This document shows, in pieces, positions 1 through 49,673 of a stretch of DNA of 49,673 nucleotides (the first letter of the stretch is position 1; each line of letters begins with the position of its first letter). The stretch is taken from positions 1-49,673 of IMG/VR virus record IMGVR_UViG_3300005617_000229, one strand, 5' to 3'. The position numbers and the translations under genes are program-made. The notes beneath the pieces were generated by a model. The model made no database searches and was not told where the DNA came from. It saw only the letters and a program-made list of their open reading frames with translations. This DNA comes from a virus.

Positions 1-11
1 TTCGCGCGAAG

Positions 12-342
12 GGAGCGCCGTCCCCTATCGTGGGAACACACAGGGAAGCCGGTTATCACCAAAGGCAGTGGGGTCAGCCGGTAAAGGCTGCACGATAGAA
101 GGACCGGGACGTCGCGCTCTTGATGGGATCGACTACCCAACCGTTGCCCGGATTTTCGCCTGAGGTGGTGCCAGACTTAAGAACGATAACGCTCGTTCCG
201 GCTGACCGTTGGGGTATCGGGGAAACGGTCGATCTAACCCCGCGCGGAGAATCTGTGCTATCCTCTGGTCCGCGTTTCTGTGCCTGAACGTGCTGAGGGC
301 GGTTGGAGAGCCGGGGTTTCGCGACCTCGGCTCTTTGTGTTT
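12..342 (+). ncRNA. candidate structured non-coding RNA at the left end
   Basis: No convincing gene lies in 1-486. The + strand can fold into a three-part helix closing a junction: 12-18 with 114-120 (one G.U), 20-24 with 106-110, and 25-32 with 91-98 (8 perfect pairs). Inside are a hairpin at 48-66 and a 5-bp hairpin at 75-90. Further hairpins sit at 181-198 (GAACGA/TCGTTC) and 204-230 (GACCGTT/AACGGTC), and an intrinsic terminator follows at 307-342. The ordered, nested stems plus a terminator suggest a transcribed RNA. Its 5' end may lie outside the window or, if the genome is circular, in the right-hand end. No family was recognised. It could also be a folded leader of the 487-2579 genes. 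Confidence 0.45.
307..342 (+). terminator. intrinsic terminator after the left-end RNA region
   Basis: AGAGCCGGGG (307-316) pairs with CCTCGGCTCT (325-334) as a 10-bp stem with one G.U pair. The loop is 8 bases, and the T-rich run TTTGTGTTT follows. This is a standard rho-independent shape on the + strand. It separates the folded region 12-230 from the first gene at 487. Confidence 0.6.
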
Positions 343-486
343 GCCCCCGCTTGTTCATCGCGGGCGTATTCTCCTCCTCGGTTGCTCGTTCGGTCAATCT
401 TTGGGGCATATCTCCTCAAACTGTGGAGAATTGCCCCATTCCCCCACCTTTTCCGCGCATTCGTGTCTATCACTGCGGAGGTAGTC

Positions 487-804
487 ATGTTGACCGTTCA
501 CCCATTCCCGCTTTGGTTCGTTCCCTTCATCGTGCTCTGTTCGTCCATCGCGATTCGCATCCGTCGCCACTTCTTTCCCTCGCGCGTGGCGTTGAAAACC
601 CCATCGTTCGTCCGCATCGTTAACCCGCTACCGGGCGAGGAGGGCCGCTGCATGCTTATTCGGGGCGACTCTTCCGCCAACCAGTACCGCATCGCTCTGC
701 GCGACGGGACCGTGCTGACGTATGGGCGCGAGGAGTTTGAAGAGTGGGCCGATTCACGCGAAAAAGATCAAACGTTGACGGACATTTCACGCCGAGGGGC
801 TTAG
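487..804 (+). CDS. small membrane-anchored protein, unknown function
   Basis: A 105-residue protein. The start is the ATG at 487 because GGAGGTAGTC lies directly before it; in-frame codons further upstream have no ribosome site. Residues about 5-24 form one hydrophobic segment followed by a basic stretch (RIRRHFFPSR), which predicts a single membrane span with the basic side in the cytoplasm. The rest is a soluble domain with an acidic helix near the end. It is the first gene of the left-hand + strand cluster. No family was recognised. Confidence 0.6.
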   Translation: MLTVHPFPLWFVPFIVLCSSIAIRIRRHFFPSRVALKTPSFVRIVNPLPGEEGRCMLIRGDSSANQYRIALRDGTVLTYGREEFEEWADSREKDQTLTDISRRGA

Positions 805-813
805 ATTGCTCGC

Positions 814-1089
814 ATGCAAACCGAAACGATTTACCCGACCGACAACGCCGACCGCCTCAACTACTCAGCCACAAACGTTCGCTGCCCCATCGACTGTAAG
901 CAGCATCACTACATCGTAGCCCCGAGCTTTGGCGGCCAACGGCTCATGACTACCGGAACGCCTGATGTGTGGGAGATTCACGCCATCCCGACTTCGATGA
1001 CTTCGCAAGGGTGGACGTTCGTTGGCGTTCATAAGCATCAGTCGGACGGCGGAATGGAATGTATCTGCGGCAACCCGTCGCGGGCCTGA
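814..1089 (+). CDS. hypothetical protein, 91 residues
   Basis: Begins 9 bases after the previous gene. No clear ribosome site precedes the ATG. The chain has cysteines at both ends (CPIDCKQHH near residue 24 and CICG near the C terminus), which could bind a metal together, and a central stretch rich in aromatic and beta-forming residues. No family was recognised. Codon use and tight packing between neighbours support it as coding, but the start is uncertain. Confidence 0.55.
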   Translation: MQTETIYPTDNADRLNYSATNVRCPIDCKQHHYIVAPSFGGQRLMTTGTPDVWEIHAIPTSMTSQGWTFVGVHKHQSDGGMECICGNPSRA

Positions 1090-1100
1090 AGGTGGAACTG

Positions 1101-1283
1101 ATGCCGCCCACCCTCTGCCCTTCCTGCAACGAAACCATCGGCATCAGCGTGGCGTGGTGTGCGGCCTGTGCGGCGTGGTTCAGGGCGATTAAGGAGGAGG
1201 TTTGCACGGTTGATCCGCCTTATGGCAAACCGACTGAAGCCGTTGACCAGTGGTTTAGGGATTGGTTAAGCGATTTCTGTTGA
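1101..1283 (+). CDS. small zinc-ribbon-like protein
   Basis: Sixty residues from the ATG at 1101, which follows AAGGTGGA. The N-terminal third has two CxxC pairs (CPSC about residue 6, CAAC about residue 20), the pattern of a small zinc ribbon. The rest is a short tryptophan-containing tail. Phages carry many such mini zinc proteins; their role is usually protein or nucleic-acid binding, but nothing specific can be said here. Confidence 0.5.
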   Translation: MPPTLCPSCNETIGISVAWCAACAAWFRAIKEEVCTVDPPYGKPTEAVDQWFRDWLSDFC

Positions 1284-1343
1284 GATCCCTTGCGCCGCTG
1301 AAACTGCGGACCTATGTTGAGAGGAAAAGAAGGGAGATTTGCT

Positions 1344-2093
1344 ATGAGCGACATCATGGACCGTCTGCGAAAGTTGATTCGCCACGAAGAATCTGCGCGC
1401 GAGATCGGATCGCTCGCTGAGGCTGAGGCGTTTGCCTCAAAGATTCAAACGCTCTTGATTGAGCACAAGCTGGAAATGTCGCAGATCAACATCGGTGACG
1501 ATCACGACGACGAACGAGACGAGCAAGTAGAAGAGCAGCGCTTTGACCCGATGGCGCTGGACATCCCCTACAACGGGCGGCAGCGTGTCGCGTGGATGGA
1601 ATCACTCGCGTCAGCGGTTGCCAGAGCGCACTTCTGCCGCATCGTCGTGATGCCTCGTTCCGTCGTGTTCTACTTCGTCGGCAAGGCTACCGATCGGACC
1701 ATCGCGGGGAACGTATTCGCCGCGCTCGTGCGTGGCGCGATAACGGCCTGCGATGCGGAATACAACCGCGCCAAGCGTGACCCGTGGAGCGAAACGACCG
1801 GCTTCCGCCGATCGTTCTACTCCGGCTTTGCCGCCGCAGTCAGCGCCCGACTCTACACTCAGCGCAGGTCAGCGGACGCGCAGTCCGAATCAACGGCACT
1901 CGTTCTGCGCGATGCGGACAAGGCAGTTTCTGTTTACATGGACAAGCGCTACGGCGGCAGCAAGGCCAGCGGCATCGGCGGCTCCTCGCGCCACAACGGC
2001 GCCGCTTACGCGAGCGGTAAAGCAGCCGGGAGCCGCGCGTCCATCAACACGGCCATCGGCCAAGGATCGCGCAGGATCGGCGGCGCATCATGA
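1344..2093 (+). CDS. DUF2786-type protein
   Basis: 249 residues from the ATG at 1344, preceded by AAGGGAGA; an earlier ATG at 1314 lacks a ribosome site. The first 45 residues (DRLRKLIRHEES, then EAEAFASKIQTLLIEHKLEMSQI) match the pattern of the DUF2786 family, a short helical domain common in phage and mobile-element proteins. A longer alpha/beta region follows (about 75-200), then a serine/glycine-rich tail. The biochemical role of the family is not established. The next gene starts in a 4-base overlap with its stop, so this cluster is translationally coupled. Confidence 0.8.
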   Translation: MSDIMDRLRKLIRHEESAREIGSLAEAEAFASKIQTLLIEHKLEMSQINIGDDHDDERDEQVEEQRFDPMALDIPYNGRQRVAWMESLASAVARAHFCRIVVMPRSVVFYFVGKATDRTIAGNVFAALVRGAITACDAEYNRAKRDPWSETTGFRRSFYSGFAAAVSARLYTQRRSADAQSESTALVLRDADKAVSVYMDKRYGGSKASGIGGSSRHNGAAYASGKAAGSRASINTAIGQGSRRIGGAS

Positions 2094-2239
2094 CCTACCG
2101 CGACATAATCTCCGTCGAGTTCACCGTCCATCCGTCCGGTCATCGCAGAGCCGATCCGCTCGAACCGTTTTCGCCGGAGCCAGAGTCCGTTGCGGCAGAG
2201 CGGCGCGTGGTGGTTCTGTTCGGGGAGGTTGGGGCGTGA
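2090..2239 (+). CDS. hypothetical protein, 49 residues
   Basis: A short frame starting in an ATGA overlap with the DUF2786-type gene and ending in a GTGA overlap with the next gene. That tight chaining is the main evidence that it is translated. The product is acidic in the middle and beta-like at the end. No family was recognised. Confidence 0.5.
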   Translation: MTYRDIISVEFTVHPSGHRRADPLEPFSPEPESVAAERRVVVLFGEVGA

Positions 2240-2376
2240 GGCGCATTTTCGAACCTGACGACGAGATGATTCCCGAGCAGACCTGCTCTTTCTGCGGCGA
2301 ATGGATCGAATGGGGCGACGAAGTTGTTGGGCTCGATCGCGTTGATCATGCGAGTTGCGTTGAGGATTTGAAATGA
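2236..2376 (+). CDS. mini zinc-finger protein, 46 residues
   Basis: Starts at the GTG at 2236, overlapping the previous stop by 4 bases, with GGGGAGGTTGGGGC upstream as ribosome site. It contains CSFCGEW around residue 17 and a later HASC, a CxxC...HxxC set suited to one zinc ion. Phage genomes carry many such proteins of unknown role. It overlaps the next start by 4 bases. Confidence 0.6.
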   Translation: MRRIFEPDDEMIPEQTCSFCGEWIEWGDEVVGLDRVDHASCVEDLK

Positions 2377-2579
2377 CCCGCAAGCGCGCCGACATCGCCC
2401 CACCCGCCTACGAAATCCGCGTCGGTATGTCGTCACCCTTCGTCGTTGTTCGGCTCGGAGCCGCGCACGATTTCGATCCGGTCGCGGCGTTCGATTCGTT
2501 GCGTGCCGCGATGGATCACTTCCCCTCCGCGAAAATCAGCGAGGGTGCGGCGAGGAAGGCGCAGGAGTTGGGAGAGTGA
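2373..2579 (+). CDS. hypothetical protein, 68 residues
   Basis: Starts in an ATGA overlap with the preceding zinc-finger gene and is the last clear gene of the left + strand cluster. It has a beta-rich N-terminal half (YEIRVG, FVVVRLG) and a helical C-terminal half. No family was recognised. About 80 bases separate it from the end of the convergent operon at 2660; no terminator was found there. Confidence 0.6.
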   Translation: MTRKRADIAPPAYEIRVGMSSPFVVVRLGAAHDFDPVAAFDSLRAAMDHFPSAKISEGAARKAQELGE

Positions 2580-2659
2580 TGGCCAAGTCCCCGGCGCGGT
2601 GCCGAGGCCCGGGTGAGTCCTACGATTCGTTCATGACGAGGCTCAGACTCGACGCCATT

Positions 2660-2935
2660 CTACTGGCAAATCCCCGCGTTCGCTTTCGGACGCACTCGCC
2701 CCTTGACCAGCTTGCAATTGCAGTCCGCATCGCAGACCGCAACGAGGTCCGCAGCCTCGCTCTCGCGCACCAATCCGGTCACCTGCCCGCAATGCTCGGA
2801 GATGCGCACCGTCAGCACCTTCTGATTGTTGCGATGGAGGGCGGAGTCGGCGTACCAAGCGGCGTAGAAACGAACGGATGCGCACGATGTCAGCATGATG
2901 AGGGTGAGGGCGAAGAGGATACGGGTGGGGGTCAT
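2660..2935 (-). CDS. small lipoprotein
   Basis: 91 residues. The N terminus is a lipoprotein signal: a short basic start, the hydrophobic stretch ILFALTLIM, then the lipobox LTSC with the modified cysteine at residue 18. The mature part of about 74 residues has four more cysteines (HCG, VCDADCNC), so it probably folds around disulfides in the cell envelope. It starts in an ATGA overlap with the Thg1-like gene and ends the operon. Phage lipoproteins often act in superinfection exclusion, which would fit, but no family was recognised. Confidence 0.75.
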   Translation of the reverse strand: MTPTRILFALTLIMLTSCASVRFYAAWYADSALHRNNQKVLTVRISEHCGQVTGLVRESEAADLVAVCDADCNCKLVKGRVRPKANAGICQ

Positions 2936-3645
2936 GTCGTCGGCTCCTTCGTTGCAATGCGTTCGGAAATGTATTCACAGCAATCTGTGAATACGGGGAT
3001 TTTGAAGTCTGGCGCCCACGACCAACGCTCAACCGGCGAGTCGGCACGCGGCTGTCGAACGATAGACCATCCGTGCTGATAGCGGGGAAGCGTCGCGGAC
3101 CACGGCGTACCAGACGCCGCCAACATTTGAAGCATCCCGTCAACCTTCTCGCCATGGAGCTGCTTCGCGGAAAACTTCGCCTGCGCGCTGCTTTGGACGC
3201 TGTTGCGGATCGCGTCCTTTTGCCGCCAGATGAAATAGTTCACGACCTCGACCGGATCAGGAATCGTGAACACTCGCGCGTCGAACACGCCACTGCGGAA
3301 GTTGAAGGCCACTGAAGCGATTGCCGCCGATACGGATGCGATCTTCTGCACATTGCCGTCAAACCACGCCTCCGTCGTGATCGAATCGAAATCAGTGAGC
3401 ACGACGCTGATTTCGTCGCTCTGAACATAGGCGAGCTTCGCGCCCTGTGCCTCAGCGACGACCGCCATTGCGGCGCGCGTCATCGCTTCCGCCATCTCGT
3501 CGTCGAACGGCTTGACAAGTCCGCGCGTGAGGGTATGGAACGCTTTGCCGTCGAGGCGGACAATCGTGTATGTGCGACGCGGCAAGAGGAACCGCGCACG
3601 GTCCTCGTACTGCGCCTTCATCCGATCGCCGAGACTGTCGTTCAC
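2932..3645 (-). CDS. Thg1-like 3'-5' nucleotidyltransferase (TLP)
   Basis: 237 residues from the GTG at 3645, which overlaps the upstream stop by 4 bases; the longer open frame upstream only shadows the lipoprotein gene. The Thg1 superfamily adds nucleotides in the 3'-5' direction to tRNA 5' ends. Eukaryotic Thg1 adds G-1 to tRNA-His; bacterial and archaeal Thg1-like proteins repair truncated tRNAs. Seen here: RLDGKAF with metal-binding Asp32, QSDEIS with Asp77 and Glu78, and WRQKDAIRNS at 140-149, the hallmark of the TLP branch, followed by AKQLHG. All catalytic residues are present, so it should be active. It lies between two lipoprotein genes in the XRE-headed operon. A natural inference is repair of tRNAs cut by host anti-phage nucleases; this is untested. 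Confidence 0.9.
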   Translation of the reverse strand: MNDSLGDRMKAQYEDRARFLLPRRTYTIVRLDGKAFHTLTRGLVKPFDDEMAEAMTRAAMAVVAEAQGAKLAYVQSDEISVVLTDFDSITTEAWFDGNVQKIASVSAAIASVAFNFRSGVFDARVFTIPDPVEVVNYFIWRQKDAIRNSVQSSAQAKFSAKQLHGEKVDGMLQMLAASGTPWSATLPRYQHGWSIVRQPRADSPVERWSWAPDFKIPVFTDCCEYISERIATKEPTT

Positions 3646-4133
3646 TTCGCCCCGCCATGCGACAGCGCCCGCGCGCCAGTGAACTGCATCCACCACGGCG
3701 CGCACGCGATCTCCAGCTCCGGCGGCAACCCTTTGCGGATGATGGCCTCCTTCGCGGCAATGCTCGCCTGCGTGTCCTCCGCGGCGACACTCCCTGCTGC
3801 GATCGAGCTGAGGAACCCCGTAACGGGCGCCCCCTGTGGCGGAGGCGTGGCCGGCCCGAACAGAGCCATCAGCGTCGGGTGAAAGTCGATGACCTTCGCC
3901 ATGCAGTCGCTGTCGGCCTTGTCGAACGCGTTGCCGGTCGCGGCGAAGTGTGCGTCGTAGATCGCTTTGGCGTTCTGCGCGTCGGCGAGTTTCAGATCGC
4001 CCGCGCTGATCTTCCCGGCCATGAAAGCGGCGAAGGAGCCGTGCAGGGTGTCGAGATTCGTGTGGAGCTGCGTGACGGTGCCGCAGGCGGTCAGACAGAG
4101 AGTGAGGGTTGCGAGGGTGAGCGTGCGTTTCAT
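3642..4133 (-). CDS. lipoprotein, 163 residues
   Basis: A clear lipoprotein signal: basic start, hydrophobic TLATLTLCL, and lipobox LTAC with the lipidated cysteine at residue 17. The mature domain is mostly helical and alanine-rich, with a proline-rich patch near residue 95. It begins in an ATGA overlap with the gene before it and its stop overlaps the Thg1-like start, so the two are probably co-translated. No family was recognised. An envelope role such as blocking a competing phage is possible but inferred from context only. Confidence 0.75.
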   Translation of the reverse strand: MKRTLTLATLTLCLTACGTVTQLHTNLDTLHGSFAAFMAGKISAGDLKLADAQNAKAIYDAHFAATGNAFDKADSDCMAKVIDFHPTLMALFGPATPPPQGAPVTGFLSSIAAGSVAAEDTQASIAAKEAIIRKGLPPELEIACAPWWMQFTGARALSHGGAK

Positions 4134-4324
4134 GCCGCAACTCCCTCATCCTCGACGACGGATACCGCTACGAGCGCGAACCGCATGACGGGTGACTGCG
4201 CGGCTTCCTCACGCGATCCGAACCGTTCCGCCTCGTCGCGCTTGCCGGTGAACTCCGGCCCGATCCCGGTCATGCGTTTGAAGTAACTGTTTTCATGCTG
4301 ATCGTTACGGATGATATAGGTCAT
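4130..4324 (-). CDS. hypothetical protein, 64 residues
   Basis: ATG at 4324 follows a strong ribosome site (AAAAGGAGAACGCA). The start MTYIIRNDQHENSYFKR and the later acidic stretch resemble small phage proteins of unknown function. Its stop overlaps the lipoprotein start by 4 bases. No motif was recognised. Confidence 0.65.
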   Translation of the reverse strand: MTYIIRNDQHENSYFKRMTGIGPEFTGKRDEAERFGSREEAAQSPVMRFALVAVSVVEDEGVAA

Positions 4325-4343
4325 TGCGTTCTCCTTTTCGCGT

Positions 4344-4592
4344 TCAGTTTCTTGTTTGAATCGTGAACCATCCGGGCTTCCCGTCGATCCAGATGCAATC
4401 GGTGTACGCCTTGATCGTGCCCGCGCCGCGAAGCCGGTTCAGTTCGTGCTTCAGTAGCGACCACGTTGCCTGCTCGGCGCCGATTGCATTCCGTGCGTCG
4501 CGAAGGATCGACGATTGAAAGAACGAGCCGCCTTGATGCTCGGCACAATACCGAGCGAGGAATGCGCGCAACGGATTGCCGGGTGTACTCAC
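4344..4592 (-). CDS. hypothetical protein, possible small DNA-binding fold
   Basis: 82 residues from the GTG at 4592, chosen because it overlaps the upstream stop by 4 bases and has GGGAG about 8 bases before it. The order of helices (FLARYCAEHQ, SSILRDARNAI, WSLLKHELNRLRGAG) followed by a beta hairpin (IKAYTDCIWIDGKPGWFTI) resembles a winged-helix arrangement. That is a shape argument only; no family was recognised. Confidence 0.65.
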   Translation of the reverse strand: MSTPGNPLRAFLARYCAEHQGGSFFQSSILRDARNAIGAEQATWSLLKHELNRLRGAGTIKAYTDCIWIDGKPGWFTIQTRN

Positions 4593-4732
4593 CGCCGCAC
4601 TCCCATAATCGCACATAGCCCGCATGCCATACTCGCCGGAACGACCGGCAGCGGATGACCGGATAGCACCGACGTGGCGCAGGTCAGGAGCGCGAGCAGG
4701 AAGACGATGAATCCGAGGGTGTGGCGGGTCAC
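4589..4732 (-). CDS. small membrane protein, 47 residues
   Basis: Starts at the GTG at 4732, overlapping the previous stop by 4 bases. Residues about 6-23 (LGFIVFLLALLTCATSVL) are a clear membrane span; a second weaker hydrophobic stretch lies at 28-44. It is probably an inner-membrane peptide of the XRE-headed operon. No family was recognised. Confidence 0.6.
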   Translation of the reverse strand: MTRHTLGFIVFLLALLTCATSVLSGHPLPVVPASMACGLCAIMGVRR

Positions 4733-4947
4733 GCGTTCCGCCACTCGGCATCGCTCATAGCCGCAAGGATAATGTCTTTCAGTGCAGCACCCACAGTGAC
4801 CTTCTGCTGCTCGTTGAGCTTGTCGTACCAATCGCGCCATTCGTTGTGAAAGTTGATGTCCATCAGCGGCGCGCCATCATCGGACGCATCAACGATACGC
4901 GGCATCTCGTCTATGATTCGCAGATTCACGTCGGGTTGTATACTCAC
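4729..4947 (-). CDS. hypothetical acidic protein, 72 residues
   Basis: Starts in an ATGA overlap with the XRE gene and is therefore its direct partner. The product is acidic (IIDEMPRIVDASDDGAPLMD) with helical segments (NEWRDWYDKLNEQQ, VGAALKDIILAAM). A small acidic protein translated right after a DNA-binding regulator may be an anti-repressor or antitoxin-like partner, but that is context alone. Confidence 0.65.
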   Translation of the reverse strand: MSIQPDVNLRIIDEMPRIVDASDDGAPLMDINFHNEWRDWYDKLNEQQKVTVGAALKDIILAAMSDAEWRNA

Positions 4948-5288
4948 TTCCGCCCCCTTCCTCGCCGCGCAACGGGCTTCTTCGGATGGATCGCTTCGAA
5001 GTATCCGACGGTCTGACTCTTCTTCGCGGCGGCGGGCTTCTTCGTATGGCGGCGTACCGGCTTCGTCGTCGCAACAGCGTCATAGAACGAGCGCACCGAA
5101 ACGCGAAAGTAGGCCGTGATGAGGTAGATGTCGTATGCGCTCGGATGATACGTGCCGGTTTCCCACCGCGAGATCGTGTTTGGCGTGGTGCCCATGACGG
5201 CGGCGAAGTCGGCCTGAGTGAGATCGGCCATCATCCGGCGCTCTCGAATCATCGCGCCGATAGCCGCGTAAAAATCTTCTTCGTTCAT
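4944..5288 (-). CDS. XRE-family helix-turn-helix regulator
   Basis: 114 residues from the ATG at 5288. Residues about 10-60 form a Cro/C1-type domain: IGAMIRERRMMADLTQADFAAVMGTT, then recognition helix NTISRWETG and YLITAYFRVS. The C-terminal third is very basic (TTKPVRRHTKKPAAAKKS, RRGRGRK), which would add nonspecific DNA contact. There is no ribosome site, but a promoter lies upstream with its -10 exactly 7 bases before the ATG, so the mRNA is probably leaderless. A palindrome fills the promoter spacer and is the likely operator, suggesting autoregulation. It heads the operon reaching down to 2660, including the Thg1-like gene. Confidence 0.85.
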   Translation of the reverse strand: MNEEDFYAAIGAMIRERRMMADLTQADFAAVMGTTPNTISRWETGTYHPSAYDIYLITAYFRVSVRSFYDAVATTKPVRRHTKKPAAAKKSQTVGYFEAIHPKKPVARRGRGRK

Positions 5289-5334
5289 GTCGGAAATAGT
5301 ACATCCTTCAACAGGATGACGCAACCTATTTCCG
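5289..5334 (-). promoter_or_regulatory. promoter with spacer operator for the XRE operon
   Basis: On the - strand: TTGCGT (5324-5319), a 17-base spacer, TACTAT (5301-5296), then 7 bases and the ATG. The spacer CATCCTGTTGAAGGATG is a perfect 6+5+6 palindrome. A second perfect 9-bp inverted repeat (CGGAAATAG at 5291-5299, CTATTTCCG at 5326-5334) surrounds it and overlaps both the -10 and the stop codon of the upstream gene. The geometry fits a repressor blocking RNA polymerase, most simply the XRE protein itself. Confidence 0.75.
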
Positions 5335-6456
5335 CACCGCCCTCTTCCGCACCGGCAGCGCCTTCTTCGGCGGATCGACCGGCCCGTTGATCTCCGCGAT
5401 TGCCGCTTGAAAGGCCCGCCCACTTGCGCTCACGATCGGGTTGCGCGGAATCGCATACCCGTCACCCTCGAAGAACATGCCGGGACGGAGATAGAAGATC
5501 GCCTCAACATCGCGCTTCACAATCCGCTCCTTCGTGAATTCAAGCAGGTCCGCGTTCGGCGCGTCGATCTCGCCACACCACTCAGGGCGTCCGTTACCGC
5601 GTTCTTTCGTCACGGCCTTGAACGCTTCCATCGTCGCGTAGTGCATGCCGGTCGGATTGAACTCGCCGTAGGGGTGGTAGCTGATGATGTTATACGGCGC
5701 GTTTCCTTTTGTGAGCACAAGACAGCGACCTAGAACGCCGTCGCCATCGGCTTCGTTGCCGACATGGGTCCAGCCACCGCCGAGTACCGATGTAATGCCA
5801 TTCGAAAACGGACGTACTATTTCGGGAACGAACCGGCCAGCGATCACGTCGCCCATCCCGCCGAAGTTCTCATTGTCGTAGCGGATCGGCGGGAACGAGA
5901 ACGCATCTCCCGGCTCATTCCACGCGCCGTACAGCCCCGGCCCGTAGCGTTTCGCGAGTTGCTGCCCAACCGTGAACATGAAGTCCGCGCTGATGTGCGG
6001 CACCTTCCCCGATTCCAGGTACGGGCGCGCCGGCATCTTCTGATCGATCGCCGCCCATTGCGGATTCGTGGCCGTGTTCTGATCGAAAAAGTGGATCGTT
6101 CCGTCTCGCGCCCCGTTCCGTTCGTTCCACCAAGCGACGCCTCCGTACGACTCTGGCCTGTCGGGCGCACCAGGGGGCCACACTTCGACGAGGCCGATGT
6201 ACGCGGGCTGTCCTTCGCTGGCCCATGCCGGTGCGCCACAAGCGTCGTAATAAGGCTTGATGCCGGCGGCGCGCAGATTCCGGTCGAGCGCATCGAGAGG
6301 CCCCCAATCCCACGTCAGCGGATCAGGACCGGCGGCGCAGAGTTTCGCGAGGGCAACAGATACGCGCCAATGCGTGATACCGATGGCGCGCTCGGCTTGC
6401 AACTCGGCGAGAGTTGGATGCTCGTCGGATGTGGTGAAGCAGGCGCCGAAGATCAT
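5326..6456 (-). CDS. clan GH-A-like glycoside hydrolase
   Basis: 376 residues; the ATG at 6456 has GGAGG five bases upstream and overlaps the previous stop. The layout is that of a TIM-barrel glycosidase. YGAWNEPGD around 176-184 carries the clan GH-A signature with proposed acid/base Glu181. The HPYGEF loop (about 261-266) and EWCGEID with proposed nucleophile Glu296 sit on later strands at the usual spacing. No signal peptide is seen, and a basic tail (KKALPVRKRAVRK) ends the chain. The substrate is unknown. It lies in an early-type operon rather than with tail genes, so it is not obviously a virion depolymerase. Its stop is embedded in the XRE operator. Confidence 0.75.
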   Translation of the reverse strand: MIFGACFTTSDEHPTLAELQAERAIGITHWRVSVALAKLCAAGPDPLTWDWGPLDALDRNLRAAGIKPYYDACGAPAWASEGQPAYIGLVEVWPPGAPDRPESYGGVAWWNERNGARDGTIHFFDQNTATNPQWAAIDQKMPARPYLESGKVPHISADFMFTVGQQLAKRYGPGLYGAWNEPGDAFSFPPIRYDNENFGGMGDVIAGRFVPEIVRPFSNGITSVLGGGWTHVGNEADGDGVLGRCLVLTKGNAPYNIISYHPYGEFNPTGMHYATMEAFKAVTKERGNGRPEWCGEIDAPNADLLEFTKERIVKRDVEAIFYLRPGMFFEGDGYAIPRNPIVSASGRAFQAAIAEINGPVDPPKKALPVRKRAVRK

Positions 6457-6605
6457 CGCGCCTCCGCCACGTCGAACTGCAACCACAGCCCATCAACCCC
6501 GAGCGCGCGCAACGCCCGGTACGACGCAATGGTGGGGAACGGCTGCGGTGATGCACCTTGCGGGTATGGGACTTGGCACAGGCCGAGGAGGATCAGAGTC
6601 GTCAT
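6453..6605 (-). CDS. short protein before the glycosidase, 50 residues
   Basis: An open frame starting in an ATGA overlap with the gene before it and ending in an ATGA overlap with the glycosidase. The product has a hydrophobic start (TLILLGLCQVPYP) and then SYRALRALGVDGLWLQFDV, which reads like one beta-alpha unit of a TIM barrel. It may be a detached piece of a glycosidase-type domain or an independent small protein. Coding status rests on the tight overlaps. Confidence 0.55.
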   Translation of the reverse strand: MTTLILLGLCQVPYPQGASPQPFPTIASYRALRALGVDGLWLQFDVAEAR

Positions 6606-6877
6606 TGCGCGCCTCCTCCATTCGCCGCCACCGATCCCGAATTCAACCCGCGACGCTTCTGATCTGGATAAGGTTCGTCAGTCGAGCGCGCGGTAGACTC
6701 CCACGAGACATCGACCTTACCGCAGTCAGCACAGCGAAGCACAGTGACGATGCAGTTGCTCAACCGGGATTCGAGCACTCCAGAGTGGCCGGATACGTGA
6801 TCGCCATGAATCCATACGCCAGTGAAAAAGGTGCGGAGAACAGTGCGCAGCCAGCAGATAGGGTTCGGGATGCTCAC
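6602..6877 (-). CDS. hypothetical protein with one CxxC, 91 residues
   Basis: GTG start at 6877, overlapping the previous stop by 4 bases, with GAGGTGGAAA before it. The N terminus is hydrophobic (ICWLRTVLRTFFTGVWI); a single LRCADCGK motif sits near the middle, and the C terminus is polar and glycine-rich. No family was recognised. Confidence 0.65.
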   Translation of the reverse strand: MSIPNPICWLRTVLRTFFTGVWIHGDHVSGHSGVLESRLSNCIVTVLRCADCGKVDVSWESTARSTDEPYPDQKRRGLNSGSVAANGGGAQ

Positions 6878-7341
6878 TTTCCACCTCGCACTTTCGCAAG
6901 CGCCGCGCGGAGTTCGTCAATCGAATTCTGCCGGGCCAACTCTGTCGGCGCGCTCGTCACTCGATCCGCTACCTCCGCGACGGTGCGGAGGTTGGCGATC
7001 GTGGCGCATGCCGCCTTCACCATCGCCCACAGCGTGTTCGGCGATCCCGGCTTACCGAACCCCGCGCCGTGAAGCATTTCGCGGCAGTCGTTCGCTACGT
7101 CCTGTGGCACCCACGAGAGTCTCAGTTCCGCGATCGTGGCGAGCATGCGCGGCGCGGCGTTGCGGAGGGCGACGATGCCCTTCGTGTCTATCGAGTGGCG
7201 CGGAATTGCGAACAACGCGCCGAGATAATCGTGAGCGGTGATTCTAATTTCGCCGCACTCCCATGGCTCCGGCGTCATCTTCTCAACGATCTTGCGCAGT
7301 TCCGCTTCCTCGGCTTCGGAGAGGGGTTGGATGTCAGTCAT
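6874..7341 (-). CDS. hypothetical helical protein, 155 residues
   Basis: ATG at 7341 chosen as the start because the open frame further upstream overlaps the next gene. The product begins MTDIQPLSEAEEAELRKIVEKM, continues with a small beta region, then several long helices with alanine and leucine repeats (IVALRNAAPRMLATIAELR, AACATIANLRTVAEV). No catalytic motif was seen. It overlaps the upstream gene by 8 bases, showing coupling. Confidence 0.7.
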   Translation of the reverse strand: MTDIQPLSEAEEAELRKIVEKMTPEPWECGEIRITAHDYLGALFAIPRHSIDTKGIVALRNAAPRMLATIAELRLSWVPQDVANDCREMLHGAGFGKPGSPNTLWAMVKAACATIANLRTVAEVADRVTSAPTELARQNSIDELRAALAKVRGGK

Positions 7342-8131
7342 AACATTCTCCGGTGGTGCAACGCGGTGTGTGTTCGAAGGCGCCATGGCGCCCCGATCTC
7401 GTCGTTCGTCGCGATGCCATCTCGCGCTCTTCGTCGGCGGATAGTGGGAAGTCCGAGCCGCCGAAATCATCCGGGCCTACAGGATGTCCGTGGTCGATTT
7501 CGTGAAGCGCGCACCAATCGACGCCGCTGCACCCTGCCGGTAACTGTTCGCTCGGCTCCGCTGCCAGTGCGTCGATCGCGGCGAGGGCGCATACGACTTG
7601 CAGCTTCGCAGTTTCAGCGTATTCCTTGATCGTGTTGAATCGTTCTTTAGCGTGAACCAATGTGCCTTGCCACAGCACGTCTGTCGCGAGCTGCATCTGC
7701 TTCGCGAACGATTGCTCAGCTTCCCGCAGTCCACCCCGCGCCGCTTCGAGTTGGCGGGTCAGGGTGGCGATGCGTTCTATCTTCTCGACTCGCTCGCCGC
7801 GCAGATCGTTGTTGATGCGGTCGGTGTCTGCGGCCCGCCGTTCGGCATCGGCAAGGGCGGCGACTACAGGACGGAGGACGAACACGTCATTACATACGGC
7901 CTCTACGCGGTCGCCTGAGATGGCAACACACGGCACGCCTGCTCGGCAGTTCTGATGATCGGAAACCAGCGCAATCGCCTCGTTCACTTCCTCCGATCGC
8001 ATCGCCTGCGCAATCGCCGCCGGACACGCCTCGTTAGCATGCGCCGTGAGCCATCGCGCGAATTCGTGCTGGCCGCATGACTCGGCGACTGTGCGGGCGG
8101 CGTGGATTTGATCGAGCAGGGATTCAGGCAT
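7334..8131 (-). CDS. hypothetical coiled-coil protein, 265 residues
   Basis: The central part, about residues 85-150, is a long charged helix (DAERRAADTDRINNDL, RIATLTRQLEAARGGLREAEQSF) that should form a coiled coil. The N-terminal part is helical, with a CRAGVPCV motif near residue 62; the C-terminal part is polar with cysteines and histidines. Such phage proteins are often structural organisers or of unknown role. The start overlaps the upstream gene by 8 bases. Confidence 0.7.
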   Translation of the reverse strand: MPESLLDQIHAARTVAESCGQHEFARWLTAHANEACPAAIAQAMRSEEVNEAIALVSDHQNCRAGVPCVAISGDRVEAVCNDVFVLRPVVAALADAERRAADTDRINNDLRGERVEKIERIATLTRQLEAARGGLREAEQSFAKQMQLATDVLWQGTLVHAKERFNTIKEYAETAKLQVVCALAAIDALAAEPSEQLPAGCSGVDWCALHEIDHGHPVGPDDFGGSDFPLSADEEREMASRRTTRSGRHGAFEHTPRCTTGECYD

Positions 8132-8288
8132 TGGTGACTCCCGCTCGGTCGGCGGTGTAGTCTATGAACCAACCCACCGGGATTGACATCGCGATGATCC
8201 ACGGGTAGTGCAGTACAAGAGTGCCGCACGCGAACGAAACGCAACTGACAAGCCATATGTAAATCCAAGTACGATTCGTTGACATCAT
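8124..8288 (-). CDS. small membrane protein, 54 residues
   Basis: An open frame with two adjacent ATGs (8288 and 8285); the first overlaps the upstream stop as ATGA. Two hydrophobic segments (WIYIWLVSCVSFACGTLVL and WIIAMSIPVGWFI) suggest a two-span inner-membrane protein. It overlaps the coiled-coil gene by 8 bases. No family was recognised. Confidence 0.6.
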   Translation of the reverse strand: MMSTNRTWIYIWLVSCVSFACGTLVLHYPWIIAMSIPVGWFIDYTADRAGVTNA

Positions 8289-8626
8289 CCCTTCTCCGAT
8301 CCGCGATGCGACGTGGCTTCCGTCAGCGCTCCAATTGATCTTGCGTACTTCATGAAGCGCTCGACCTTCTGTTTTTTAATGCTGATGGCTTCGGTGCCCT
8401 CTTGACCGTGCGGAACGAGGTAGCACCGATGGAGAACTCCGCGCTCGGCGAGCATTTCCCACACCGCGAATAGATCGTACAGCTCCATCTCTATGCGGTG
8501 AGCGTTCTTCAGAGTTTGCGTCGGCTCCACTTCTGCAATTCCAAACCGGATCGCCTTCGTAACTCGCTGCGTAACTTCTGCGCATTCTTCTGCCAGACAG
8601 GCTAGCAGGTGTTCGGGCTCGTTCAC
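8285..8626 (-). CDS. MazG-like nucleotide pyrophosphohydrolase fold
   Basis: 113 residues from the GTG at 8626, overlapping the upstream stop by 4 bases. The helix ACLAEECAEVTQRVTKAIRFG carries the EExxE metal-binding pattern of all-alpha NTP pyrophosphatases, and EMELYDLFAVWEML carries a following ExxD. These enzymes hydrolyse (d)NTPs, or alarmones in some cases, to monophosphates. A second MazG-type gene lies at 10355-10732 in the same operon. Substrate cannot be told from sequence. Confidence 0.7.
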   Translation of the reverse strand: MNEPEHLLACLAEECAEVTQRVTKAIRFGIAEVEPTQTLKNAHRIEMELYDLFAVWEMLAERGVLHRCYLVPHGQEGTEAISIKKQKVERFMKYARSIGALTEATSHRGSEKG

Positions 8627-9903
8627 TGCCCACCCCCACCACAAACCGCCTGCGCCACCCACAACTCAGCAAACGGCACATCGCGGATCGTTCTATGCTC
8701 GCCGCCCGTCAGCTTCGTTTCGATCATCTTGTACCAGTCGGCGGAATGGCTTGCGTCGGCGCGGAAGGGGCCGACGACGCGGCAGGGAATAACTTCTGAG
8801 GTTGCAGGTCGGAACTCGACATCCGACTGCGGGGTATCCAATCCCATTGCTCTTTTGTTAACCAATCCCGTCGTAGCGAGTTTCCCCGCCGCCGGGACAG
8901 AGCGTCGCGCGTCCATCCGTGCTGCCGCAACCTCAGAAGACTTTTCAACCACTTCAAACGACGGCTCTACAATCGAGAAATCCAGACTCTTGCTATCCGT
9001 CACGCTCGCCCACGCATAGAACCTCGGGCAGCCTGACTCGCACCCCACCGTGCGCGCTGCCAGTTCGTTCGGCGTCACTGCGGTCTGCTGCACCTCAATC
9101 CACGCACTCTGTATCGCCACAGTCCTGTTATTGCGGTTCGCTGCAAACGCATCGGCGCCGAACATCTCTTCGGCGCTCCGCTTGACCGATTCAAAGGGCC
9201 CGAGCGTTTCGGTCCAGCGCCGGCCACGCTCTGTGCCTGACCCGTCATGCAGGATGGCCGTCAGCACGGTCGTGGAGTAGACGGATGCGTTGTTCAGACC
9301 AATCTGCGTCGTGAAGTGGCCATCGCTGCGAATGCCAACGATCTGCACGCGATCCATCCCTGCGGCGCCGTCGAGTCCAGGCAGCGCGTACCACGGGATG
9401 GCGGTCATTGAATCGCCACGCGTCCCGCTCGCACTCACCGAGTAGATGCGCACCGACGCGCTGACCTTCCGAATCGCTGCGGGGTTGAAGTTCTGGAGCA
9501 CGCGCGGGCTGATCGGGTCGCTCGCCGGGTCGATGACATCGCCACACGGGATGAACTCTTTGCACGCGTTGATGACGAGCTGCCCCTGTCCGCTGATGCC
9601 GATCTCGCCGACTTCCACGGTCAGCGATTGCCGAGGGTTGAGGTACCGCACGTCGGCGCGCCGCAACTCCAGCGGCGCATTTGGATCAGCGTCATGCGAG
9701 TTCGCGAGCCGGAAGGTGTAACTGATGCTCACGCGGTCGGTGGTCAGGTTGGTCAGCGTCAGATCGGTGAAGTAGGGCGCGGAGTGGACGACGTAGGGGA
9801 TGTGGAGCTGCTCGGAGGGATACTGAGCGCGTAGAGGTAACACGAACAGCATCGCGACGAAAAGGAGGATGAGCGCGGCAAGTTCCGCGATTCGTCTCAG
9901 CAC
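8623..9903 (-). CDS. large secreted protein, possible host-derived surface protein
   Basis: 426 residues from the GTG at 9903, which has AAGGAGA upstream. Residues about 8-27 (AALILLFVAMLFVLPLRAQ) form a signal peptide with an AQ-type cleavage site. The mature protein is beta-rich, with at least two repeated sandwich-like units (FTDLTLTNLTTDRVSISYTF near the start; FTTQIGLNNASVYSTTVLTAIL about 200 residues later). Two CxxxC pairs occur (CKEFIPC, CESGC). The pattern is like beta-sandwich surface proteins that I remember from Acidobacteriota genomes. A cargo gene acquired from the host is an inference. It overlaps neighbours at both ends, so it belongs to the operon. Confidence 0.7.
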   Translation of the reverse strand: MLRRIAELAALILLFVAMLFVLPLRAQYPSEQLHIPYVVHSAPYFTDLTLTNLTTDRVSISYTFRLANSHDADPNAPLELRRADVRYLNPRQSLTVEVGEIGISGQGQLVINACKEFIPCGDVIDPASDPISPRVLQNFNPAAIRKVSASVRIYSVSASGTRGDSMTAIPWYALPGLDGAAGMDRVQIVGIRSDGHFTTQIGLNNASVYSTTVLTAILHDGSGTERGRRWTETLGPFESVKRSAEEMFGADAFAANRNNRTVAIQSAWIEVQQTAVTPNELAARTVGCESGCPRFYAWASVTDSKSLDFSIVEPSFEVVEKSSEVAAARMDARRSVPAAGKLATTGLVNKRAMGLDTPQSDVEFRPATSEVIPCRVVGPFRADASHSADWYKMIETKLTGGEHRTIRDVPFAELWVAQAVCGGGGQ

Positions 9904-10355
9904 GATTTCATCTCCTTCGCGTTGTCGCTGTTCACGTACGCGCGCCACGGCAGCCACGTACCGCGATTCCAGAATCCCCAGCGGCGCACCGTGCGACCGA
10001 CAACGACAATGGTCCAGCAGGGATGCTCAGGAGTCGGGCCGGTCAAGCGATGGATATGCTCAGCGGGGAAGGTGCGGAACCACGGCGCATGAAAACGCCG
10101 GCGAATCTGGCGATAGCCCTTGTAGGTGTGCTCGTCATACCAGCCGCGCAGGCCGATTGACCAAAAGCGCTTTGGGTGATCATGCGGATCAAGCGACCAG
10201 TCGTCGCCGACGAATTTGTGCAGGTAAACGGAGAAGAGGCCGCCGACCTTCAGAAGCGTCCAGCGATGGAGGTAGATCGGACATAAGCCGTCGCCATTCA
10301 TCGTCTCGTGTTGAAAGACGCGATTGGCGAGTTCGGCAATGCGGCGGGAGGTCAT
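9897..10355 (-). CDS. cupin-like protein
   Basis: 152 residues from the ATG at 10355, which shares one base with the upstream stop (TGATG). The centre holds a metal-site-like motif, DPHDHPKRFWS, followed by LRGWYDEH and later a histidine before HRLTGPTPEHPCW. This is the order of metal ligands in many cupin-fold proteins, and similar 'DxHDHP' proteins are common in phages. It may bind a metal and act on a sugar or small molecule; the substrate is unknown. Confidence 0.6.
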   Translation of the reverse strand: MTSRRIAELANRVFQHETMNGDGLCPIYLHRWTLLKVGGLFSVYLHKFVGDDWSLDPHDHPKRFWSIGLRGWYDEHTYKGYRQIRRRFHAPWFRTFPAEHIHRLTGPTPEHPCWTIVVVGRTVRRWGFWNRGTWLPWRAYVNSDNAKEMKSC

Positions 10356-10732
10356 CAGCACACCTTCCCATGCATGTGCGGGCGCTTTTCGTTGTACGCC
10401 ATCTTGACGCGCAGAACTTCTTCGAGATCGATGCCGAGCCGTCCACAAAGGTCAGCAACTCGGATGACGATATCGCCGAGTTCCTGTGCGAATCCGATCG
10501 GCTTTCCGTCTGCGCGCTCGGTGATGGCCCGAAGCGCCGCTTCGTCCTCGCCGACGATGCGATACTCCTCCAACGCCTCGCTGACTTCGGAATGGATTAG
10601 CGCCAGCTTTTCAGGGATTGCCATCTCTGGCAATTCGGCCATACGTAGGGCGCGCGGCACATCCCAAAAGCCATGATCGCGCGCAATTCGGAACGCTCGC
10701 TTCACTACTTCATCAATGGTCAAATCAGCCAT
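10355..10732 (-). CDS. MazG-family nucleotide pyrophosphohydrolase
   Basis: 125 residues from the ATG at 10732. The motif EKLALIHSEVSEALEEYR, then FAQELGDIVIRVADLCGRLGIDL and the end VKMAYNEKRPHMHGK are characteristic of the MazG family. They contain the ExxxE and ExxD metal ligands and the conserved KMxYNxxRP tail. MazG-type enzymes hydrolyse NTPs or dNTPs to monophosphates and are widespread in phages, where nucleotide-pool control or alarmone decay has been proposed. It is cotranscribed with a more divergent relative at 8285-8626. Confidence 0.9.
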   Translation of the reverse strand: MADLTIDEVVKRAFRIARDHGFWDVPRALRMAELPEMAIPEKLALIHSEVSEALEEYRIVGEDEAALRAITERADGKPIGFAQELGDIVIRVADLCGRLGIDLEEVLRVKMAYNEKRPHMHGKVC

Positions 10733-10850
10733 TCTTCCTCCGCGTCGCAACAAACAGCCCCACCGCCAACATCAGCAACACCGCACCGATGGTGAACGGA
10801 TCAAACCGCACGGTGATGTTGCGTTGTTCGAACCAGTCGGGGCGGGTCAT
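10725..10850 (-). CDS. single-span membrane peptide, 41 residues
   Basis: ATG at 10850 overlaps the upstream stop as ATGA, and the stop overlaps the MazG gene by 8 bases. A polar N-terminal part is followed by FTIGAVLLMLAVGLFVATRRK, a textbook membrane span with a positive stop. No family was recognised. Confidence 0.65.
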   Translation of the reverse strand: MTRPDWFEQRNITVRFDPFTIGAVLLMLAVGLFVATRRKNG

Positions 10851-11116
10851 ACCGAAACGTTCTCGGTAGCCGTCTCGTTAATTTTGCGCACATCTTCGAG
10901 CTTAGAAACGGCGCTATCCAGATAGCCGCTCGCATTCGCGAAGCCCCACGCGATCTTCTTTGTCACTGCGCAAATCGCCTGTTCCGGCGTCGATTGCTCG
11001 CGATTGACTTCACGCTCCGCATCATCGAGAAAGCGGCGCATCGTGGCGATGGATTCGCGACACAGCGGCTTGATGCCATCAAGGAGTTGCTGCGTGTAAT
11101 CAAAATCACTACTCAT
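10847..11116 (-). CDS. hypothetical helical protein, first gene of the leftward early operon
   Basis: 89 residues, mostly helical and acidic (CRESIATMRRFLDDAEREVNREQ, SAVSKLEDVRKIN). The ATG has GGAGGCGGTAGGGT before it, and the promoter at 11138-11166 lies 21 bases upstream of the start, so the transcript has a short leader with a normal ribosome site. No family was recognised. Genes from here to 5326 overlap or nearly touch and probably form one mRNA. Confidence 0.75.
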   Translation of the reverse strand: MSSDFDYTQQLLDGIKPLCRESIATMRRFLDDAEREVNREQSTPEQAICAVTKKIAWGFANASGYLDSAVSKLEDVRKINETATENVSV

Positions 11117-11137
11117 ACCCTACCGCCTCCGCACTCC

Positions 11138-11166
11138 AACATCGGTCCCGACCGAAGCAAAGTCAA
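11138..11166 (-). promoter_or_regulatory. early leftward promoter
   Basis: TTGACT (11166-11161), 17-base spacer, GATGTT (11143-11138), followed by G. The -10 keeps the key A2 and T6 positions. It shares ACCGAwGTTG at identical spacing with the rightward promoter at 11671-11699. It should drive the operon starting at 11116. Confidence 0.7.
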
Positions 11167-11177
11167 GGGGCGCACCG

Positions 11178-11207
11178 AAATAAAAGGACCGCCCCGAAGA
11201 GCGGCCC
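11178..11207 (-). terminator. intrinsic terminator just upstream of the leftward promoter
   Basis: On the - strand GGGCCGC (11207-11201) pairs with GCGGTCC (11192-11186) around an 8-base loop, with one G.U pair, followed by TTTTATTT. It would stop transcripts that come from the 75-residue gene at 11291-11518 before they enter the operon starting at 11116. Confidence 0.65.
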
Positions 11208-11255
11208 ACCAAACTCAAAACAAACCAGCAATCCAAACTCCCGGCGATGATTCGA

Positions 11256-11294
11256 CTACTCCGGGGGATCTTCGGGACCGTAACCGTTCTTCAT
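11256..11294 (-). CDS. possible 12-residue peptide
   Basis: A tiny frame (MKNGYGPEDPPE) with a very strong ribosome site, AAAGGAGGGCGACC, directly before its ATG; the ATG overlaps the stop of the preceding gene by 4 bases. Without the ribosome site it would be ignored. It ends shortly before a terminator and may be a leader-type peptide. Confidence 0.35.
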   Translation of the reverse strand: MKNGYGPEDPPE

Positions 11295-11518
11295 GGTCGC
11301 CCTCCTTTCGTTGAAGCGCTCAGCTCTCGCGACTGCGGGCCGAGTACGATTCGGCTGATTGGTTTGAGCGGTTCTCTGGTTGACTGGTCGATGTCCTTCG
11401 CCTGCCCTTTTGCCGCCCGACGCTGGCGAGGCGTCTTTGCTTTGCGTGTCACCTGCGGTACGCCGTAACCCGTCTCCACGCCGCCGCAATCACGAGAACT
11501 CAGAACTTCAACGAACAT
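11291..11518 (-). CDS. basic 75-residue protein of the control region
   Basis: Starts MFVEVLSSRDCGG and has an arginine/lysine-rich centre (TRKAKTPRQRRAAKGQAK). A promoter lies 82 bases upstream and an intrinsic terminator lies downstream, so it forms its own short transcription unit before the leftward operon. The ATG at 11518 is the only ATG/GTG/TTG in frame downstream of that promoter; it lacks a clear ribosome site. A small basic protein upstream of a terminator recalls lambda N-type antiterminators, but there is no sequence match and this is only positional. Confidence 0.45.
   Translation of the reverse strand: MFVEVLSSRDCGGVETGYGVPQVTRKAKTPRQRRAAKGQAKDIDQSTREPLKPISRIVLGPQSRELSASTKGGRP
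11307..11339 (+). repeat. inverted repeat copy A (partner of 11483-11515)
   Basis: A 33-base stretch that matches the reverse complement of 11483-11515 at 26 positions. Read in the frame beginning at 11307 it encodes FVEALSSRDCG; the partner encodes FVEVLSSRDCG. Six of the seven differences fall at third codon positions. Confidence 0.6.
11483..11515 (-). repeat. inverted repeat copy B (partner of 11307-11339)
   Basis: Codons 2-12 of the 75-residue gene on the - strand. Both copies are preceded by GTCGCCCT a few bases upstream, so the similarity extends slightly beyond the 33 bases. The two copies lie on opposite strands about 145 bases apart, facing each other. Confidence 0.6.
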
Positions 11519-11599
11519 CGGAAGGGCGACTCGGTTGCCTGTCTTGGGAGACCCGAGCCGCCGATCCGAAAGCGGCGTAGGTGCGCCACTCTGAAAGTC

Positions 11600-11628
11600 A
11601 ATCTGCGTTCGCGTCGGAAGATTGTCAA
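11600..11628 (-). promoter_or_regulatory. second leftward promoter of the control region
   Basis: TTGACA (11628-11623), 17-base spacer, CAGATT (11605-11600), followed by G. The -35 is perfect; the -10 keeps A2, A4 and T6. It would transcribe the 75-residue gene at 11291-11518 with a leader of roughly 75 bases. Confidence 0.6.
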
Positions 11629-11670
11629 GCCGTCCGCGAAGTTTTTCTTTCGATCGGCGCGCGGACCCCC

Positions 11671-11699
11671 TTGACAAACTGAAGCGGCGAACCGAAGTT
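11671..11699 (+). promoter_or_regulatory. early rightward promoter, leaderless arrangement
   Basis: TTGACA (11671-11676), 17-base spacer, GAAGTT (11694-11699), then 7 bases and the ATG at 11707. With a normal start site 6-8 bases after the -10, transcription begins at or beside the ATG. It drives the rightward operon and faces the two leftward promoters. Confidence 0.7.
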
Positions 11700-11706
11700 G
11701 AGGGGC

Positions 11707-12138
11707 ATGAACAGAGAACGTATTGCTTCGATTTGCACGCTGGCTATCAGCGGTGGACTCGTCATTCGTGCTTCAACTTGGGATTCCCCGTCGCTGATGT
11801 GGGTTTCGATATTTTGGTCTTGCACTCTCCCCGCCCTGTTCGTGCTAGCGTACGTTCGCGACGCCGAGCGCATCCAGCGATGCCTTGTCGCGGTTGGCGC
11901 TTCGCTGAATGCGGCGGCGATGCTGGTAAACGGCGGAGCAATGCCGGTCGTTGGACTAGTCGCCGCTCACGGCGTATGGGTGCCGTGGAGTCACACAAGG
12001 CGGCTCTGGCTCATTGTTGACAACGCCGTGAGCTCTGGAGGTTGGTCCGTTGGCGATCTAGTCATTCTCTCCGGCATCCTGATTGCGCTTTCGAAATCTC
12101 TTCACAGACGGATTCGCGCACGGGCGGTTGCGGCATGA
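11707..12138 (+). CDS. four-span membrane protein
   Basis: 143 residues with about four hydrophobic segments: near residues 6-24, 29-50, 57-85 and 110-127. It is the first gene of the rightward operon, and the promoter's -10 ends 8 bases before the ATG, so translation is probably leaderless. The basic ends (MNRER, RRIRARAVAA) suggest both termini are cytoplasmic. No family was recognised; the first gene of a phage operon is often host-acting or exclusion-related, which is only a guess here. Confidence 0.75.
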   Translation: MNRERIASICTLAISGGLVIRASTWDSPSLMWVSIFWSCTLPALFVLAYVRDAERIQRCLVAVGASLNAAAMLVNGGAMPVVGLVAAHGVWVPWSHTRRLWLIVDNAVSSGGWSVGDLVILSGILIALSKSLHRRIRARAVAA

Positions 12139-12356
12139 CCCCCGACACCCCCGAATCCCGCCTCCTTCGCGCAATCGCTGGCGAACCGCAACCCTGCGGT
12201 CATATCGAACGCTTCGCGGAGCACATTGCGGCCCATCCCGAAGTCGTCATTTCGACCGGCGAGGATGAGGCTACGGCTCCAGCGGTTGAGTGCCAGCTTT
12301 GCGAGGTCGTTATTCCGTGGCGGATGTTTTTGAAGCTGGTTGTTGTCGAGATGTAA
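12135..12356 (+). CDS. hypothetical protein, 73 residues
   Basis: Starts in an ATGA overlap with the membrane-protein gene. The chain has CGHIERFAEHIAAHPE near residue 21 and a single CQLC pair (about residue 53), which together could bind zinc, then a hydrophobic end. No family was recognised. A gap of about 400 bases follows with only one weak candidate gene. Confidence 0.65.
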   Translation: MTPDTPESRLLRAIAGEPQPCGHIERFAEHIAAHPEVVISTGEDEATAPAVECQLCEVVIPWRMFLKLVVVEM

Positions 12357-12434
12357 GGTCGAAACTGAATGGTCTGAGTCTGAAAGGAGTGAGCGGCGTT
12401 TGTTTAGTAGGCGCGAGGTAACCCGCTAAAAGTC

Positions 12435-12668
12435 ATGACGAACAGAGCAGGGAAACGCGAACGAAAGGCTAGAAGAGTCCATCACCGGTACCTGGTCGAA
12501 ATGCTCGGCGAGGAACGGAACGATGCCGCGCAGCCCGAATCGCGAAAACTCGGTCGCAAGAAGTACGAACGTTTCTCGGCGTGGGCGGCGAAATCCGGTC
12601 ACGGCTTGCTCGTCCGTGCTCTCTACCCCGCTCATGGGATGCGTGACGGCCTTACCGGTGGCCGATAG
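12435..12668 (+). CDS. possible basic protein, 77 residues
   Basis: The only plausible frame in the 12357-12768 gap. The product is very basic (KRERKARRVHHRY, RKLGRKKYERF) with a helical middle. There is no good ribosome site at the ATG; GAGGTAACC lies about 16 bases upstream. A ribosome-site-like AAAGGAG at 12383-12389 has only tiny frames behind it. Coding is uncertain; apart from this I see nothing in the gap. Confidence 0.4.
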   Translation: MTNRAGKRERKARRVHHRYLVEMLGEERNDAAQPESRKLGRKKYERFSAWAAKSGHGLLVRALYPAHGMRDGLTGGR

Positions 12669-12768
12669 CCGAAAGCGAATGGATCGCGTTGACGTAGGAG
12701 ATCGGGACGTATCGCGCGATCTTTTCCGCTCACTTCTTTGAGGCTCAGAAACGAAAAAGGAGAAGCAA

Positions 12769-12954
12769 ATGTCACGAAAAGATTTGACGCAAACAATCGC
12801 AACAACCTTCCTATCCGGCGCCGGTCTGAAGGTCGCGCAACGGGTCGCCGAGGAGATGCTGACGGCGGCGATGACAGCGAAGGACATGGACGCCGTAGAA
12901 GCGCTCAGTAAGGTTCGCGGCGATCTGCGGAAGTTGGCGGAAGGTGGCAAATGA
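12769..12954 (+). CDS. hypothetical helical protein, 61 residues
   Basis: Strong ribosome site (AAAGGAGAAGCAA). The product is almost entirely helical (QTIATTFLSGAGLKVAQRVAEEMLTAAM, VEALSKVRGDLRKLAEG). It starts the compact recombination block and overlaps the next gene by 4 bases. No family was recognised. Confidence 0.7.
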   Translation: MSRKDLTQTIATTFLSGAGLKVAQRVAEEMLTAAMTAKDMDAVEALSKVRGDLRKLAEGGK

Positions 12955-13355
12955 GCGCGCGGACCAAGCGGCGTGACTCGCAGCCTGAGATCGGCGATGG
13001 GATCGGCGTCAACTGCGTCGGCCCGGGCAATCACCACGACGACTGCTCGGTAGCGGGAGCGCCGCAACCCCGTAACGACCAAGAAATGAAAGGCAGCCCC
13101 GTCGTTGTCACTATAACCTTGACACCGCGCGCGGCGGAGTTTTTCGGCGCATTGGTCTGCAAGATCGGCGGCTCCCCTTCTGGCCCTCGCGGTGAGATTG
13201 TCGAATCGTTCCGTCAGCAACTGATTGCGCAAGGCATCGAGTCTGCGAATGGTAGCGTGACGCCTCGTGAGTGGCGCGAATACTGGCTGGAAGAAAAGGT
13301 GCCCACGCTCGACTCACTGCTGGCCAACCGGTGGCCGCGTTGGAGTCGCAAGTGA
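12951..13355 (+). CDS. hypothetical protein upstream of the recombination genes
   Basis: 134 residues, starting in an ATGA overlap. The first 45 residues are polar with scattered cysteine and histidine (CVGPGNHHDDC). A folded part follows: beta strand VVVTITLTPRAAEFFGALV, then helices (GEIVESFRQQLIAQGIE, TPREWREYWLEEKVPTLDSLL). Its stop overlaps the YqaJ start (GTGA), so it belongs to the same translational unit. No family was recognised. Confidence 0.7.
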   Translation: MSARTKRRDSQPEIGDGIGVNCVGPGNHHDDCSVAGAPQPRNDQEMKGSPVVVTITLTPRAAEFFGALVCKIGGSPSGPRGEIVESFRQQLIAQGIESANGSVTPREWREYWLEEKVPTLDSLLANRWPRWSRK

Positions 13356-14500
13356 CCGACACGCTCGCCCCCGGCCTTCATCGCGAATCGCTGACCCGCG
13401 AGGCTTGGCTCCGTGAGCGTGGCTCGTTCGTCGGCGCGTCGGAGATCGCGTCTATCCTCGGCCTGCCGGGCGCGTACTCCACCATCGGCGGTGTGTGGGT
13501 CTCGAAGATAAACGCGAAGGAGTGCGCTGAGGCCGAAAGGCAGAGCGCCGAAGCGATGGAAGAGGCGTCCAATATCGACCCCGAGACCGCCGAGAAACTG
13601 AACCATCAATCCATCGGCCTGATCGTGGAACCCGCCATCCTCACGATGTACGAACTGCGCAATCCCTCCTTTACAGTCCGCCGCAACGGGCTGCAAATCT
13701 GGCGGCATCCCGAGTACCCCTTCATCGGCGCGACGCTCGACGCGGAAGCCGAGACGGAGTTCAAAGACAAGCGCACCGTCGAAGCGAAGAACGTCAGCAT
13801 CTTCAAGCGGCAGGAATGGGGCGCGGAAGGATCGGACGAGACGCCTGCCATCTTCGCCGCGCAGGGCGTGCAGCAGATGCTCGTGCGCGAGCACCTCGGC
13901 TACGGGACGTTCTGCGATTACCCCGTTCTCTTCGGCGGGAACGACTTCAAGATTTTCTCCGTGCCGTACGATGCGAAACTCGCGCAGCAGATCATCGACG
14001 TGCTCTCCTGGTTCTGGAACCTCGTTGAGACGCGCACTCCGCCGCCGATCGACTACTCCGGACGCGGAGCGGCGAAGCTGATGCGGCAGATTTACTCGAA
14101 GATCGTAGGCGAAACGCTCACCCTTCAGCAGGGCACGGCGACTCACGATCGCGCGCTGGATTTGATCTACACGCGCGACTACGCCGACAACGAAGCGAAG
14201 CTCTGGACGGCGCGGAAAGACGAGGCGCACGCGGAGCTGCTGTCCATTGCGGGGAATAATGCCCGCGTCGAAATCCCCGTCGTCGTCGACGGCAAAACGA
14301 AGATCATCGCCATGAACCGCAAAGAGCAGCGCGGCTACGATGTGCCCGCGCGCTTTCAAGAGCCGATGATCAAGACGACGTTCGAACCGTTCCATCTGAA
14401 AAAGCGCCGCGAGATTTTCGATGCGCTGCCGGAGCGGAAAATGACACGACACCTCAGCGATGGCGCGAAGTTGATCGAAGGAGAAACCGAAAATGAATGA
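13352..14500 (+). CDS. YqaJ-like viral recombinase / exonuclease
   Basis: 382 residues from the GTG at 13352, which overlaps the previous stop by 4 bases. YqaJ-family enzymes are lambda-exonuclease-like nucleases that resect double-stranded DNA ends for a partner annealing protein. Seen here: GASEIASILGL near residue 30, a glutamate in the helix before EPAILTMYE (about 90), ATLDAEAE with the active-site aspartate (about 130), and VEAKNV (about 145) giving the E-x-K catalytic pair. The RecT-type partner follows with an 8-base overlap, a classic phage two-gene recombination module. Confidence 0.88.
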   Translation: MTDTLAPGLHRESLTREAWLRERGSFVGASEIASILGLPGAYSTIGGVWVSKINAKECAEAERQSAEAMEEASNIDPETAEKLNHQSIGLIVEPAILTMYELRNPSFTVRRNGLQIWRHPEYPFIGATLDAEAETEFKDKRTVEAKNVSIFKRQEWGAEGSDETPAIFAAQGVQQMLVREHLGYGTFCDYPVLFGGNDFKIFSVPYDAKLAQQIIDVLSWFWNLVETRTPPPIDYSGRGAAKLMRQIYSKIVGETLTLQQGTATHDRALDLIYTRDYADNEAKLWTARKDEAHAELLSIAGNNARVEIPVVVDGKTKIIAMNRKEQRGYDVPARFQEPMIKTTFEPFHLKKRREIFDALPERKMTRHLSDGAKLIEGETENE

Positions 14501-15668
14501 GCCAACTGTCACGGCAACGGAAACCGCCGTCGCTACATCGAAGCCGAAGGCGAAAGTTGTCAGCGTTTCCGAGTACGTCAAGTCGAACACTGCCGCCATT
14601 CAGGAAGCGCTCCCAAGCATCGGCCTGACTGCGGAAGCAGTCGCCCGCACGGCGCTCTCTCAGGTCTACCGGAACCCACAGCTCCAGCTCTGCGACCATG
14701 TTTCGCTCATGCGTTCCATCATCGAAGCGGCAAGCCTCGGCCTTTCCTTTGCGCTCGGTCGTGCGTACCTCGTACCGTTCAACAACCGCGTCAAGGGCAA
14801 GGGCGGACAGCCGGATACGTGGCGGTTGGAGGCGCAGTTCATGCCCGGCTATCAGGGCCTTGTGGATCTCGTCCGGCGTAGCGCCAGTGTCAAGACAGTC
14901 ATCGCCGAGGCGGTCTACGAAGGAGACAAGTTCACCTTCAAGCGCGGACTCGACACTGACGAATTCATGCATGAGCCGCTGACTGAACCGGACGATTCGA
15001 AACTGACGCACACCTACTGCCTGATTCGCTTCAACGACGGCGGATATCAGATCGCCGTGCTGACGAAGAAACAGATTGACAAAGTGCGGGCGCGGTCGAA
15101 GTCGAAAGACAACGGGCCGTGGGTTACCGACTACGCGCGCATGGCGATCAAGACGTCGGTCAAACTCTGTACGAAACTCTGCCCCGCGTCGATCGAGCTT
15201 TCGCGCGCGATCGAGTTGGACAATCAGGCCGAGATGGGCGAACGGCAGCAACTCACGGCGGGTTCGGATTTCATGGGCGGTCAGGCGCAGATCGAAGGTG
15301 AGGTCGAGGAGCGTGAGCCGGTCACGCAGACGGTTTCGAATGCCGCCGCCGATCTCCTCAACAAGGTCAAGCCGCAAGCGGAAACAAACAAGAAGGCCAC
15401 CGCAAAGCCGCCAGTCGTCGAGGTCGTCGCGGAGTCGGTCAACCCCTCCGAACCTCCCGAGGGCGCCATGTCGATCGAATACGCGAAGGATTTGGCGAAC
15501 CGCGCGGAAGCGTTCCTGATGGCCGAAAACGATGGCAGCAAATCGAAGGCCGAGCTGGCGCTTTCGGAGCTGACGGCCGGAAAGGTTCAAACGTTCGCCG
15601 CTCTGCCGTTGTACATTTTCGACCACAACGAAATCTCCGGCAAGCTGATCGCCGCGATGGAGGAATGA
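14493..15668 (+). CDS. recT: RecT-family single-strand annealing protein
   Basis: 391 residues. The RecT core is clear: LCDHVSLMRSIIEAASLGLSFALGRAYLVPF, then AQFMPGYQGLVDLVRRS, VYEGDKF and AYCLIRF-like HTYCLIRFNDGG, followed by KKQIDKVRARSKS and WVTDYARMAIKTSVKLC. These proteins coat single-stranded DNA left by the exonuclease and pair it with homologous DNA. Residues beyond about 250 form an extended linker and a helical tail that may bind a host single-strand-binding protein. It overlaps the YqaJ gene by 8 bases. Confidence 0.92.
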   Translation: MNEPTVTATETAVATSKPKAKVVSVSEYVKSNTAAIQEALPSIGLTAEAVARTALSQVYRNPQLQLCDHVSLMRSIIEAASLGLSFALGRAYLVPFNNRVKGKGGQPDTWRLEAQFMPGYQGLVDLVRRSASVKTVIAEAVYEGDKFTFKRGLDTDEFMHEPLTEPDDSKLTHTYCLIRFNDGGYQIAVLTKKQIDKVRARSKSKDNGPWVTDYARMAIKTSVKLCTKLCPASIELSRAIELDNQAEMGERQQLTAGSDFMGGQAQIEGEVEEREPVTQTVSNAAADLLNKVKPQAETNKKATAKPPVVEVVAESVNPSEPPEGAMSIEYAKDLANRAEAFLMAENDGSKSKAELALSELTAGKVQTFAALPLYIFDHNEISGKLIAAMEE

Positions 15669-15669
15669 A

Positions 15670-15912
15670 ATGCATCGTAGACAATACCTGCCACGCAACT
15701 TAGATCGCGAGCGGAACAGTCGTCCACACGCGCAACTCGTCAGCCTTCGCAAAGAGAATCGATCCTTGCGCGAATGCCTGCGCGCCGAAGAGCAATCGCG
15801 GCTGGGCAAGGCGGACAAGGCGTCGAAGGATACCGGCATCCGTTCATTCATCGGGAAGGTGAAGCGTGTACTGAACGCGCCAATCCATCTGCCGAAATGG
15901 GGCAAGCCATGA
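15670..15912 (+). CDS. hypothetical basic protein, 80 residues
   Basis: Starts one base after the RecT stop. The chain is rich in arginine, with a short helical charged segment (QLVSLRKENRSLRECLRAEEQ) and a basic end. It may bind nucleic acid. No family was recognised. Its stop overlaps the next start as ATGA. Confidence 0.6.
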   Translation: MHRRQYLPRNLDRERNSRPHAQLVSLRKENRSLRECLRAEEQSRLGKADKASKDTGIRSFIGKVKRVLNAPIHLPKWGKP

Positions 15913-16118
15913 AGCCCTTCAGCGCATGGCTCGCGATGAACTTCAATCAGCGGCCACGAATGATAAACGTCGATACGGAGGACGGAACCGTGCCCGGATA
16001 CGCTGTCGTTACCAGCAAAAGAAGCGGCAATCAGGCCGGCGCCACATTCCCCCAACGCGCCCTCATCGTCGCCGACACGCCGGAGAATCGGAAGTTGCTT
16101 GGAATGGAGGAGAGATGA
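15909..16118 (+). CDS. hypothetical protein, 69 residues
   Basis: Starts in an ATGA overlap; beta-rich sequence (MINVDTEDGTVPGYAVVTSKR, RALIVADTPEN). No motif was recognised. It continues the chain of overlapping small genes between recT and the replication gene. Confidence 0.6.
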   Translation: MKPFSAWLAMNFNQRPRMINVDTEDGTVPGYAVVTSKRSGNQAGATFPQRALIVADTPENRKLLGMEER

Positions 16119-16222
16119 GCGACTTCTTTACCGGCTGCTTTGTCGGTTTCACAGTGGCATCGGCCTGCTACATGGCGCTCATGGCGTACGTCGCCCACCG
16201 GGCACCGAAGGCGGAGCAGTGA
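16115..16222 (+). CDS. small membrane peptide, 35 residues
   Basis: ATGA overlap with the previous gene and TGATG overlap with the next. The sequence is one membrane span (FVGFTVASACYMALMAYV) with a short basic tail. Accepted as coding because of its position in the overlapping chain. Confidence 0.5.
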   Translation: MSDFFTGCFVGFTVASACYMALMAYVAHRAPKAEQ

Positions 16223-16344
16223 TGGACATTCATCCTTTCGATATTGTTTTCGCTGACCTGTTCGCGCCGGTCGATGAAGTTGCAGAGCCGCTGACTCCAT
16301 CCGAAGAGTTTGTGCTCGACTTCGAAGAAGAACTGAGCGAGTAA
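16222..16344 (+). CDS. acidic peptide, 40 residues
   Basis: Starts in a TGATG overlap. The product is strongly acidic, ending in FVLDFEEELSE, which could imitate a helical interaction motif. No family was recognised. It is followed by an 18-base gap before the replication gene. Confidence 0.5.
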   Translation: MDIHPFDIVFADLFAPVDEVAEPLTPSEEFVLDFEEELSE

Positions 16345-16362
16345 CGAAAACGGCGTTACCAT

Positions 16363-17220
16363 ATGACTGACATGTACAACAAGCTGTTCACAAAGATTCT
16401 CGACTCGTCAATCTGGCTGGAGTCGATGCCGACGCGCCTCGTCTGGGTAACTTTGATAGCAGCGATGGATGAGACAGGATTCTGCGCGTTCTCGGCGCCG
16501 CAGAACCTCGCAAACCGCGCCATCGTCCCTCTCGAAGATACCCTCGCTGCCATCGCCACGCTCGAAGCGCCGGACATCAACTCAGCAGACCCCGACAACG
16601 ACGGGCGGAGAATCGAGCGCGTACCCGGCGGATGGATGGTCCTCAACGCTGGCAAGTACCGCGCGATGGTCACGAAGATGATCATCAAGGAACAGACGTT
16701 GGAGAGGGTCAGGCGGCACCGGTCAAAAGGCGGTAACGCTGATGTAACACAAAGTAACGGTGCCTATGATAGTGATACTGCATCTGTTTCTGCTCTCTCT
16801 ACGGGGGGTGCAGGGGGGACGTTCGATGTCGGGTTGGCGTTCGAAGCCGTGTGGGCTGACTACCCGCGCCGCTTGGGCAAGAAAGAGGCGCTACGGCACT
16901 TCAGGGCTTCCGTGAAGACGGATGACGACCTTGCGGGCATCCGGCGCGCCTTGCAGCGCTACAAGGCCAGCGTAGCGGGTAAGGAAGAGAAGTACATCCA
17001 GCACGGCTCCAGGTGGTTCAACGAATGGCGAGACTGGCTGGATGGCGCCGAGCCGCCGCAGCCGGAGGAAGAGTCGGCAGGCTTCCCTGCTGCCAACTGC
17101 CGGTGCGGACACGCCGACTACTACCACGCCGAATTGACCGGCCTGTGCGCCATCAGGCGGGATAACCACAACGCCGAGGACTGTAAGTGCGAGCGGTTCA
17201 GTGGAGACGCAAATGCCTGA
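16363..17220 (+). CDS. phage replication-initiation-type protein
   Basis: 285 residues. The first 110 residues read like a winged-helix domain (IWLESMPTRLVWVTLIAAMD, NLANRAIVPLEDTLAAIATLE, GWMVLNAGKYR), as in phage replication proteins. A polar linker follows, then YPRRLGKKEALRHFRASV, IRRALQRYKASV, YIQHGSRWFNEWRDW, a region common in phage replication and helicase-loader proteins. The last 50 residues hold a cluster CRCGH...H...C...H...CKC that may bind zinc. With no polymerase or helicase gene in the window, it probably recruits host replication proteins. The start lacks a good ribosome site. Confidence 0.75.
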   Translation: MTDMYNKLFTKILDSSIWLESMPTRLVWVTLIAAMDETGFCAFSAPQNLANRAIVPLEDTLAAIATLEAPDINSADPDNDGRRIERVPGGWMVLNAGKYRAMVTKMIIKEQTLERVRRHRSKGGNADVTQSNGAYDSDTASVSALSTGGAGGTFDVGLAFEAVWADYPRRLGKKEALRHFRASVKTDDDLAGIRRALQRYKASVAGKEEKYIQHGSRWFNEWRDWLDGAEPPQPEEESAGFPAANCRCGHADYYHAELTGLCAIRRDNHNAEDCKCERFSGDANA

Positions 17221-17659
17221 CGAGATCGAACCGATCGTCAACGAAGAAATTCTCCCAAACCTCCCCGCGCGGCTTCGTCTCATGCGGCTCGGTCTCGGTT
17301 GGAATCAGGAAGATTTAGCGCACCACTCTGGCGTCGGCGTGAAGTCGATCTCCTCGTTCGAAAACGGATCGCGGATTTACTCGCTGAAGGTAGATCAGCT
17401 CATCAAACTTGCGACGGCATGCGGCTACGATCTCTGTCAGCTACTCACCGATCCGCTGGAAAGTTTTGGCATCAGCGCGGCAGTCCTGCAAAGCATCGTT
17501 GAGCGTGTACCGCGTCGCCAGAAGAGGAAAGAGCGCCCATTCAAGCCGGTTGACCAGCCGAAGAAGAAAAGTGCGACACCTTCGAACGTTAAGCGTGGCA
17601 TCACGATTTTCCGATCGTCGGACCATCTTGTTAGCCCGCTCGGGGATGGATGGCGATGA
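17213..17659 (+). CDS. XRE-family helix-turn-helix protein
   Basis: 148 residues from the ATG at 17213, which has GGAG six bases upstream. Residues about 15-75 are a Cro/C1-type domain (ARLRLMRLGLGWNQEDLAHHSGVGVKSISSFENG, QLIKLATACGYDLCQLL). The C-terminal half is basic and proline-rich. Lying inside the rightward operon, after the replication gene and before the nuclease, it may act as a middle regulator. It overlaps both neighbours. Confidence 0.85.
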   Translation: MPDEIEPIVNEEILPNLPARLRLMRLGLGWNQEDLAHHSGVGVKSISSFENGSRIYSLKVDQLIKLATACGYDLCQLLTDPLESFGISAAVLQSIVERVPRRQKRKERPFKPVDQPKKKSATPSNVKRGITIFRSSDHLVSPLGDGWR

Positions 17660-17994
17660 GTCTGCCGATCAGCGAAACCGCGCTCGTTTCGGCATGCCTC
17701 GAAATCCTCGCGCTCAAAGGCTGCTTCGCTTGGCGCCAGAATCAGGGCGCAATGGCCGCAGAGTACAAGGGCAAGACGCGCTTCATTCGTTTCGCCGGAG
17801 CGAAGGGAATCTCGGATATCATCGGAGTGCTCCCGGATGGCCGCTTCCTATCGGTGGAGTGTAAAGTCGGTCGCAACAAAGCAACGGACTGGCAGGCCGA
17901 TTTTCAGGACTGCGTTCGGCGCCTAGGCGGCGTGGCGTTTCTGATCTACAGCAGTGATCAGCTCTTGAGGGAACTGAAGGCGATCGGGGTATGA
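17650..17994 (+). CDS. VRR-NUC-type nuclease
   Basis: 114 residues. The pattern is that of phage VRR-NUC proteins, small PD-(D/E)xK nucleases associated with structure-specific DNA cleavage. GAKGISDIIGVLPDGRFLSVECKVGRNK at about 56-82 supplies the catalytic Asp, Glu and Lys, followed by a glutamine helix (DWQADFQDCV) and GGVAFLIYSSDQL at the end. It likely processes branched or recombination intermediates with the YqaJ/RecT pair upstream. It overlaps the XRE gene by 10 bases. Confidence 0.85.
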   Translation: MAMSLPISETALVSACLEILALKGCFAWRQNQGAMAAEYKGKTRFIRFAGAKGISDIIGVLPDGRFLSVECKVGRNKATDWQADFQDCVRRLGGVAFLIYSSDQLLRELKAIGV

Positions 17995-18266
17995 GGATGT
18001 CGAATCGTTGGCGCCCCATCAAAACAGCTCCCAAAGATGGCACCCCTATTCTGATTTGGGATGCCACGAAGGAGGCTGGAAACTACAGGCCGTACGACGA
18101 TCAACGCTACGCCATCGGGTATTGGCGAACGGATCAGCCGGACGGCGAGTGGATGTGGGGCAACCGCAATTCTTCGTACGTATCGCCGACGCATTGGCAA
18201 CCGCTGCCAAATCCACCGAAGGGCTATCGAAGCAGGAAGTTCGCGCGCACGAAGGAGTCGAAATGA
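17991..18266 (+). CDS. DUF551-like protein
   Basis: 91 residues. RWRPIKTAPKDGTPILIWD at the start and SPTHWQPLPNPP near the end are the two marks of the DUF551 group, short proteins common in phages and of unknown function. Two further proteins with this pattern occur at 43402-43644 and 48095-48778. It starts in an ATGA overlap with the nuclease gene. Confidence 0.8.
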   Translation: MRMSNRWRPIKTAPKDGTPILIWDATKEAGNYRPYDDQRYAIGYWRTDQPDGEWMWGNRNSSYVSPTHWQPLPNPPKGYRSRKFARTKESK

Positions 18267-18484
18267 AATCCTCAGCCGCCGCCGATCCCAACCGTCTCCG
18301 CATCGTCGATCTGACCGCAACGTGCAAGCACTGCGCGCGGATCGAACGGGATGCGAAACTCGCTCTGGAATTGGCGGCGGCGAACTATCTACGGATGAGC
18401 GCGGAGGTTGATCGGCTAAACAGGGCGTTGCAGCGCGAGTCGTACGTGATGGATTCGAGAGAGCCGCACAGGAGGAAGGTGTGA
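18263..18484 (+). CDS. hypothetical helical protein, 73 residues
   Basis: Starts in an ATGA overlap and ends in a GTGA overlap with the methyltransferase. One CKHC pair near residue 21 is followed by a long charged helix (KLALELAAANYLRMSAEVDRL). No family was recognised. Confidence 0.6.
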   Translation: MKSSAAADPNRLRIVDLTATCKHCARIERDAKLALELAAANYLRMSAEVDRLNRALQRESYVMDSREPHRRKV

Positions 18485-19113
18485 AGCCCTACTACGAGCA
18501 CGACGGCATCACCATTTTCCACGGCGACTGCCGGGAAGTTTTGCTCTCGATTGCCGCGACCGGCGTGCTGATAACGGACCCGCCTTACGGCATGGACTAT
18601 ACCTCCGGCACCGGAGGAAGGGCTGGTCATCGGCGCGGCGAGCGTTGGGAGCCGGTTACGGGCGACGATGCGCCGTTTGACCCTTCGCATCTCCTCGGTT
18701 TCGAAACTTCGATTTTGTGGGGAGCAAACTGGTACGCGAACAAGTTGCCGCCGTCCGGCGGCTGGCTGGTATGGGACAAGACGCCAAAGGGCAGCAAACT
18801 CGGCTTCGCGGCGTCACACGCGGAACTAGCATGGACAAACCTGTGCGGCTCAATTCGCAAGTTCTCTCTTCAGTGGGGAGGCGAAGCGCGCAACGGTGAG
18901 CCGTTCTATCACCCGACGCAGAAGCCGGTCGCGCTCGCGGCGTGGATGCTCCGCGAGTTTCGGCCGGAAGCTGTAATCGATCCGTACATGGGAGCCGGTT
19001 GGATTGCGGAAGCGTGTCGCGACGCTCGCGTACCATACGTTGGAATAGAAATCGAGGAGCGCTACTGCGAGGTCGCGGCGAACCGAATGGCACAGGAGGT
19101 CATGTTCGCATGA
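18481..19113 (+). CDS. DNA methyltransferase (DPPY type)
   Basis: 210 residues from the GTG at 18481. The catalytic motif DPPYG lies near residue 33 and the AdoMet-binding motif near the C terminus (VIDPYMGAGWIAEACRD, then YVGIEIEERYCEVAANRM), an order typical of beta-class amino methyltransferases. These modify adenine N6 or cytosine N4, usually to protect phage DNA from restriction. The target-recognition region between the motifs is short, and no restriction enzyme is nearby, so it is a solitary enzyme. Its sequence specificity cannot be read. Confidence 0.9.
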   Translation: MKPYYEHDGITIFHGDCREVLLSIAATGVLITDPPYGMDYTSGTGGRAGHRRGERWEPVTGDDAPFDPSHLLGFETSILWGANWYANKLPPSGGWLVWDKTPKGSKLGFAASHAELAWTNLCGSIRKFSLQWGGEARNGEPFYHPTQKPVALAAWMLREFRPEAVIDPYMGAGWIAEACRDARVPYVGIEIEERYCEVAANRMAQEVMFA

Positions 19114-19310
19114 CTCAGCTCTGTGTTGCATGCGCCCGCTTTCCTCAACACTGGCGCGGAATGTGTTCGATCTGTGCCACATGGATCGGCGTAGCGGGTA
19201 GGCGACGGATAACAGAAGGTGGCGACGTGGAACGGCGACGGGCGATCCGGCGGATTCAGACGCACCTTGCGAGCCTGAACAAGTTTCGAGTGAAGGAGAG
19301 GTTGGGATGA
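19110..19310 (+). CDS. small zinc-finger-like protein, 66 residues
   Basis: Starts in an ATGA overlap with the methyltransferase gene. Two CxxC pairs (CVACAR near residue 5, CSICAT near residue 20) suit one zinc ion; the remainder is a basic helix (RRRAIRRIQTHLASLNKF). It probably binds nucleic acid or protein; no family was recognised. Confidence 0.6.
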   Translation: MTQLCVACARFPQHWRGMCSICATWIGVAGRRRITEGGDVERRRAIRRIQTHLASLNKFRVKERLG

Positions 19311-19585
19311 AACGAGAAAGGCCGCTTACCTCCAAACAGAAAGAGTTTCTCGCGCTGATCCCTCGCGATGGCGTGATTCTTTGGCTGACAAAGCCGTCCT
19401 CACGGTTTGCAGTTTTCGCAGGCGGAGAGTTGACCGACATCGGCACCGGATGGGGTCCAACTCTCGAATCGCTCTACTATCGCGGCGTAGTCAACGCCTA
19501 CTACGGCGACGAAGAAATACCGGAAGCGCACCGATCCGAATGGGACGATGCGCGACGATTCAAATGCGAGGTCGGCAAGCCATGA
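19307..19585 (+). CDS. hypothetical protein, 92 residues
   Basis: Starts in an ATGA overlap. The sequence is an alternating alpha/beta pattern (VILWLTKPSSRFAVFAGGELTDIG, LYYRGVVNAYYGDEE). No recognised motif. It continues the chain of coupled small genes leading to the endolysin. Confidence 0.65.
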   Translation: MKRERPLTSKQKEFLALIPRDGVILWLTKPSSRFAVFAGGELTDIGTGWGPTLESLYYRGVVNAYYGDEEIPEAHRSEWDDARRFKCEVGKP

Positions 19586-19794
19586 AGCCAACCTCCTACC
19601 TCGCAGCCCTCAAAGAAAACGACCGCCTCGTTTTCCTCTCCGATCGCGGCATCTGGCTCCCGAAATCCGCCTTCGATACTCCCGGTACGACGCACCGATT
19701 CCGCGTGTTCCGCTACGAAGAATCCGCGCGAGGAGTTGCGGAGGATTGGGCGCGGAAGGCAGGTTGCGAGGCACACGTGCAGGAGGTTAGGTGA
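19582..19794 (+). CDS. hypothetical protein, 70 residues
   Basis: Starts in an ATGA overlap. It has a beta-rich start (DRLVFLSDRGIWLP) and a helical C-terminal half (GVAEDWARKAGCEAHVQEV). No family was recognised. Confidence 0.6.
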   Translation: MKPTSYLAALKENDRLVFLSDRGIWLPKSAFDTPGTTHRFRVFRYEESARGVAEDWARKAGCEAHVQEVR

Positions 19795-19937
19795 TGATGT
19801 CCCCCGACGAACATTTCTGCCCTGATTGCTTCGCATATTGCGACTGCGCCTTTCTCGTCTGCGCGCACTGCCCTGACAATGACGAGCGCGATTTCGACTG
19901 GAACGACTACGGTGCGAACGACGGGACGGAGGGGTGA
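19794..19937 (+). CDS. cysteine-rich peptide, 47 residues
   Basis: Starts in a TGATG overlap with the previous gene, with AGGAGGTTAGG upstream. Six cysteines lie in the first 26 residues (CPDC, CDC, CAHC), suggesting zinc binding; the tail is acidic. It ends in a TGATG overlap with the endolysin. Confidence 0.55.
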   Translation: MMSPDEHFCPDCFAYCDCAFLVCAHCPDNDERDFDWNDYGANDGTEG

Positions 19938-20437
19938 TGGCCGAGTTTGAACTAGCGATTCCGTACGTGCTCGAAAATGAGGGTGGCGACTCTGATGACG
20001 CTGCCGACAGGGGTGGCCGGACCAGATTCGGGATCACCGAGAAAGAGGCCCGCGCGCACGGTTACGATGTGCGCAAGCTGACGCTGGATCAGGCGAAAAG
20101 GATCTACCTCGCGGATTACTGGCGCTTCGACGCTATCGCCGATCAGCACGTCGCAACGAAGCTACTGGATATGAGCGTCAACCTGGGGATGGCAACGGCG
20201 GTCAAGATGGCGCAGAAGATCGCAGGCGTGAAGGTTGACGGAGTGTTTGGGCCGGAGACTGCTAAAGCTCTCGACTTCATCAGTGAGAGCGGAACCGTTT
20301 CCGAATCATCGGAGCTGCTGCTCGGCAAGCTGGCCTTCGCCTGCGTTCGCCGATACGTTGACATCGTGTCCAACGACCATTCGCAGATCGTGTTCCTGCG
20401 CGGGTGGATTGACAGGGCGTTGAAGCTGCCGAGCTAA
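19937..20437 (+). CDS. endolysin, GH108-type muramidase
   Basis: 166 residues; the ATG at 19937 shares one base with the previous stop and GGAGGGG precedes it. The N terminus shows the catalytic signature of glycosyl hydrolase family 108: IPYVLENEGGDSDDAADRGGRTRFGIT, with the proposed catalytic glutamate in ENEGG. A peptidoglycan-binding-like region follows (KIAGVKVDGVFGPETAKAL). It cleaves cell-wall glycan at lysis. There is no signal peptide, so it needs a holin; candidates are the membrane genes at 20434-22699 on the other strand. Its stop overlaps the stop of the convergent gene at 20434. Confidence 0.9.
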   Translation: MAEFELAIPYVLENEGGDSDDAADRGGRTRFGITEKEARAHGYDVRKLTLDQAKRIYLADYWRFDAIADQHVATKLLDMSVNLGMATAVKMAQKIAGVKVDGVFGPETAKALDFISESGTVSESSELLLGKLAFACVRRYVDIVSNDHSQIVFLRGWIDRALKLPS

Positions 20438-20613
20438 CGTACGTGCGGCGACGGGAAGTGTGCTAGTCCGAATACGTTGAGCAGCCAGATGATGAGGATC
20501 AGAACGACCACCACGTTGATGATCGTCTTGAACGGCGCTGCCATCGGCACATAGGTATTCAACAGGTAGAGCGCTACTCCAGCGATTACGAGGTAGATCA
20601 GGATCGTGATCAT
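20434..20613 (-). CDS. two-span membrane protein, holin candidate
   Basis: 59 residues from the ATG at 20613, with AAGGAAGCGC before it. Two membrane spans (ILIYLVIAGVALYLLNTYV and IINVVVVLILIIWLLNVFG) with a short loop. Similar small proteins are widespread in bacteria and phages. It lies convergently next to the endolysin, which makes a holin role reasonable but not shown. Its TAG stop and the endolysin TAA share two bases. Confidence 0.75.
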   Translation of the reverse strand: MITILIYLVIAGVALYLLNTYVPMAAPFKTIINVVVVLILIIWLLNVFGLAHFPSPHVR

Positions 20614-20676
20614 GCGCTTCCTTTCGGTGCGAAGGAGTCGCAAGCGAATGGCCTGCGACTCCTCGGCGTGGAGCTG

Positions 20677-21027
20677 CTACGTAATCGGGTTGCCGCTGTT
20701 GTCAACGCCCGGAGGCAGCCCGGTTGCGGGCGGTGCGGCGGGCACAGGATTGGTCGAGTCGGCGCCGATCGACTTCAGGTGCGCGATCAGCGCTTCACCC
20801 TGTGTCTGTTCGTCGGCGGTGAGGTTGCGGTCGTTCGCTTTGGCGAGCAGCGCGGCGAAGGCATCAGCGATGCGGTTGGTTTCGGCGTCTACGGCAAGTT
20901 CAAGCTCTTTGACGGTCACGATGAGTCTCCTTAAAAGGTTGAGGATTTCGGTCTGTTGCTCGTCGATCCGATCGAACCGGCAGTCCGGTATCTGGCAGTT
21001 GGTGCGTTCGTGTCGGCGGCATTTCAT
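20677..21027 (-). CDS. hypothetical coiled-coil protein
   Basis: 116 residues from the inner ATG at 21027, which has AGGAG about 12 bases upstream; an in-frame ATG at 21087 would give 136 residues. It starts with KCRRHERTNCQIPDC, a possible metal site, then a long coiled coil (RIDEQQTEILNLLRRLIVTVKELELAV) and a proline-rich end. No family was recognised; it may be a late structural or lysis accessory protein. Confidence 0.65.
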   Translation of the reverse strand: MKCRRHERTNCQIPDCRFDRIDEQQTEILNLLRRLIVTVKELELAVDAETNRIADAFAALLAKANDRNLTADEQTQGEALIAHLKSIGADSTNPVPAAPPATGLPPGVDNSGNPIT

Positions 21028-21103
21028 GGGTGGGATTGTACTCCTGAACGGAGAGGGATGCGGTTTCGGTGCCGCGTCGGTAGTCAAGTCCCGCCGCGCT
21101 GGT

Positions 21104-21460
21104 TTAGACGCTTGCCGGAACTGAATGATCGGTCGCGAACGGGAACGCCGGGATGCACTGAGTTGCTTCGTTCGTCGGCGTCATGTGCCGATCGGTAGCA
21201 ATCTCGGCCCACTTCCGAACTTCATCGTAATGCTCTGTCCACATCGCCGCATGAACGAGGTCTTTCACGGCTTTGTTCTGCTGCGGATCGGAGATCGCTG
21301 CATCGATGATCGTTTTGATTCGACCGGTGAGATGCTGCGTGTAGTCGCGAACTTCGCGCAGGGCCATCGTGCGGAAGGTGTAGGCGCTGACGGTGACGGG
21401 CGAGCCGATCGGCGGAGTGGTGAAGGTGATGCTTGTACTGCCGCTATTGGGGATGTCCAT
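21104..21460 (-). CDS. hypothetical late protein, 118 residues
   Basis: Good ribosome site (AGGAGAGAAACT). It has a beta-rich start (SGSTSITFTTPPIGSPVTVSAYTF) followed by helices. The start resembles short structural proteins, but no family was recognised. It lies in the late operon between lysis-candidate membrane genes. Confidence 0.7.
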   Translation of the reverse strand: MDIPNSGSTSITFTTPPIGSPVTVSAYTFRTMALREVRDYTQHLTGRIKTIIDAAISDPQQNKAVKDLVHAAMWTEHYDEVRKWAEIATDRHMTPTNEATQCIPAFPFATDHSVPASV

Positions 21461-21548
21461 AGTTTCTCTCCTGACTTGACTGGTTACGGCGACGGGACTT
21501 GACTGAGGAGAGGATACACCCGAATCGCGTTACTCTTTCGATGCCGCG

Positions 21549-21935
21549 TTACCGCCGTTCCGGTATCTGTTCGATGTGCGACCGCTCCGCCTCGGTTCGA
21601 TCGTCCGGCGCAATCTGGCCGATCCGCCGACTCTCGTTCGCGTCGGACTGCTCGCCGAGTTTCAGCGCGTTGCCGGTCTTCACTTCCTGATGCACCTGCT
21701 CGACGGCGGCGATGATGGTGTCGCGTCCCGCTGTCGCGCGCTGCACTTCCACGAGGTTCTGAACGTGCTCGCGGTGGCTGATGAATCCGCGCACGACGGT
21801 GGCCGCCACCGGGACAAGCGACACGATCAAAGCCATGATGATGTGCTCGGCGGGTGCTGCCCACCACGGGGCGATTGGAGCATTCGCGGTGATGACTACG
21901 AACGCTCCGAATTGGATTATGGTGAGAAGGATCAC
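21549..21935 (-). CDS. membrane protein, holin candidate
   Basis: 128 residues with two membrane spans (about residues 2-20 and 33-52), followed by a charged helical tail. The size and layout resemble phage holins with a cytoplasmic tail. It overlaps the upstream gene by 4 bases. The real holin could equally be the gene at 20434 or 22376; sequence alone does not decide. Confidence 0.65.
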   Translation of the reverse strand: MILLTIIQFGAFVVITANAPIAPWWAAPAEHIIMALIVSLVPVAATVVRGFISHREHVQNLVEVQRATAGRDTIIAAVEQVHQEVKTGNALKLGEQSDANESRRIGQIAPDDRTEAERSHIEQIPERR

Positions 21936-22363
21936 GGCGTCACAGGATAGCGCCCGTTCGCATCGATGGCCGGAATCGTGTAGCCATCCTCGCGCATCTC
22001 ATGCTCTGCGATCGCGGTGTAGAACGCGACGATCTTGTCACGCCACGCGCGGAGGTTGGCGCAACTCGCGTCGGCCTTGCCTGCTCCGCCTTCGTGACCG
22101 CGTAGCGTGTCGCGCATCTTCCGCATCGCCTTCGCCCAATCGCACGCTTCGTAGCTGATGTCGATGACACTCTGCGTCTGGCCCTCCTCCTCGATGTACT
22201 CCTTCGCGAGTTGGAACGTGTCACACATCGCTTCGATCGACGTGCCGAGCAGAGCTGCTTCCTCTTTCAGCCGAAGCGGAAAGTCCCCCGCGATGATGGC
22301 ATTCGCCTCCGCCGTGACTGCGCCGTAGTAGTCGATGACAACCTTGCAAGCTGCTCCGCCCAT
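21932..22363 (-). CDS. hypothetical helical protein, 143 residues
   Basis: Ribosome site GAAGGAGAGAGATC precedes the ATG. It is almost all helical, with scattered cysteines (MCDTFQLAKEYIEEE, ACDWAKAMRKMRDTL, SCANLRAWRDKIVAFY). No catalytic motif was seen. It may be a virion or lysis-associated protein because of its position. Confidence 0.7.
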   Translation of the reverse strand: MGGAACKVVIDYYGAVTAEANAIIAGDFPLRLKEEAALLGTSIEAMCDTFQLAKEYIEEEGQTQSVIDISYEACDWAKAMRKMRDTLRGHEGGAGKADASCANLRAWRDKIVAFYTAIAEHEMREDGYTIPAIDANGRYPVTP

Positions 22364-22375
22364 GATCTCTCTCCT

Positions 22376-22699
22376 TCAGGGTTTCTTCTGTTCGCCTTCC
22401 AGTTTAGCAAGGCGGTCCCGAATCTGCTGGTTAATCTGGACCTGCGTCTTGTTGTCGCCCTTCAGGTCCGCGACATCGGATCGGAGTTGGGCGATCTGCT
22501 CTGTCTTGTGTGCTGCGTCGTCACGAAGGGCTTGGATGCCGCCGTTGATGGTGGAGAGCTGGTTTGAGATGTAGCCGAGGAACGCGAGCAGTAGGCCGCA
22601 GAGCGTCATCCATGTTCGTGGATCGGCCCAAGCGCTCGGCTTGTCGCTCTCGCGGCGACCGGAGCCGCTACGTTCGATCCGCTCCTCGCGCTCTTCCAT
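22376..22699 (-). CDS. membrane-anchored coiled-coil protein, possible lysis protein
   Basis: 107 residues: a charged cytoplasmic start, one membrane span (MTLCGLLLAFLGYI at about 31-44), then a long coiled coil (QALRDDAAHKTEQIAQLRSDVADLKGD). This is the shape of phage inner-membrane spanins and XhlA-like lysis proteins, but no family match was found. GGAGGGTAATGC precedes the ATG. Confidence 0.7.
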   Translation of the reverse strand: MEEREERIERSGSGRRESDKPSAWADPRTWMTLCGLLLAFLGYISNQLSTINGGIQALRDDAAHKTEQIAQLRSDVADLKGDNKTQVQINQQIRDRLAKLEGEQKKP

Positions 22700-22738
22700 G
22701 CATTACCCTCCGCTGCGGGACATAGTGCCATAGAAATC

Positions 22739-22897
22739 TCAGCCAGATTGCCCGGTCTTCTTGTTGACGAAGAGCAGTCGCCCTCCCGGTTTGATGCGCT
22801 TCGCCTTCTCCATCGCCGCTAACCATGCGCGGATAGATGTGTCGAAGGTGCCGCTGTCTTTCGGAAGCTTAACGTCCTGTTCCCGCGATGGCGTCAT
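22739..22897 (-). CDS. short protein overlapping an internal virion gene, 52 residues
   Basis: An ATG frame that overlaps the end of the large upstream gene by 29 bases. The product (WLAAMEKAKRIKPGGRLLFVNKKTG in its second half) looks like a folded small domain and fills the otherwise empty 22742-22868. A later in-frame ATG could also serve as start. Confidence 0.5.
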   Translation of the reverse strand: MTPSREQDVKLPKDSGTFDTSIRAWLAAMEKAKRIKPGGRLLFVNKKTGQSG

Positions 22898-24326
22898 TGG
22901 TCACCTTCTGAACATGAAACGGAACCGGAACATGCGACCCGTCAGGATTCACGTAGACGGCGGCATAGTCTTGCATGGTTTGATGGCGCGCAACAGGGTC
23001 AGTGGGTAGCGACGAGACGAGTTTATGCAGTGCCTCGTCGTGACCGTAGGCATCTTCCAGACCCACCCCGCCAAGAACGCGCGCGGCGATCGTCGTGACC
23101 ATTCCGAAGTCTCCGGCTTGCATTGCTTTTCCGAGAGAGGTTTTCACGACACCCGAAGTTGTACGCCAAAGCGGAGACTGTACGACGCTCTTCACGACGA
23201 GAGGCGCTTCCGCCGCTGTCACGATTCCCGATCCAATCTCGGCTCCGAGTGCGGCTCCGGCTGGCCCGCCGAGCATGAAGCCGACTCCGCCACCAACGCT
23301 ACCACCAGCCGCGGGACCGAACGCCGCCTTCGCCATCCTCCACCAGTCAGTGACGGCAGGAGGGATGGAAGAGGCGAGCGCGTCGGCCTGCACTCGTTCG
23401 GGAGTGCGGCGACGAACGATGAAATCCGTTCCGGCATCGGTGATCTGCGCGTCGGGATACTTCGTCTGGAGCGCTTCGAGTTGCTTGTCTGCGGCAGCCG
23501 TCTTAGCGAACTTCTGGACAGGGATGTCGGTCGTTCCGCCTACAGCAGGACCGAGTTGTTTTGCCGGATCGCCGAGGACTTTGCCCTCTCCCGCCAGTTT
23601 CGAGCCGATCGTTTCTGCGAGCGGGCGCATCGGGGCGTCGCGCGGCGCCAGCGCGTCGGCATAGGTTCGCGCTCCGGAGGCTTCCAGCGAGGCACCAGCA
23701 CGCGAACCTGCGCTCTCGATGGCTCCGGCGACTGCGGGATGCGCCATGGCAGCCATTCCGGCGAGTGCCGTGCCCGATTCGACGGCTCCTAGATTCTCGT
23801 CGCGCGTAGGGGCGTTTCCGTGCGCGTAGGCCATAGCCGGACGCGCGGTCTCCAGTGCTGGCCTGCCAATGATCGGAACGGCTCCAGCGTTCTGTTCCGC
23901 CGTTGGGGCCTGTCCGGAGGCGTACGCGCGAGCCGGAGCGGTGACGTCGGCAGCGATACCACCCACTGTTCTCGCGGCTCCGTATCCGCCCATCGTCGCC
24001 ACGTTGAGCGCCCAATCTCTGACCGCCGAGGGGACTTCGGCCATGGAAGTCGGAACGCCTGCGAGGTGCGCTATCCCTTTGCCTGCCGCGCCGAGTACAC
24101 CTCCTGCGCTGATATCACTTTGTCCCGCCGCCGGATCGCCATGCGCCGTAGCGGGCGGATTCTCTTTCCGCATCGCGATCTCGGTGCGCGGATCAAGAGT
24201 CACCCATGAACGGTATTCGGGGTGCTTCGTTATCACTTCCGAGACGAGGTGATCCGTAGGCCAGCTCGCATATTCGGGGAACTTGGCCTTGATCTGCGCC
24301 GCGAACTCGTCAACCGAGTAGGGCAT
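22869..24326 (-). CDS. internal virion / ejection-type protein
   Basis: 485 residues from the ATG at 24326, which shares one base with the previous stop. The first 45 residues contain a short repeated motif (FAAQIKAKFPEYASW, then VITKHPEYRSW), frequent at the start of phage internal virion proteins. The middle is alanine/glycine-rich, and a segment near 340-380 (GGGVGFMLGGPAGAALGAEIGSG) is hydrophobic enough to enter a membrane. This fits a protein ejected with the DNA in podoviruses. No enzyme motif was seen. Confidence 0.7.
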   Translation of the reverse strand: MPYSVDEFAAQIKAKFPEYASWPTDHLVSEVITKHPEYRSWVTLDPRTEIAMRKENPPATAHGDPAAGQSDISAGGVLGAAGKGIAHLAGVPTSMAEVPSAVRDWALNVATMGGYGAARTVGGIAADVTAPARAYASGQAPTAEQNAGAVPIIGRPALETARPAMAYAHGNAPTRDENLGAVESGTALAGMAAMAHPAVAGAIESAGSRAGASLEASGARTYADALAPRDAPMRPLAETIGSKLAGEGKVLGDPAKQLGPAVGGTTDIPVQKFAKTAAADKQLEALQTKYPDAQITDAGTDFIVRRRTPERVQADALASSIPPAVTDWWRMAKAAFGPAAGGSVGGGVGFMLGGPAGAALGAEIGSGIVTAAEAPLVVKSVVQSPLWRTTSGVVKTSLGKAMQAGDFGMVTTIAARVLGGVGLEDAYGHDEALHKLVSSLPTDPVARHQTMQDYAAVYVNPDGSHVPVPFHVQKVTNDAIAGTGR

Positions 24327-25840
24327 CAACGCCCTCCGGGTGGCGTAAGGCCGAGGGGATTACCGCCGGAAGCCGGAGCGGGTGAGCCTCCCGGCGCGGC
24401 GATTGACACGTTCGGCGCGTAGCTATTACCCGCGTTCGTCGCCACGCCAGCCGAAACGATGGAGTTGCGGCGAATGAGAAGGTTCTGCTGCAAGAGGCCG
24501 AGTGCGGCCTGAAGCGTCGGCAACGACCAATTCGTTTGCAGGATGTGCGCAGCCTGCTTCATCGCTTCATCAGTCGGCGAGTTGCCGCCACGGTAGACGA
24601 CGGCGAGCTCCGCCTGCATCTCGACAATCTGCTGATCGAGTTTCGTGGCGATCTGCTGCGCCTGCGGGCCGAGCAGGCCTTGCTTCGCGCCGATGAGTCG
24701 AGCGCTATTCAGAAGCGGGAACCCGCCGCCCTGCCATTCCTTCGCGAGGTTATCGACAAGCGGAATCGATTCGTAGGCGAAATCGACGGCCTGACGGAGC
24801 CGTACCTGTCCCGGCCCGTTCAGCGTCGAGAGGTATTTCTGAGTCGCGGTCCAATCCTGTTCAGCCTTTGCAAGATCGTAATGTTTCTCGCCAAGCGCGG
24901 CTTTAACTGGCCCGGCGATTCTCGCTTCGAGATGTGGCTGTTGGCGGCCGGCAATAATCTCGTCAGCTATTGTGTGCGCCTGATCCTGATTCACGCTTCC
25001 GGCAGGAACGCGCGCGGCAGCCATACCGGCAACCTTAACCTGCGTAGCGTTCGTCATTCCCGTTCGCTTCGTCTCGCCAGCCTGCCGCATCCCCTCGGTC
25101 GTGACTTGCGTCTGCGAGGTGAGGCTGTCGGCGCTTGTCGGCATCGCCGAGGTGGAGCGCGCCTCGAAGTCGCTGACGGCGTTTCCTGACGGCGGCGGAA
25201 CGGCTCGCGAAAGGTCCGGCGTCGGCGTTCCTGCGCTGTCCGGCGCAGCATCGCGGCGCGCAAGGTCCGTTGCCTGCTGCTGCGTAAACATCTGCGGCGT
25301 CGGGAACGCCTGCGCGGGGCCGATCTTGAGCGTCTGTGCGTAGTCGTTCGGATCGGTGCCGCCCGCCGCCGTGCGGCCCGTTGCCGCTGCTGCCTGCACG
25401 TTCGCGTTAAGTCCGGCCTGCCGCTGAGGTGTAAGGATCGGCGCGAGCGTCGCCAGCTTCACGTACGGCATCAGTTCCGGAGGAATTGCCGCAGCCTCCG
25501 CTTTCGCCTGCGTTTCGAGCGCGACGCGCTTTGGATCGTTCTCCGGCAACGACTGAATGGCGTCGTGATAGCTCCCCATCCGATCGATGTATTGCTTCGC
25601 TTCGGCCTTCTTCTGTTCGTCGTTGTAGGTGCGCTCCAGCAGCGCAAACTTATCCTGCGCGTCCTTCAGCGTTCCTTGCTGGTAGCTGGCCGTGTCCTGC
25701 CGCGAGCGTTCCCCAAGCGCGAGTTGTTCGCGTCCAAGCGCGTCCTGCTGATCAGCGCGCCGGTTGGCGTTGTACTGATCGAGGAATTGCCCGATGATCT
25801 GCGGAGCGGGGCTGGGGCCGACTGAGATTACGTTAGGCAT
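24326..25840 (-). CDS. internal virion-type protein, 504 residues
   Basis: A long helical, glutamine- and alanine-rich protein with extended helices (FLDQYNANRRADQQDALGREQLALGERSRQD) and a low-complexity middle and end. It begins beside the stop of the 512-residue gene upstream, and the three large genes 22869-27378 form a set. Such sets in podoviruses encode ejection proteins stored inside the capsid. The assignment rests on composition and position. Confidence 0.65.
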   Translation of the reverse strand: MPNVISVGPSPAPQIIGQFLDQYNANRRADQQDALGREQLALGERSRQDTASYQQGTLKDAQDKFALLERTYNDEQKKAEAKQYIDRMGSYHDAIQSLPENDPKRVALETQAKAEAAAIPPELMPYVKLATLAPILTPQRQAGLNANVQAAAATGRTAAGGTDPNDYAQTLKIGPAQAFPTPQMFTQQQATDLARRDAAPDSAGTPTPDLSRAVPPPSGNAVSDFEARSTSAMPTSADSLTSQTQVTTEGMRQAGETKRTGMTNATQVKVAGMAAARVPAGSVNQDQAHTIADEIIAGRQQPHLEARIAGPVKAALGEKHYDLAKAEQDWTATQKYLSTLNGPGQVRLRQAVDFAYESIPLVDNLAKEWQGGGFPLLNSARLIGAKQGLLGPQAQQIATKLDQQIVEMQAELAVVYRGGNSPTDEAMKQAAHILQTNWSLPTLQAALGLLQQNLLIRRNSIVSAGVATNAGNSYAPNVSIAAPGGSPAPASGGNPLGLTPPGGR

Positions 25841-27378
25841 TACGGTTTAGTCACCACGGTTCCCGGCAGGATTCCGTTAAGGATTCCATTCAGGGAGTTG
25901 AGGTCCATGTTACCCACCCCGAGCAGTCCGAGGATGAACTGCCCGATGTTCTTTTCGCGGTCAACGTTGAGGCCCTGCATGCCGAGCTGGAACTGAAGCT
26001 GCGCGTTCGCCTGCGAAGCCTGCGCGCTCGCGGCGGCAGCGGCATGCGCGGCGGCAGCTTGCAGTGCGGCGGCATCGACGCCCTTTTCTGCGCTGAACAT
26101 CTGGCCCTTCAACTGAAGCTCCGACTGATAGCGCGCGAGCACGTCTCCGGTGTCGATGCCGTACTTCTTCAGCGCGTTGTCCTGATTGTCGAGCCACTTC
26201 TGAAGGTCCGCGTTCGTGTTGACTTGGAACTTCGTCAGATCGGCGTTGAGGTCCGCGACGTACTTCTGCATCCCAGCGGTCGTGCCGAGCGTGATAAGTG
26301 CCGTATTCTGCTGCATCTTCGCGAGGCTCTGTTGCTGAAGGGCGTCGGCCAACTTGCCCGACTGCACGCCGGACAGATCGCTGAGCGCCTGACCTTCATT
26401 CTCGCCGAAGCCGCCGCTTTCGAGCCTGCCGGGAGTGAGTGCCGCCGACGCGCGGAGCTGCTCATCGAGCTTCTGCCGCTGCCGCGCGAACATCGGGTCA
26501 AGCAACTTCTCCACGTCCGGCCCGTTGTTCGATCCAGCTTCCTTCTGAAACATGTCAATAAGCGACTGAATATCGGGCGGCGGAGTTGCTGCCGGTTGTG
26601 TCCCGGCAGGTGGAGTTGCGCCCGGAGGAGTCGTCGAAGGAGGCGGAGTTGCGCCGGGTGGCGCGGTTCCCGGCGGAGTCGTGGCAGGCGGTGCCGTACC
26701 GGGCGGGGTTGCCGTTGGAGATTGAGCGGCTGCCTGCGCTGCCGCGTTCTGTGCCTCGATGATTTGAAAGTTGTTCTGCTCCGTGCGCGGAGCGACGAAT
26801 CCTCCGTTCGGGTCGCCGCCTTGCTGAATAGGGTCGCCTGCGCGATGTCCGGCGAGGTACCAGTCACCGATTGTCAGCCCTTGCGGGAATGCCCGGTATG
26901 CTTCCACGTCGGCTGCGGTGATGTTCGCGAAAGCCGGATTCTGCCACGCGAACGATCGGTACCAGTTCGCGGCGGTCTCGGAATTCTTCATCTCCTCGTC
27001 AGAGGGTTTCGGCATCGGATTCGCGGCGCTCCACTGCTGCGGCGCCGCTTTCGGAGGCGCGACGGCGTGAATGCGCGGATCAGATGGAGTAGTGGCGGGC
27101 GTTGGCGGGACCGGAGTCGTCGGATTTCCCCCGCCGAAAGGATCGCTTCCGATTCCTGAATTCGGAGTACTGGTCGCCAGAGAGCTGACGCGCGGCTGCG
27201 TAACCGGCTGCGGATTCATCGCGTCGTTGAACGCGCTCACATGGTCCAGCACGTCCGTGAATGGGTTCCCATTCTTCCCGGTCTGCGCTGGCATCGGAGT
27301 GAATCCGCCGCCTACCGGCATCGGCTGCGGCGTGCTGTCGGACTGATTAAATCCGAGCATATCTTCGAAGGTCGCCAT
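25840..27378 (-). CDS. internal virion-type protein with proline-rich repeat
   Basis: 512 residues from the ATG at 27378. The N-terminal third is disordered and proline-rich. About residues 235-285 carry an imperfect repeat of TPPGTAPPA/ATPPGT units. The C-terminal half is helical with alanine-rich segments. The repeat and the long helices resemble flexible structural proteins packed in phage heads. No enzyme motif was seen, and start choice is uncertain because no strong ribosome site is present. Confidence 0.65.
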   Translation of the reverse strand: MATFEDMLGFNQSDSTPQPMPVGGGFTPMPAQTGKNGNPFTDVLDHVSAFNDAMNPQPVTQPRVSSLATSTPNSGIGSDPFGGGNPTTPVPPTPATTPSDPRIHAVAPPKAAPQQWSAANPMPKPSDEEMKNSETAANWYRSFAWQNPAFANITAADVEAYRAFPQGLTIGDWYLAGHRAGDPIQQGGDPNGGFVAPRTEQNNFQIIEAQNAAAQAAAQSPTATPPGTAPPATTPPGTAPPGATPPPSTTPPGATPPAGTQPAATPPPDIQSLIDMFQKEAGSNNGPDVEKLLDPMFARQRQKLDEQLRASAALTPGRLESGGFGENEGQALSDLSGVQSGKLADALQQQSLAKMQQNTALITLGTTAGMQKYVADLNADLTKFQVNTNADLQKWLDNQDNALKKYGIDTGDVLARYQSELQLKGQMFSAEKGVDAAALQAAAAHAAAAASAQASQANAQLQFQLGMQGLNVDREKNIGQFILGLLGVGNMDLNSLNGILNGILPGTVVTKP

Positions 27379-27392
27379 TTCGGTCTGTTCGC

Positions 27393-28190
27393 TTACGGCG
27401 CGTAGGTATCGCCGCCGCCCATTGCCGGCGCCGCCGGTACGTTCATCTTCGTTCGGTTCGCGGCGTCGAGCCATGCCTGCTCAGCGGGCGTCGGGTTATC
27501 GACGGACCATTTGCCCGTCGCCGGATCAACCTTGACGCGCTCGGGCGTGATGCCGGGAGGAATGCTCGACACTGCCTGCGACGCTTCAGGAGGGGCGCCC
27601 GAAATCGAAGGCATTTTCCCGAAGTCAATCGTCGGAACCTTCACGCCGCCCATGAAGGCCGGATTGCCGGTCGCGCTGTTCGGCATCTGGAAATCGGGAT
27701 TCAGGCTGTTCAAGCCTTTCAAATACTGCTCGGTATAATTGGACGCGAAATCATAAAGACTTTTCGTCTTATCGAGCCGGTAGGTCTCGGACGGCGAAGG
27801 TGGAACGGGATAGAAGTTCGGGGTCTGATCGGCCTTTTTGAGGCTGTAGATCGCCAGTGCGGCGTTGATGATGTCGCCCCACTTCAGAGATGAACCGAGG
27901 ATGCCCGCGCCGGTTGCGGCTCCGGCTCCAGTGGTGGCCGCCGTTCCTGCTGCCGGTGCGGCGCCCGCTCCCATGTAGGTGTCGATGATGCTGTTTCCGC
28001 TGCCACTGCTGCCGAACGGGAGACCGCCGCCGCCGGGACCGGGAGGTCCAGCTTTCTGCTTTCCGCTCGGGTCAACGACGGGGGATGCGATTGCGCCAGT
28101 TCCGCCGTCGCTGCGCGGCGTGTAGCCCCCGTAACGGATGTTGAGGGGGTCCATCTCGTTGCCATCATCGCCCCACGCATTGTTCGCCAT
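27393..28190 (-). CDS. structural-type protein, 265 residues
   Basis: The start (MANNAWGDDGNEMDPLNIRYGG) and glycine/alanine-rich first 110 residues, with a short span-like segment (WGDIINAALAIYSL), are typical of phage minor virion proteins. A tyrosine-containing helical region follows (LYDFASNYTEQYLKGL). It lies between the tail/stabilisation-type gene and the internal virion set. No family was recognised. Confidence 0.65.
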   Translation of the reverse strand: MANNAWGDDGNEMDPLNIRYGGYTPRSDGGTGAIASPVVDPSGKQKAGPPGPGGGGLPFGSSGSGNSIIDTYMGAGAAPAAGTAATTGAGAATGAGILGSSLKWGDIINAALAIYSLKKADQTPNFYPVPPSPSETYRLDKTKSLYDFASNYTEQYLKGLNSLNPDFQMPNSATGNPAFMGGVKVPTIDFGKMPSISGAPPEASQAVSSIPPGITPERVKVDPATGKWSVDNPTPAEQAWLDAANRTKMNVPAAPAMGGGDTYAP

Positions 28191-28264
28191 CGCGCCACGG
28201 TCTCCGCTGTTACGTGAGCGCCTGCCTCCGAAAGCGAAGTGCGGCTAACGAGCGATAGTGTAAC

Positions 28265-28762
28265 TCAGGTTGCGCGGGCGAGGTTATTCCTGAATGCGTC
28301 GGCTACGGCAGCCGCCTCCTCTGAGGTGGAGTATGAACCTAGGTAATACGTCCTGCTGTTGAAGTGCACCTGCGCCTGATACGGATTGGTTTTGTTGCGT
28401 TTCTGTATGGCGACCCCGAACGGCAACCCTCTCGAAGACGTTATGCCACGTTTCTTTTCGGCCATGTCGCGGGCGTTGTCGAAGAATGTCCCGAGGAACA
28501 AATGTCGGACATTCACGCAGAGCCTCACATCGCACCGATGGAGAACATTCATGCCGTCAGGGATGTCCCCGTACTCAAGCATCCACGCCAGCCGATGCGC
28601 GCGAACGTGCTTCATGTCATCCCGATTGGCGACAAAAGTTCCGTACCCGTGAACGTGGTTAAAGGTTCCCATCCAAAGGATGCACCCGCTGTTCGGCTCG
28701 GGACACGTGAGCCTATCGAATCGTTCGCGCACTGACAACTTCTTGAGATTCCATGGCCCCAT
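28265..28762 (-). CDS. HNH endonuclease with AP2-like DNA-binding end
   Basis: 165 residues from the ATG at 28762, preceded by GAGGTGCAGCAA. The centre is an HNH-type nuclease (CILWMGTFNHVHGYGTF, HRLAWMLEYGDIP, VLHRCDVRLCVNVRHLFLGT). The C-terminal 40 residues (YQAQVHFNSRTYYLGSYSTSEEAAAVADAF) match the AP2-type fold used by phage homing nucleases for DNA contact. Such genes are selfish elements that spread to intact sites in related phages. It is wedged between two structural genes. Confidence 0.88.
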   Translation of the reverse strand: MGPWNLKKLSVRERFDRLTCPEPNSGCILWMGTFNHVHGYGTFVANRDDMKHVRAHRLAWMLEYGDIPDGMNVLHRCDVRLCVNVRHLFLGTFFDNARDMAEKKRGITSSRGLPFGVAIQKRNKTNPYQAQVHFNSRTYYLGSYSTSEEAAAVADAFRNNLARAT

Positions 28763-28772
28763 TTGCTGCACC

Positions 28773-31079
28773 TCATGTTGCGTTAACTTTTGTGCTTTCG
28801 CCCCTATGCACCCTGAGCAGCGCGTCGGCCTTGGAAATCGTCCAGTTGCGGCGTCCGCCTGCACCGGTTCGGCTGATCTTAACGGTAACACTTTCGCCGG
28901 TTGCTGTCACCGGTAGACGAATGCGCGGATTGCCGATCCATGACGTGACGGGGTACCCGCTCGGGGTCGTGTACGTCACTCCGCGATCGTAGGAGTAGGA
29001 GATCGAAAGCGATCCGTTCTGAACCGTTGCAAGGTGAAAGAGGCCCACTTCCAGCAGCGTCGCTTCGTACCTAGCCGCGAACAGCTCGAACGGCTTTGGA
29101 ACGATGTCATTCGCGATGTTCCAAGTGGTCCCGCCACCCGTCACGATCATATCTCCCACGTCGCTCGTCTCATCAAACCGCGTGGTCGCCGCGTCTCCGA
29201 ACGAAACGAGCATGCGATTACTGGTCGGGTCGAAGATCATCGCGCGGACTTCTGCGCTCGTCCCGGTCGGGTTCGTATCGAGGTAGGACCACAATCCGCT
29301 CTGAATCGAGTAGACGTGAATCTTCCCCCTCTGCGTATAGATCCACACGTCTTTGTTTGCGTGATCGATCGCCAAAAGCGGCGCGTTGTACATCGGTTGC
29401 GATTCGACCCAATTGCTGCCGCGCGCGAAGATTTCTTCGAACATGCCCGGAGAATCGATCATCGTCGGTCCCGAGTCCGCGCCGATCTTCATTTTGTAGA
29501 CGTGGTTTTCACCGATCCAGTAGAGATCGTTGTCGCGCGAAACGTCGAGCGCGAGAGGGCCTATGCAGCCGACAGAAAGAGCGGGCGACTCGGGAAGGAT
29601 CGGCTCGAAAGGATCGGCGTTGCCTTTGAAGATCCACATGCCGGAGCGCTTGAAAACGACCTTGCGCCCGTTACTGATGATCGAAGCCGTCGATAGCCCT
29701 GCGATCTCGGTGAGCGGGTACGTGTTGCGGGCGAGAATCTGTTTCGGGTTGCTGATTTCGCTCCAGATTTCGGCGTCGATATTGACGGTCCCGCTTGATG
29801 CTGTCTCCTGGTTATAGAAGGGATATGCGAAGTCGCCGAGCGTAACCTGCTGCCCCCAATTCGCTTTCGCTGGATTGCCGTCTGCTAGGCCGTCCTTGAA
29901 GGAAACATCTACTGGCGCGAGAGTGATTGTTGGCGATGCCGTGTTGAAGAATTTACAGCGGATCGTTGCGGATGCGGCGTTAGTTCGAGCAGGGACCGCG
30001 CCCGTCAAATAGAACGTGTCCGGATCGCTCGATTCTGTTGCGGTTGAAAGAGTCGTTTCGCGCGATGCTAGGACGTTAGAACCTTCGCACGTCCACGTTG
30101 CGCCAACGTCAACCGTCGTCGCTCCCACCGTCGTATTCCATGCTGGCGCGACGAGTCCGCCGGTCCCGGCGACCGTGCACCGGAAAATGTGGCCCGGATC
30201 GGCGCCGTCCCATACGAGGTCGCCCACCGCCCAAGCGGTACCAGCGAAGGTGCCGTGATACCAAGGAGCGAAGTAAAGAATTTCAAGCGTAATCGGCATC
30301 CGATACGCGGCGCTCAGACAGCGGAGAGCGCTGCGCCACGTTACGTTTTGCGGCGTGGCAGATGCAGCCACGTTGACGATTCCGAGGTTCGGTAGATCGG
30401 CGATGCCCGCTCGCTGATAGTAGAAACTGGATGCTGTCGTGGATGTCAAATAGAAACGGCAGACCGTGCCTCCGCTCGCGGCCACGTTTGCTCGCGTGAT
30501 GTTCGTAACTTGCCACCGGAGCGTATCGGTCAGGTTGTAGGCGTTGCCACCAAGGGCAAATTGTGGGGTAACGGTCACGCGCGCGCCCGTCAAAAAAAGA
30601 CGGTCAACGAATGACGTAACCGCTCGCGCGCTGATTGTCGAATTGAACGGCGTCATGCTCAAATTTGTGCCGTCGTAGACCGCCATCGCAGTCGGCACGC
30701 CAGCGCCGTTATCGAAGGCCAGATACAGCTTGCCGAGGATGTTGGTGTAGCCGGTCAGTCGAATCGAGGCGGTTAGGCCCGCGAGGCCGGTTCCGTATCC
30801 AATCCCGTTCGCGTTCTTCGTGTAGAGCTTGTTGTCAAAGCCGTTCGTCGCGACCGTTTTTTGCAGCTCGTTCGTCATGTCCTGCCAGATGGCGAAACCG
30901 CTGACCGCATCGAGCGCGTCGTACACGAACGGCGCGCGGCCTTCGAAACGGTTGGGGCGGATCATGTAGTTTCGGAGGACGGAAACGAAGCCATCAGGCA
31001 GCGTCGAAGGATCGCCCGCCGAGAATTGGCCGCCGAGTTGAACGGGGATCGTGTTGTGCCGCTTGCCCTTCGGTTTCAC
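28773..31079 (-). CDS. large tail/stabilisation-type virion protein
   Basis: 768 residues, beta-rich throughout, with regular strand-loop repeats (for example VFKRSGMWIFKGN, DLYWIGENHVYKMKIG, VWIYTQRGKIHVYS) suggestive of a beta-propeller-like fold. The N terminus has QLGGQFSAGDPSTLPDGFVSVLRNYMIRPNRFEGR, a start pattern seen in podovirus head-completion or tail proteins. It directly follows the adaptor gene, the place where podoviruses encode the P22 gp10- or T7 gp12-like tail protein. The exact role is inferred from order and fold. Confidence 0.65.
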   Translation of the reverse strand: MKPKGKRHNTIPVQLGGQFSAGDPSTLPDGFVSVLRNYMIRPNRFEGRAPFVYDALDAVSGFAIWQDMTNELQKTVATNGFDNKLYTKNANGIGYGTGLAGLTASIRLTGYTNILGKLYLAFDNGAGVPTAMAVYDGTNLSMTPFNSTISARAVTSFVDRLFLTGARVTVTPQFALGGNAYNLTDTLRWQVTNITRANVAASGGTVCRFYLTSTTASSFYYQRAGIADLPNLGIVNVAASATPQNVTWRSALRCLSAAYRMPITLEILYFAPWYHGTFAGTAWAVGDLVWDGADPGHIFRCTVAGTGGLVAPAWNTTVGATTVDVGATWTCEGSNVLASRETTLSTATESSDPDTFYLTGAVPARTNAASATIRCKFFNTASPTITLAPVDVSFKDGLADGNPAKANWGQQVTLGDFAYPFYNQETASSGTVNIDAEIWSEISNPKQILARNTYPLTEIAGLSTASIISNGRKVVFKRSGMWIFKGNADPFEPILPESPALSVGCIGPLALDVSRDNDLYWIGENHVYKMKIGADSGPTMIDSPGMFEEIFARGSNWVESQPMYNAPLLAIDHANKDVWIYTQRGKIHVYSIQSGLWSYLDTNPTGTSAEVRAMIFDPTSNRMLVSFGDAATTRFDETSDVGDMIVTGGGTTWNIANDIVPKPFELFAARYEATLLEVGLFHLATVQNGSLSISYSYDRGVTYTTPSGYPVTSWIGNPRIRLPVTATGESVTVKISRTGAGGRRNWTISKADALLRVHRGESTKVNAT

Positions 31080-31369
31080 TGGATACCAGCTCTCGCCTCG
31101 AATACTCCGGCGTGCGCCGTACGGAACACCATCTGCGTTTCCGATTGCGGGTCATCGGGGTCAATCCACCACCGACTGTCAACCGATGGTTTCACGTGAA
31201 ACATATTCGGGGTAACGCCGAGATCGTGCGCCACGACGACTGCGGCGGCAGCTCCGGCAGCGACAACGGAAACAGGAGTTGACCATCGGATGACGTTCGC
31301 GAGATTCGCCGCTGCCGCAGTGTTGATCTCATCAGCATTCGGCTTGCGGACGAGTGAGCGAAGATTCAT
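31076..31369 (-). CDS. hypothetical virion-type protein, 97 residues
   Basis: Starts in an ATGA overlap with the adaptor gene and ends in one with the large tail gene. An alanine/valine-rich segment (VSVVAAGAAAAVVVAHDLG) is followed by a polar end with RWWIDPDDP. No family was recognised; the position suggests a minor connector or tail protein. Confidence 0.65.
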   Translation of the reverse strand: MNLRSLVRKPNADEINTAAAANLANVIRWSTPVSVVAAGAAAAVVVAHDLGVTPNMFHVKPSVDSRWWIDPDDPQSETQMVFRTAHAGVFEARAGIQ

Positions 31370-32130
31370 GGTGACCCCGCTACGCGCGTCTGCACTTTGC
31401 GCCGCGAGCGCTCTTTCTCGCCGGGGCTGATGAGGCGTCCCAACTTCGTTTCAACCTGCGTGCGTTTCTCGCTCGCCTCATCCCATCCCATTTTTTCCAT
31501 CGACACGGCTACGGAGAGGTCAATCGCGAGGAGCTGAAGCCTCGGCGACATGAGAAGGGTATCCGTGTCGGCAGAGAGGATGTTGTCCATTCGCGTCCCC
31601 TGCAAAACGACCGTGGCGCGATAGTCGGTCGGGGAGGTCGATGGCGTCGGCCAGAACTCCACGCGCGAGCCTGCGCGGCGGTAGAGCGTCGGCCAGCCTG
31701 TTGACGTGCGCGAGTAGAGCCCGAAGTCATCGTTCGCGCCCTGTGGTTCCGAGGACGGCTTCAGGACGACGGTGGAGGGATCGTAGGTGGCGGTGCTCTC
31801 CGCGTAGAACATGCCCTCCAGCCAGAGCATGCGCTCAGGAAGCGGCAGCCAGTTTTGTCCCGCGATCGTCACATCCCACCATCGCCAGTTTCGTAGACGC
31901 GGAAGCTGATCCAGCATCTCGCGGCCCATCGAAAGGCCGAGCGTCTGAATCTCCTCGATGGCCTGATTGCAGTAGGTCGGGATGAGCGTGTAGTGATCGT
32001 GCTGCGAAGGCAGGTTGTCGAGTTGCGCGCGGACGCGACCCTGAAACGATGTTTTCGTTCCAATCGGACCGAACGGAATGTCCGTCTCGGCGGCAGAGGT
32101 GGTCACGCTGTCTACTTCGATCCAGCTCAC
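31366..32130 (-). CDS. head-tail adaptor protein
   Basis: 254 residues from a GTG at 32130. The helical first half (HYTLIPTYCNQAIEEIQTLGLSMGREML), the beta part RNWRWWDVTI, and then WPTLYRRAGSRVEFWPTPSTSPTDYRA are the pattern of podovirus adaptor proteins that sit between portal and tail. The last third is basic and helical. A TGnTACACT promoter lies 6 bases before the start, so it may head a late transcription unit (31366 down to 20434). Confidence 0.7.
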   Translation of the reverse strand: MSWIEVDSVTTSAAETDIPFGPIGTKTSFQGRVRAQLDNLPSQHDHYTLIPTYCNQAIEEIQTLGLSMGREMLDQLPRLRNWRWWDVTIAGQNWLPLPERMLWLEGMFYAESTATYDPSTVVLKPSSEPQGANDDFGLYSRTSTGWPTLYRRAGSRVEFWPTPSTSPTDYRATVVLQGTRMDNILSADTDTLLMSPRLQLLAIDLSVAVSMEKMGWDEASEKRTQVETKLGRLISPGEKERSRRKVQTRVAGSP

Positions 32131-32136
32131 CGCGCA

Positions 32137-32145
32137 AGTGTAGCA
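32137..32145 (-). promoter_or_regulatory. late-type extended -10 promoter (TGCTACACT)
   Basis: TGCTACACT on the - strand, 6 bases before the GTG of the adaptor gene. The same motif at the same distance occurs before the starts at 36001 and 48098, and at a 10-base distance before 46213. No -35 match is visible, as expected of extended -10 sites or of activator-dependent promoters. Confidence 0.65.
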
Positions 32146-32171
32146 GAACGACCAGTTTCCATTTTCACGCC

Positions 32172-32200
32172 TTGCGCGGCACGAAAAGTGAACTTAATTT
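32172..32200 (+). promoter_or_regulatory. promoter of the + strand moron gene
   Basis: TTGCGC (32172-32177), 17-base spacer, TAATTT (32195-32200). The stretch is AT-rich compared with its surroundings. It is followed by AAAGGAG and the ATG at 32229, so this gene has its own transcription start opposed to the late operon. Confidence 0.55.
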
Positions 32201-32228
32201 TTTTGCGCCTACAGGAAAGGAGTGGCAC

Positions 32229-32528
32229 ATGAAAAAGATCTTCGTTATCGTTCTTCTAATCCTTTGTGTTGGTGTTTGTGCGGCGTCGGCTGACTGCCCA
32301 GCCATCAATAATATCGACGATCCGCCATGTGGCTGCCCATACACCGTAACCGGATCATGGTCTGCTGAGTTTGATTACGAAGACTCATCACGGATATTCG
32401 GCAGCGGAGATATTTTGACTGACTGCGATGGAGACGACGAACTCCGCACTGCCGAGTGGTCGTATTGGTGCCCGAACGGCCCCGACGATGAACAATGCAT
32501 TGCACGGCAGCACTACTTCGGGCAGTAG
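32229..32528 (+). CDS. small secreted cysteine-rich 'moron' protein
   Basis: 99 residues. The ATG has the strong ribosome site AAAGGAG. Residues 1-22 form a signal peptide (KKIFVIVLLILCVGVCAASA). The mature part of about 77 residues contains eight cysteines (DCPA, PPCGC, TDC, YWC, QCI among them) and is acidic, so it is probably a disulfide-rich protein in the periplasm or outside. It is the only + strand gene inside the late - strand operon and has its own promoter, the mark of an inserted cargo ('moron') gene. It uses more A/T than its neighbours. Function unknown. Confidence 0.75.
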   Translation: MKKIFVIVLLILCVGVCAASADCPAINNIDDPPCGCPYTVTGSWSAEFDYEDSSRIFGSGDILTDCDGDDELRTAEWSYWCPNGPDDEQCIARQHYFGQ

Positions 32529-32529
32529 G

Positions 32530-33315
32530 CTACACCGTTCGCCATGCGGCGCCGTCGTAGAAAACCGGCACTACGACGGCGCCGCCACCTACCGCGACAG
32601 CCCCGTACGTTGGCGCAAGGGCATCCGTGACGAACGCCCGCATGCCCTGCGTGCCGGCCGGAAGAGTGGCGACGGTGTAGCCCTTCAAAGTGATCGGCGC
32701 GACGACTGTAACGCCCTGAGTCGTCGCGCTGATCGTAAGGGCGGCGGTGCTATTCGTTCCAAGAATGAGCGGCTTGCTGGCGCGCGTGCCGATGATTAAG
32801 CCGTTCCCGGTGAACGAATCAATCTCGTTGTAGCCGCCCATCGTGACGCCGTATCTTGTGATTACGCGGCCAGTTCCGTGCGCGATTCCCTGCAAGGTTG
32901 CGGTATCGGCGGACGCCCTGAAGGCGGCAAGGGCGGCGGTTCCTGAGGCATTCGAGTTGCTGATGATCGCGATCGTATTCTCGTTCGCGGCATCGGCGAT
33001 CGTGAGGAATTGCCCCCCTGTCCCGCTCGGGGCGGCGCCGAGGCCGACGTTTCCGGAGGACTGGAGCGTGTCCGTCGTTGGGCCGATCAGTGCTGGATTC
33101 GTATCAACTACGAACTTTGTCCCTGTTCCTGTCTGCGAAGCAATCGCAGTAGCGTTTCCGACCGAGGTAATCGGCCCCGTCAGGTTCGCGTTGACGGTCG
33201 CGGTTCCGGTCGTGTTGCCAGTGCCGCCCGCCGCGATCGGGAGAACGATGGTCGTATCTGTCGAGTCGGAGCGGACCCATCGGCGGGAATCGTATACGAC
33301 GACGTAGCTGCTCAT
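32530..33315 (-). CDS. tail fibre / receptor-binding-type protein
   Basis: 261 residues from the ATG at 33315. The first part (LPIAAGGTGNTTGTATVNANLTGPITSVGNATAI, FVVDTNPALIGPTT) and the C-terminal end (GTQGMRAFVTDALAPTYGAVAVGGGAVVVPVFYDGAAWR) are the repetitive, glycine/threonine-rich beta sequence usual in phage tail fibres and receptor-binding proteins. Its short length suggests one domain of the adsorption apparatus. It converges on the moron gene with a one-base gap. Confidence 0.7.
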   Translation of the reverse strand: MSSYVVVYDSRRWVRSDSTDTTIVLPIAAGGTGNTTGTATVNANLTGPITSVGNATAIASQTGTGTKFVVDTNPALIGPTTDTLQSSGNVGLGAAPSGTGGQFLTIADAANENTIAIISNSNASGTAALAAFRASADTATLQGIAHGTGRVITRYGVTMGGYNEIDSFTGNGLIIGTRASKPLILGTNSTAALTISATTQGVTVVAPITLKGYTVATLPAGTQGMRAFVTDALAPTYGAVAVGGGAVVVPVFYDGAAWRTV

Positions 33316-33884
33316 GGCACATGCCGCCACGTTCTCCTTGTGACGATGATTGACACTCCGCCTCTACTCAGGCCGAATACCTTCGCGATTTCGTGCTGAG
33401 GTACGCCAACTTCGGACATCTTTCTGATTTCTGCCACGCACGCAGCTGTCAGCTTAGATCGCCTCTCGCCGCGGAGGACACTATCCGGCGCACGGCGCGA
33501 CCAGTGATCATCTCCGCGCTTTATCTTTTCTGGATGAAGACGAGCGCCGTTTTTGTCACCTACCGCCAACAACCCGAGTTTGGCGGCGTGCGTGATGTTT
33601 TCTTGGATTGTGCACCATTCAAGGTTCGTGAGTTCGTTGTGTGTCTTGATTCCGTCGATGTGGTTCGCCTGCAAATGCGGCTGAGGTCCGACAAACGCAT
33701 CCAGAACAAGCCGGTGAACGTATTGGCTAAACGCGATGCCATCCACCGACAGGCTCACCACTGGGTAACCGTTTCTCAGGCTCCTTAGGCTGAGAATCCG
33801 CCCCGAGTCATTGCGTTTAACTCGACCACCGGAAGAAACAGAGTAAGTGCCTTCGTAGCCGTAGACTGGACGCCATGATTCCAT
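33312..33884 (-). CDS. homing HNH endonuclease with NUMOD4
   Basis: 190 residues. It starts with a NUMOD4 motif (ESWRPVYGYEGTYSVSSGGRVKR). An HNH domain follows (VHRLVLDAFVGPQPHLQANHIDGIKTHNELTNLEWCTIQENITHA). A C-terminal helix-turn-helix (VGVPQHEIAKVFGLSRGGVSIIVTRR) is the DNA-binding end. It is a typical stand-alone homing endonuclease. It lies between structural genes and overlaps the tail-fibre start by 4 bases. Confidence 0.92.
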   Translation of the reverse strand: MESWRPVYGYEGTYSVSSGGRVKRNDSGRILSLRSLRNGYPVVSLSVDGIAFSQYVHRLVLDAFVGPQPHLQANHIDGIKTHNELTNLEWCTIQENITHAAKLGLLAVGDKNGARLHPEKIKRGDDHWSRRAPDSVLRGERRSKLTAACVAEIRKMSEVGVPQHEIAKVFGLSRGGVSIIVTRRTWRHVP

Positions 33885-33905
33885 TTCAGCAAACCCCCGC
33901 TCAAA

Positions 33906-34280
33906 TTATACAAACCACATAGTTGTTACTTCGCTGGTTTCACCGTTAGCGTTCACAAAGCGGAATTGCAAAAGCGTTTGCCGCTGATCCTCGAAACGAA
34001 GCAGAGTGCCAACCGGGATGTAGAGGCCTTCGTCGGCGGTCGGATTCGTGCCGTCCGTTCGCACACGAATGCCACCGGACTTGATGGAGATGAGAGCATG
34101 TCGCGCGTCGGACGGCAGCGCGGTTCCGGCAGCAACGGCGCCGGTCAGGAGCTGCGCTGCCGTTGGCGTGTAGCGCGCGTAGCCTTTGCCGCTCCAGTTG
34201 GCCTGCAACAGATCGGAAGCGCCCTGTTGGCTGATGTACGGCTGCCATTCTGCGGCAATGTTGATCTCGGCTGCTGACAT
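33906..34280 (-). CDS. structural-type protein, 124 residues
   Basis: GAGGAGACGAATC precedes the ATG. Beta-rich sequence (HALISIKSGGIRVRTDG, LLRFEDQRQTLLQFRFVN) typical of a small virion jelly-roll or decoration protein. No family was recognised. It lies within the head/tail gene block. Confidence 0.65.
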   Translation of the reverse strand: MSAAEINIAAEWQPYISQQGASDLLQANWSGKGYARYTPTAAQLLTGAVAAGTALPSDARHALISIKSGGIRVRTDGTNPTADEGLYIPVGTLLRFEDQRQTLLQFRFVNANGETSEVTTMWFV

Positions 34281-34292
34281 GATTCGTCTCCT

Positions 34293-35150
34293 CTAGTACA
34301 AAGCCCCGGTTGCCGCATCGAAGTGTCCTACACGGACTCCGCAATGCACCCCGAAACGCGCATGCGCTTCCAGCTTCGCGCGCTTGCAGAACCACAAGTC
34401 CTGCGTGAATGATGGCGTCGTTTTGAACCACGGATTGTTCTTCGTATTCTTCACGCGACGGAAGAGATCTTTACGCCACAAAGCGGCGCCCATCGCGATT
34501 CCGTTGCATTCGATGACCTTCCCGCGCTTGATGGCATCGACGACGGAGAGCGGATGGAAGTTCAGCTTTCGCTTATCAAACGTAGGCTTACCGAACGCCA
34601 TCGGAATCGGAGGGTCAGTCTTGATGAAGTAGAGGCCCGAAACGGCGTCGTATCCCTGATGCCCTTTCGCGCACTTCCACTTCGGCGAGAGCACTTCGCC
34701 GCCACAATCGGGGCAGGTCATGATCGCTTCGAGCAAGCGGATCGGCGTCTCGCTCGGAAGTACGTTGTCCTCTTCGGTCGTGAGGATGAACGGCGAATCG
34801 GCGAAGAGGTCCGCGTATTGCGGCTGAAAGCCCTGCCGGAGTTGCTTCCGGTCCATCGCCAGCTTGACGAGATAGTTGTAGGCCGACGCTACTTCCATGT
34901 TCTCCGTCGCGAGGAGTGGGCTGCGCAGGTGATTCGTCGGCCATTGCAGCGAGAGCCATGAACAGACCACGTTCGTGTAGATGCGACCGCGCGTCGGGCT
35001 GATCCACACCACGCCTTGCTCGCGGAACAGCTTCGCCTTTTCGGTCGCGTCTACGTTCTTCGGCTTGAACGAGGTCGCGGAGAGGTGTTGGCGGCCCGCC
35101 ATGATCGCCGTAGGGTGTTTGATGATGCCGCTGATGGGCCTACTTGCCAT
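34293..35150 (-). CDS. glycosyltransferase-like protein with zinc-ribbon insertion
   Basis: 285 residues from the ATG at 35150. The layout suggests a GT-A-type glycosyltransferase. A nucleotide-binding-like start comes before about 80 residues, then FILTTEEDNVLPSE with an acidic EDN near residue 130 in the place of the DxD motif. Aromatic segments follow (NGIAMGAALWRKDLF), which may recognise the acceptor. A CPDCGG...CAKGH stretch near residue 150 is a clear zinc ribbon inserted between them. A sugar-transferring enzyme in the capsid/tail block could glycosylate a virion protein; that is inferred. Confidence 0.6.
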   Translation of the reverse strand: MASRPISGIIKHPTAIMAGRQHLSATSFKPKNVDATEKAKLFREQGVVWISPTRGRIYTNVVCSWLSLQWPTNHLRSPLLATENMEVASAYNYLVKLAMDRKQLRQGFQPQYADLFADSPFILTTEEDNVLPSETPIRLLEAIMTCPDCGGEVLSPKWKCAKGHQGYDAVSGLYFIKTDPPIPMAFGKPTFDKRKLNFHPLSVVDAIKRGKVIECNGIAMGAALWRKDLFRRVKNTKNNPWFKTTPSFTQDLWFCKRAKLEAHARFGVHCGVRVGHFDAATGALY

Positions 35151-35400
35151 CTGAAACCCTTCCACCGAAGGCCGAGACGACGTACTGCGGGCGCTCTAAA
35201 TCACGCTGCTTTTTGAAGACTGAGCGCACGTCGGAAAGCGTCACTGTTTCCTCTGCCATCTTCCAGCCGTGCATGTAGATTTGAGATCGTCCAGCATCTA
35301 ACGCAATGCCGAGGACGTAAGCCAGCCAGCCCTCGTTGAACTCGTTGGAATCGACAACCGCTATCGAAAACCCGCTCGCGTCATTTGCCATGCCGGTCAT
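35140..35400 (-). CDS. hypothetical protein, 86 residues
   Basis: It has a compact start (FSIAVVDSNEFNEGWLAYVLG) and a basic end. It overlaps the glycosyltransferase-like gene by 11 bases and starts next to the stop of the 199-residue gene. No family was recognised. It may be a partner of the glycosyltransferase-like protein. Confidence 0.6.
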   Translation of the reverse strand: MTGMANDASGFSIAVVDSNEFNEGWLAYVLGIALDAGRSQIYMHGWKMAEETVTLSDVRSVFKKQRDLERPQYVVSAFGGRVSDGK

Positions 35401-35401
35401 C

Positions 35402-36001
35402 TTACCTGACCGCGAGGATGTACGGGTAGAAGTGCCCCACCTGCGTCACTCCATCAGCCATCGTGATCCCATACGCGCCGGGAGTCACGCCGACAGCCGC
35501 GACGAGCGAAAGCGTGATGAGCGAGGCGGTGATGACCGGAGCGGATGCGTTAGTGATCCCGCTCGCATACGTGGTGACGTTCGCAGCGGTGAAGCGCTGC
35601 CCTACGAGTAGAACCGTTTTTGCGACGGTGCGAGGCATGAAGAGCGGCGCGGACTGGCTGAGGAAGTTTCCCGCGCTGTCGGTGATCGCGGTAACGATTC
35701 CAGGCTCACTCTCGTTCAGGTCGCGAAGGGAGTATTGCGGCGGGCTATTGAGCCGACGCGCGGACTCCGCTTGAACCTCGGCGACGTGCCGCTGCTCATT
35801 CGCGAGCCATTCGGCAGTGTAGGTATCAACGCACATCGGGCAATGCTCGCGCCCATCTTCGACGGTGATGTCCTCTTCAGGGACTTCGAAGCGGCACGTA
35901 TCGCAGCGCTTGACGCGGTGAGAATCAATAATGCGCTGATCGTGATCCCGCGCGTGATACTCCAAGGGTTCGATGTGGCGCCGCTTGATGAACCGGACCA
36001 T
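35402..36001 (-). CDS. zinc-ribbon virion-type protein, 199 residues
   Basis: The N-terminal 60 residues carry a zinc ribbon (CDTCRFEVP...HCPMCVDTY). The rest is a beta-rich domain (IVTAITDSAGNFLSQSAPLFMP, ASLITLSLVAAVGVTPGAYGITMADG) like minor capsid or tail proteins. The start codon lies 6 bases after a TGCTACACT promoter motif, so this gene probably heads a late transcript after the major capsid gene. Confidence 0.65.
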   Translation of the reverse strand: MVRFIKRRHIEPLEYHARDHDQRIIDSHRVKRCDTCRFEVPEEDITVEDGREHCPMCVDTYTAEWLANEQRHVAEVQAESARRLNSPPQYSLRDLNESEPGIVTAITDSAGNFLSQSAPLFMPRTVAKTVLLVGQRFTAANVTTYASGITNASAPVITASLITLSLVAAVGVTPGAYGITMADGVTQVGHFYPYILAVR

Positions 36002-36007
36002 GCCGTC

Positions 36008-36016
36008 AGTGTAGCA
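36008..36016 (-). promoter_or_regulatory. late-type extended -10 promoter (TGCTACACT)
   Basis: TGCTACACT, then 6 bases (gacggc), then the ATG at 36001. It lies in the 41-base gap behind the major capsid gene. This is the same motif and spacing as before the genes starting at 32130 and 48098. Confidence 0.7.
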
Positions 36017-36042
36017 AGGTCCGGTTCATCGTTGTGGAGCGC

Positions 36043-36990
36043 TTACGAGGTCGGGTATCCGGCGATCCCGCGCCAGTCGCGATGGTACGAGGCGCCGCGC
36101 ATGGTCACCTTGTACTTCACGGCGTTCGCGTCGAAGTCAACGTTCTCGTCGTACTTCGGCTTCTGGCGCCATTTCCAATGAAGCGGGTTGCGGTTCTTCG
36201 AAATAAGCCACCAGCCAGCGTAGGACGCGCCGAGGTACTTGCACTGGACCGGCGTGATGTCCTCGGCCATCAGCATGTTCTTGTTCCAGTTGTGCGTATC
36301 GAGCTGGCGATCCGTCTTCAAGATTTCGCCGACCCGCATGTTGTTCGCGGGGCCGTAGAGCAGGATGTACCCGCCCGTGTTTTCGATCCAGTCGCCGCGA
36401 TCGTCGAGCTGCGTGTCAAGCGCGGTGACGGCTGAGTAGAGGTTGGCCTGCGAAAGCGATGCGGCGGTCGTAACGTTGCTCTGCGTCTGCGGAGGATTCT
36501 TCAGCGTGACGTGCGAGGCGGAAAGAAGCGCGAGTCCGTCGCGGCCTGCGTACGCTCCGGCGGTCGTACCGTTGAGGATCTTCGAAGCCATCGTCTGCTC
36601 TACGCGGATCGTGCAGGAGCGCTTCCAGCGCCGCATCACGTCCTGATAGGAACCCATCTTCGCGAGGTTGGTTCCGTCCCACGGCCCGGAGTCGGCGATG
36701 TCGTCGAGGTCTTCCTGCGCCATGCGGAATCCGCGGCCATAGTTGACCGGGATGACGCGCAGCTCGGGACCGACAACGTAACTGTCGTAGTCGATGTCTT
36801 CCAGCGTGGCGCGCTGAAGCGGAGCACCGAGGCCGCCGATCTGGATGTCAACGAACTCGCCGCGACCGAACGAATCGACTTCGCAATACTTCGGATAGAC
36901 GGCGGTCTGTTCGGGCGTCTCGGCTTCCCACGCCTCGTCGATGAGGTCGCGGATGATGTTGATTGCGTCTGCTTTAGTCCAGTAAGTCAT
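36043..36990 (-). CDS. major capsid protein
   Basis: 315 residues; AAGGAG lies before the ATG. The sequence fits an HK97-fold coat protein of the gpT-like type. It has an N-terminal helical arm (DAINIIRDLIDEAWEA), beta segments about a quarter of the way in (EFVDIQIGGLG, DYDSYVVGPELRVIPVNYGRGFRM), a helix VMRRWKRSCTIRVEQTMASKIL, and a final domain (YILLYGPANNMRVGEIL, WWLISKNRNPLHW). It sits where a coat protein is expected, after the decoration-type genes and between scaffold-like and adaptor genes. Confidence 0.75.
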   Translation of the reverse strand: MTYWTKADAINIIRDLIDEAWEAETPEQTAVYPKYCEVDSFGRGEFVDIQIGGLGAPLQRATLEDIDYDSYVVGPELRVIPVNYGRGFRMAQEDLDDIADSGPWDGTNLAKMGSYQDVMRRWKRSCTIRVEQTMASKILNGTTAGAYAGRDGLALLSASHVTLKNPPQTQSNVTTAASLSQANLYSAVTALDTQLDDRGDWIENTGGYILLYGPANNMRVGEILKTDRQLDTHNWNKNMLMAEDITPVQCKYLGASYAGWWLISKNRNPLHWKWRQKPKYDENVDFDANAVKYKVTMRGASYHRDWRGIAGYPTS

Positions 36991-37002
36991 GGCGTCGGCT
37001 CC

Positions 37003-37497
37003 TTACATCGCAATCGCGGCGTCAGCCGGGACGAAGTAGACGAGAGGGTTGGAGTCGCCATCGGCAACCGCGACTCCGGTATCCCACTCGACGGCATCGA
37101 TGATCGTGCCGCACGTGGACGCGCCGCCGGACTTCACGACGACCGAGCCGTTGGAGAACATGTAGAAGCCAGCGGTGAGGCCGCGATGGACGGAGCCGAT
37201 CCAAGACGCAATCGAAAACGTGAGCTTCACAGGGAGGCCCTTTTCGAACGCGAAGTAAACGGCGTTGGCGAGGCCGTTGGCGGTGAGGTTCTGCCCGGTC
37301 GATACGGCAAGACCGACAAGGCCGGTCGATTGCGCCTGCGAGGTCGCGCCCATGCCGATGAACTGGCCGGTTGTGCGGACAAGCAATGCGCCCGCTGGAT
37401 AGGTCTGCGATGAGGCTTCCGGTTGGCTGCGCACGATCGCGCCGGTTTTTCTACGACCGGGGCGTGCGATTACGGCGGTTGCGCCAGTGACGGCCAT
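37003..37497 (-). CDS. capsid decoration-type protein
   Basis: 164 residues; GGAGGACAGC precedes the ATG. A beta-rich, small-residue protein (GALLVRTTGQFIGMGATSQAQSTGLVGLAVSTG) of the kind that decorates or stabilises phage capsids, located immediately before the major capsid gene in transcription order. The leader 37498-37622 holds no recognisable feature apart from the ribosome site. Confidence 0.65.
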   Translation of the reverse strand: MAVTGATAVIARPGRRKTGAIVRSQPEASSQTYPAGALLVRTTGQFIGMGATSQAQSTGLVGLAVSTGQNLTANGLANAVYFAFEKGLPVKLTFSIASWIGSVHRGLTAGFYMFSNGSVVVKSGGASTCGTIIDAVEWDTGVAVADGDSNPLVYFVPADAAIAM

Positions 37498-37622
37498 GCT
37501 GTCCTCCGAACATCAACGTTGAGAAGTCGATGCGTAGCTCGTGAAGGACAGGTTCCGCCGAGGTTCAGGCTGGACCCGAATGCGAGTCTCGCGGGTACTG
37601 CGTTACGAAAAGTGTTGCACGC

Positions 37623-37901
37623 TCATCCGTTTTTTGCAAGCCAGCTTGTCATGACGGCGAGCATGGGGCCGAACTGACCCCACGGAAGCGATGCGGATTC
37701 GGGGGTTACCCACGGCATGTTCGGTGCGTCAGCCGTGGGCGGCGGCGCTCCGGGAGGCATTGCGGCGGATGGCGGCGGCATCTGACGCGGCGGAAGGCTT
37801 GCGCCTTTTCCGTAGGGACTCGGTTCGCGGCCCGGAGGCTCCGGCATCGGCGGCTTTGGATCTTGCGGCGGAGGGGCGCCCGGAGGCGTTGGCGTTGGCA
37901 T
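37623..37901 (-). CDS. proline-rich protein, 92 residues
   Basis: Almost the entire first 65 residues are proline-rich and disordered (for example PPGAPPPQDPKPPMPEPPGRE), followed by a short helix (FGPMLAVMTSWLAKNG). It starts two bases after the previous stop without a ribosome site, so translation is probably coupled. Probably a flexible minor virion protein. Confidence 0.55.
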   Translation of the reverse strand: MPTPTPPGAPPPQDPKPPMPEPPGREPSPYGKGASLPPRQMPPPSAAMPPGAPPPTADAPNMPWVTPESASLPWGQFGPMLAVMTSWLAKNG

Positions 37902-37902
37902 G

Positions 37903-38640
37903 TTAGTAGGTGTCGCAGATCGGCCCGAGGCCGGTCACGAAAGTCCCGAGGAGTGATGCGACGGTCGTAAACGTGCCATACGTTCCGCCGGTCAGCTTTC
38001 CGGCGGTGAAGTTTCCGAGGACGTGCGTGCGGAACTTGTAGCCGGTGTTGTTCGCCTGAAGAACGACGAAGTATTTTCCGGGTTTTGCGGCGTACGCGAC
38101 GGCGAAAGGAACCTGCTGGTATGCGGCGGTTCCAGATGCGGCGGTCGATGCTGTCTGCGCGGCGGTGATGATGGCACCCGTCGAATCGGCGAGCGAGATT
38201 TGGATGTTCCCGGCCACAGCGGTCGCGTTAAGAACTGCTACGCCGGTTAGAGTGCAGTTGCAAGGGATGAAGATTTCGGAGACGTACGATTCGGTCGTGG
38301 CCGCAACCTTTTCCGTGCCGTCCGTGGTCGCAAGCGGGGCGGAGCCGCCCGAATGGAAGACGGTCGGATTGGAGGCGAGAATCAGCCCTCCGGAGCCGAC
38401 TGTGACACCGCCAGCGCCGCCATTGACACCGCCAGCGCCGCCGCCGATCGCGCCAGTTCCTCCCGAAAACGTGATACCGGTGTCGAGGGTGACGTTGCTC
38501 TTGAGTGTGAGGCCTGCACCCGCTGTCGCCTCGCTGATCGTATCGGTGCGCAGGTTGCCGCTACCTGATGGGCCGGTCGTTGACGTTTCTACGTTCGATC
38601 CGAAGTTGGTCGGAAGTGATGCGGTGTTCTGAGTAGCCAT
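37903..38640 (-). CDS. structural protein, 245 residues
   Basis: GAGGTGACGA precedes the ATG. The first 100 residues are glycine/threonine-rich fibre-like sequence (GGTGAIGGGAGGVNGGAGG). The rest is a beta sandwich (YVSEIFIPCNCTLTGVAVLNATAVAGNIQISLADSTG, KYFVVLQANNTGYKFRTHVLG). It looks like a capsid or tail decoration protein. A possible promoter (TGCTACCAT) lies 22-30 bases upstream. Confidence 0.65.
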   Translation of the reverse strand: MATQNTASLPTNFGSNVETSTTGPSGSGNLRTDTISEATAGAGLTLKSNVTLDTGITFSGGTGAIGGGAGGVNGGAGGVTVGSGGLILASNPTVFHSGGSAPLATTDGTEKVAATTESYVSEIFIPCNCTLTGVAVLNATAVAGNIQISLADSTGAIITAAQTASTAASGTAAYQQVPFAVAYAAKPGKYFVVLQANNTGYKFRTHVLGNFTAGKLTGGTYGTFTTVASLLGTFVTGLGPICDTY

Positions 38641-38661
38641 TCGTCACCTCGATTTCGAAAG

Positions 38662-38670
38662 ATGGTAGCA
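38662..38670 (-). promoter_or_regulatory. possible extended -10 promoter (TGCTACCAT)
   Basis: TGCTACCAT matches the extended -10 pattern and differs from the late motif TGCTACACT at two positions. It lies 21 bases upstream of the start of the gene at 37903-38640, which has a ribosome site. It overlaps the end of no gene. Confidence 0.4.
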
Positions 38671-38675
38671 CGCTG

Positions 38676-38852
38676 CTACTCGCCGCCGCCCATCAGATCG
38701 AGAAGCAACTGAATTTGCGTTGCGTCGGCATCCAGAGCCGCGTCTAATTCGGAATGAAGGTCCGCGCGACCTTCAGTCGTTGACGTATCGACCGATTTGT
38801 TGGTGACCATATCGCCGGTCAGTGGTTGGTAGTTGAGTGTCCAAAAGGCCAT
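38676..38852 (-). CDS. small acidic late protein, 58 residues
   Basis: AAGGAGGAAACACTTG precedes the ATG. The product starts MAFWTLNYQPLTGDM, then a polar acidic helix (LHSELDAALDADATQIQLLLDLM). No family was recognised. The strong ribosome site and lack of overlap with other frames support it. Confidence 0.65.
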   Translation of the reverse strand: MAFWTLNYQPLTGDMVTNKSVDTSTTEGRADLHSELDAALDADATQIQLLLDLMGGGE

Positions 38853-38867
38853 CAAGTGTTTCCTCCT

Positions 38868-39410
38868 TTATGCGACTTTTTCGACTTCGAGAGTAGAACC
38901 GACGAGGATAGAACTAGTCCCGGAAGACACGTTCTGCGCGAACTGCACAGTGAAAGTGCCGCCAGCGTTTACGGTAATGGTGCCGGTGACGATGTATGTT
39001 GACGACGTACCACCGCTAGGGTCTGCTGTCGCGGCGCCCAATGCCGTGACTCGCGTCGCAGGCACCGCAGTAGCGCTGTCAGACGAAATCATTACAGGGA
39101 TAGCGATTAGCGAAGTCGCCGTGCACGTGCCAGCCAATGCGATTTTACCGAGACCAACCCCGTTTACGGTCGCGAACAATGTAGCCCTGAACAGGTAAGT
39201 TGCGCCAGCAAGAAGAGTCACGCTGAGCCCCGGTATATTCGCCAGCGTCGTGTTGGTGGTTTTGTCGAATTGCGCGCTGACTCTGACCACCATGCCAGAG
39301 CGGACGATGCCGTTGGTGAACGGCTGCGCTACGGAAGTAGCGCCGGTCGTTGTACCGTCTGCGGCTAGACCGCCGGACCCCGCTGCTACGGTGATGTCTA
39401 CTCCTGGCAT
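38868..39410 (-). CDS. structural beta-rich protein, 180 residues
   Basis: GAGGTGAGGGT precedes the ATG. The protein is made of threonine/alanine/valine-rich strands (VSAQFDKTTNTTLANIPGLSVTLLAGATYLFRATLFATVNG), a pattern typical of virion beta-sandwich or fibre domains. No family was recognised. Confidence 0.65.
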   Translation of the reverse strand: MPGVDITVAAGSGGLAADGTTTGATSVAQPFTNGIVRSGMVVRVSAQFDKTTNTTLANIPGLSVTLLAGATYLFRATLFATVNGVGLGKIALAGTCTATSLIAIPVMISSDSATAVPATRVTALGAATADPSGGTSSTYIVTGTITVNAGGTFTVQFAQNVSSGTSSILVGSTLEVEKVA

Positions 39411-39428
39411 ACCCTCACCTCGAAACGG

Positions 39429-39962
39429 CTATTTCGGCGGGAGCGGCTTGAGCGGCCTGCCCCGTTCGTCCTCAAGGATAGCACCTTGCTGTTCGAGACG
39501 GCGCAGCGTGTTCTCCTCTTCCGCCGATGTGGCGCGCTTCCCGTCGCGTTCCTGCTGGAGTCGCTTCTGTTCGGCCTGATCCTGATCGTAGAAGACTTTC
39601 TCGCGCGCCCAGACGAGTTGTCCGTTGTGAACGATGTGGCCTTCGCCATCCCATTCCCACAGGTGAGGATTCTTCGTCCAGTCGGCTTTCGAGCAGAGGA
39701 CGTAGTGATTCGAACGAAGGACGGAGACCTTGTTTTGGTCCTTCGGATCGCACCATGTGAACTGATGCGCCTGACCTGGATTCATCGTCAGAAAAACATC
39801 CGATACTCCGCCCTCGTGGCCGATCGTGGTCAGAACGAAAGATGCATCACCGACCATGCGCGAGCGCGACCAATCGGGCGGAAGATTCAGCGCGCAATCG
39901 CCGTAATTCGTGTAGTCGCGCGGGTTTGGTACTACGCTCTCTTCTGATTTCGCGGTTGCCAT
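39429..39962 (-). CDS. hypothetical late protein, 177 residues
   Basis: Starts right next to the stop of the scaffold-like gene. It is rich in tryptophan and aspartate in the middle (NPHLWEWDGEGHIVHNGQLVW), followed by a charged helix (KVFYDQDQAEQKRLQQERDGKR) and a basic end. A capsid-assembly role is possible by position; no family was recognised. Confidence 0.65.
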   Translation of the reverse strand: MATAKSEESVVPNPRDYTNYGDCALNLPPDWSRSRMVGDASFVLTTIGHEGGVSDVFLTMNPGQAHQFTWCDPKDQNKVSVLRSNHYVLCSKADWTKNPHLWEWDGEGHIVHNGQLVWAREKVFYDQDQAEQKRLQQERDGKRATSAEEENTLRRLEQQGAILEDERGRPLKPLPPK

Positions 39963-40985
39963 CTAGTTCCCCTTTTCTCGCGCGAGCCGGTCGCGTCGGC
40001 GTTGAAGCATCTTGTCTTTATCGTAGCCGAACGCTTCGGCCATATGCGCGATGTCGCGCTGAGCGTCTGATGAAAGCGGTACGGCTCGCGTGTTCCCCGG
40101 CGGCGCAGCGGCAGGCGCAGGGCGGGATGATCCGGGCGGCGCGATGATCGTTGGCGGAGGCTGCGGCTGCGCGACCGGGTGCGGCGCGGGTGCAGGTGCG
40201 GCGCTACTCCTGCCAGTCAGGTCGAGCCATGCTTTCGCGATCACGTCGGCCTTCATCGGCCCGCCCTCGGTGTAGTACGGATTCGGCGCTTCCGGTGTCG
40301 GCTTCAACGTGATGGCCGAGTAGACGGAGACGAGCCGCACGCGATCATTCAACTCGGATTCAGGAACTCCGGCCGCGCGCAACTTCTGCATGGCGGAGTC
40401 GAAGGCCGCGTTCGCGACTCGGCGGTCCTCGGCGGCGCGTTCCTGCTGCTGCCTCTGCGTCAGTTCCGTAAAGACTTCGCGCTTCGTCTCTTCACGCGAT
40501 GCGGCAAGTTGCGCCTTAAAGCGCTCGTCGTTCACTTCGTTGAGCAGTCGGCGCGCTTCGTCGGGATCGGTCCACCAAAGTTCCTTGATTTTTTCTTCAC
40601 GCGGATCGGGGGGGGGAGGAGCCTGCGGAGCGGCAGGGCGTGTCTGCTGCTGTTGCTCCGCGACGACGCGCCGCGCGGTGTCTTCGATCTCCCGCTGCCG
40701 TTGCCCGCGCTGAAGTTCTTCGCGCGCGTTCTTCGCTTCCAACTCGGCGGCTTCCCGTTTCTCGCGCTCCGAAGTCGCCGCGGCGATGATCTGCTCGGGT
40801 GTCTGCCCTTCGTAGCCCGTTGGCGCCGCCGGAGGTGCCGCAGTTGCCGTCGTTGACGGGGGAGGTGTCTCTTCCGTCTCACCAGACGACGCCGGGAACG
40901 ACTGCACGAAGTCGGCGAGATTCGCTACTGAGTCAATCTCGGTTCCGTCGTGCCGCTTGCGGCGCTCACGAGTTGGGGTCTGCAT
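39963..40985 (-). CDS. scaffold-like protein
   Basis: 340 residues; GGAGGAAGCG precedes the ATG. It has long charged helices (EREKREAAELEAKNAREELQRGQRQREIEDTARRV), two proline-rich linkers and a basic helical end (DKDKMLQRRRDRLAREKG). This is the make-up of phage scaffolding proteins, and the gene lies between portal and major capsid as scaffold genes do. No protease was seen nearby. The role is inferred. Confidence 0.65.
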   Translation of the reverse strand: MQTPTRERRKRHDGTEIDSVANLADFVQSFPASSGETEETPPPSTTATAAPPAAPTGYEGQTPEQIIAAATSEREKREAAELEAKNAREELQRGQRQREIEDTARRVVAEQQQQTRPAAPQAPPPPDPREEKIKELWWTDPDEARRLLNEVNDERFKAQLAASREETKREVFTELTQRQQQERAAEDRRVANAAFDSAMQKLRAAGVPESELNDRVRLVSVYSAITLKPTPEAPNPYYTEGGPMKADVIAKAWLDLTGRSSAAPAPAPHPVAQPQPPPTIIAPPGSSRPAPAAAPPGNTRAVPLSSDAQRDIAHMAEAFGYDKDKMLQRRRDRLAREKGN

Positions 40986-41265
40986 CGCTTCCTCCTGCCT
41001 GAGCGTCGCGCTTCCGCGCAGCTTCGGCCAATACGCTGTCGATTCGCTTCAACATCGAAGACGCCCCATGTGCGGCTCCGGCGTCGAATTCGTACGCGCC
41101 TCGCTCGTTCGAATGCCGCGCGATCGCCAATTCAACGGAATGCAACTGAAGGCCGCGCACCAAGTTACGAAACAGGGGGTTGCTGAGGAGGTCCCGAAGG
41201 TGCTCCGGCGTTGTTTCCTCCGGCTGCGGGAAGATTCGGGTTAGGTCCACTTGCGCTTTGAGCAT
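40966..41265 (-). CDS. hypothetical protein overlapping the portal gene end
   Basis: 99 residues from the ATG at 41265, with GGAGAAACGA before it. It overlaps the last 101 bases of the portal gene in another frame, where the portal protein is low-complexity. The product is helical (EHLRDLLSNPLFRNLVRGLQLHSVELAIARHS). The long overlap and the start are unusual; translation is supported by the ribosome site. Confidence 0.6.
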   Translation of the reverse strand: MLKAQVDLTRIFPQPEETTPEHLRDLLSNPLFRNLVRGLQLHSVELAIARHSNERGAYEFDAGAAHGASSMLKRIDSVLAEAARKRDAQAGGSDADPNS

Positions 41266-43405
41266 TCGTTTCTCCTGCGCCGATTCCTGCATTCTCGGCT
41301 GCGGCTACTTCCTGTTCGGGCGTCATCTTACCGGTGATGCTGAGCTTCACCGGCACTTTGGGCGGTTGCGGCGGCTGCTGGAGCTTGGCTTTCAGCGCCT
41401 CATTCCGTTCGTGAATGATCGCTTCAATTTCCGGCATGAGGTCGTAGTTTTCCTCGTCCGTGACGATCTGACCCATCAACTTGCGCATCATCTGCTGATC
41501 GCGCTCGATGATCTTCGCGAACGCGGAAACGGCGCTTTGTGGAAGCGGCTTGTCGATGTTGACGATGGCCGCGATGATCTTCGCGATGTACTCGCCATCC
41601 GACATCAGCGCTTGCTTGCGCATCATGATCTGCTGCGGGTCTTTTTCCTCGCTCAGCGCTTCATCGGCAGCGGTGAGGGCGATGCGGAAATTGTCGAGCA
41701 CGTCGCCAACCGGGAAGCGGAACGGAATCTCAATTGTGGCCTTTTCATCCTCGTCCCAAACCGGCAGCGTTTCGCCGAGCGGTTGGAACTGACGGCGCGT
41801 TTCGGCGTCGAGACGAAGCAGGCGGCTCAGCTTCAGCGAAAGCCGCGCGAGGAACATGGTTTTCACCTGCTCGGCATGCTCGTACGCCTTTTCCGCCGTA
41901 CCTACCGGAGTCCGCCCTGATGGTTTGCCGCCTGCCGTGAATTCGTTTTCCTTCGAGTCAAGCTGCGACATCGACAGGAAGAATTTCAGCAACTCCAGCA
42001 TCGAGTAGTGCTTCTCGCCCGCCGCACACGTTCCCCACTCCTTGTCCTTGATGCCCGGAATGTGCTCGCCGGGGTAGATGACTTTATGGGCGTCGAAGTA
42101 GGCCGCCACGTCAGGCGCATTCGGGTCGTACCAGTAGAGCAGCGTTCCGGCGATGTGCGCGCCTTTGATCTCGCTCTGCGCCGCGTACGTGAACATGGTC
42201 TGGTGATAGAGCATGCGATCAACGGTGCAGTCGCCCTCGTCCATCTGATCGACCAACTCGTACGGGCGGCAACGGTGCTCGTAGTCGTTCATCCAGCACG
42301 TCATCAGCTTGCCGGAGCCGAGATGGAAATCGCCGACTAGGGATAGCCGCTTCTGCTTCCACTTCTTCTTTCCGTCAGCCGTCGTCGGGTCTTGCGGGTC
42401 AACATACTTCACGTCCCAAAAGAACCATGTCAGCCAATTCGGGACCATCTGCGTTTGCTTCGACGCCGACTTGCGTTCCGTTGATTGCGCTGCACGAGTG
42501 CGGAATTCATCAACCGCATCGACGGTCGCAGCCGAAAGTGAAATCGCTTCGGCGTCATCCTTGACGAGGAACAACTCGCCCGCCGCAAATCGCTTCGCCG
42601 TTTCATCGGGACGCATGTACTTGCGCTCGGCGAACCACGGCGCGCGGTCGATGCCATCTTCGTCGTAAAGGAACTCCACCGGCATCATTCCGTTCGTGAA
42701 TGGGACGAGATACCACTTGACGAGATCGCCCTGCATCCGCGTCTCTTCGTATTTGTCGTCGAGGTCGATGTAAACGCCATCGCTCTTCGCGTTGGCGCTC
42801 GTCCGTTCGCTCGGATCAGCGACGACTTTCCACCAATACGGCGAACCGGTGACGGCGCCCTTGATGCCGCGCATGAGTTTCGGGCCGATCTGGATTCTCT
42901 CGCGCATCACGAAATCGTACCCCTGCTCTAAACGGTGCGCCGCCAACTCTGCGGTCTGCTTTTCGGCGGTTACGATGTTGCGTGGGGCGGGTGGAGCATC
43001 CATGCCGGGAGCGGCGGGCATCGGCGGCATTGGCACTTGCTGACCAGGGACGTCGTACACGGCTTTCAGATACGCATCGAAGGAGAAAACGGGACGTGGG
43101 CGCATCGCCGCGTTGTAGACGCTGGCGATGATTTGATCCGCCGGAATGCGCGCGATCGGTGCGGGGTACATCGAACGCCCGCCGTCCGGAATCGGCACTT
43201 TGATCGTGCGGTAGGTCTCTTTGTTTTCGACAGAGCGATTCCAGATCGGCACCCAGTCTTCGTACGTCGTGTCCATCGACGTTTTGAGGAATGCGTTTAC
43301 TTTGATCAACTCTTCGTCGCTGAAGATGACGCGTGTGTGGCCGTTCGTGTCCATCTCCAGTTCTACCGCTTCGACTTCGTAGGAGAGGAGGTCGGAGAGC
43401 TTCAA
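41165..43405 (-). CDS. portal protein
   Basis: 746 residues from a TTG at 43405 that overlaps the previous stop by 4 bases; an alternative TTG at 43471 would add 22 residues. Portal features seen: an N-terminal helical part, TGSPYWWKVVADP and YIDLDDKYEETRMQGDLVKWYLVPF in the wing-like region, HYSMLELLKFFLSMSQLDS and a long helical stem (EQVKTMFLARLSLKLSRLLRLDAE), then a proline/glutamine-rich tail. Length fits the large podovirus (P22-like) portal class. It follows the terminase and a DUF551-like gene. Confidence 0.8.
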   Translation of the reverse strand: MKLSDLLSYEVEAVELEMDTNGHTRVIFSDEELIKVNAFLKTSMDTTYEDWVPIWNRSVENKETYRTIKVPIPDGGRSMYPAPIARIPADQIIASVYNAAMRPRPVFSFDAYLKAVYDVPGQQVPMPPMPAAPGMDAPPAPRNIVTAEKQTAELAAHRLEQGYDFVMRERIQIGPKLMRGIKGAVTGSPYWWKVVADPSERTSANAKSDGVYIDLDDKYEETRMQGDLVKWYLVPFTNGMMPVEFLYDEDGIDRAPWFAERKYMRPDETAKRFAAGELFLVKDDAEAISLSAATVDAVDEFRTRAAQSTERKSASKQTQMVPNWLTWFFWDVKYVDPQDPTTADGKKKWKQKRLSLVGDFHLGSGKLMTCWMNDYEHRCRPYELVDQMDEGDCTVDRMLYHQTMFTYAAQSEIKGAHIAGTLLYWYDPNAPDVAAYFDAHKVIYPGEHIPGIKDKEWGTCAAGEKHYSMLELLKFFLSMSQLDSKENEFTAGGKPSGRTPVGTAEKAYEHAEQVKTMFLARLSLKLSRLLRLDAETRRQFQPLGETLPVWDEDEKATIEIPFRFPVGDVLDNFRIALTAADEALSEEKDPQQIMMRKQALMSDGEYIAKIIAAIVNIDKPLPQSAVSAFAKIIERDQQMMRKLMGQIVTDEENYDLMPEIEAIIHERNEALKAKLQQPPQPPKVPVKLSITGKMTPEQEVAAAENAGIGAGETNAQSASGPNPNLPAAGGNNAGAPSGPPQQPPVS

Positions 43406-43644
43406 TTCGGACCCCGAAACAATGGCGCCCAGTGCGTTGGATTGACAACTTGGCACTCGTCGTTTTCCCAAGTCGCACCATTGCCGCCCTCAGGCGCAGC
43501 CACAAACTTATTCACGCCAATCGGGCAGAAGGTGAACTCGCCAGCGCTAGGCAAGGCGTCATGAACATTGATCCATTTGGTTTCGCGATTCGGGGACGCC
43601 CATTTTTCATCAACGGCATCCGAAATAACATCCTTGATGCTCAT
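43402..43644 (-). CDS. DUF551-like protein between terminase and portal
   Basis: 80 residues. TKWINVHDALPSAGEFTF and NPTHWAPL are the DUF551-type pattern, as in the genes at 17991 and 48095. It starts in an ATGA overlap with the terminase gene and ends in a TTGA overlap with the portal. An early-type small gene in this place is unusual. Confidence 0.7.
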   Translation of the reverse strand: MSIKDVISDAVDEKWASPNRETKWINVHDALPSAGEFTFCPIGVNKFVAAPEGGNGATWENDECQVVNPTHWAPLFRGPN

Positions 43645-45611
43645 CGCGCATACCTCGTCGGCGGCGGAACAAACGCTCGCGAATCAACCGGAATCCCGAG
43701 AATCGGATCAATCGCAACGCGCGGCGCTACGGCTTTCGGCTCAGCATCAATCCGTCGCGCCGCCCGAAGCACCGATCCGGCCATCGCGAGCGTATCGGCG
43801 ATTCCGTCCTGATCGGCAACCTCGTTTTTCGGCGTGGACTTTATCAACTTAAGCTCTTGGCGCGTGATGTTACCACCGAAGCGGTCAGCGCCCCGCGAAT
43901 CGCGGTACGGCGGCGCGAGGAGGAATCGGTAGACGTTCATCGGTTCGGCGACCGCTTCTTTCAGCCGCACGGCTTTGATTCCGCGCATTTGCTTGACCTT
44001 CGTCATTCGCGAGGCCATGCGACGAAGCCGCCGATCCGTTTTGATGAGGTGCTGAATGTAGGCGTCCTGATTCGCCGCTCCGTCGAAGCCGATGATGCGC
44101 GGATGCCAGATTTCATCGACGTAGACGAGCGCATTGATCCACCCTTCGACGCCAGATCGGTCGCTCAGTGTTTCGAGCTGAAATTTCACGCCGTCAGGGT
44201 CTTGACCGATGCACGAGACGCCCCAATTGTCCGTAAACTTCTGTTCGGACCACGCGGGGTCAACAAGAATCGCGCGATCGAGTTCCTGCCACGGATCGTA
44301 GCTGATGATGTCCGCGTTCTGCCGCCAATCTTCGAGCAGTTCGCCCTTCGCGTCGTAGATTGGCGGACGTTTCGGATTGCGAACTGGTTTGCCGAATTTA
44401 TCGCGGCGAAAACGGGCCACGAGAAAGTGTCCGCGCTTCTGCCAGTTCGGATTCGGATGCTCGTACGGGCCGAGCCACCAACGGTTCGGATCATCGACCA
44501 TATCGGGCGGAAACAGGCGCAGCGTGCCACCGGTAGCGGACAGGAGATACTGATTCCACCATACGCGGTAGCCGTCCTCGTCTTCCTCGCCGGAAAGAAC
44601 GTGCTCCTGCTCAGTCGTGATGCGCTCGGATGGAAAAATCTGCGGACAGGTCGGTTTGCCGCGCTCCAGAATGTTCGTGATCTTGCCCTCGTGCTCTTCG
44701 ATCGGAACCCGGAGAGTGAAGCAATCAGGGATCTTGCAAAGTTCGGTGTCGTCGTCGTCTTCATCGTGCTTCGTGCCGACTTCCAGCCGCCGAATGACGC
44801 GCGTCGGCATGTAGAAACCGGTCATGCGCTTCATGTACTTTTTCACCTCGCGCATTTCGGCGATCGAGGTCAGATCGGTGATCAAATCGTCGGTGACGAA
44901 CGTGTCGTAGTGTGCGGCTTCGTCCGTGGAGTTATATCCGCCCGCCTGAATCGTTTTCTGCGGATGCGAGATCGTTCTGCCGCCGAGAGTGATGCGCTTT
45001 TGCCCGATCATCTTCGTCAGGTCGCCATCAGGGATGCGTTCTGGGAAAAAGTCGCGGTACGTGCCCGACAAAATCGTCTGCGCGATCTGCTCACAAAACG
45101 CCCATGCCATCGGGTCAATCGCGTGCGTGATTTTGATGGTCTTGTTCGGGTCTTTCGTGGCGATGAAGAGCGTCGCGCCGTGCGTGATGGTCGAAGACTT
45201 GTAGAGGCGGCGAAAAAGGCGGAAATTGAGGATCGCGGGCCGCATCAGCGAGCCGTTGATGAGCAGATCGATCTCCGCGCGACCCTCTGAAGTCCTCCAC
45301 GGGCGCTCTCCGAACCGCGAAAAGCGCGTCGCGAAGCCGAGGCGCAGCTTTCGCGTCACGTACCCGTCGAGTTTCGGATTTTCGAGCGTTTCAATCAGCC
45401 GATCCGTGAGACCGCAAGCCATGTAAGAGAGCGGCATGTGAATCTCCGGCACGAGATCGGTGTGCTTGCAGATTTGCTTCGTGAAAAGGTACGAATCTTC
45501 AAGGATTGCGGCCTTCAGGCGCTCGAAAGCGCCCGTTGAGAGGCTGCGGCGCCGGTCGCGGGAGACGATTGCCGCTTCGGCATCCTCCTGATCGTCGAGA
45601 GGGTCGCTCAT
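43641..45611 (-). CDS. terminase large subunit
   Basis: 656 residues. The ATPase region carries a noncanonical Walker A-like RRLYKSSTITHG near residues 131-142 and a Walker B-like TFVTDDLITD near 235. The C-terminal nuclease has acidic ligands in AILVDPAWSEQKFTDNWG, IIGFDGAANQ and DQDGIADTLAMA. This motor cuts and packages the genome through the portal. Both enzyme halves look intact. It overlaps the small-terminase-type gene by 4 bases. Confidence 0.85.
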   Translation of the reverse strand: MSDPLDDQEDAEAAIVSRDRRRSLSTGAFERLKAAILEDSYLFTKQICKHTDLVPEIHMPLSYMACGLTDRLIETLENPKLDGYVTRKLRLGFATRFSRFGERPWRTSEGRAEIDLLINGSLMRPAILNFRLFRRLYKSSTITHGATLFIATKDPNKTIKITHAIDPMAWAFCEQIAQTILSGTYRDFFPERIPDGDLTKMIGQKRITLGGRTISHPQKTIQAGGYNSTDEAAHYDTFVTDDLITDLTSIAEMREVKKYMKRMTGFYMPTRVIRRLEVGTKHDEDDDDTELCKIPDCFTLRVPIEEHEGKITNILERGKPTCPQIFPSERITTEQEHVLSGEEDEDGYRVWWNQYLLSATGGTLRLFPPDMVDDPNRWWLGPYEHPNPNWQKRGHFLVARFRRDKFGKPVRNPKRPPIYDAKGELLEDWRQNADIISYDPWQELDRAILVDPAWSEQKFTDNWGVSCIGQDPDGVKFQLETLSDRSGVEGWINALVYVDEIWHPRIIGFDGAANQDAYIQHLIKTDRRLRRMASRMTKVKQMRGIKAVRLKEAVAEPMNVYRFLLAPPYRDSRGADRFGGNITRQELKLIKSTPKNEVADQDGIADTLAMAGSVLRAARRIDAEPKAVAPRVAIDPILGIPVDSRAFVPPPTRYAR

Positions 45612-46213
45612 TCCTGCACGATTTCGGCGTCCCGTACGCCTTCGATCAGCCCCGCGGGCCTGCGAAGCTGATTGATCTGCGCCATTTCGCGCAGAATCTC
45701 GTCCAGCTCCCCGCCGTCCACTTCCTTACGTGTTACGTTTTCGTTACGGGTCATGATGGCCTTGCGATCAAGCGGCTTGCCCTCTGTCCGCTCGATGCCC
45801 ATCTCGGCAGCGCGAAGGTGAACAGGATCGGGCATCTTGCTCTCGTCCTGACTGAGGCCGTGATCAACCGCTTTCGCCACCAGCTTGTAGGACTTCTTGT
45901 GTAACTCCTTTTTCATCTCCCGCATGTCCTCTTCGGCGGCGCGCAGGCGGTCCTCGATGTAGCGGTCGAGAGCGGTACGCACCCACGTCCGAACCTGAGG
46001 GATCACATCGGAATGCGGATAGCGGTCGAAACGGTGCCGGATCGCGTTGATGTGCAGGCCGAAGTGATCGGCGATGTCTTGGTGCTTCCAGTCGCAAGCC
46101 AGCATCGCCGCGATCTTGATATCCATCACGACGGCATCGTAGGTGATCTCTTTGGCGCCCGGAATCTCTCTCGGTCGCCCGACTGGTCGGCCCGTCGTTC
46201 GCGGTTTTGCCAT
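45608..46213 (-). CDS. terminase small subunit-type DNA-binding protein
   Basis: 201 residues from the ATG at 46213. Residues about 1-60 hold a basic start (KPRTTGRPVGRPREI) and a helix-turn-helix (AAMLACDWKHQDIADHFGLHINAIRHRFDRY). The middle is a charged helix (YIEDRLRAAEEDMREMKKELHKKSYKLV), fitting an oligomerising small terminase. It is next to the large subunit. A TGTTACACT motif precedes the start by 10 bases. A second in-frame ATG at 46243 overlaps the opposite gene's start. Confidence 0.8.
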   Translation of the reverse strand: MAKPRTTGRPVGRPREIPGAKEITYDAVVMDIKIAAMLACDWKHQDIADHFGLHINAIRHRFDRYPHSDVIPQVRTWVRTALDRYIEDRLRAAEEDMREMKKELHKKSYKLVAKAVDHGLSQDESKMPDPVHLRAAEMGIERTEGKPLDRKAIMTRNENVTRKEVDGGELDEILREMAQINQLRRPAGLIEGVRDAEIVQE

Positions 46214-46234
46214 TCCGCGAATCAGTGTAACATT
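46207..46234 (+). promoter_or_regulatory. early-type promoter, leaderless, overlapping the terminase promoter
   Basis: TTGCCA (46207-46212), 16-base spacer, AACATT (46229-46234), then 7 bases and the ATG at 46242. Five of six -35 positions match; the -10 keeps A2 and T6. It overlaps the start codon and the TGTTACACT element (46232-46224) of the small terminase gene on the other strand. Confidence 0.55.
46224..46232 (-). promoter_or_regulatory. late-type extended -10 promoter (TGTTACACT)
   Basis: Extended -10 motif on the - strand, 10 bases before the ATG of the small terminase gene. It shares TACACT and the upstream TG with the other three late sites. It overlaps the -10 of the + strand promoter. 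Confidence 0.55.
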
Positions 46235-46241
46235 CCGCTCC

Positions 46242-46670
46242 ATGGCGACTGAACAGACGGCGACCACTCCTTTTCTGAATCCTGCCCCCGGACGCTGCAT
46301 TGTGCGAATCGTGCCGCGACTACTGCAAGCCGAAACGAACGAAGGGCTTAAGCTGGAACTTGACGGACGGTGGGAGCACCAGCCGATGGTGGGCGTCCTG
46401 CTCGTCGTAGGCGATCCGCGCAACGAAGCTGAGAAGATCATCGCCGATTGGGCGATTGCTGAGCAGGAAGCTGGCAACCTGTTCGTGTTCAGCCAGTACG
46501 GGTCAGGCTCACCGTACTGGAACGACAGCATGAAGACGCTTCTGTCGGCGGGCTACGACTTCCGATGGCTGCAAGGTCTGCGGCTCTTCGACATCGGGCA
46601 GCTCGGGGCGACGATTTCCGGCGCGGGTCAGTATGGAGAGGTTCCTGTGCCGCTGGAGGCCGCGAATTGA
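46242..46670 (+). CDS. hypothetical nucleotide-binding-like protein, 142 residues
   Basis: ATG at 46242 without a ribosome site, just downstream of an early-type promoter, so probably leaderless. The sequence alternates helices and strands (GVLLVVGDPRNEAEKIIADWAIAEQEAGNLFVFSQYG, TLLSAGYDFRWLQGLRLFD), like a Rossmann-type or similar alpha/beta fold. No binding motif is clear and no family was recognised. It starts a two-gene + strand unit opposite the terminase. Confidence 0.65.
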   Translation: MATEQTATTPFLNPAPGRCIVRIVPRLLQAETNEGLKLELDGRWEHQPMVGVLLVVGDPRNEAEKIIADWAIAEQEAGNLFVFSQYGSGSPYWNDSMKTLLSAGYDFRWLQGLRLFDIGQLGATISGAGQYGEVPVPLEAAN

Positions 46671-46888
46671 GCGCCCAAATCGGCCGCGTCCAGTGGTCGA
46701 AACTCGGAATCACGATCTACGACGGCGAAGGATCGTTCGTCAGCCGCATCGAGCACCCGAAGGACCGGCATTTCTTCAACGAAATCATCGTCGCGGCGCT
46801 ACGCAAGGTCAGCGAAGAGCAGGCCAAGCGGCGGATGTTTCGGATGGATGACGCGGAGGCGGGCGAAGTGGTCGGAGCGGCGGTTTAA
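46667..46888 (+). CDS. hypothetical protein, 73 residues
   Basis: Starts at a TTG (46667) that overlaps the previous stop by 4 bases and has GGAGG seven bases upstream, which supports the unusual start. Beta-rich start (RVQWSKLGITIYDGEGSFVS), then a helical basic end (FFNEIIVAALRKVSEEQAKRR). Its stop and that of the convergent gene share the palindrome TTAA. No family was recognised. Confidence 0.6.
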   Translation: MSAQIGRVQWSKLGITIYDGEGSFVSRIEHPKDRHFFNEIIVAALRKVSEEQAKRRMFRMDDAEAGEVVGAAV

Positions 46889-47289
46889 GCGCTCAACTTT
46901 CGCATGATCGCCTTCGTCAGCTCGGCAATCGCGTAGGCGTAGGCTTCGTCGCTCCCGCTGCACAACTTGATGCCGATTCGGCGGAAGAGCATTTCTACGG
47001 CGTGGAAGATTTCATGCACGAGGTGTGCGTAGTCGGAGATTTTCATCACCCCCTGCCACTCATCAAGCCGCATTACGGTTTGCCCGCCCTCCAACATCGT
47101 GCAACTGCCGCGTCCTGGATGCGGATCGCGGATATTTTTCTCATCGTCATCGGTCAACTTCACCTTCAGACGCTTTAGCTTTGCGAGCACTTGCGTGTCA
47201 GAAGCGCCGATCGCCACGAGTACATCGAAGGGATAGCCGGGGTGCTTGACGATGAACATTCGCGGCGCAGCGGGACGACGGGAAGCCAT
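46885..47289 (-). CDS. HExxH metallopeptidase-like protein
   Basis: 134 residues. YAHLVHEIFHAVEMLF near residues 87-102 holds the zinc-peptidase motif HExxH (His, Glu, His), and a later acidic residue in SDEAYAYAIAEL (about 115) could be the third ligand. The rest is a small alpha/beta domain. Small HExxH proteins in phages have various roles, from virion assembly to host interaction. Substrate and activity are unknown. Confidence 0.7.
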   Translation of the reverse strand: MASRRPAAPRMFIVKHPGYPFDVLVAIGASDTQVLAKLKRLKVKLTDDDEKNIRDPHPGRGSCTMLEGGQTVMRLDEWQGVMKISDYAHLVHEIFHAVEMLFRRIGIKLCSGSDEAYAYAIAELTKAIMRKLSA

Positions 47290-47292
47290 CCG

Positions 47293-47658
47293 CTACGTGT
47301 ACGCGATCCGCACCGTAATCGCCGTAGAAGGTCCGGTGCTGCCAGCCGTACCGCCCGCAGTAGTCGAAGCGCACGAAAGCGCCGTTCCGAACACGAGGCC
47401 GGCGGGAATCGGAATGTTCACGGTCGTAGACGCAGGCAACAGGATCACCATATCAGGCACCGTCGTTCCGACCGTGACCGATCCAGCCGCTACGTTCCAG
47501 AGCTTCAGGTAGGTTGCCGCACCGTTGGCCGAGTTATCGGCGTAGATGTAGCTCACGGTCGCGGAGGAGGCTTTCACGGCGACGGCAGTTGAGGAATTCG
47601 CCGTGTCGGTGAAGAGCGAGGTTGAGAGGGTGGAGATGGTTTGATTTGTGACGGCCAT
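47293..47658 (-). CDS. structural-type beta-rich protein, 121 residues
   Basis: Threonine/serine/valine-rich strands (STLSTSLFTDTANSSTAVAVKASSATVSYIYADN, GSVTVGTTVPDMVILLPASTTVNI), as in virion decoration proteins or fibre domains. It starts three bases after the previous stop. No family was recognised. It lies in the - strand unit starting at 49374. Confidence 0.6.
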   Translation of the reverse strand: MAVTNQTISTLSTSLFTDTANSSTAVAVKASSATVSYIYADNSANGAATYLKLWNVAAGSVTVGTTVPDMVILLPASTTVNIPIPAGLVFGTALSCASTTAGGTAGSTGPSTAITVRIAYT

Positions 47659-47661
47659 CAG

Positions 47662-47856
47662 CTACTCCCCATTCGGATCGGCTGGAACGAAGTAAACGAT
47701 TTTCACGTCATCGCGAACGACTTCATCGAGGATTTGGACGCGCTTATCGAAGGTTACGGCGGCATCGGCGGCGAAGGTTTTGTAAAGGCACGCTGTCGCT
47801 TCGAAATAGTACGGCGTGGACATGGCGAAGCGCGGAAAGACCACATCGTCGCTCAC
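47662..47856 (-). CDS. hypothetical protein, 64 residues
   Basis: Starts in an ATGA overlap with the gene before it. Mixed alpha/beta sequence (YYFEATACLYKTFAADAAVTFDKRVQILDEV), ending IVYFVPADPNGE. The closing words resemble the end of the capsid-decoration-type protein at 37003 (YFVPADA), possibly a shared short motif. No family was recognised. Confidence 0.6.
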   Translation of the reverse strand: MSDDVVFPRFAMSTPYYFEATACLYKTFAADAAVTFDKRVQILDEVVRDDVKIVYFVPADPNGE

Positions 47857-48098
47857 GGCAAATCCTTCGCCGGAATTCGCACGGCTCGCGCACCAGCTCC
47901 GACCGAATAGGCGTCGGGGTTTTCGGAGAGCGCGTTGATGGCTTTGCGCCGCGCTTCGGTGAGGGCTTGCGGGTTATCCATCAACTCTTCGCGCGATACG
48001 ACGACGGCCAAGGACGCACGGAAACGGGCGTGGACGAAGACGCCATCGGTGTCGAAGTCGCGGACTTCCTCGGTGTCGATGTTTTGCGGGTCGATCAT
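47853..48098 (-). CDS. hypothetical protein, 81 residues
   Basis: Its ATG lies exactly 6 bases after a TGCTACACT late-promoter motif, so this gene probably starts a late transcript. The product has an acidic start (NIDTEEVRDFDTDG) and a helix (ALTEARRKAINALSEN). No family was recognised. It overlaps the stop of the upstream DUF551-type gene by 4 bases. Confidence 0.65.
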   Translation of the reverse strand: MIDPQNIDTEEVRDFDTDGVFVHARFRASLAVVVSREELMDNPQALTEARRKAINALSENPDAYSVGAGARAVRIPAKDLP

Positions 48099-48778
48099 GT
48101 CGGGAGTGTAGCAGATGGATCGTTGTATTCGCTCGGATGAAGCGCGAAACCCATCCTAGACGGCGGGGCTGGTAGGGGCATCCAATGGGTGACGGGAGCC
48201 GCAGTCATTCCAGCCTTTTCCCATCCGTATTCGGCGGAGACGTAGCGCCCGAAACTAAAAGCCCATGCGCCGCTGCCGATGCTTGAAAAGCAAAGAACGA
48301 GCGTTCCGAGAGGTTCCGGCAGGCGTTCGGTGACGGGAATCCAGCGGGGAAGCGTAACGACCTCGCGCCAAATCCATCGGCGACTCTCGCCGCGATCACG
48401 GATGAATTCTCGCTGCGCGGTGATCTTCGCGATGCCGTTTTCGGGGTCGAATTTCCCCATCCGGATAGTCCGGTAGATATCGCGACCTGAACCGTTCTGG
48501 CAGTCGGGGTAGGGGCACTTCGGAATGCCGGAATAGTCGTGCTCGGCGCAGGTGTGTGTGCCCCAGTCGTATTCAGGCAGATGAGCCTCGATTGTTAGCC
48601 CGTGCGGCTTCTGAAAATCGACAGAGAAACGCTGCTTTACTGGGTATTTTACGGAGTCACCGACTTGCGGATCTTTGGCGGTCAGGCGCTCTATCTCGGC
48701 GATGAGGGTGTCGATGTGCGGGTTCGGTACGTCGCGCTCGGCGTTGTCGGCTCGGATGGCTTCCAGATCAATCGGCAC
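48095..48778 (-). CDS. protein with C-terminal DUF551-like domain
   Basis: 227 residues. The N-terminal helix (DLEAIRADNAERDVP...HIDTLIAEIERL) is followed by a beta part with HTCAEHDYSGIPKCPYPDCQNG, a possible zinc site. From about residue 140 the DUF551 pattern appears (RWIPVTERLPEPLGTLVLCFSS, VTHWMPLPAPP). Such composite proteins are common in phages and unexplained. Confidence 0.75.
   Translation of the reverse strand: MPIDLEAIRADNAERDVPNPHIDTLIAEIERLTAKDPQVGDSVKYPVKQRFSVDFQKPHGLTIEAHLPEYDWGTHTCAEHDYSGIPKCPYPDCQNGSGRDIYRTIRMGKFDPENGIAKITAQREFIRDRGESRRWIWREVVTLPRWIPVTERLPEPLGTLVLCFSSIGSGAWAFSFGRYVSAEYGWEKAGMTAAPVTHWMPLPAPPSRMGFALHPSEYNDPSATLPT
48105..48113 (-). promoter_or_regulatory. late-type extended -10 promoter (TGCTACACT)
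   Basis: TGCTACACT, then 6 bases (cccgac), then the ATG at 48098. It lies inside the 3' end of the DUF551-type gene. This site is the clearest evidence that the motif is a promoter rather than an intergenic coincidence, because it repeats the spacing of the sites at 32137 and 36008. Confidence 0.65.
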
Positions 48779-49039
48779 TCAGAGCCTCCATTCAAGCGGT
48801 ATCTCGCGCCCACCATCTAACTCTTCTGTAATAAACCAGTTCGGAGGATTGATAGCTCGCTTGCTCATGTTGCCGATGACAACATGGTCACCCCCGTAAG
48901 TGGCGAGGTTTGCGATGCGTAAATCTCCGTGAGCGCGAGCGTCGATACCGCTCATGTACGTGTGGTTTAAGGCGTGGACCGCCACCGGCAAATCCGGATT
49001 GCACCGACTAAGGATTTCGATCAACTCGGAGACTTTCAC
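48779..49039 (-). CDS. hypothetical protein, 86 residues
   Basis: Starts at a GTG (49039) overlapping the previous stop by 4 bases. The start (KVSELIEILSRCNPDLPVAVHA) matches a frequent phage/bacterial small-protein start in which a helix is followed by a beta strand; the rest is beta-rich. The function of this group is unknown to me. Confidence 0.65.
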   Translation of the reverse strand: MKVSELIEILSRCNPDLPVAVHALNHTYMSGIDARAHGDLRIANLATYGGDHVVIGNMSKRAINPPNWFITEELDGGREIPLEWRL

Positions 49040-49374
49040 GGCAGCCTCAATTCGGACTCCCCGAGGACCGCGCCGCCAGTCAGAGAGGCGTACATTTTGG
49101 CGATTCGATCGTCGAAGGAGGCAACGTCGAAGTCACCCTTGGGGAGCGCCTTGCCGTTCGCAGCTTCGATCGAGGCGATGAGGCACAGGACGAATAGATC
49201 GCCCGCCCATTGAAGCCGGTCAGGCTCGGAGATTCGGGTGAGAGCGGTTGATTTCGCATCGGCCAGCTCGCGCGAACTGAGCGGCGTTATGTGCCAGTTA
49301 GCGCCGGTCGATGGGACGAAAACATGAGCCATCTGGCAGTCGGCGAACTGACACGGGAGCATCGAATGTTTCAT
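49036..49374 (-). CDS. hypothetical protein, first gene of the right-end leftward unit
   Basis: 112 residues from the ATG at 49374, which lies 7 bases after the -10 of a strong promoter and has no ribosome site, so the mRNA is probably leaderless. The first 25 residues have two cysteines and several histidines (KHSMLPCQFADCQMAHVF), and the rest is helical (GDLFVLCLIASIEAANG, VASFDDRIAKMYASL). No family was recognised. Confidence 0.65.
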   Translation of the reverse strand: MKHSMLPCQFADCQMAHVFVPSTGANWHITPLSSRELADAKSTALTRISEPDRLQWAGDLFVLCLIASIEAANGKALPKGDFDVASFDDRIAKMYASLTGGAVLGESELRLP

Positions 49375-49381
49375 GTCGAGC

Positions 49382-49410
49382 AACTTGGGCCCGAGAGGGC
49401 GGATTGTCAA
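49382..49410 (-). promoter_or_regulatory. early-type promoter, leaderless arrangement
   Basis: TTGACA (49410-49405), 17-base spacer, CAAGTT (49387-49382), 7 bases, then the ATG at 49374. It has the same layout and spacing as the rightward promoter at 11671-11699 and should drive 49374 down to 46885. Confidence 0.7.
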
Positions 49411-49429
49411 GGGGTGGGGCAAAAAAGGC

Positions 49430-49673
49430 CACTCGGCGGCTCGCTGTTGACGGGGCGCGACCCCATCACGTTTCGAGTACCGCCGAGTGTAGGCGCGAAG
49501 GGCCCGAAAAGAGGGTAGCAGAATTGGGTATTTTTTGTGGTGTCGAATGGACTTTCGCGACCACCCTCCCTTCGAGGTACCGGGGGAGGGGGCCTACCAC
49601 CCCCTCTTCGGCGACTCACCCGCTGAGCAACTTTGCGCTTCAAAGTTCTCCGACTTTCACCGAGAATGTGCCA
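49430..49673. other. right-end non-coding stretch with hairpins
   Basis: No gene is seen. A perfect 10-bp inverted repeat (CACTCGGCGG at 49430-49439, CCGCCGAGTG at 49480-49489) surrounds a GGGG-CGCGA-CCCC hairpin. Further right lie a GAGGGGG/CCCCCTC hairpin with a 7-base loop and an AACTTTG-CGCTT-CAAAGTT hairpin. The roles are unknown. If the genome is circular, this part adjoins the folded region at the left end. Confidence 0.4.

Follow-up and report, generated by a model that had tools for sequence, protein, structure and literature searches.

A cargo gene for an XRE-type regulator with a predicted leaderless promoter and a putative spacer operator in an exchange slot of an uncultured phage

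Phage morons are foreign genes that lie between conserved genes and carry their own promoter. Leaderless genes that regulate themselves are known among the C proteins of type II restriction-modification systems, where C.Csp231I, an XRE-type regulator encoded by a leaderless gene, binds CTAAG-n5-CTTAG in its own promoter (PMC4824078). Leaderless promoters of the TANNNT type have been described for Deinococcus-Thermus and mycobacteria, where the -10 motif is found directly before the ATG, no Shine-Dalgarno sequence is present and transcription starts at the ATG (PMC12340547; PMC3898074). Inverted repeats placed right before the start codons of selected genes are also known as the ESAS of cluster K mycobacteriophages, which are repeated through the genome, are joined to a 13-bp repeat and have been proposed to be protein-binding sites (PMC3203893).

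The locus described here lies in a virus record of 49,673 bases, classed as linear and possibly incomplete, the whole of which was analyzed and is referred to as the window. Positions 5334 to 5288 of its minus strand read CGGAAATAG G TTGCGT CATCCTGTTGAAGGATG TACTAT TTCCGAC ATG. The stop codon TAG of the upstream gene (5328-5326) is followed by a single G and then by the -35 hexamer TTGCGT (5319..5324), whose TTG doubles as an in-frame alternative start codon. The putative operator CATCCT-GTTGA-AGGATG (5302..5318) is a perfect 6+5+6 palindrome that makes up the entire 17-bp spacer and thereby overlaps the XRE gene's own promoter. The -10 hexamer TACTAT (5296..5301) ends 7 bases before the ATG (TTCCGAC, 5289..5295), within the 5-9 bases expected of leaderless genes, and the predicted transcript start is 5289/5288. 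All these elements are on the minus strand, and their arrangement is exactly that of the original prediction. The same prediction had a 9-bp inverted repeat framing the site and touching the stop codon and the -10. This repeat does exist and is perfect (left arm CGGAAATAG, 5326..5334; right arm CTATTTCCG, 5291..5299; minus strand), but it does more than touch these elements, as its left arm contains the stop codon and its right arm overlaps four bases of the -10. Its center (5312.5) is 2.5 bp away from that of the palindrome (5310), and the two repeats therefore do not form one symmetric site. Given this offset, a left arm partly formed by the end of the upstream gene (its final codons with the stop), and the 30 inverted repeats of 9 bp (loops of 10-40) counted in the window, the outer repeat is unproven as a part of the switch and may be due to chance.

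The gene behind this site (4944..5288, minus strand, ATG start) encodes a protein of 114 aa that matched PF01381 (HTH_3) over residues 14-66 with 48.2 bits against a curated cut-off of 23, in agreement with its earlier assignment as XRE. A structure model predicted from the single sequence had a mean pLDDT of 75, and of about 84-94 in the HTH part. The closest fold was that of C.BclI, with Z 13.2 and rmsd 1.4 over 74 residues in an alignment that begins at residue 1, and C.Esp1396I, C.AhdI, ClgR, DdrO, and P22 c2 were among the other structures matched. Since many HTH_3 proteins have this fold, the match to C.BclI shows fold and not function. The alignment from residue 1 favors ATG 5288 over TTG 5324 as the start, and the PHROG match also begins at the product of ATG 5288. 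Most neighboring genes have a Shine-Dalgarno sequence, and none was found 4-12 bases from this ATG. Searches for homologues of the protein retrieved a single relative in viral contigs (34% identity), none in genome contigs, and only matches below 60% identity in phage and plasmid records, so that these collections yielded no close orthologue and no homologue bearing the palindrome. The XRE genes of relatives (L019, L020, and L001; L017 and L018, with ambiguous frame, were left out) had no comparable spacer palindrome, and a DNA pattern search for orthologues based on the recognition helix gave no match. HipB-like operators have the half-site ATCC/GGAT, and a literature search for such an operator found nothing.

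The XRE gene is like those of the C proteins (e.g., C.Csp231I, C.BclI, and C.Esp1396I) in encoding a small XRE-type protein with, according to the model, the same fold, in being leaderless (a prediction for XRE) and in having a palindrome in its own promoter, which shares with the site of C.Csp231I a center of 5 bases. On the other hand, XRE has one palindrome in place of the left and right operators (C-box) of C proteins, which suggests repression only, no restriction enzyme was recognized among its cargo genes, and the protein is about 20% identical and has an extra basic C-terminal tail. Because of the single site and the absence of a linked restriction gene, we have not filed it as a C protein. 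The phage also encodes a DNA methyltransferase (18481-19113, plus strand) at 13 kb from XRE. The palindrome is also unlike the sites of a CI-like lysogeny repressor, for which multiple operators would be expected where early promoters diverge: allowing up to 2 mismatches, the control region at 11.1-11.7 kb contained no copy. No further copy was detected anywhere in the window either, leaving a single site without a second operator nearby. While ESAS elements share the position immediately before the start codon, they differ from this palindrome, which is unique and lies inside a promoter.

Taken alone, the promoter anatomy of the XRE site is modest evidence. Both hexamers are weak (TTGCGT and TACTAT match the consensus TTGACA/TATAAT at 3/6 and 4/6 positions), and a consensus promoter scan of the window, the total matches of which were at chance level, did not list the site. 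By a position-weight score using approximate E. coli weights, 101 of 99,274 window positions were as good. The combination of elements is rarer: the window has a single TTGC-N19-TANNAT, with 0.37 expected. When every candidate start was scored for a promoter immediately before it, sites emerged at 11.1-11.7 kb and ~49.4 kb that define a promoter class common to this phage and its relatives. In this class TTGAC(A) and nAnnTT flank a spacer of 17 bp, the last bases of which resemble CGGACC. TTGAC-N19-A-NN-TT occurs 6 times in the window against 0.79 expected, a count reached in none of 100 shuffles, and the sites are conserved in relatives. They include 11671-11699 (plus strand), 11600-11628, 11138-11166, and 49382-49410 (all minus strand), together with a conserved site with a TTGC-type -35 at 1290-1318 (plus strand). 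Of 18 sites of the class, a tally that includes orthologous sites repeatedly, 11 have an ATG 6-8 bases past the -10 that begins a frame of 40 codons or more, which indicates that leaderless genes are usual in this phage group. At about 21.0 kb of a related phage (G004), the start of a 56-aa XRE-like protein (L052) is likewise of the leaderless type and lies 8 bases downstream from a -10 of the class.

The geometry of the XRE site (17-bp spacer, 7 bases, ATG) is that of the promoters of the group, and its spacer is devoid of the CGGACC that is conserved in the spacers of the class and distinguishes the other promoters of the phage. As in the leaderless promoters of Deinococcus-Thermus and mycobacteria, the -10 of XRE is just before the ATG, there is no Shine-Dalgarno sequence and the start is predicted at the ATG; unlike them, most sites of the phage group have a -35 at the proper distance, and CGGACC is conserved before the -10. 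These promoters of the same geometry, along with a promoter-like site in the corresponding position of the closest relative (see below), back the proposal of a promoter with a leaderless start, and we consider both quite probable for XRE.

The surroundings of the gene point to an exchange slot. The upstream gene (5326..6456, minus strand, 376 aa), which matched no Pfam or PHROG family, has orthologues in two related phages (88% in G001 and 79% in G002), and its C-terminal end is common to an otherwise different protein of a third, G003, the closest relative (capsid protein 99% identical). This end corresponds to a left linker (5332..5381, minus strand) kept in the three related phages. Homology stops about 5332, within the outer repeat arm, and resumes at 4985, where a right linker (4944..4985, minus strand) is 41/41 identical to G003 between non-homologous flanks. 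The right linker supplies the last codons of XRE and the same C-terminal tail KKPVARRGRGRK to unrelated proteins encoded by other cargo genes. Since the genes between the conserved linkers differ among the four phages, XRE can be said to occupy an exchange slot, with the palindrome as part of the incoming piece. The constant linkers give like basic tails to unrelated proteins (KKALPVRKRAVRSK from 5332-5381 and KKPVARRGRGRK from 4944-4985), with a further variant, KKPVARRKAARR, in G001. A 50-codon ORF at 6453-6605 (minus strand) matches the N-terminus of a 366-aa protein of G003 and is apparently the stump remaining after the body of that gene was replaced. The phage encodes a RecE-like exonuclease and a RecT-like annealing protein (13271-15668, plus strand), and these could recombine the short linkers and so drive gene exchange. 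Searches with the capsid profile against genome contigs and with the terminase against phage records returned no match.

At the same point of the slot, right after the left linker, G003 has TTGCAA-17-TAGGAT-6-ATG before an unrelated 69-aa gene, and with the approximate E. coli weights this site outscores every position of the window. The G001 slot shares 22 identical bases with that of G003, including the -10, before another gene with a short leader and AAGGAG; it is without a -35 and has a low promoter score. A common ancestry of the XRE leader and the G003/G001 leader was considered and rejected, as the alignment was barely above chance (p 0.04-0.37). The XRE gene is the first in a run of tightly packed genes on the same strand. 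It had been described as heading an eight-gene cargo operon, and the close-packed run of about eight holds, although the exact count varies with the choice of starts. Among the cargo genes behind XRE, the only family matched was tRNA-His guanylyltransferase (Thg1; 2935-3645, minus strand; phrog_4717, PF04446). XRE resembles a moron as a foreign gene between conserved genes with a predicted promoter of its own, and differs in that no terminator of its own was seen and in that the linker at its end also gives the C-terminal codons.

We propose that the XRE cargo gene arrived between two conserved linkers with its own 43-bp front end, which would act as a sigma-70-type promoter (TTGCGT-17-TACTAT) with a transcript starting at or next to the ATG. 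The spacer palindrome would be bound by an XRE dimer; once abundant, the protein would occupy the spacer and shut out RNA polymerase, keeping XRE and the cargo genes behind it at a set level by negative autoregulation. From the sequence and its geometry, the promoter class of the group, the structure of the slot, and the predicted HTH fold, we infer that the promoter is active, where its transcript starts, and that XRE binds to it and represses it. The position of the palindrome, its rarity in spacers and the fold of the protein make it likely that the palindrome is the XRE operator: among the 18 promoters compared, only that of XRE has a 6-bp spacer palindrome, the next best being of 5 bp. 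As for the complete proposal, in which an exchangeable cargo gene has a leaderless promoter of its own and represses itself through an operator in the spacer, we lean towards acceptance.

The promoter could be real and the palindrome serve another regulator of host or phage, or XRE could act elsewhere or as an activator, in which case there would be no autoregulation. The argument for autoregulation comes from adjacency only, and the phage has a second XRE-type regulator (17201-17659, plus strand); yet the single-copy palindrome adjoins the gene of a small HTH_3 protein that is closest in fold to self-regulating C proteins, and no operator copies precede the other phage promoters (18 promoters and the whole window), so we regard this as unlikely. 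Also unlikely is that palindrome and outer repeat arose by chance at a mosaic junction rich in GC, or that they form a weak terminator of the upstream gene, with XRE expressed by read-through and possibly translated from TTG 5324, which is in frame and has a weak GGA 6 bases upstream. The upstream gene is on the same strand, 37 bp from XRE, with no clear terminator between them, and therefore read-through into XRE may also occur. The window has one inverted repeat of 6 bp nested in another of 9 bp, with 0.22 expected, and 17% of shuffled windows have one or more; terminator-like sites are at chance number (11 against 10.9 expected). However, the site has no uninterrupted T run, the palindrome coincides with the spacer of a site that has the same geometry as the leaderless promoters of the phage, and both the fold alignment and the PHROG match start with the ATG 5288 product. 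A perfect arm of 6 with a loop of 3-8 is held by 0.18% of random 17-mers. The exact 17-base palindrome had 7 other matches in viral contigs, all within coding genes and therefore chance matches.

The same palindromes also give rise to a strong RNA fold across the site. A read-through mRNA hairpin of two stems could hide AAGGA and the start region, which would make XRE translation depend, by translational coupling, on a ribosome that has read the upstream gene as far as its stop codon in the 5' arm. The fold (-21.4 kcal/mol, z -2.2) was equaled by 4 of 200 shuffles, AAGGA is mostly paired, and the XRE start region was an outlier among 31 gene starts (z -3.75 versus -1.6 to +2.3). Nevertheless, 6% of window segments were equally stable, AAGGA, at 15 bases from the ATG, is too distant for normal use, and two slot relatives have promoter-like sequences instead of hairpins. 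A read-through lock by a hidden AUG was rejected, as the accessibility of the AUG was context-dependent and showed no clear drop in read-through RNA compared with the leaderless form. Overall, RNA control by this hairpin seems improbable. An N4-type hairpin promoter would go together with a giant gene for a virion RNA polymerase; the largest ORFs seen in this possibly incomplete record are of 768 aa. T4 genes that have their promoter within a hairpin at the start site behave somewhat like a two-level switch, in which the DNA operator would be combined with a read-through mRNA hairpin (palindrome plus outer repeat) blocking XRE translation. We deem such a switch very improbable here; if true, XRE would be made only from its own leaderless transcript, regardless of upstream transcription.

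Negative autoregulation from a promoter-spacer operator, the reading that we prefer, is a circuit type already known, and XRE would be a neat example of it. It would mean that a cargo gene of a phage can arrive with all the control it minimally needs, with promoter, operator, and start codon in 43 bases, needing neither a ribosome-binding site nor its neighbors. The more general result is that leaderless promoters seem to be in wide use in this uncultured phage group, which swaps cargo genes between constant linkers, and the promoter class provides a testable promoter model for annotating the genomes of the group.

What the first reader, a model, noticed from the sequence alone, without database searches (positions are those of the whole stretch)
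48099..48113. Late promoter class TGnTACACT at fixed distance from late-gene starts
TGCTACACT is followed by exactly 6 bases and a start codon at 48098, 36001 and 32130; TGTTACACT precedes the small terminase start by 10 bases. There is no recognisable -35. This suggests a second promoter type, either extended -10 promoters needing an activator or a modified polymerase, controlling late genes, again with leaderless mRNAs. I find no sigma factor gene, so an activator among the unknown early proteins would be needed.
Basis: partly seen in the sequence, partly recalled or inferred. Interest (0 to 1): 0.75.

Follow-up and report, generated by a model that had tools for sequence, protein, structure and literature searches.

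The report
Leaderless extended -10 phage late promoters
This unknown soil phage appears to start its structural-gene operons from one short, strictly conserved promoter sequence, TGNTACACT, which lacks a -35 box and puts the first RNA base on or next to the start codon; this is a real, conserved set of promoters of a known type rather than proof of a new control system.

Summary
TGNTACACT occurs four times in the window, always on the late strand; shuffles give about 0.2. Three copies sit exactly 6 nt before a start codon, the fourth 10 nt before the putative small terminase. Two close relatives each have four copies, all on the late strand. At three loci the upstream sequence is unrelated between the genomes, yet conservation begins abruptly at (TC)TGCTACACT or the variant GCGTGCTACCAT. 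No -35 and no conserved upstream block are present. With the hexamer at -12 to -7, a start codon at gap 6 is +1.

Best reading: extended -10, sigma70-type promoters giving leaderless or near-leaderless mRNAs at the heads of late operons. A second class exists, TTGAC[AT]-N17-nAnnTT, mainly in the divergent early control region: strong -35, weak -10, so the classes are complementary.

A DNA-binding activator is not supported. A polymerase-binding switch like P23-45 gp39 or T4 AsiA fits but is unshown. TGNTACACT also follows a -35 in unrelated viruses, often at leaderless spacing, so no special polymerase is required. Timing and host are unknown. Verdict: new member of a known kind.

The parts
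48105..48113 (-). Extended -10 element TGCTACACT, 6 nt before ATG 48098; late unit A (48098 leftward to about 46885)
   Evidence: identical in W, G1, G2 with unrelated upstream DNA; gap 6 in all three
47853..48098 (-). 81-aa leaderless ORF of unknown function, first gene of unit A
   Evidence: no PHROG hit
46224..46232 (-). Extended -10 element TGTTACACT, 10 nt before the TerS ATG 46213 (11 nt in G1); late unit B (TerS, TerL, MCP)
45608..46213 (-). Putative terminase small subunit, near-leaderless start
   Evidence: Lies directly upstream of TerL; frame comparison with G1. No family hit; the TerS assignment is by position
43641..45611 (-). Terminase large subunit
   Evidence: phrog_38, 4e-17
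36043..36990 (-). Major capsid protein (probable)
   Evidence: phrog_371, 5e-4; 78-99% identical in relatives
36008..36016 (-). Extended -10 element TGCTACACT, 6 nt before ATG 36001; late unit C
   Evidence: identical in G2; G1 has its own TGCTACACT just after the MCP stop with ATG at gap 8
35988..36031 (-). Hairpin with 13-bp perfect arms, promoter 36008-36016 in its loop, just after the MCP stop
   Evidence: -31 kcal/mol; a hairpin of different sequence is at this place in the other genomes examined
35402..36001 (-). 199-aa leaderless ORF, first gene of unit C
32137..32145 (-). Extended -10 element TGCTACACT, 6 nt before GTG 32130; late unit D (probable tail genes)
   Evidence: conserved in G1 (gap 7) and G2 (gap 6)
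31366..32130 (-). 254-aa leaderless ORF (GTG), first gene of unit D; relatives without the motif have other, partly SD-like leaders here
32229..32528 (+). Divergent signal-peptide ORF (moron-like), own promoter TTGCGC-N17-TAATTT; replaced by an unrelated signal-peptide ORF in G1/G2
38662..38670 (-). Variant extended -10 element TGCTACCAT, 21 nt before ATG 38640, which has an SD-like GAGGTGA
   Evidence: GCGTGCTACCATCTT conserved in three genomes with unrelated upstream DNA
49512..49520 (-). Variant TGCTACCCT near the right end, conserved in G2
11671..11699 (+). Class 1 promoter TTGACA-N17-GAAGTT, 7 nt before ATG 11707
   Evidence: conserved in G1 and G2
11600..11628 (-). Class 1 promoter TTGACA-N17-CAGATT, back to back with 11671
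   Evidence: conserved in G1 and G2
11138..11166 (-). Class 1 promoter TTGACT-N17-GATGTT, 21 nt before ATG 11116
   Evidence: G1 counterpart TTGACT-N17-CAAGTT-N6-ATG
49382..49410 (-). Class 1 promoter TTGACA-N17-CAAGTT, 7 nt before an ATG, upstream of the late units
   Evidence: conserved in G1 and G2

Best explanation
TGNTACACT is an extended -10 promoter element (TGn plus a TANNNT hexamer) read by the host housekeeping sigma70/sigmaA-type RNA polymerase holoenzyme without a -35 contact. With the hexamer at -12 to -7, the start codon at gap 6 is the +1 base, so transcription starts on the A or G of ATG/GTG and gives leaderless mRNA; the terminase unit gets a leader of about 4 nt. Each copy heads one leftward late unit (unknown small genes; terminase to capsid; post-capsid genes; probable tail genes) and restarts transcription where the late region is interrupted by a variable or oppositely oriented cassette or by a hairpin. 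A different class, TTGAC[AT]-N17-nAnnTT with strong -35 and weak -10, serves the divergent early control region. Shown by sequence: motif, spacing, conservation, lack of -35, two classes, gene context. Inferred: promoter activity, leaderless 5' ends, late timing, and the polymerase used.
For: Enrichment and strand bias. Exact gap 6 at three unrelated gene starts. TGCTACACT is the most frequent 9-mer within 40 nt upstream of predicted starts across W, G1 and G2, and 8 of its 9 occurrences in those genomes are there. TANNNT peaks at gap 6: 4 observed against about 0.3 expected, and again 4 in G2. Phylogenetic footprints begin right at the element while the upstream DNA is unrelated. The complementary -35-bearing class is found at 4 sites against 0.25 expected. 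In unrelated viruses TTGAC-N17-TACACT with TGn, ORF-backed, peaks at gaps 6-7, with one contig carrying six copies at gap 6. Literature: TANNNT about 12 bp before starts marks leaderless genes (PMC3160421); extended -10 replaces the -35 contact (PMC7403470); 5' ATG or GTG suffices in mycobacteria (PMC4633059).
Against: No RNA 5' ends are available and the host is unknown, so leaderless translation there is assumed. The four sites share CAC inside the hexamer, more than a minimal TGnTANNNT demands, which could mean a more selective reader than plain sigma70. G5 and G6 lack the motif and G4 has it only inside a gene; at the terminase start G4-G6 instead show a -35-like TTGAC/TTGAA element about 31 nt before an ATG, so the class belongs to one sublineage.
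Confidence: 0.8

Rival explanations
1. Promoter switch: an early phage protein binds RNA polymerase or sigma region 4, disables -35-dependent class 1 promoters, and leaves the extended -10 class 2 promoters as the only active ones late (P23-45 gp39 or T4 AsiA logic without a MotA-like activator). This is compatible with the best explanation and adds the timing step.
For: The two classes are complementary: class 1 has TTGACA with a weak -10, class 2 has a strong extended -10 and no -35. gp39 and AsiA spare extended -10 promoters (PMC7403470). No upstream activator site is conserved, as such a mechanism predicts.
Against: No candidate protein was identified; the Pfam and PHROG hits shown include no sigma, anti-sigma or RNAP-binding family. 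Late expression could come without a switch. One class 1 promoter (49410) lies upstream of the late units on the same strand.
Confidence: 0.3
2. DNA-binding activator: an early phage protein binds upstream of each site and recruits polymerase (one of the first reader's two options).
For: No -35 is present. An HTH_3 protein is encoded at 4944-5288.
Against: -70 to -3 is unalignable at three loci across W, G1 and G2 (7-11% identical), so there is no shared site at a fixed distance. The HTH_3 protein resembles Cro/CI-type repressors.
Confidence: 0.08
3. A phage-encoded or alternative sigma factor, or a phage polymerase, reads TGNTACACT.
For: The hexamer is invariant (TACACT) at four sites, tighter than in class 1.
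Against: No sigma or RNA polymerase family is seen in the window, though divergent enzymes could be missed. TGNTACACT occurs with an ordinary -35 at 17 nt in unrelated viruses.
Confidence: 0.06
4. Not a promoter: the motif is a recombination seam or another signal shared at module boundaries.
For: Alignment blocks between the genomes end at or within a few bp of the motif at 48113 and 38670, and at 32145 against G2.
Against: Fixed distance to start codons, strand bias and match to the extended -10 consensus are not needed for a seam; module borders naturally coincide with promoters.
Confidence: 0.04

Closest known systems
Middle and late promoters of Thermus phage P23-45 (host RNAP, extended -10 class, gp39)
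   Same: Extended -10 promoters without dependence on a -35 serve phage genes after the early phase (PMC7403470, PMC10770324).
   Different: No gp39 or gp76 homologue and no recognisable phage RNA polymerase seen here; relationship of the phages not shown, host unknown, timing unmeasured.
TA-led leaderless genes (TANNNT about 12 bp upstream of the start) of Actinobacteria, Deinococcus-Thermus, Acidobacteria and others
   Same: Same hexamer pattern and same distance to the start codon (PMC3160421).
   Different: Here the hexamer is fixed as TACACT with TGn before it; that paper reports a TG peak mainly for low-GC genomes, while this phage is 60% GC.
Extended -10 sigma70 promoters
   Same: TGn directly before the -10 hexamer and no -35 (PMC7403470).
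   Different: The T-17/R-16 part of the E. coli TRTG form is not met; the two bases before TG are usually TC here.
T4 middle promoters (AsiA/MotA)
   Same: -35 contact not used, extended -10 used (own knowledge and PMC7403470).
   Different: No MotA-box-like conserved upstream block.

Membership tests
Extended -10 sigma70-type promoter | TGn immediately upstream of a -10 hexamer with T1, A2 and T6 | tested here: met
   TGNTACACT at all four sites and in G1/G2
Extended -10 sigma70-type promoter | No -35 hexamer needed | tested here: met
   Best -35 match 1-3 of 6, as background; functional need itself not testable
Extended -10 sigma70-type promoter | Transcription in vitro by host sigmaA holoenzyme | not testable with these tools
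   Host unknown
Leaderless (TA-led) genes | TANNNT placed so that +1 is the start codon (gap about 6-7) | tested here: met
   Gap 6 at three starts in W, 6-7 at the homologous starts in G1 and G2 that carry the motif; terminase gap 10-11 and G1 post-capsid gap 8 are exceptions
Leaderless (TA-led) genes | mRNA 5' end at the start codon | not testable with these tools
   Needs primary 5' end mapping
P23-45-type middle/late promoter system | Late genes served by extended -10 promoters | tested here: met
   Terminase-capsid, post-capsid and probable tail units; lateness is inferred from gene content
P23-45-type middle/late promoter system | Phage RNAP-binding switch protein (gp39/gp76) | tested here: inconclusive
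   None seen in the Pfam/PHROG results shown; such proteins are small and divergent
P23-45-type middle/late promoter system | Phage RNA polymerase for early genes | tested here: inconclusive
   No RNAP family hit; class 1 promoters look sigma70-like
T4-type activator-dependent middle promoters | Conserved activator box upstream of the -10 | tested here: not met
   7-11% identity at -70 to -3 across three genomes at three loci

The most novel reading that the evidence does not exclude
The phage carries a new, unrelated family of RNA-polymerase-binding switch protein that turns off -35-dependent early promoters and leaves a uniform set of leaderless TGNTACACT promoters as the only late ones, so that the promoter class changes as a whole at the early-to-late transition.
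Probability: 0.2. Interest if true: 0.65.

Novelty: new member of a known kind. Interest (0 to 1): 0.4.

Why it matters
It gives a testable transcription map for an uncultured phage group with no match in the phage collection searched, with two promoter classes of opposite build. If the classes are temporally separated, this would be another instance of the P23-45 solution and would point to an unknown polymerase-binding protein. It also shows how late operons may be restarted after cassette insertions by a nine-base element whose placement also sets the start of translation.

Tried and rejected
Inverted repeat around 32145 (CCGCGCAAG...CTTGCGCGG): rejected as a conserved operator, because the conserved GCGCAAG is the -35 (TTGCGC) of the divergent ORF at 32229 and the downstream arm is not kept in G1 or G2; G1 has a different A-rich repeat there that may be chance. 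A strong hairpin near 32547-32584 was considered as a terminator; it lies in coding sequence and has no U tract beyond the stem, so it was not counted. Host search: capsid and portal queries found nothing in genome contigs, no phage record matched the terminase, portal or late-region DNA, and RecT and Rep hits were spread over many hosts. One small early protein (12135-12356) was folded as a switch candidate: pLDDT 54, uninformative. A literature search for the exact 9-mer returned no promoter study among the 20 papers listed. Rfam: no hit. The stock sigma70 consensus scan shows no enrichment, because class 1 has a weak -10 and class 2 has no -35.

Full report
Observation. TGNTACACT has four exact matches in the window, all on the - strand (48105-48113, 46224-46232, 36008-36016, 32137-32145), against 0.2-0.26 in dinucleotide shuffles. 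Three are followed by exactly six bases and a start codon of a predicted gene (48098 ATG, 36001 ATG, 32130 GTG). The fourth precedes the putative terminase small-subunit ATG at 46213 by ten bases; in relative G1 the ATG upstream of the motif is out of the terminase frame, which places the start downstream of the motif. One-mismatch matches are not enriched.

Relatives. The window is an IMG/VR virus record without a match in the phage collection. Eight related IMG/VR contigs were found. G1 (IMGVR_UViG_3300025936_000034) and G2 (IMGVR_UViG_3300026023_000008) are close over the late region (mostly 85-95% in aligned DNA); each has exactly four TGNTACACT, again all on the late strand. G4, G5 and G6 are more distant; G5 and G6 lack the motif and G4 has one copy inside a gene.

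Footprint. Aligned on the motif, W, G1 and G2 are 7-11% identical over -70 to -3 at the 48098, 32130 and 38640 gene starts, but 100% identical from -2 to +9 (the 38640 element is the variant TGCTACCAT). At 48098 the conserved stretch is TCTGCTACACTCCCRACATGATCGAC. The distance to the start codon is 6 in all three genomes at 48098 and 6, 7, 6 at 32130. At the capsid end G1 has a different insert, yet also carries TGCTACACT there, 8 nt before an ATG of a 110-aa ORF. The conserved unit is therefore the short element itself.

What it is. TGn-TACACT fits the extended -10 element plus TANNNT hexamer. No -35 is present: the best match is 1-3 of 6 at 12 sites, as in random positions. In standard numbering the hexamer is -12 to -7, so a start codon at gap 6 is +1. 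Across all 85 predicted genes TANNNT peaks at gap 6 (4 observed, about 0.3 expected), with the same peak in G2. TANNNT about 12 bp before the start is the published mark of leaderless genes (PMC3160421), and extended -10 elements bypass the -35 contact (PMC7403470). Activity, 5' ends and timing are inferred.

A first promoter class. Searching for leaderless geometry with a -35 revealed TTGAC[AT]-N17-nAnnTT at +11671 (7 nt before ATG 11707), -11628, -11166 and -49410: four sites against 0.25 in shuffles, with counterparts in G1 and G2. Three of the four lie in the divergent early control region. Class 1 has a strong -35 and a poor -10; class 2 has a strong extended -10 and no -35. It is also what a switch acting on -35 recognition would need, but no such protein was identified, and the class 1 site at 49410 shows that the split is not perfectly early against late by position.

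Context of each site. The 46232 promoter is back to back with a rightward gene pair (46242-46888). The 32145 promoter is back to back with a rightward signal-peptide ORF (32229-32528) with its own TTGCGC-N17-TAATTT promoter; G1 and G2 have an unrelated signal-peptide ORF there but the same promoter layout. Genomes without the motif at this point have other leaders before the homologous gene. The 36016 promoter follows the capsid gene, where every genome examined has a strong hairpin of different sequence; in W and G2 the promoter is in the loop, in G1 it is in the 3' arm. The 48113 and 38670 elements lie at the edge of alignable sequence. These positions suggest that the element restarts transcription of a late block after an interruption.

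Generality. Another contig (L041) has four TGCTACACT, two directly after GC-rich hairpins. So TGNTACACT looks like an ordinary sigma70-type element in several phage groups, and a dedicated polymerase is not required.

Verdict. Observation confirmed; interpretation partly supported. The extended -10, leaderless, late-operon reading is likely (0.8). A polymerase-binding switch on top of it is possible (0.3); an upstream DNA-binding activator is unlikely (0.08). New member of a known kind.

Noticed in passing
window 11600-11699, 11138-11166, 49382-49410: Class 1 promoters TTGAC[AT]-N17-nAnnTT; in most sites the spacer ends in GACC, AACC or similar just before the -10; conserved in G1 and G2.
   Followed up: partly
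window 32229-32528 (+): Small signal-peptide ORF antisense to the late operon; G1 and G2 carry an unrelated signal-peptide ORF (about 167 aa) at the same place under a similar promoter.
   Followed up: partly
window 35988-36031 and the same place in G1, G2, G4-G6, L021: A strong hairpin right after the capsid stop in every genome examined, with different sequence in most of them.
   Followed up: partly
window 4944-5288 (-): HTH_3 repressor-like protein with a leaderless promoter TTGCGT-N17-TACTAT-N7-ATG whose spacer holds the dyad CATCC...GGATG, possibly its own operator.
   Followed up: no
window 2932-4149 (-): Thg1 (tRNA-His guanylyltransferase) domain, present in this phage but not in the five relatives searched.
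   Followed up: partly
window 28265-28672 and 33312-33884 (-): Two HNH endonuclease genes within the late region.
   Followed up: no
window 1-260 and G1 about 40.75-40.95 kb: Partly conserved non-coding stretch (GACCGGGACG...GGATCGACTACC...CGTTGCCCGGATTT...GGTGCC) next to the contig end; no Rfam hit.
   Followed up: no
L190 (IMGVR_UViG_3300021133_000018): Six near-identical leaderless promoters TTGAC-N14-TGATACACT-N6-ATG in 7.5 kb, each before a small ORF.
   Followed up: no
L041 (IMGVR_UViG_3300007074_000474): Four TGCTACACT in 8 kb at 66% GC, two directly after GC-rich terminator-like hairpins.
   Followed up: no
G4 34.9 kb, G5 11.6 kb, G6 5.8 kb: Terminase small-subunit starts in distant relatives have a TTGACY/TTGAAC element about 31 nt before an ATG instead of TGTTACACT.
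   Followed up: partly
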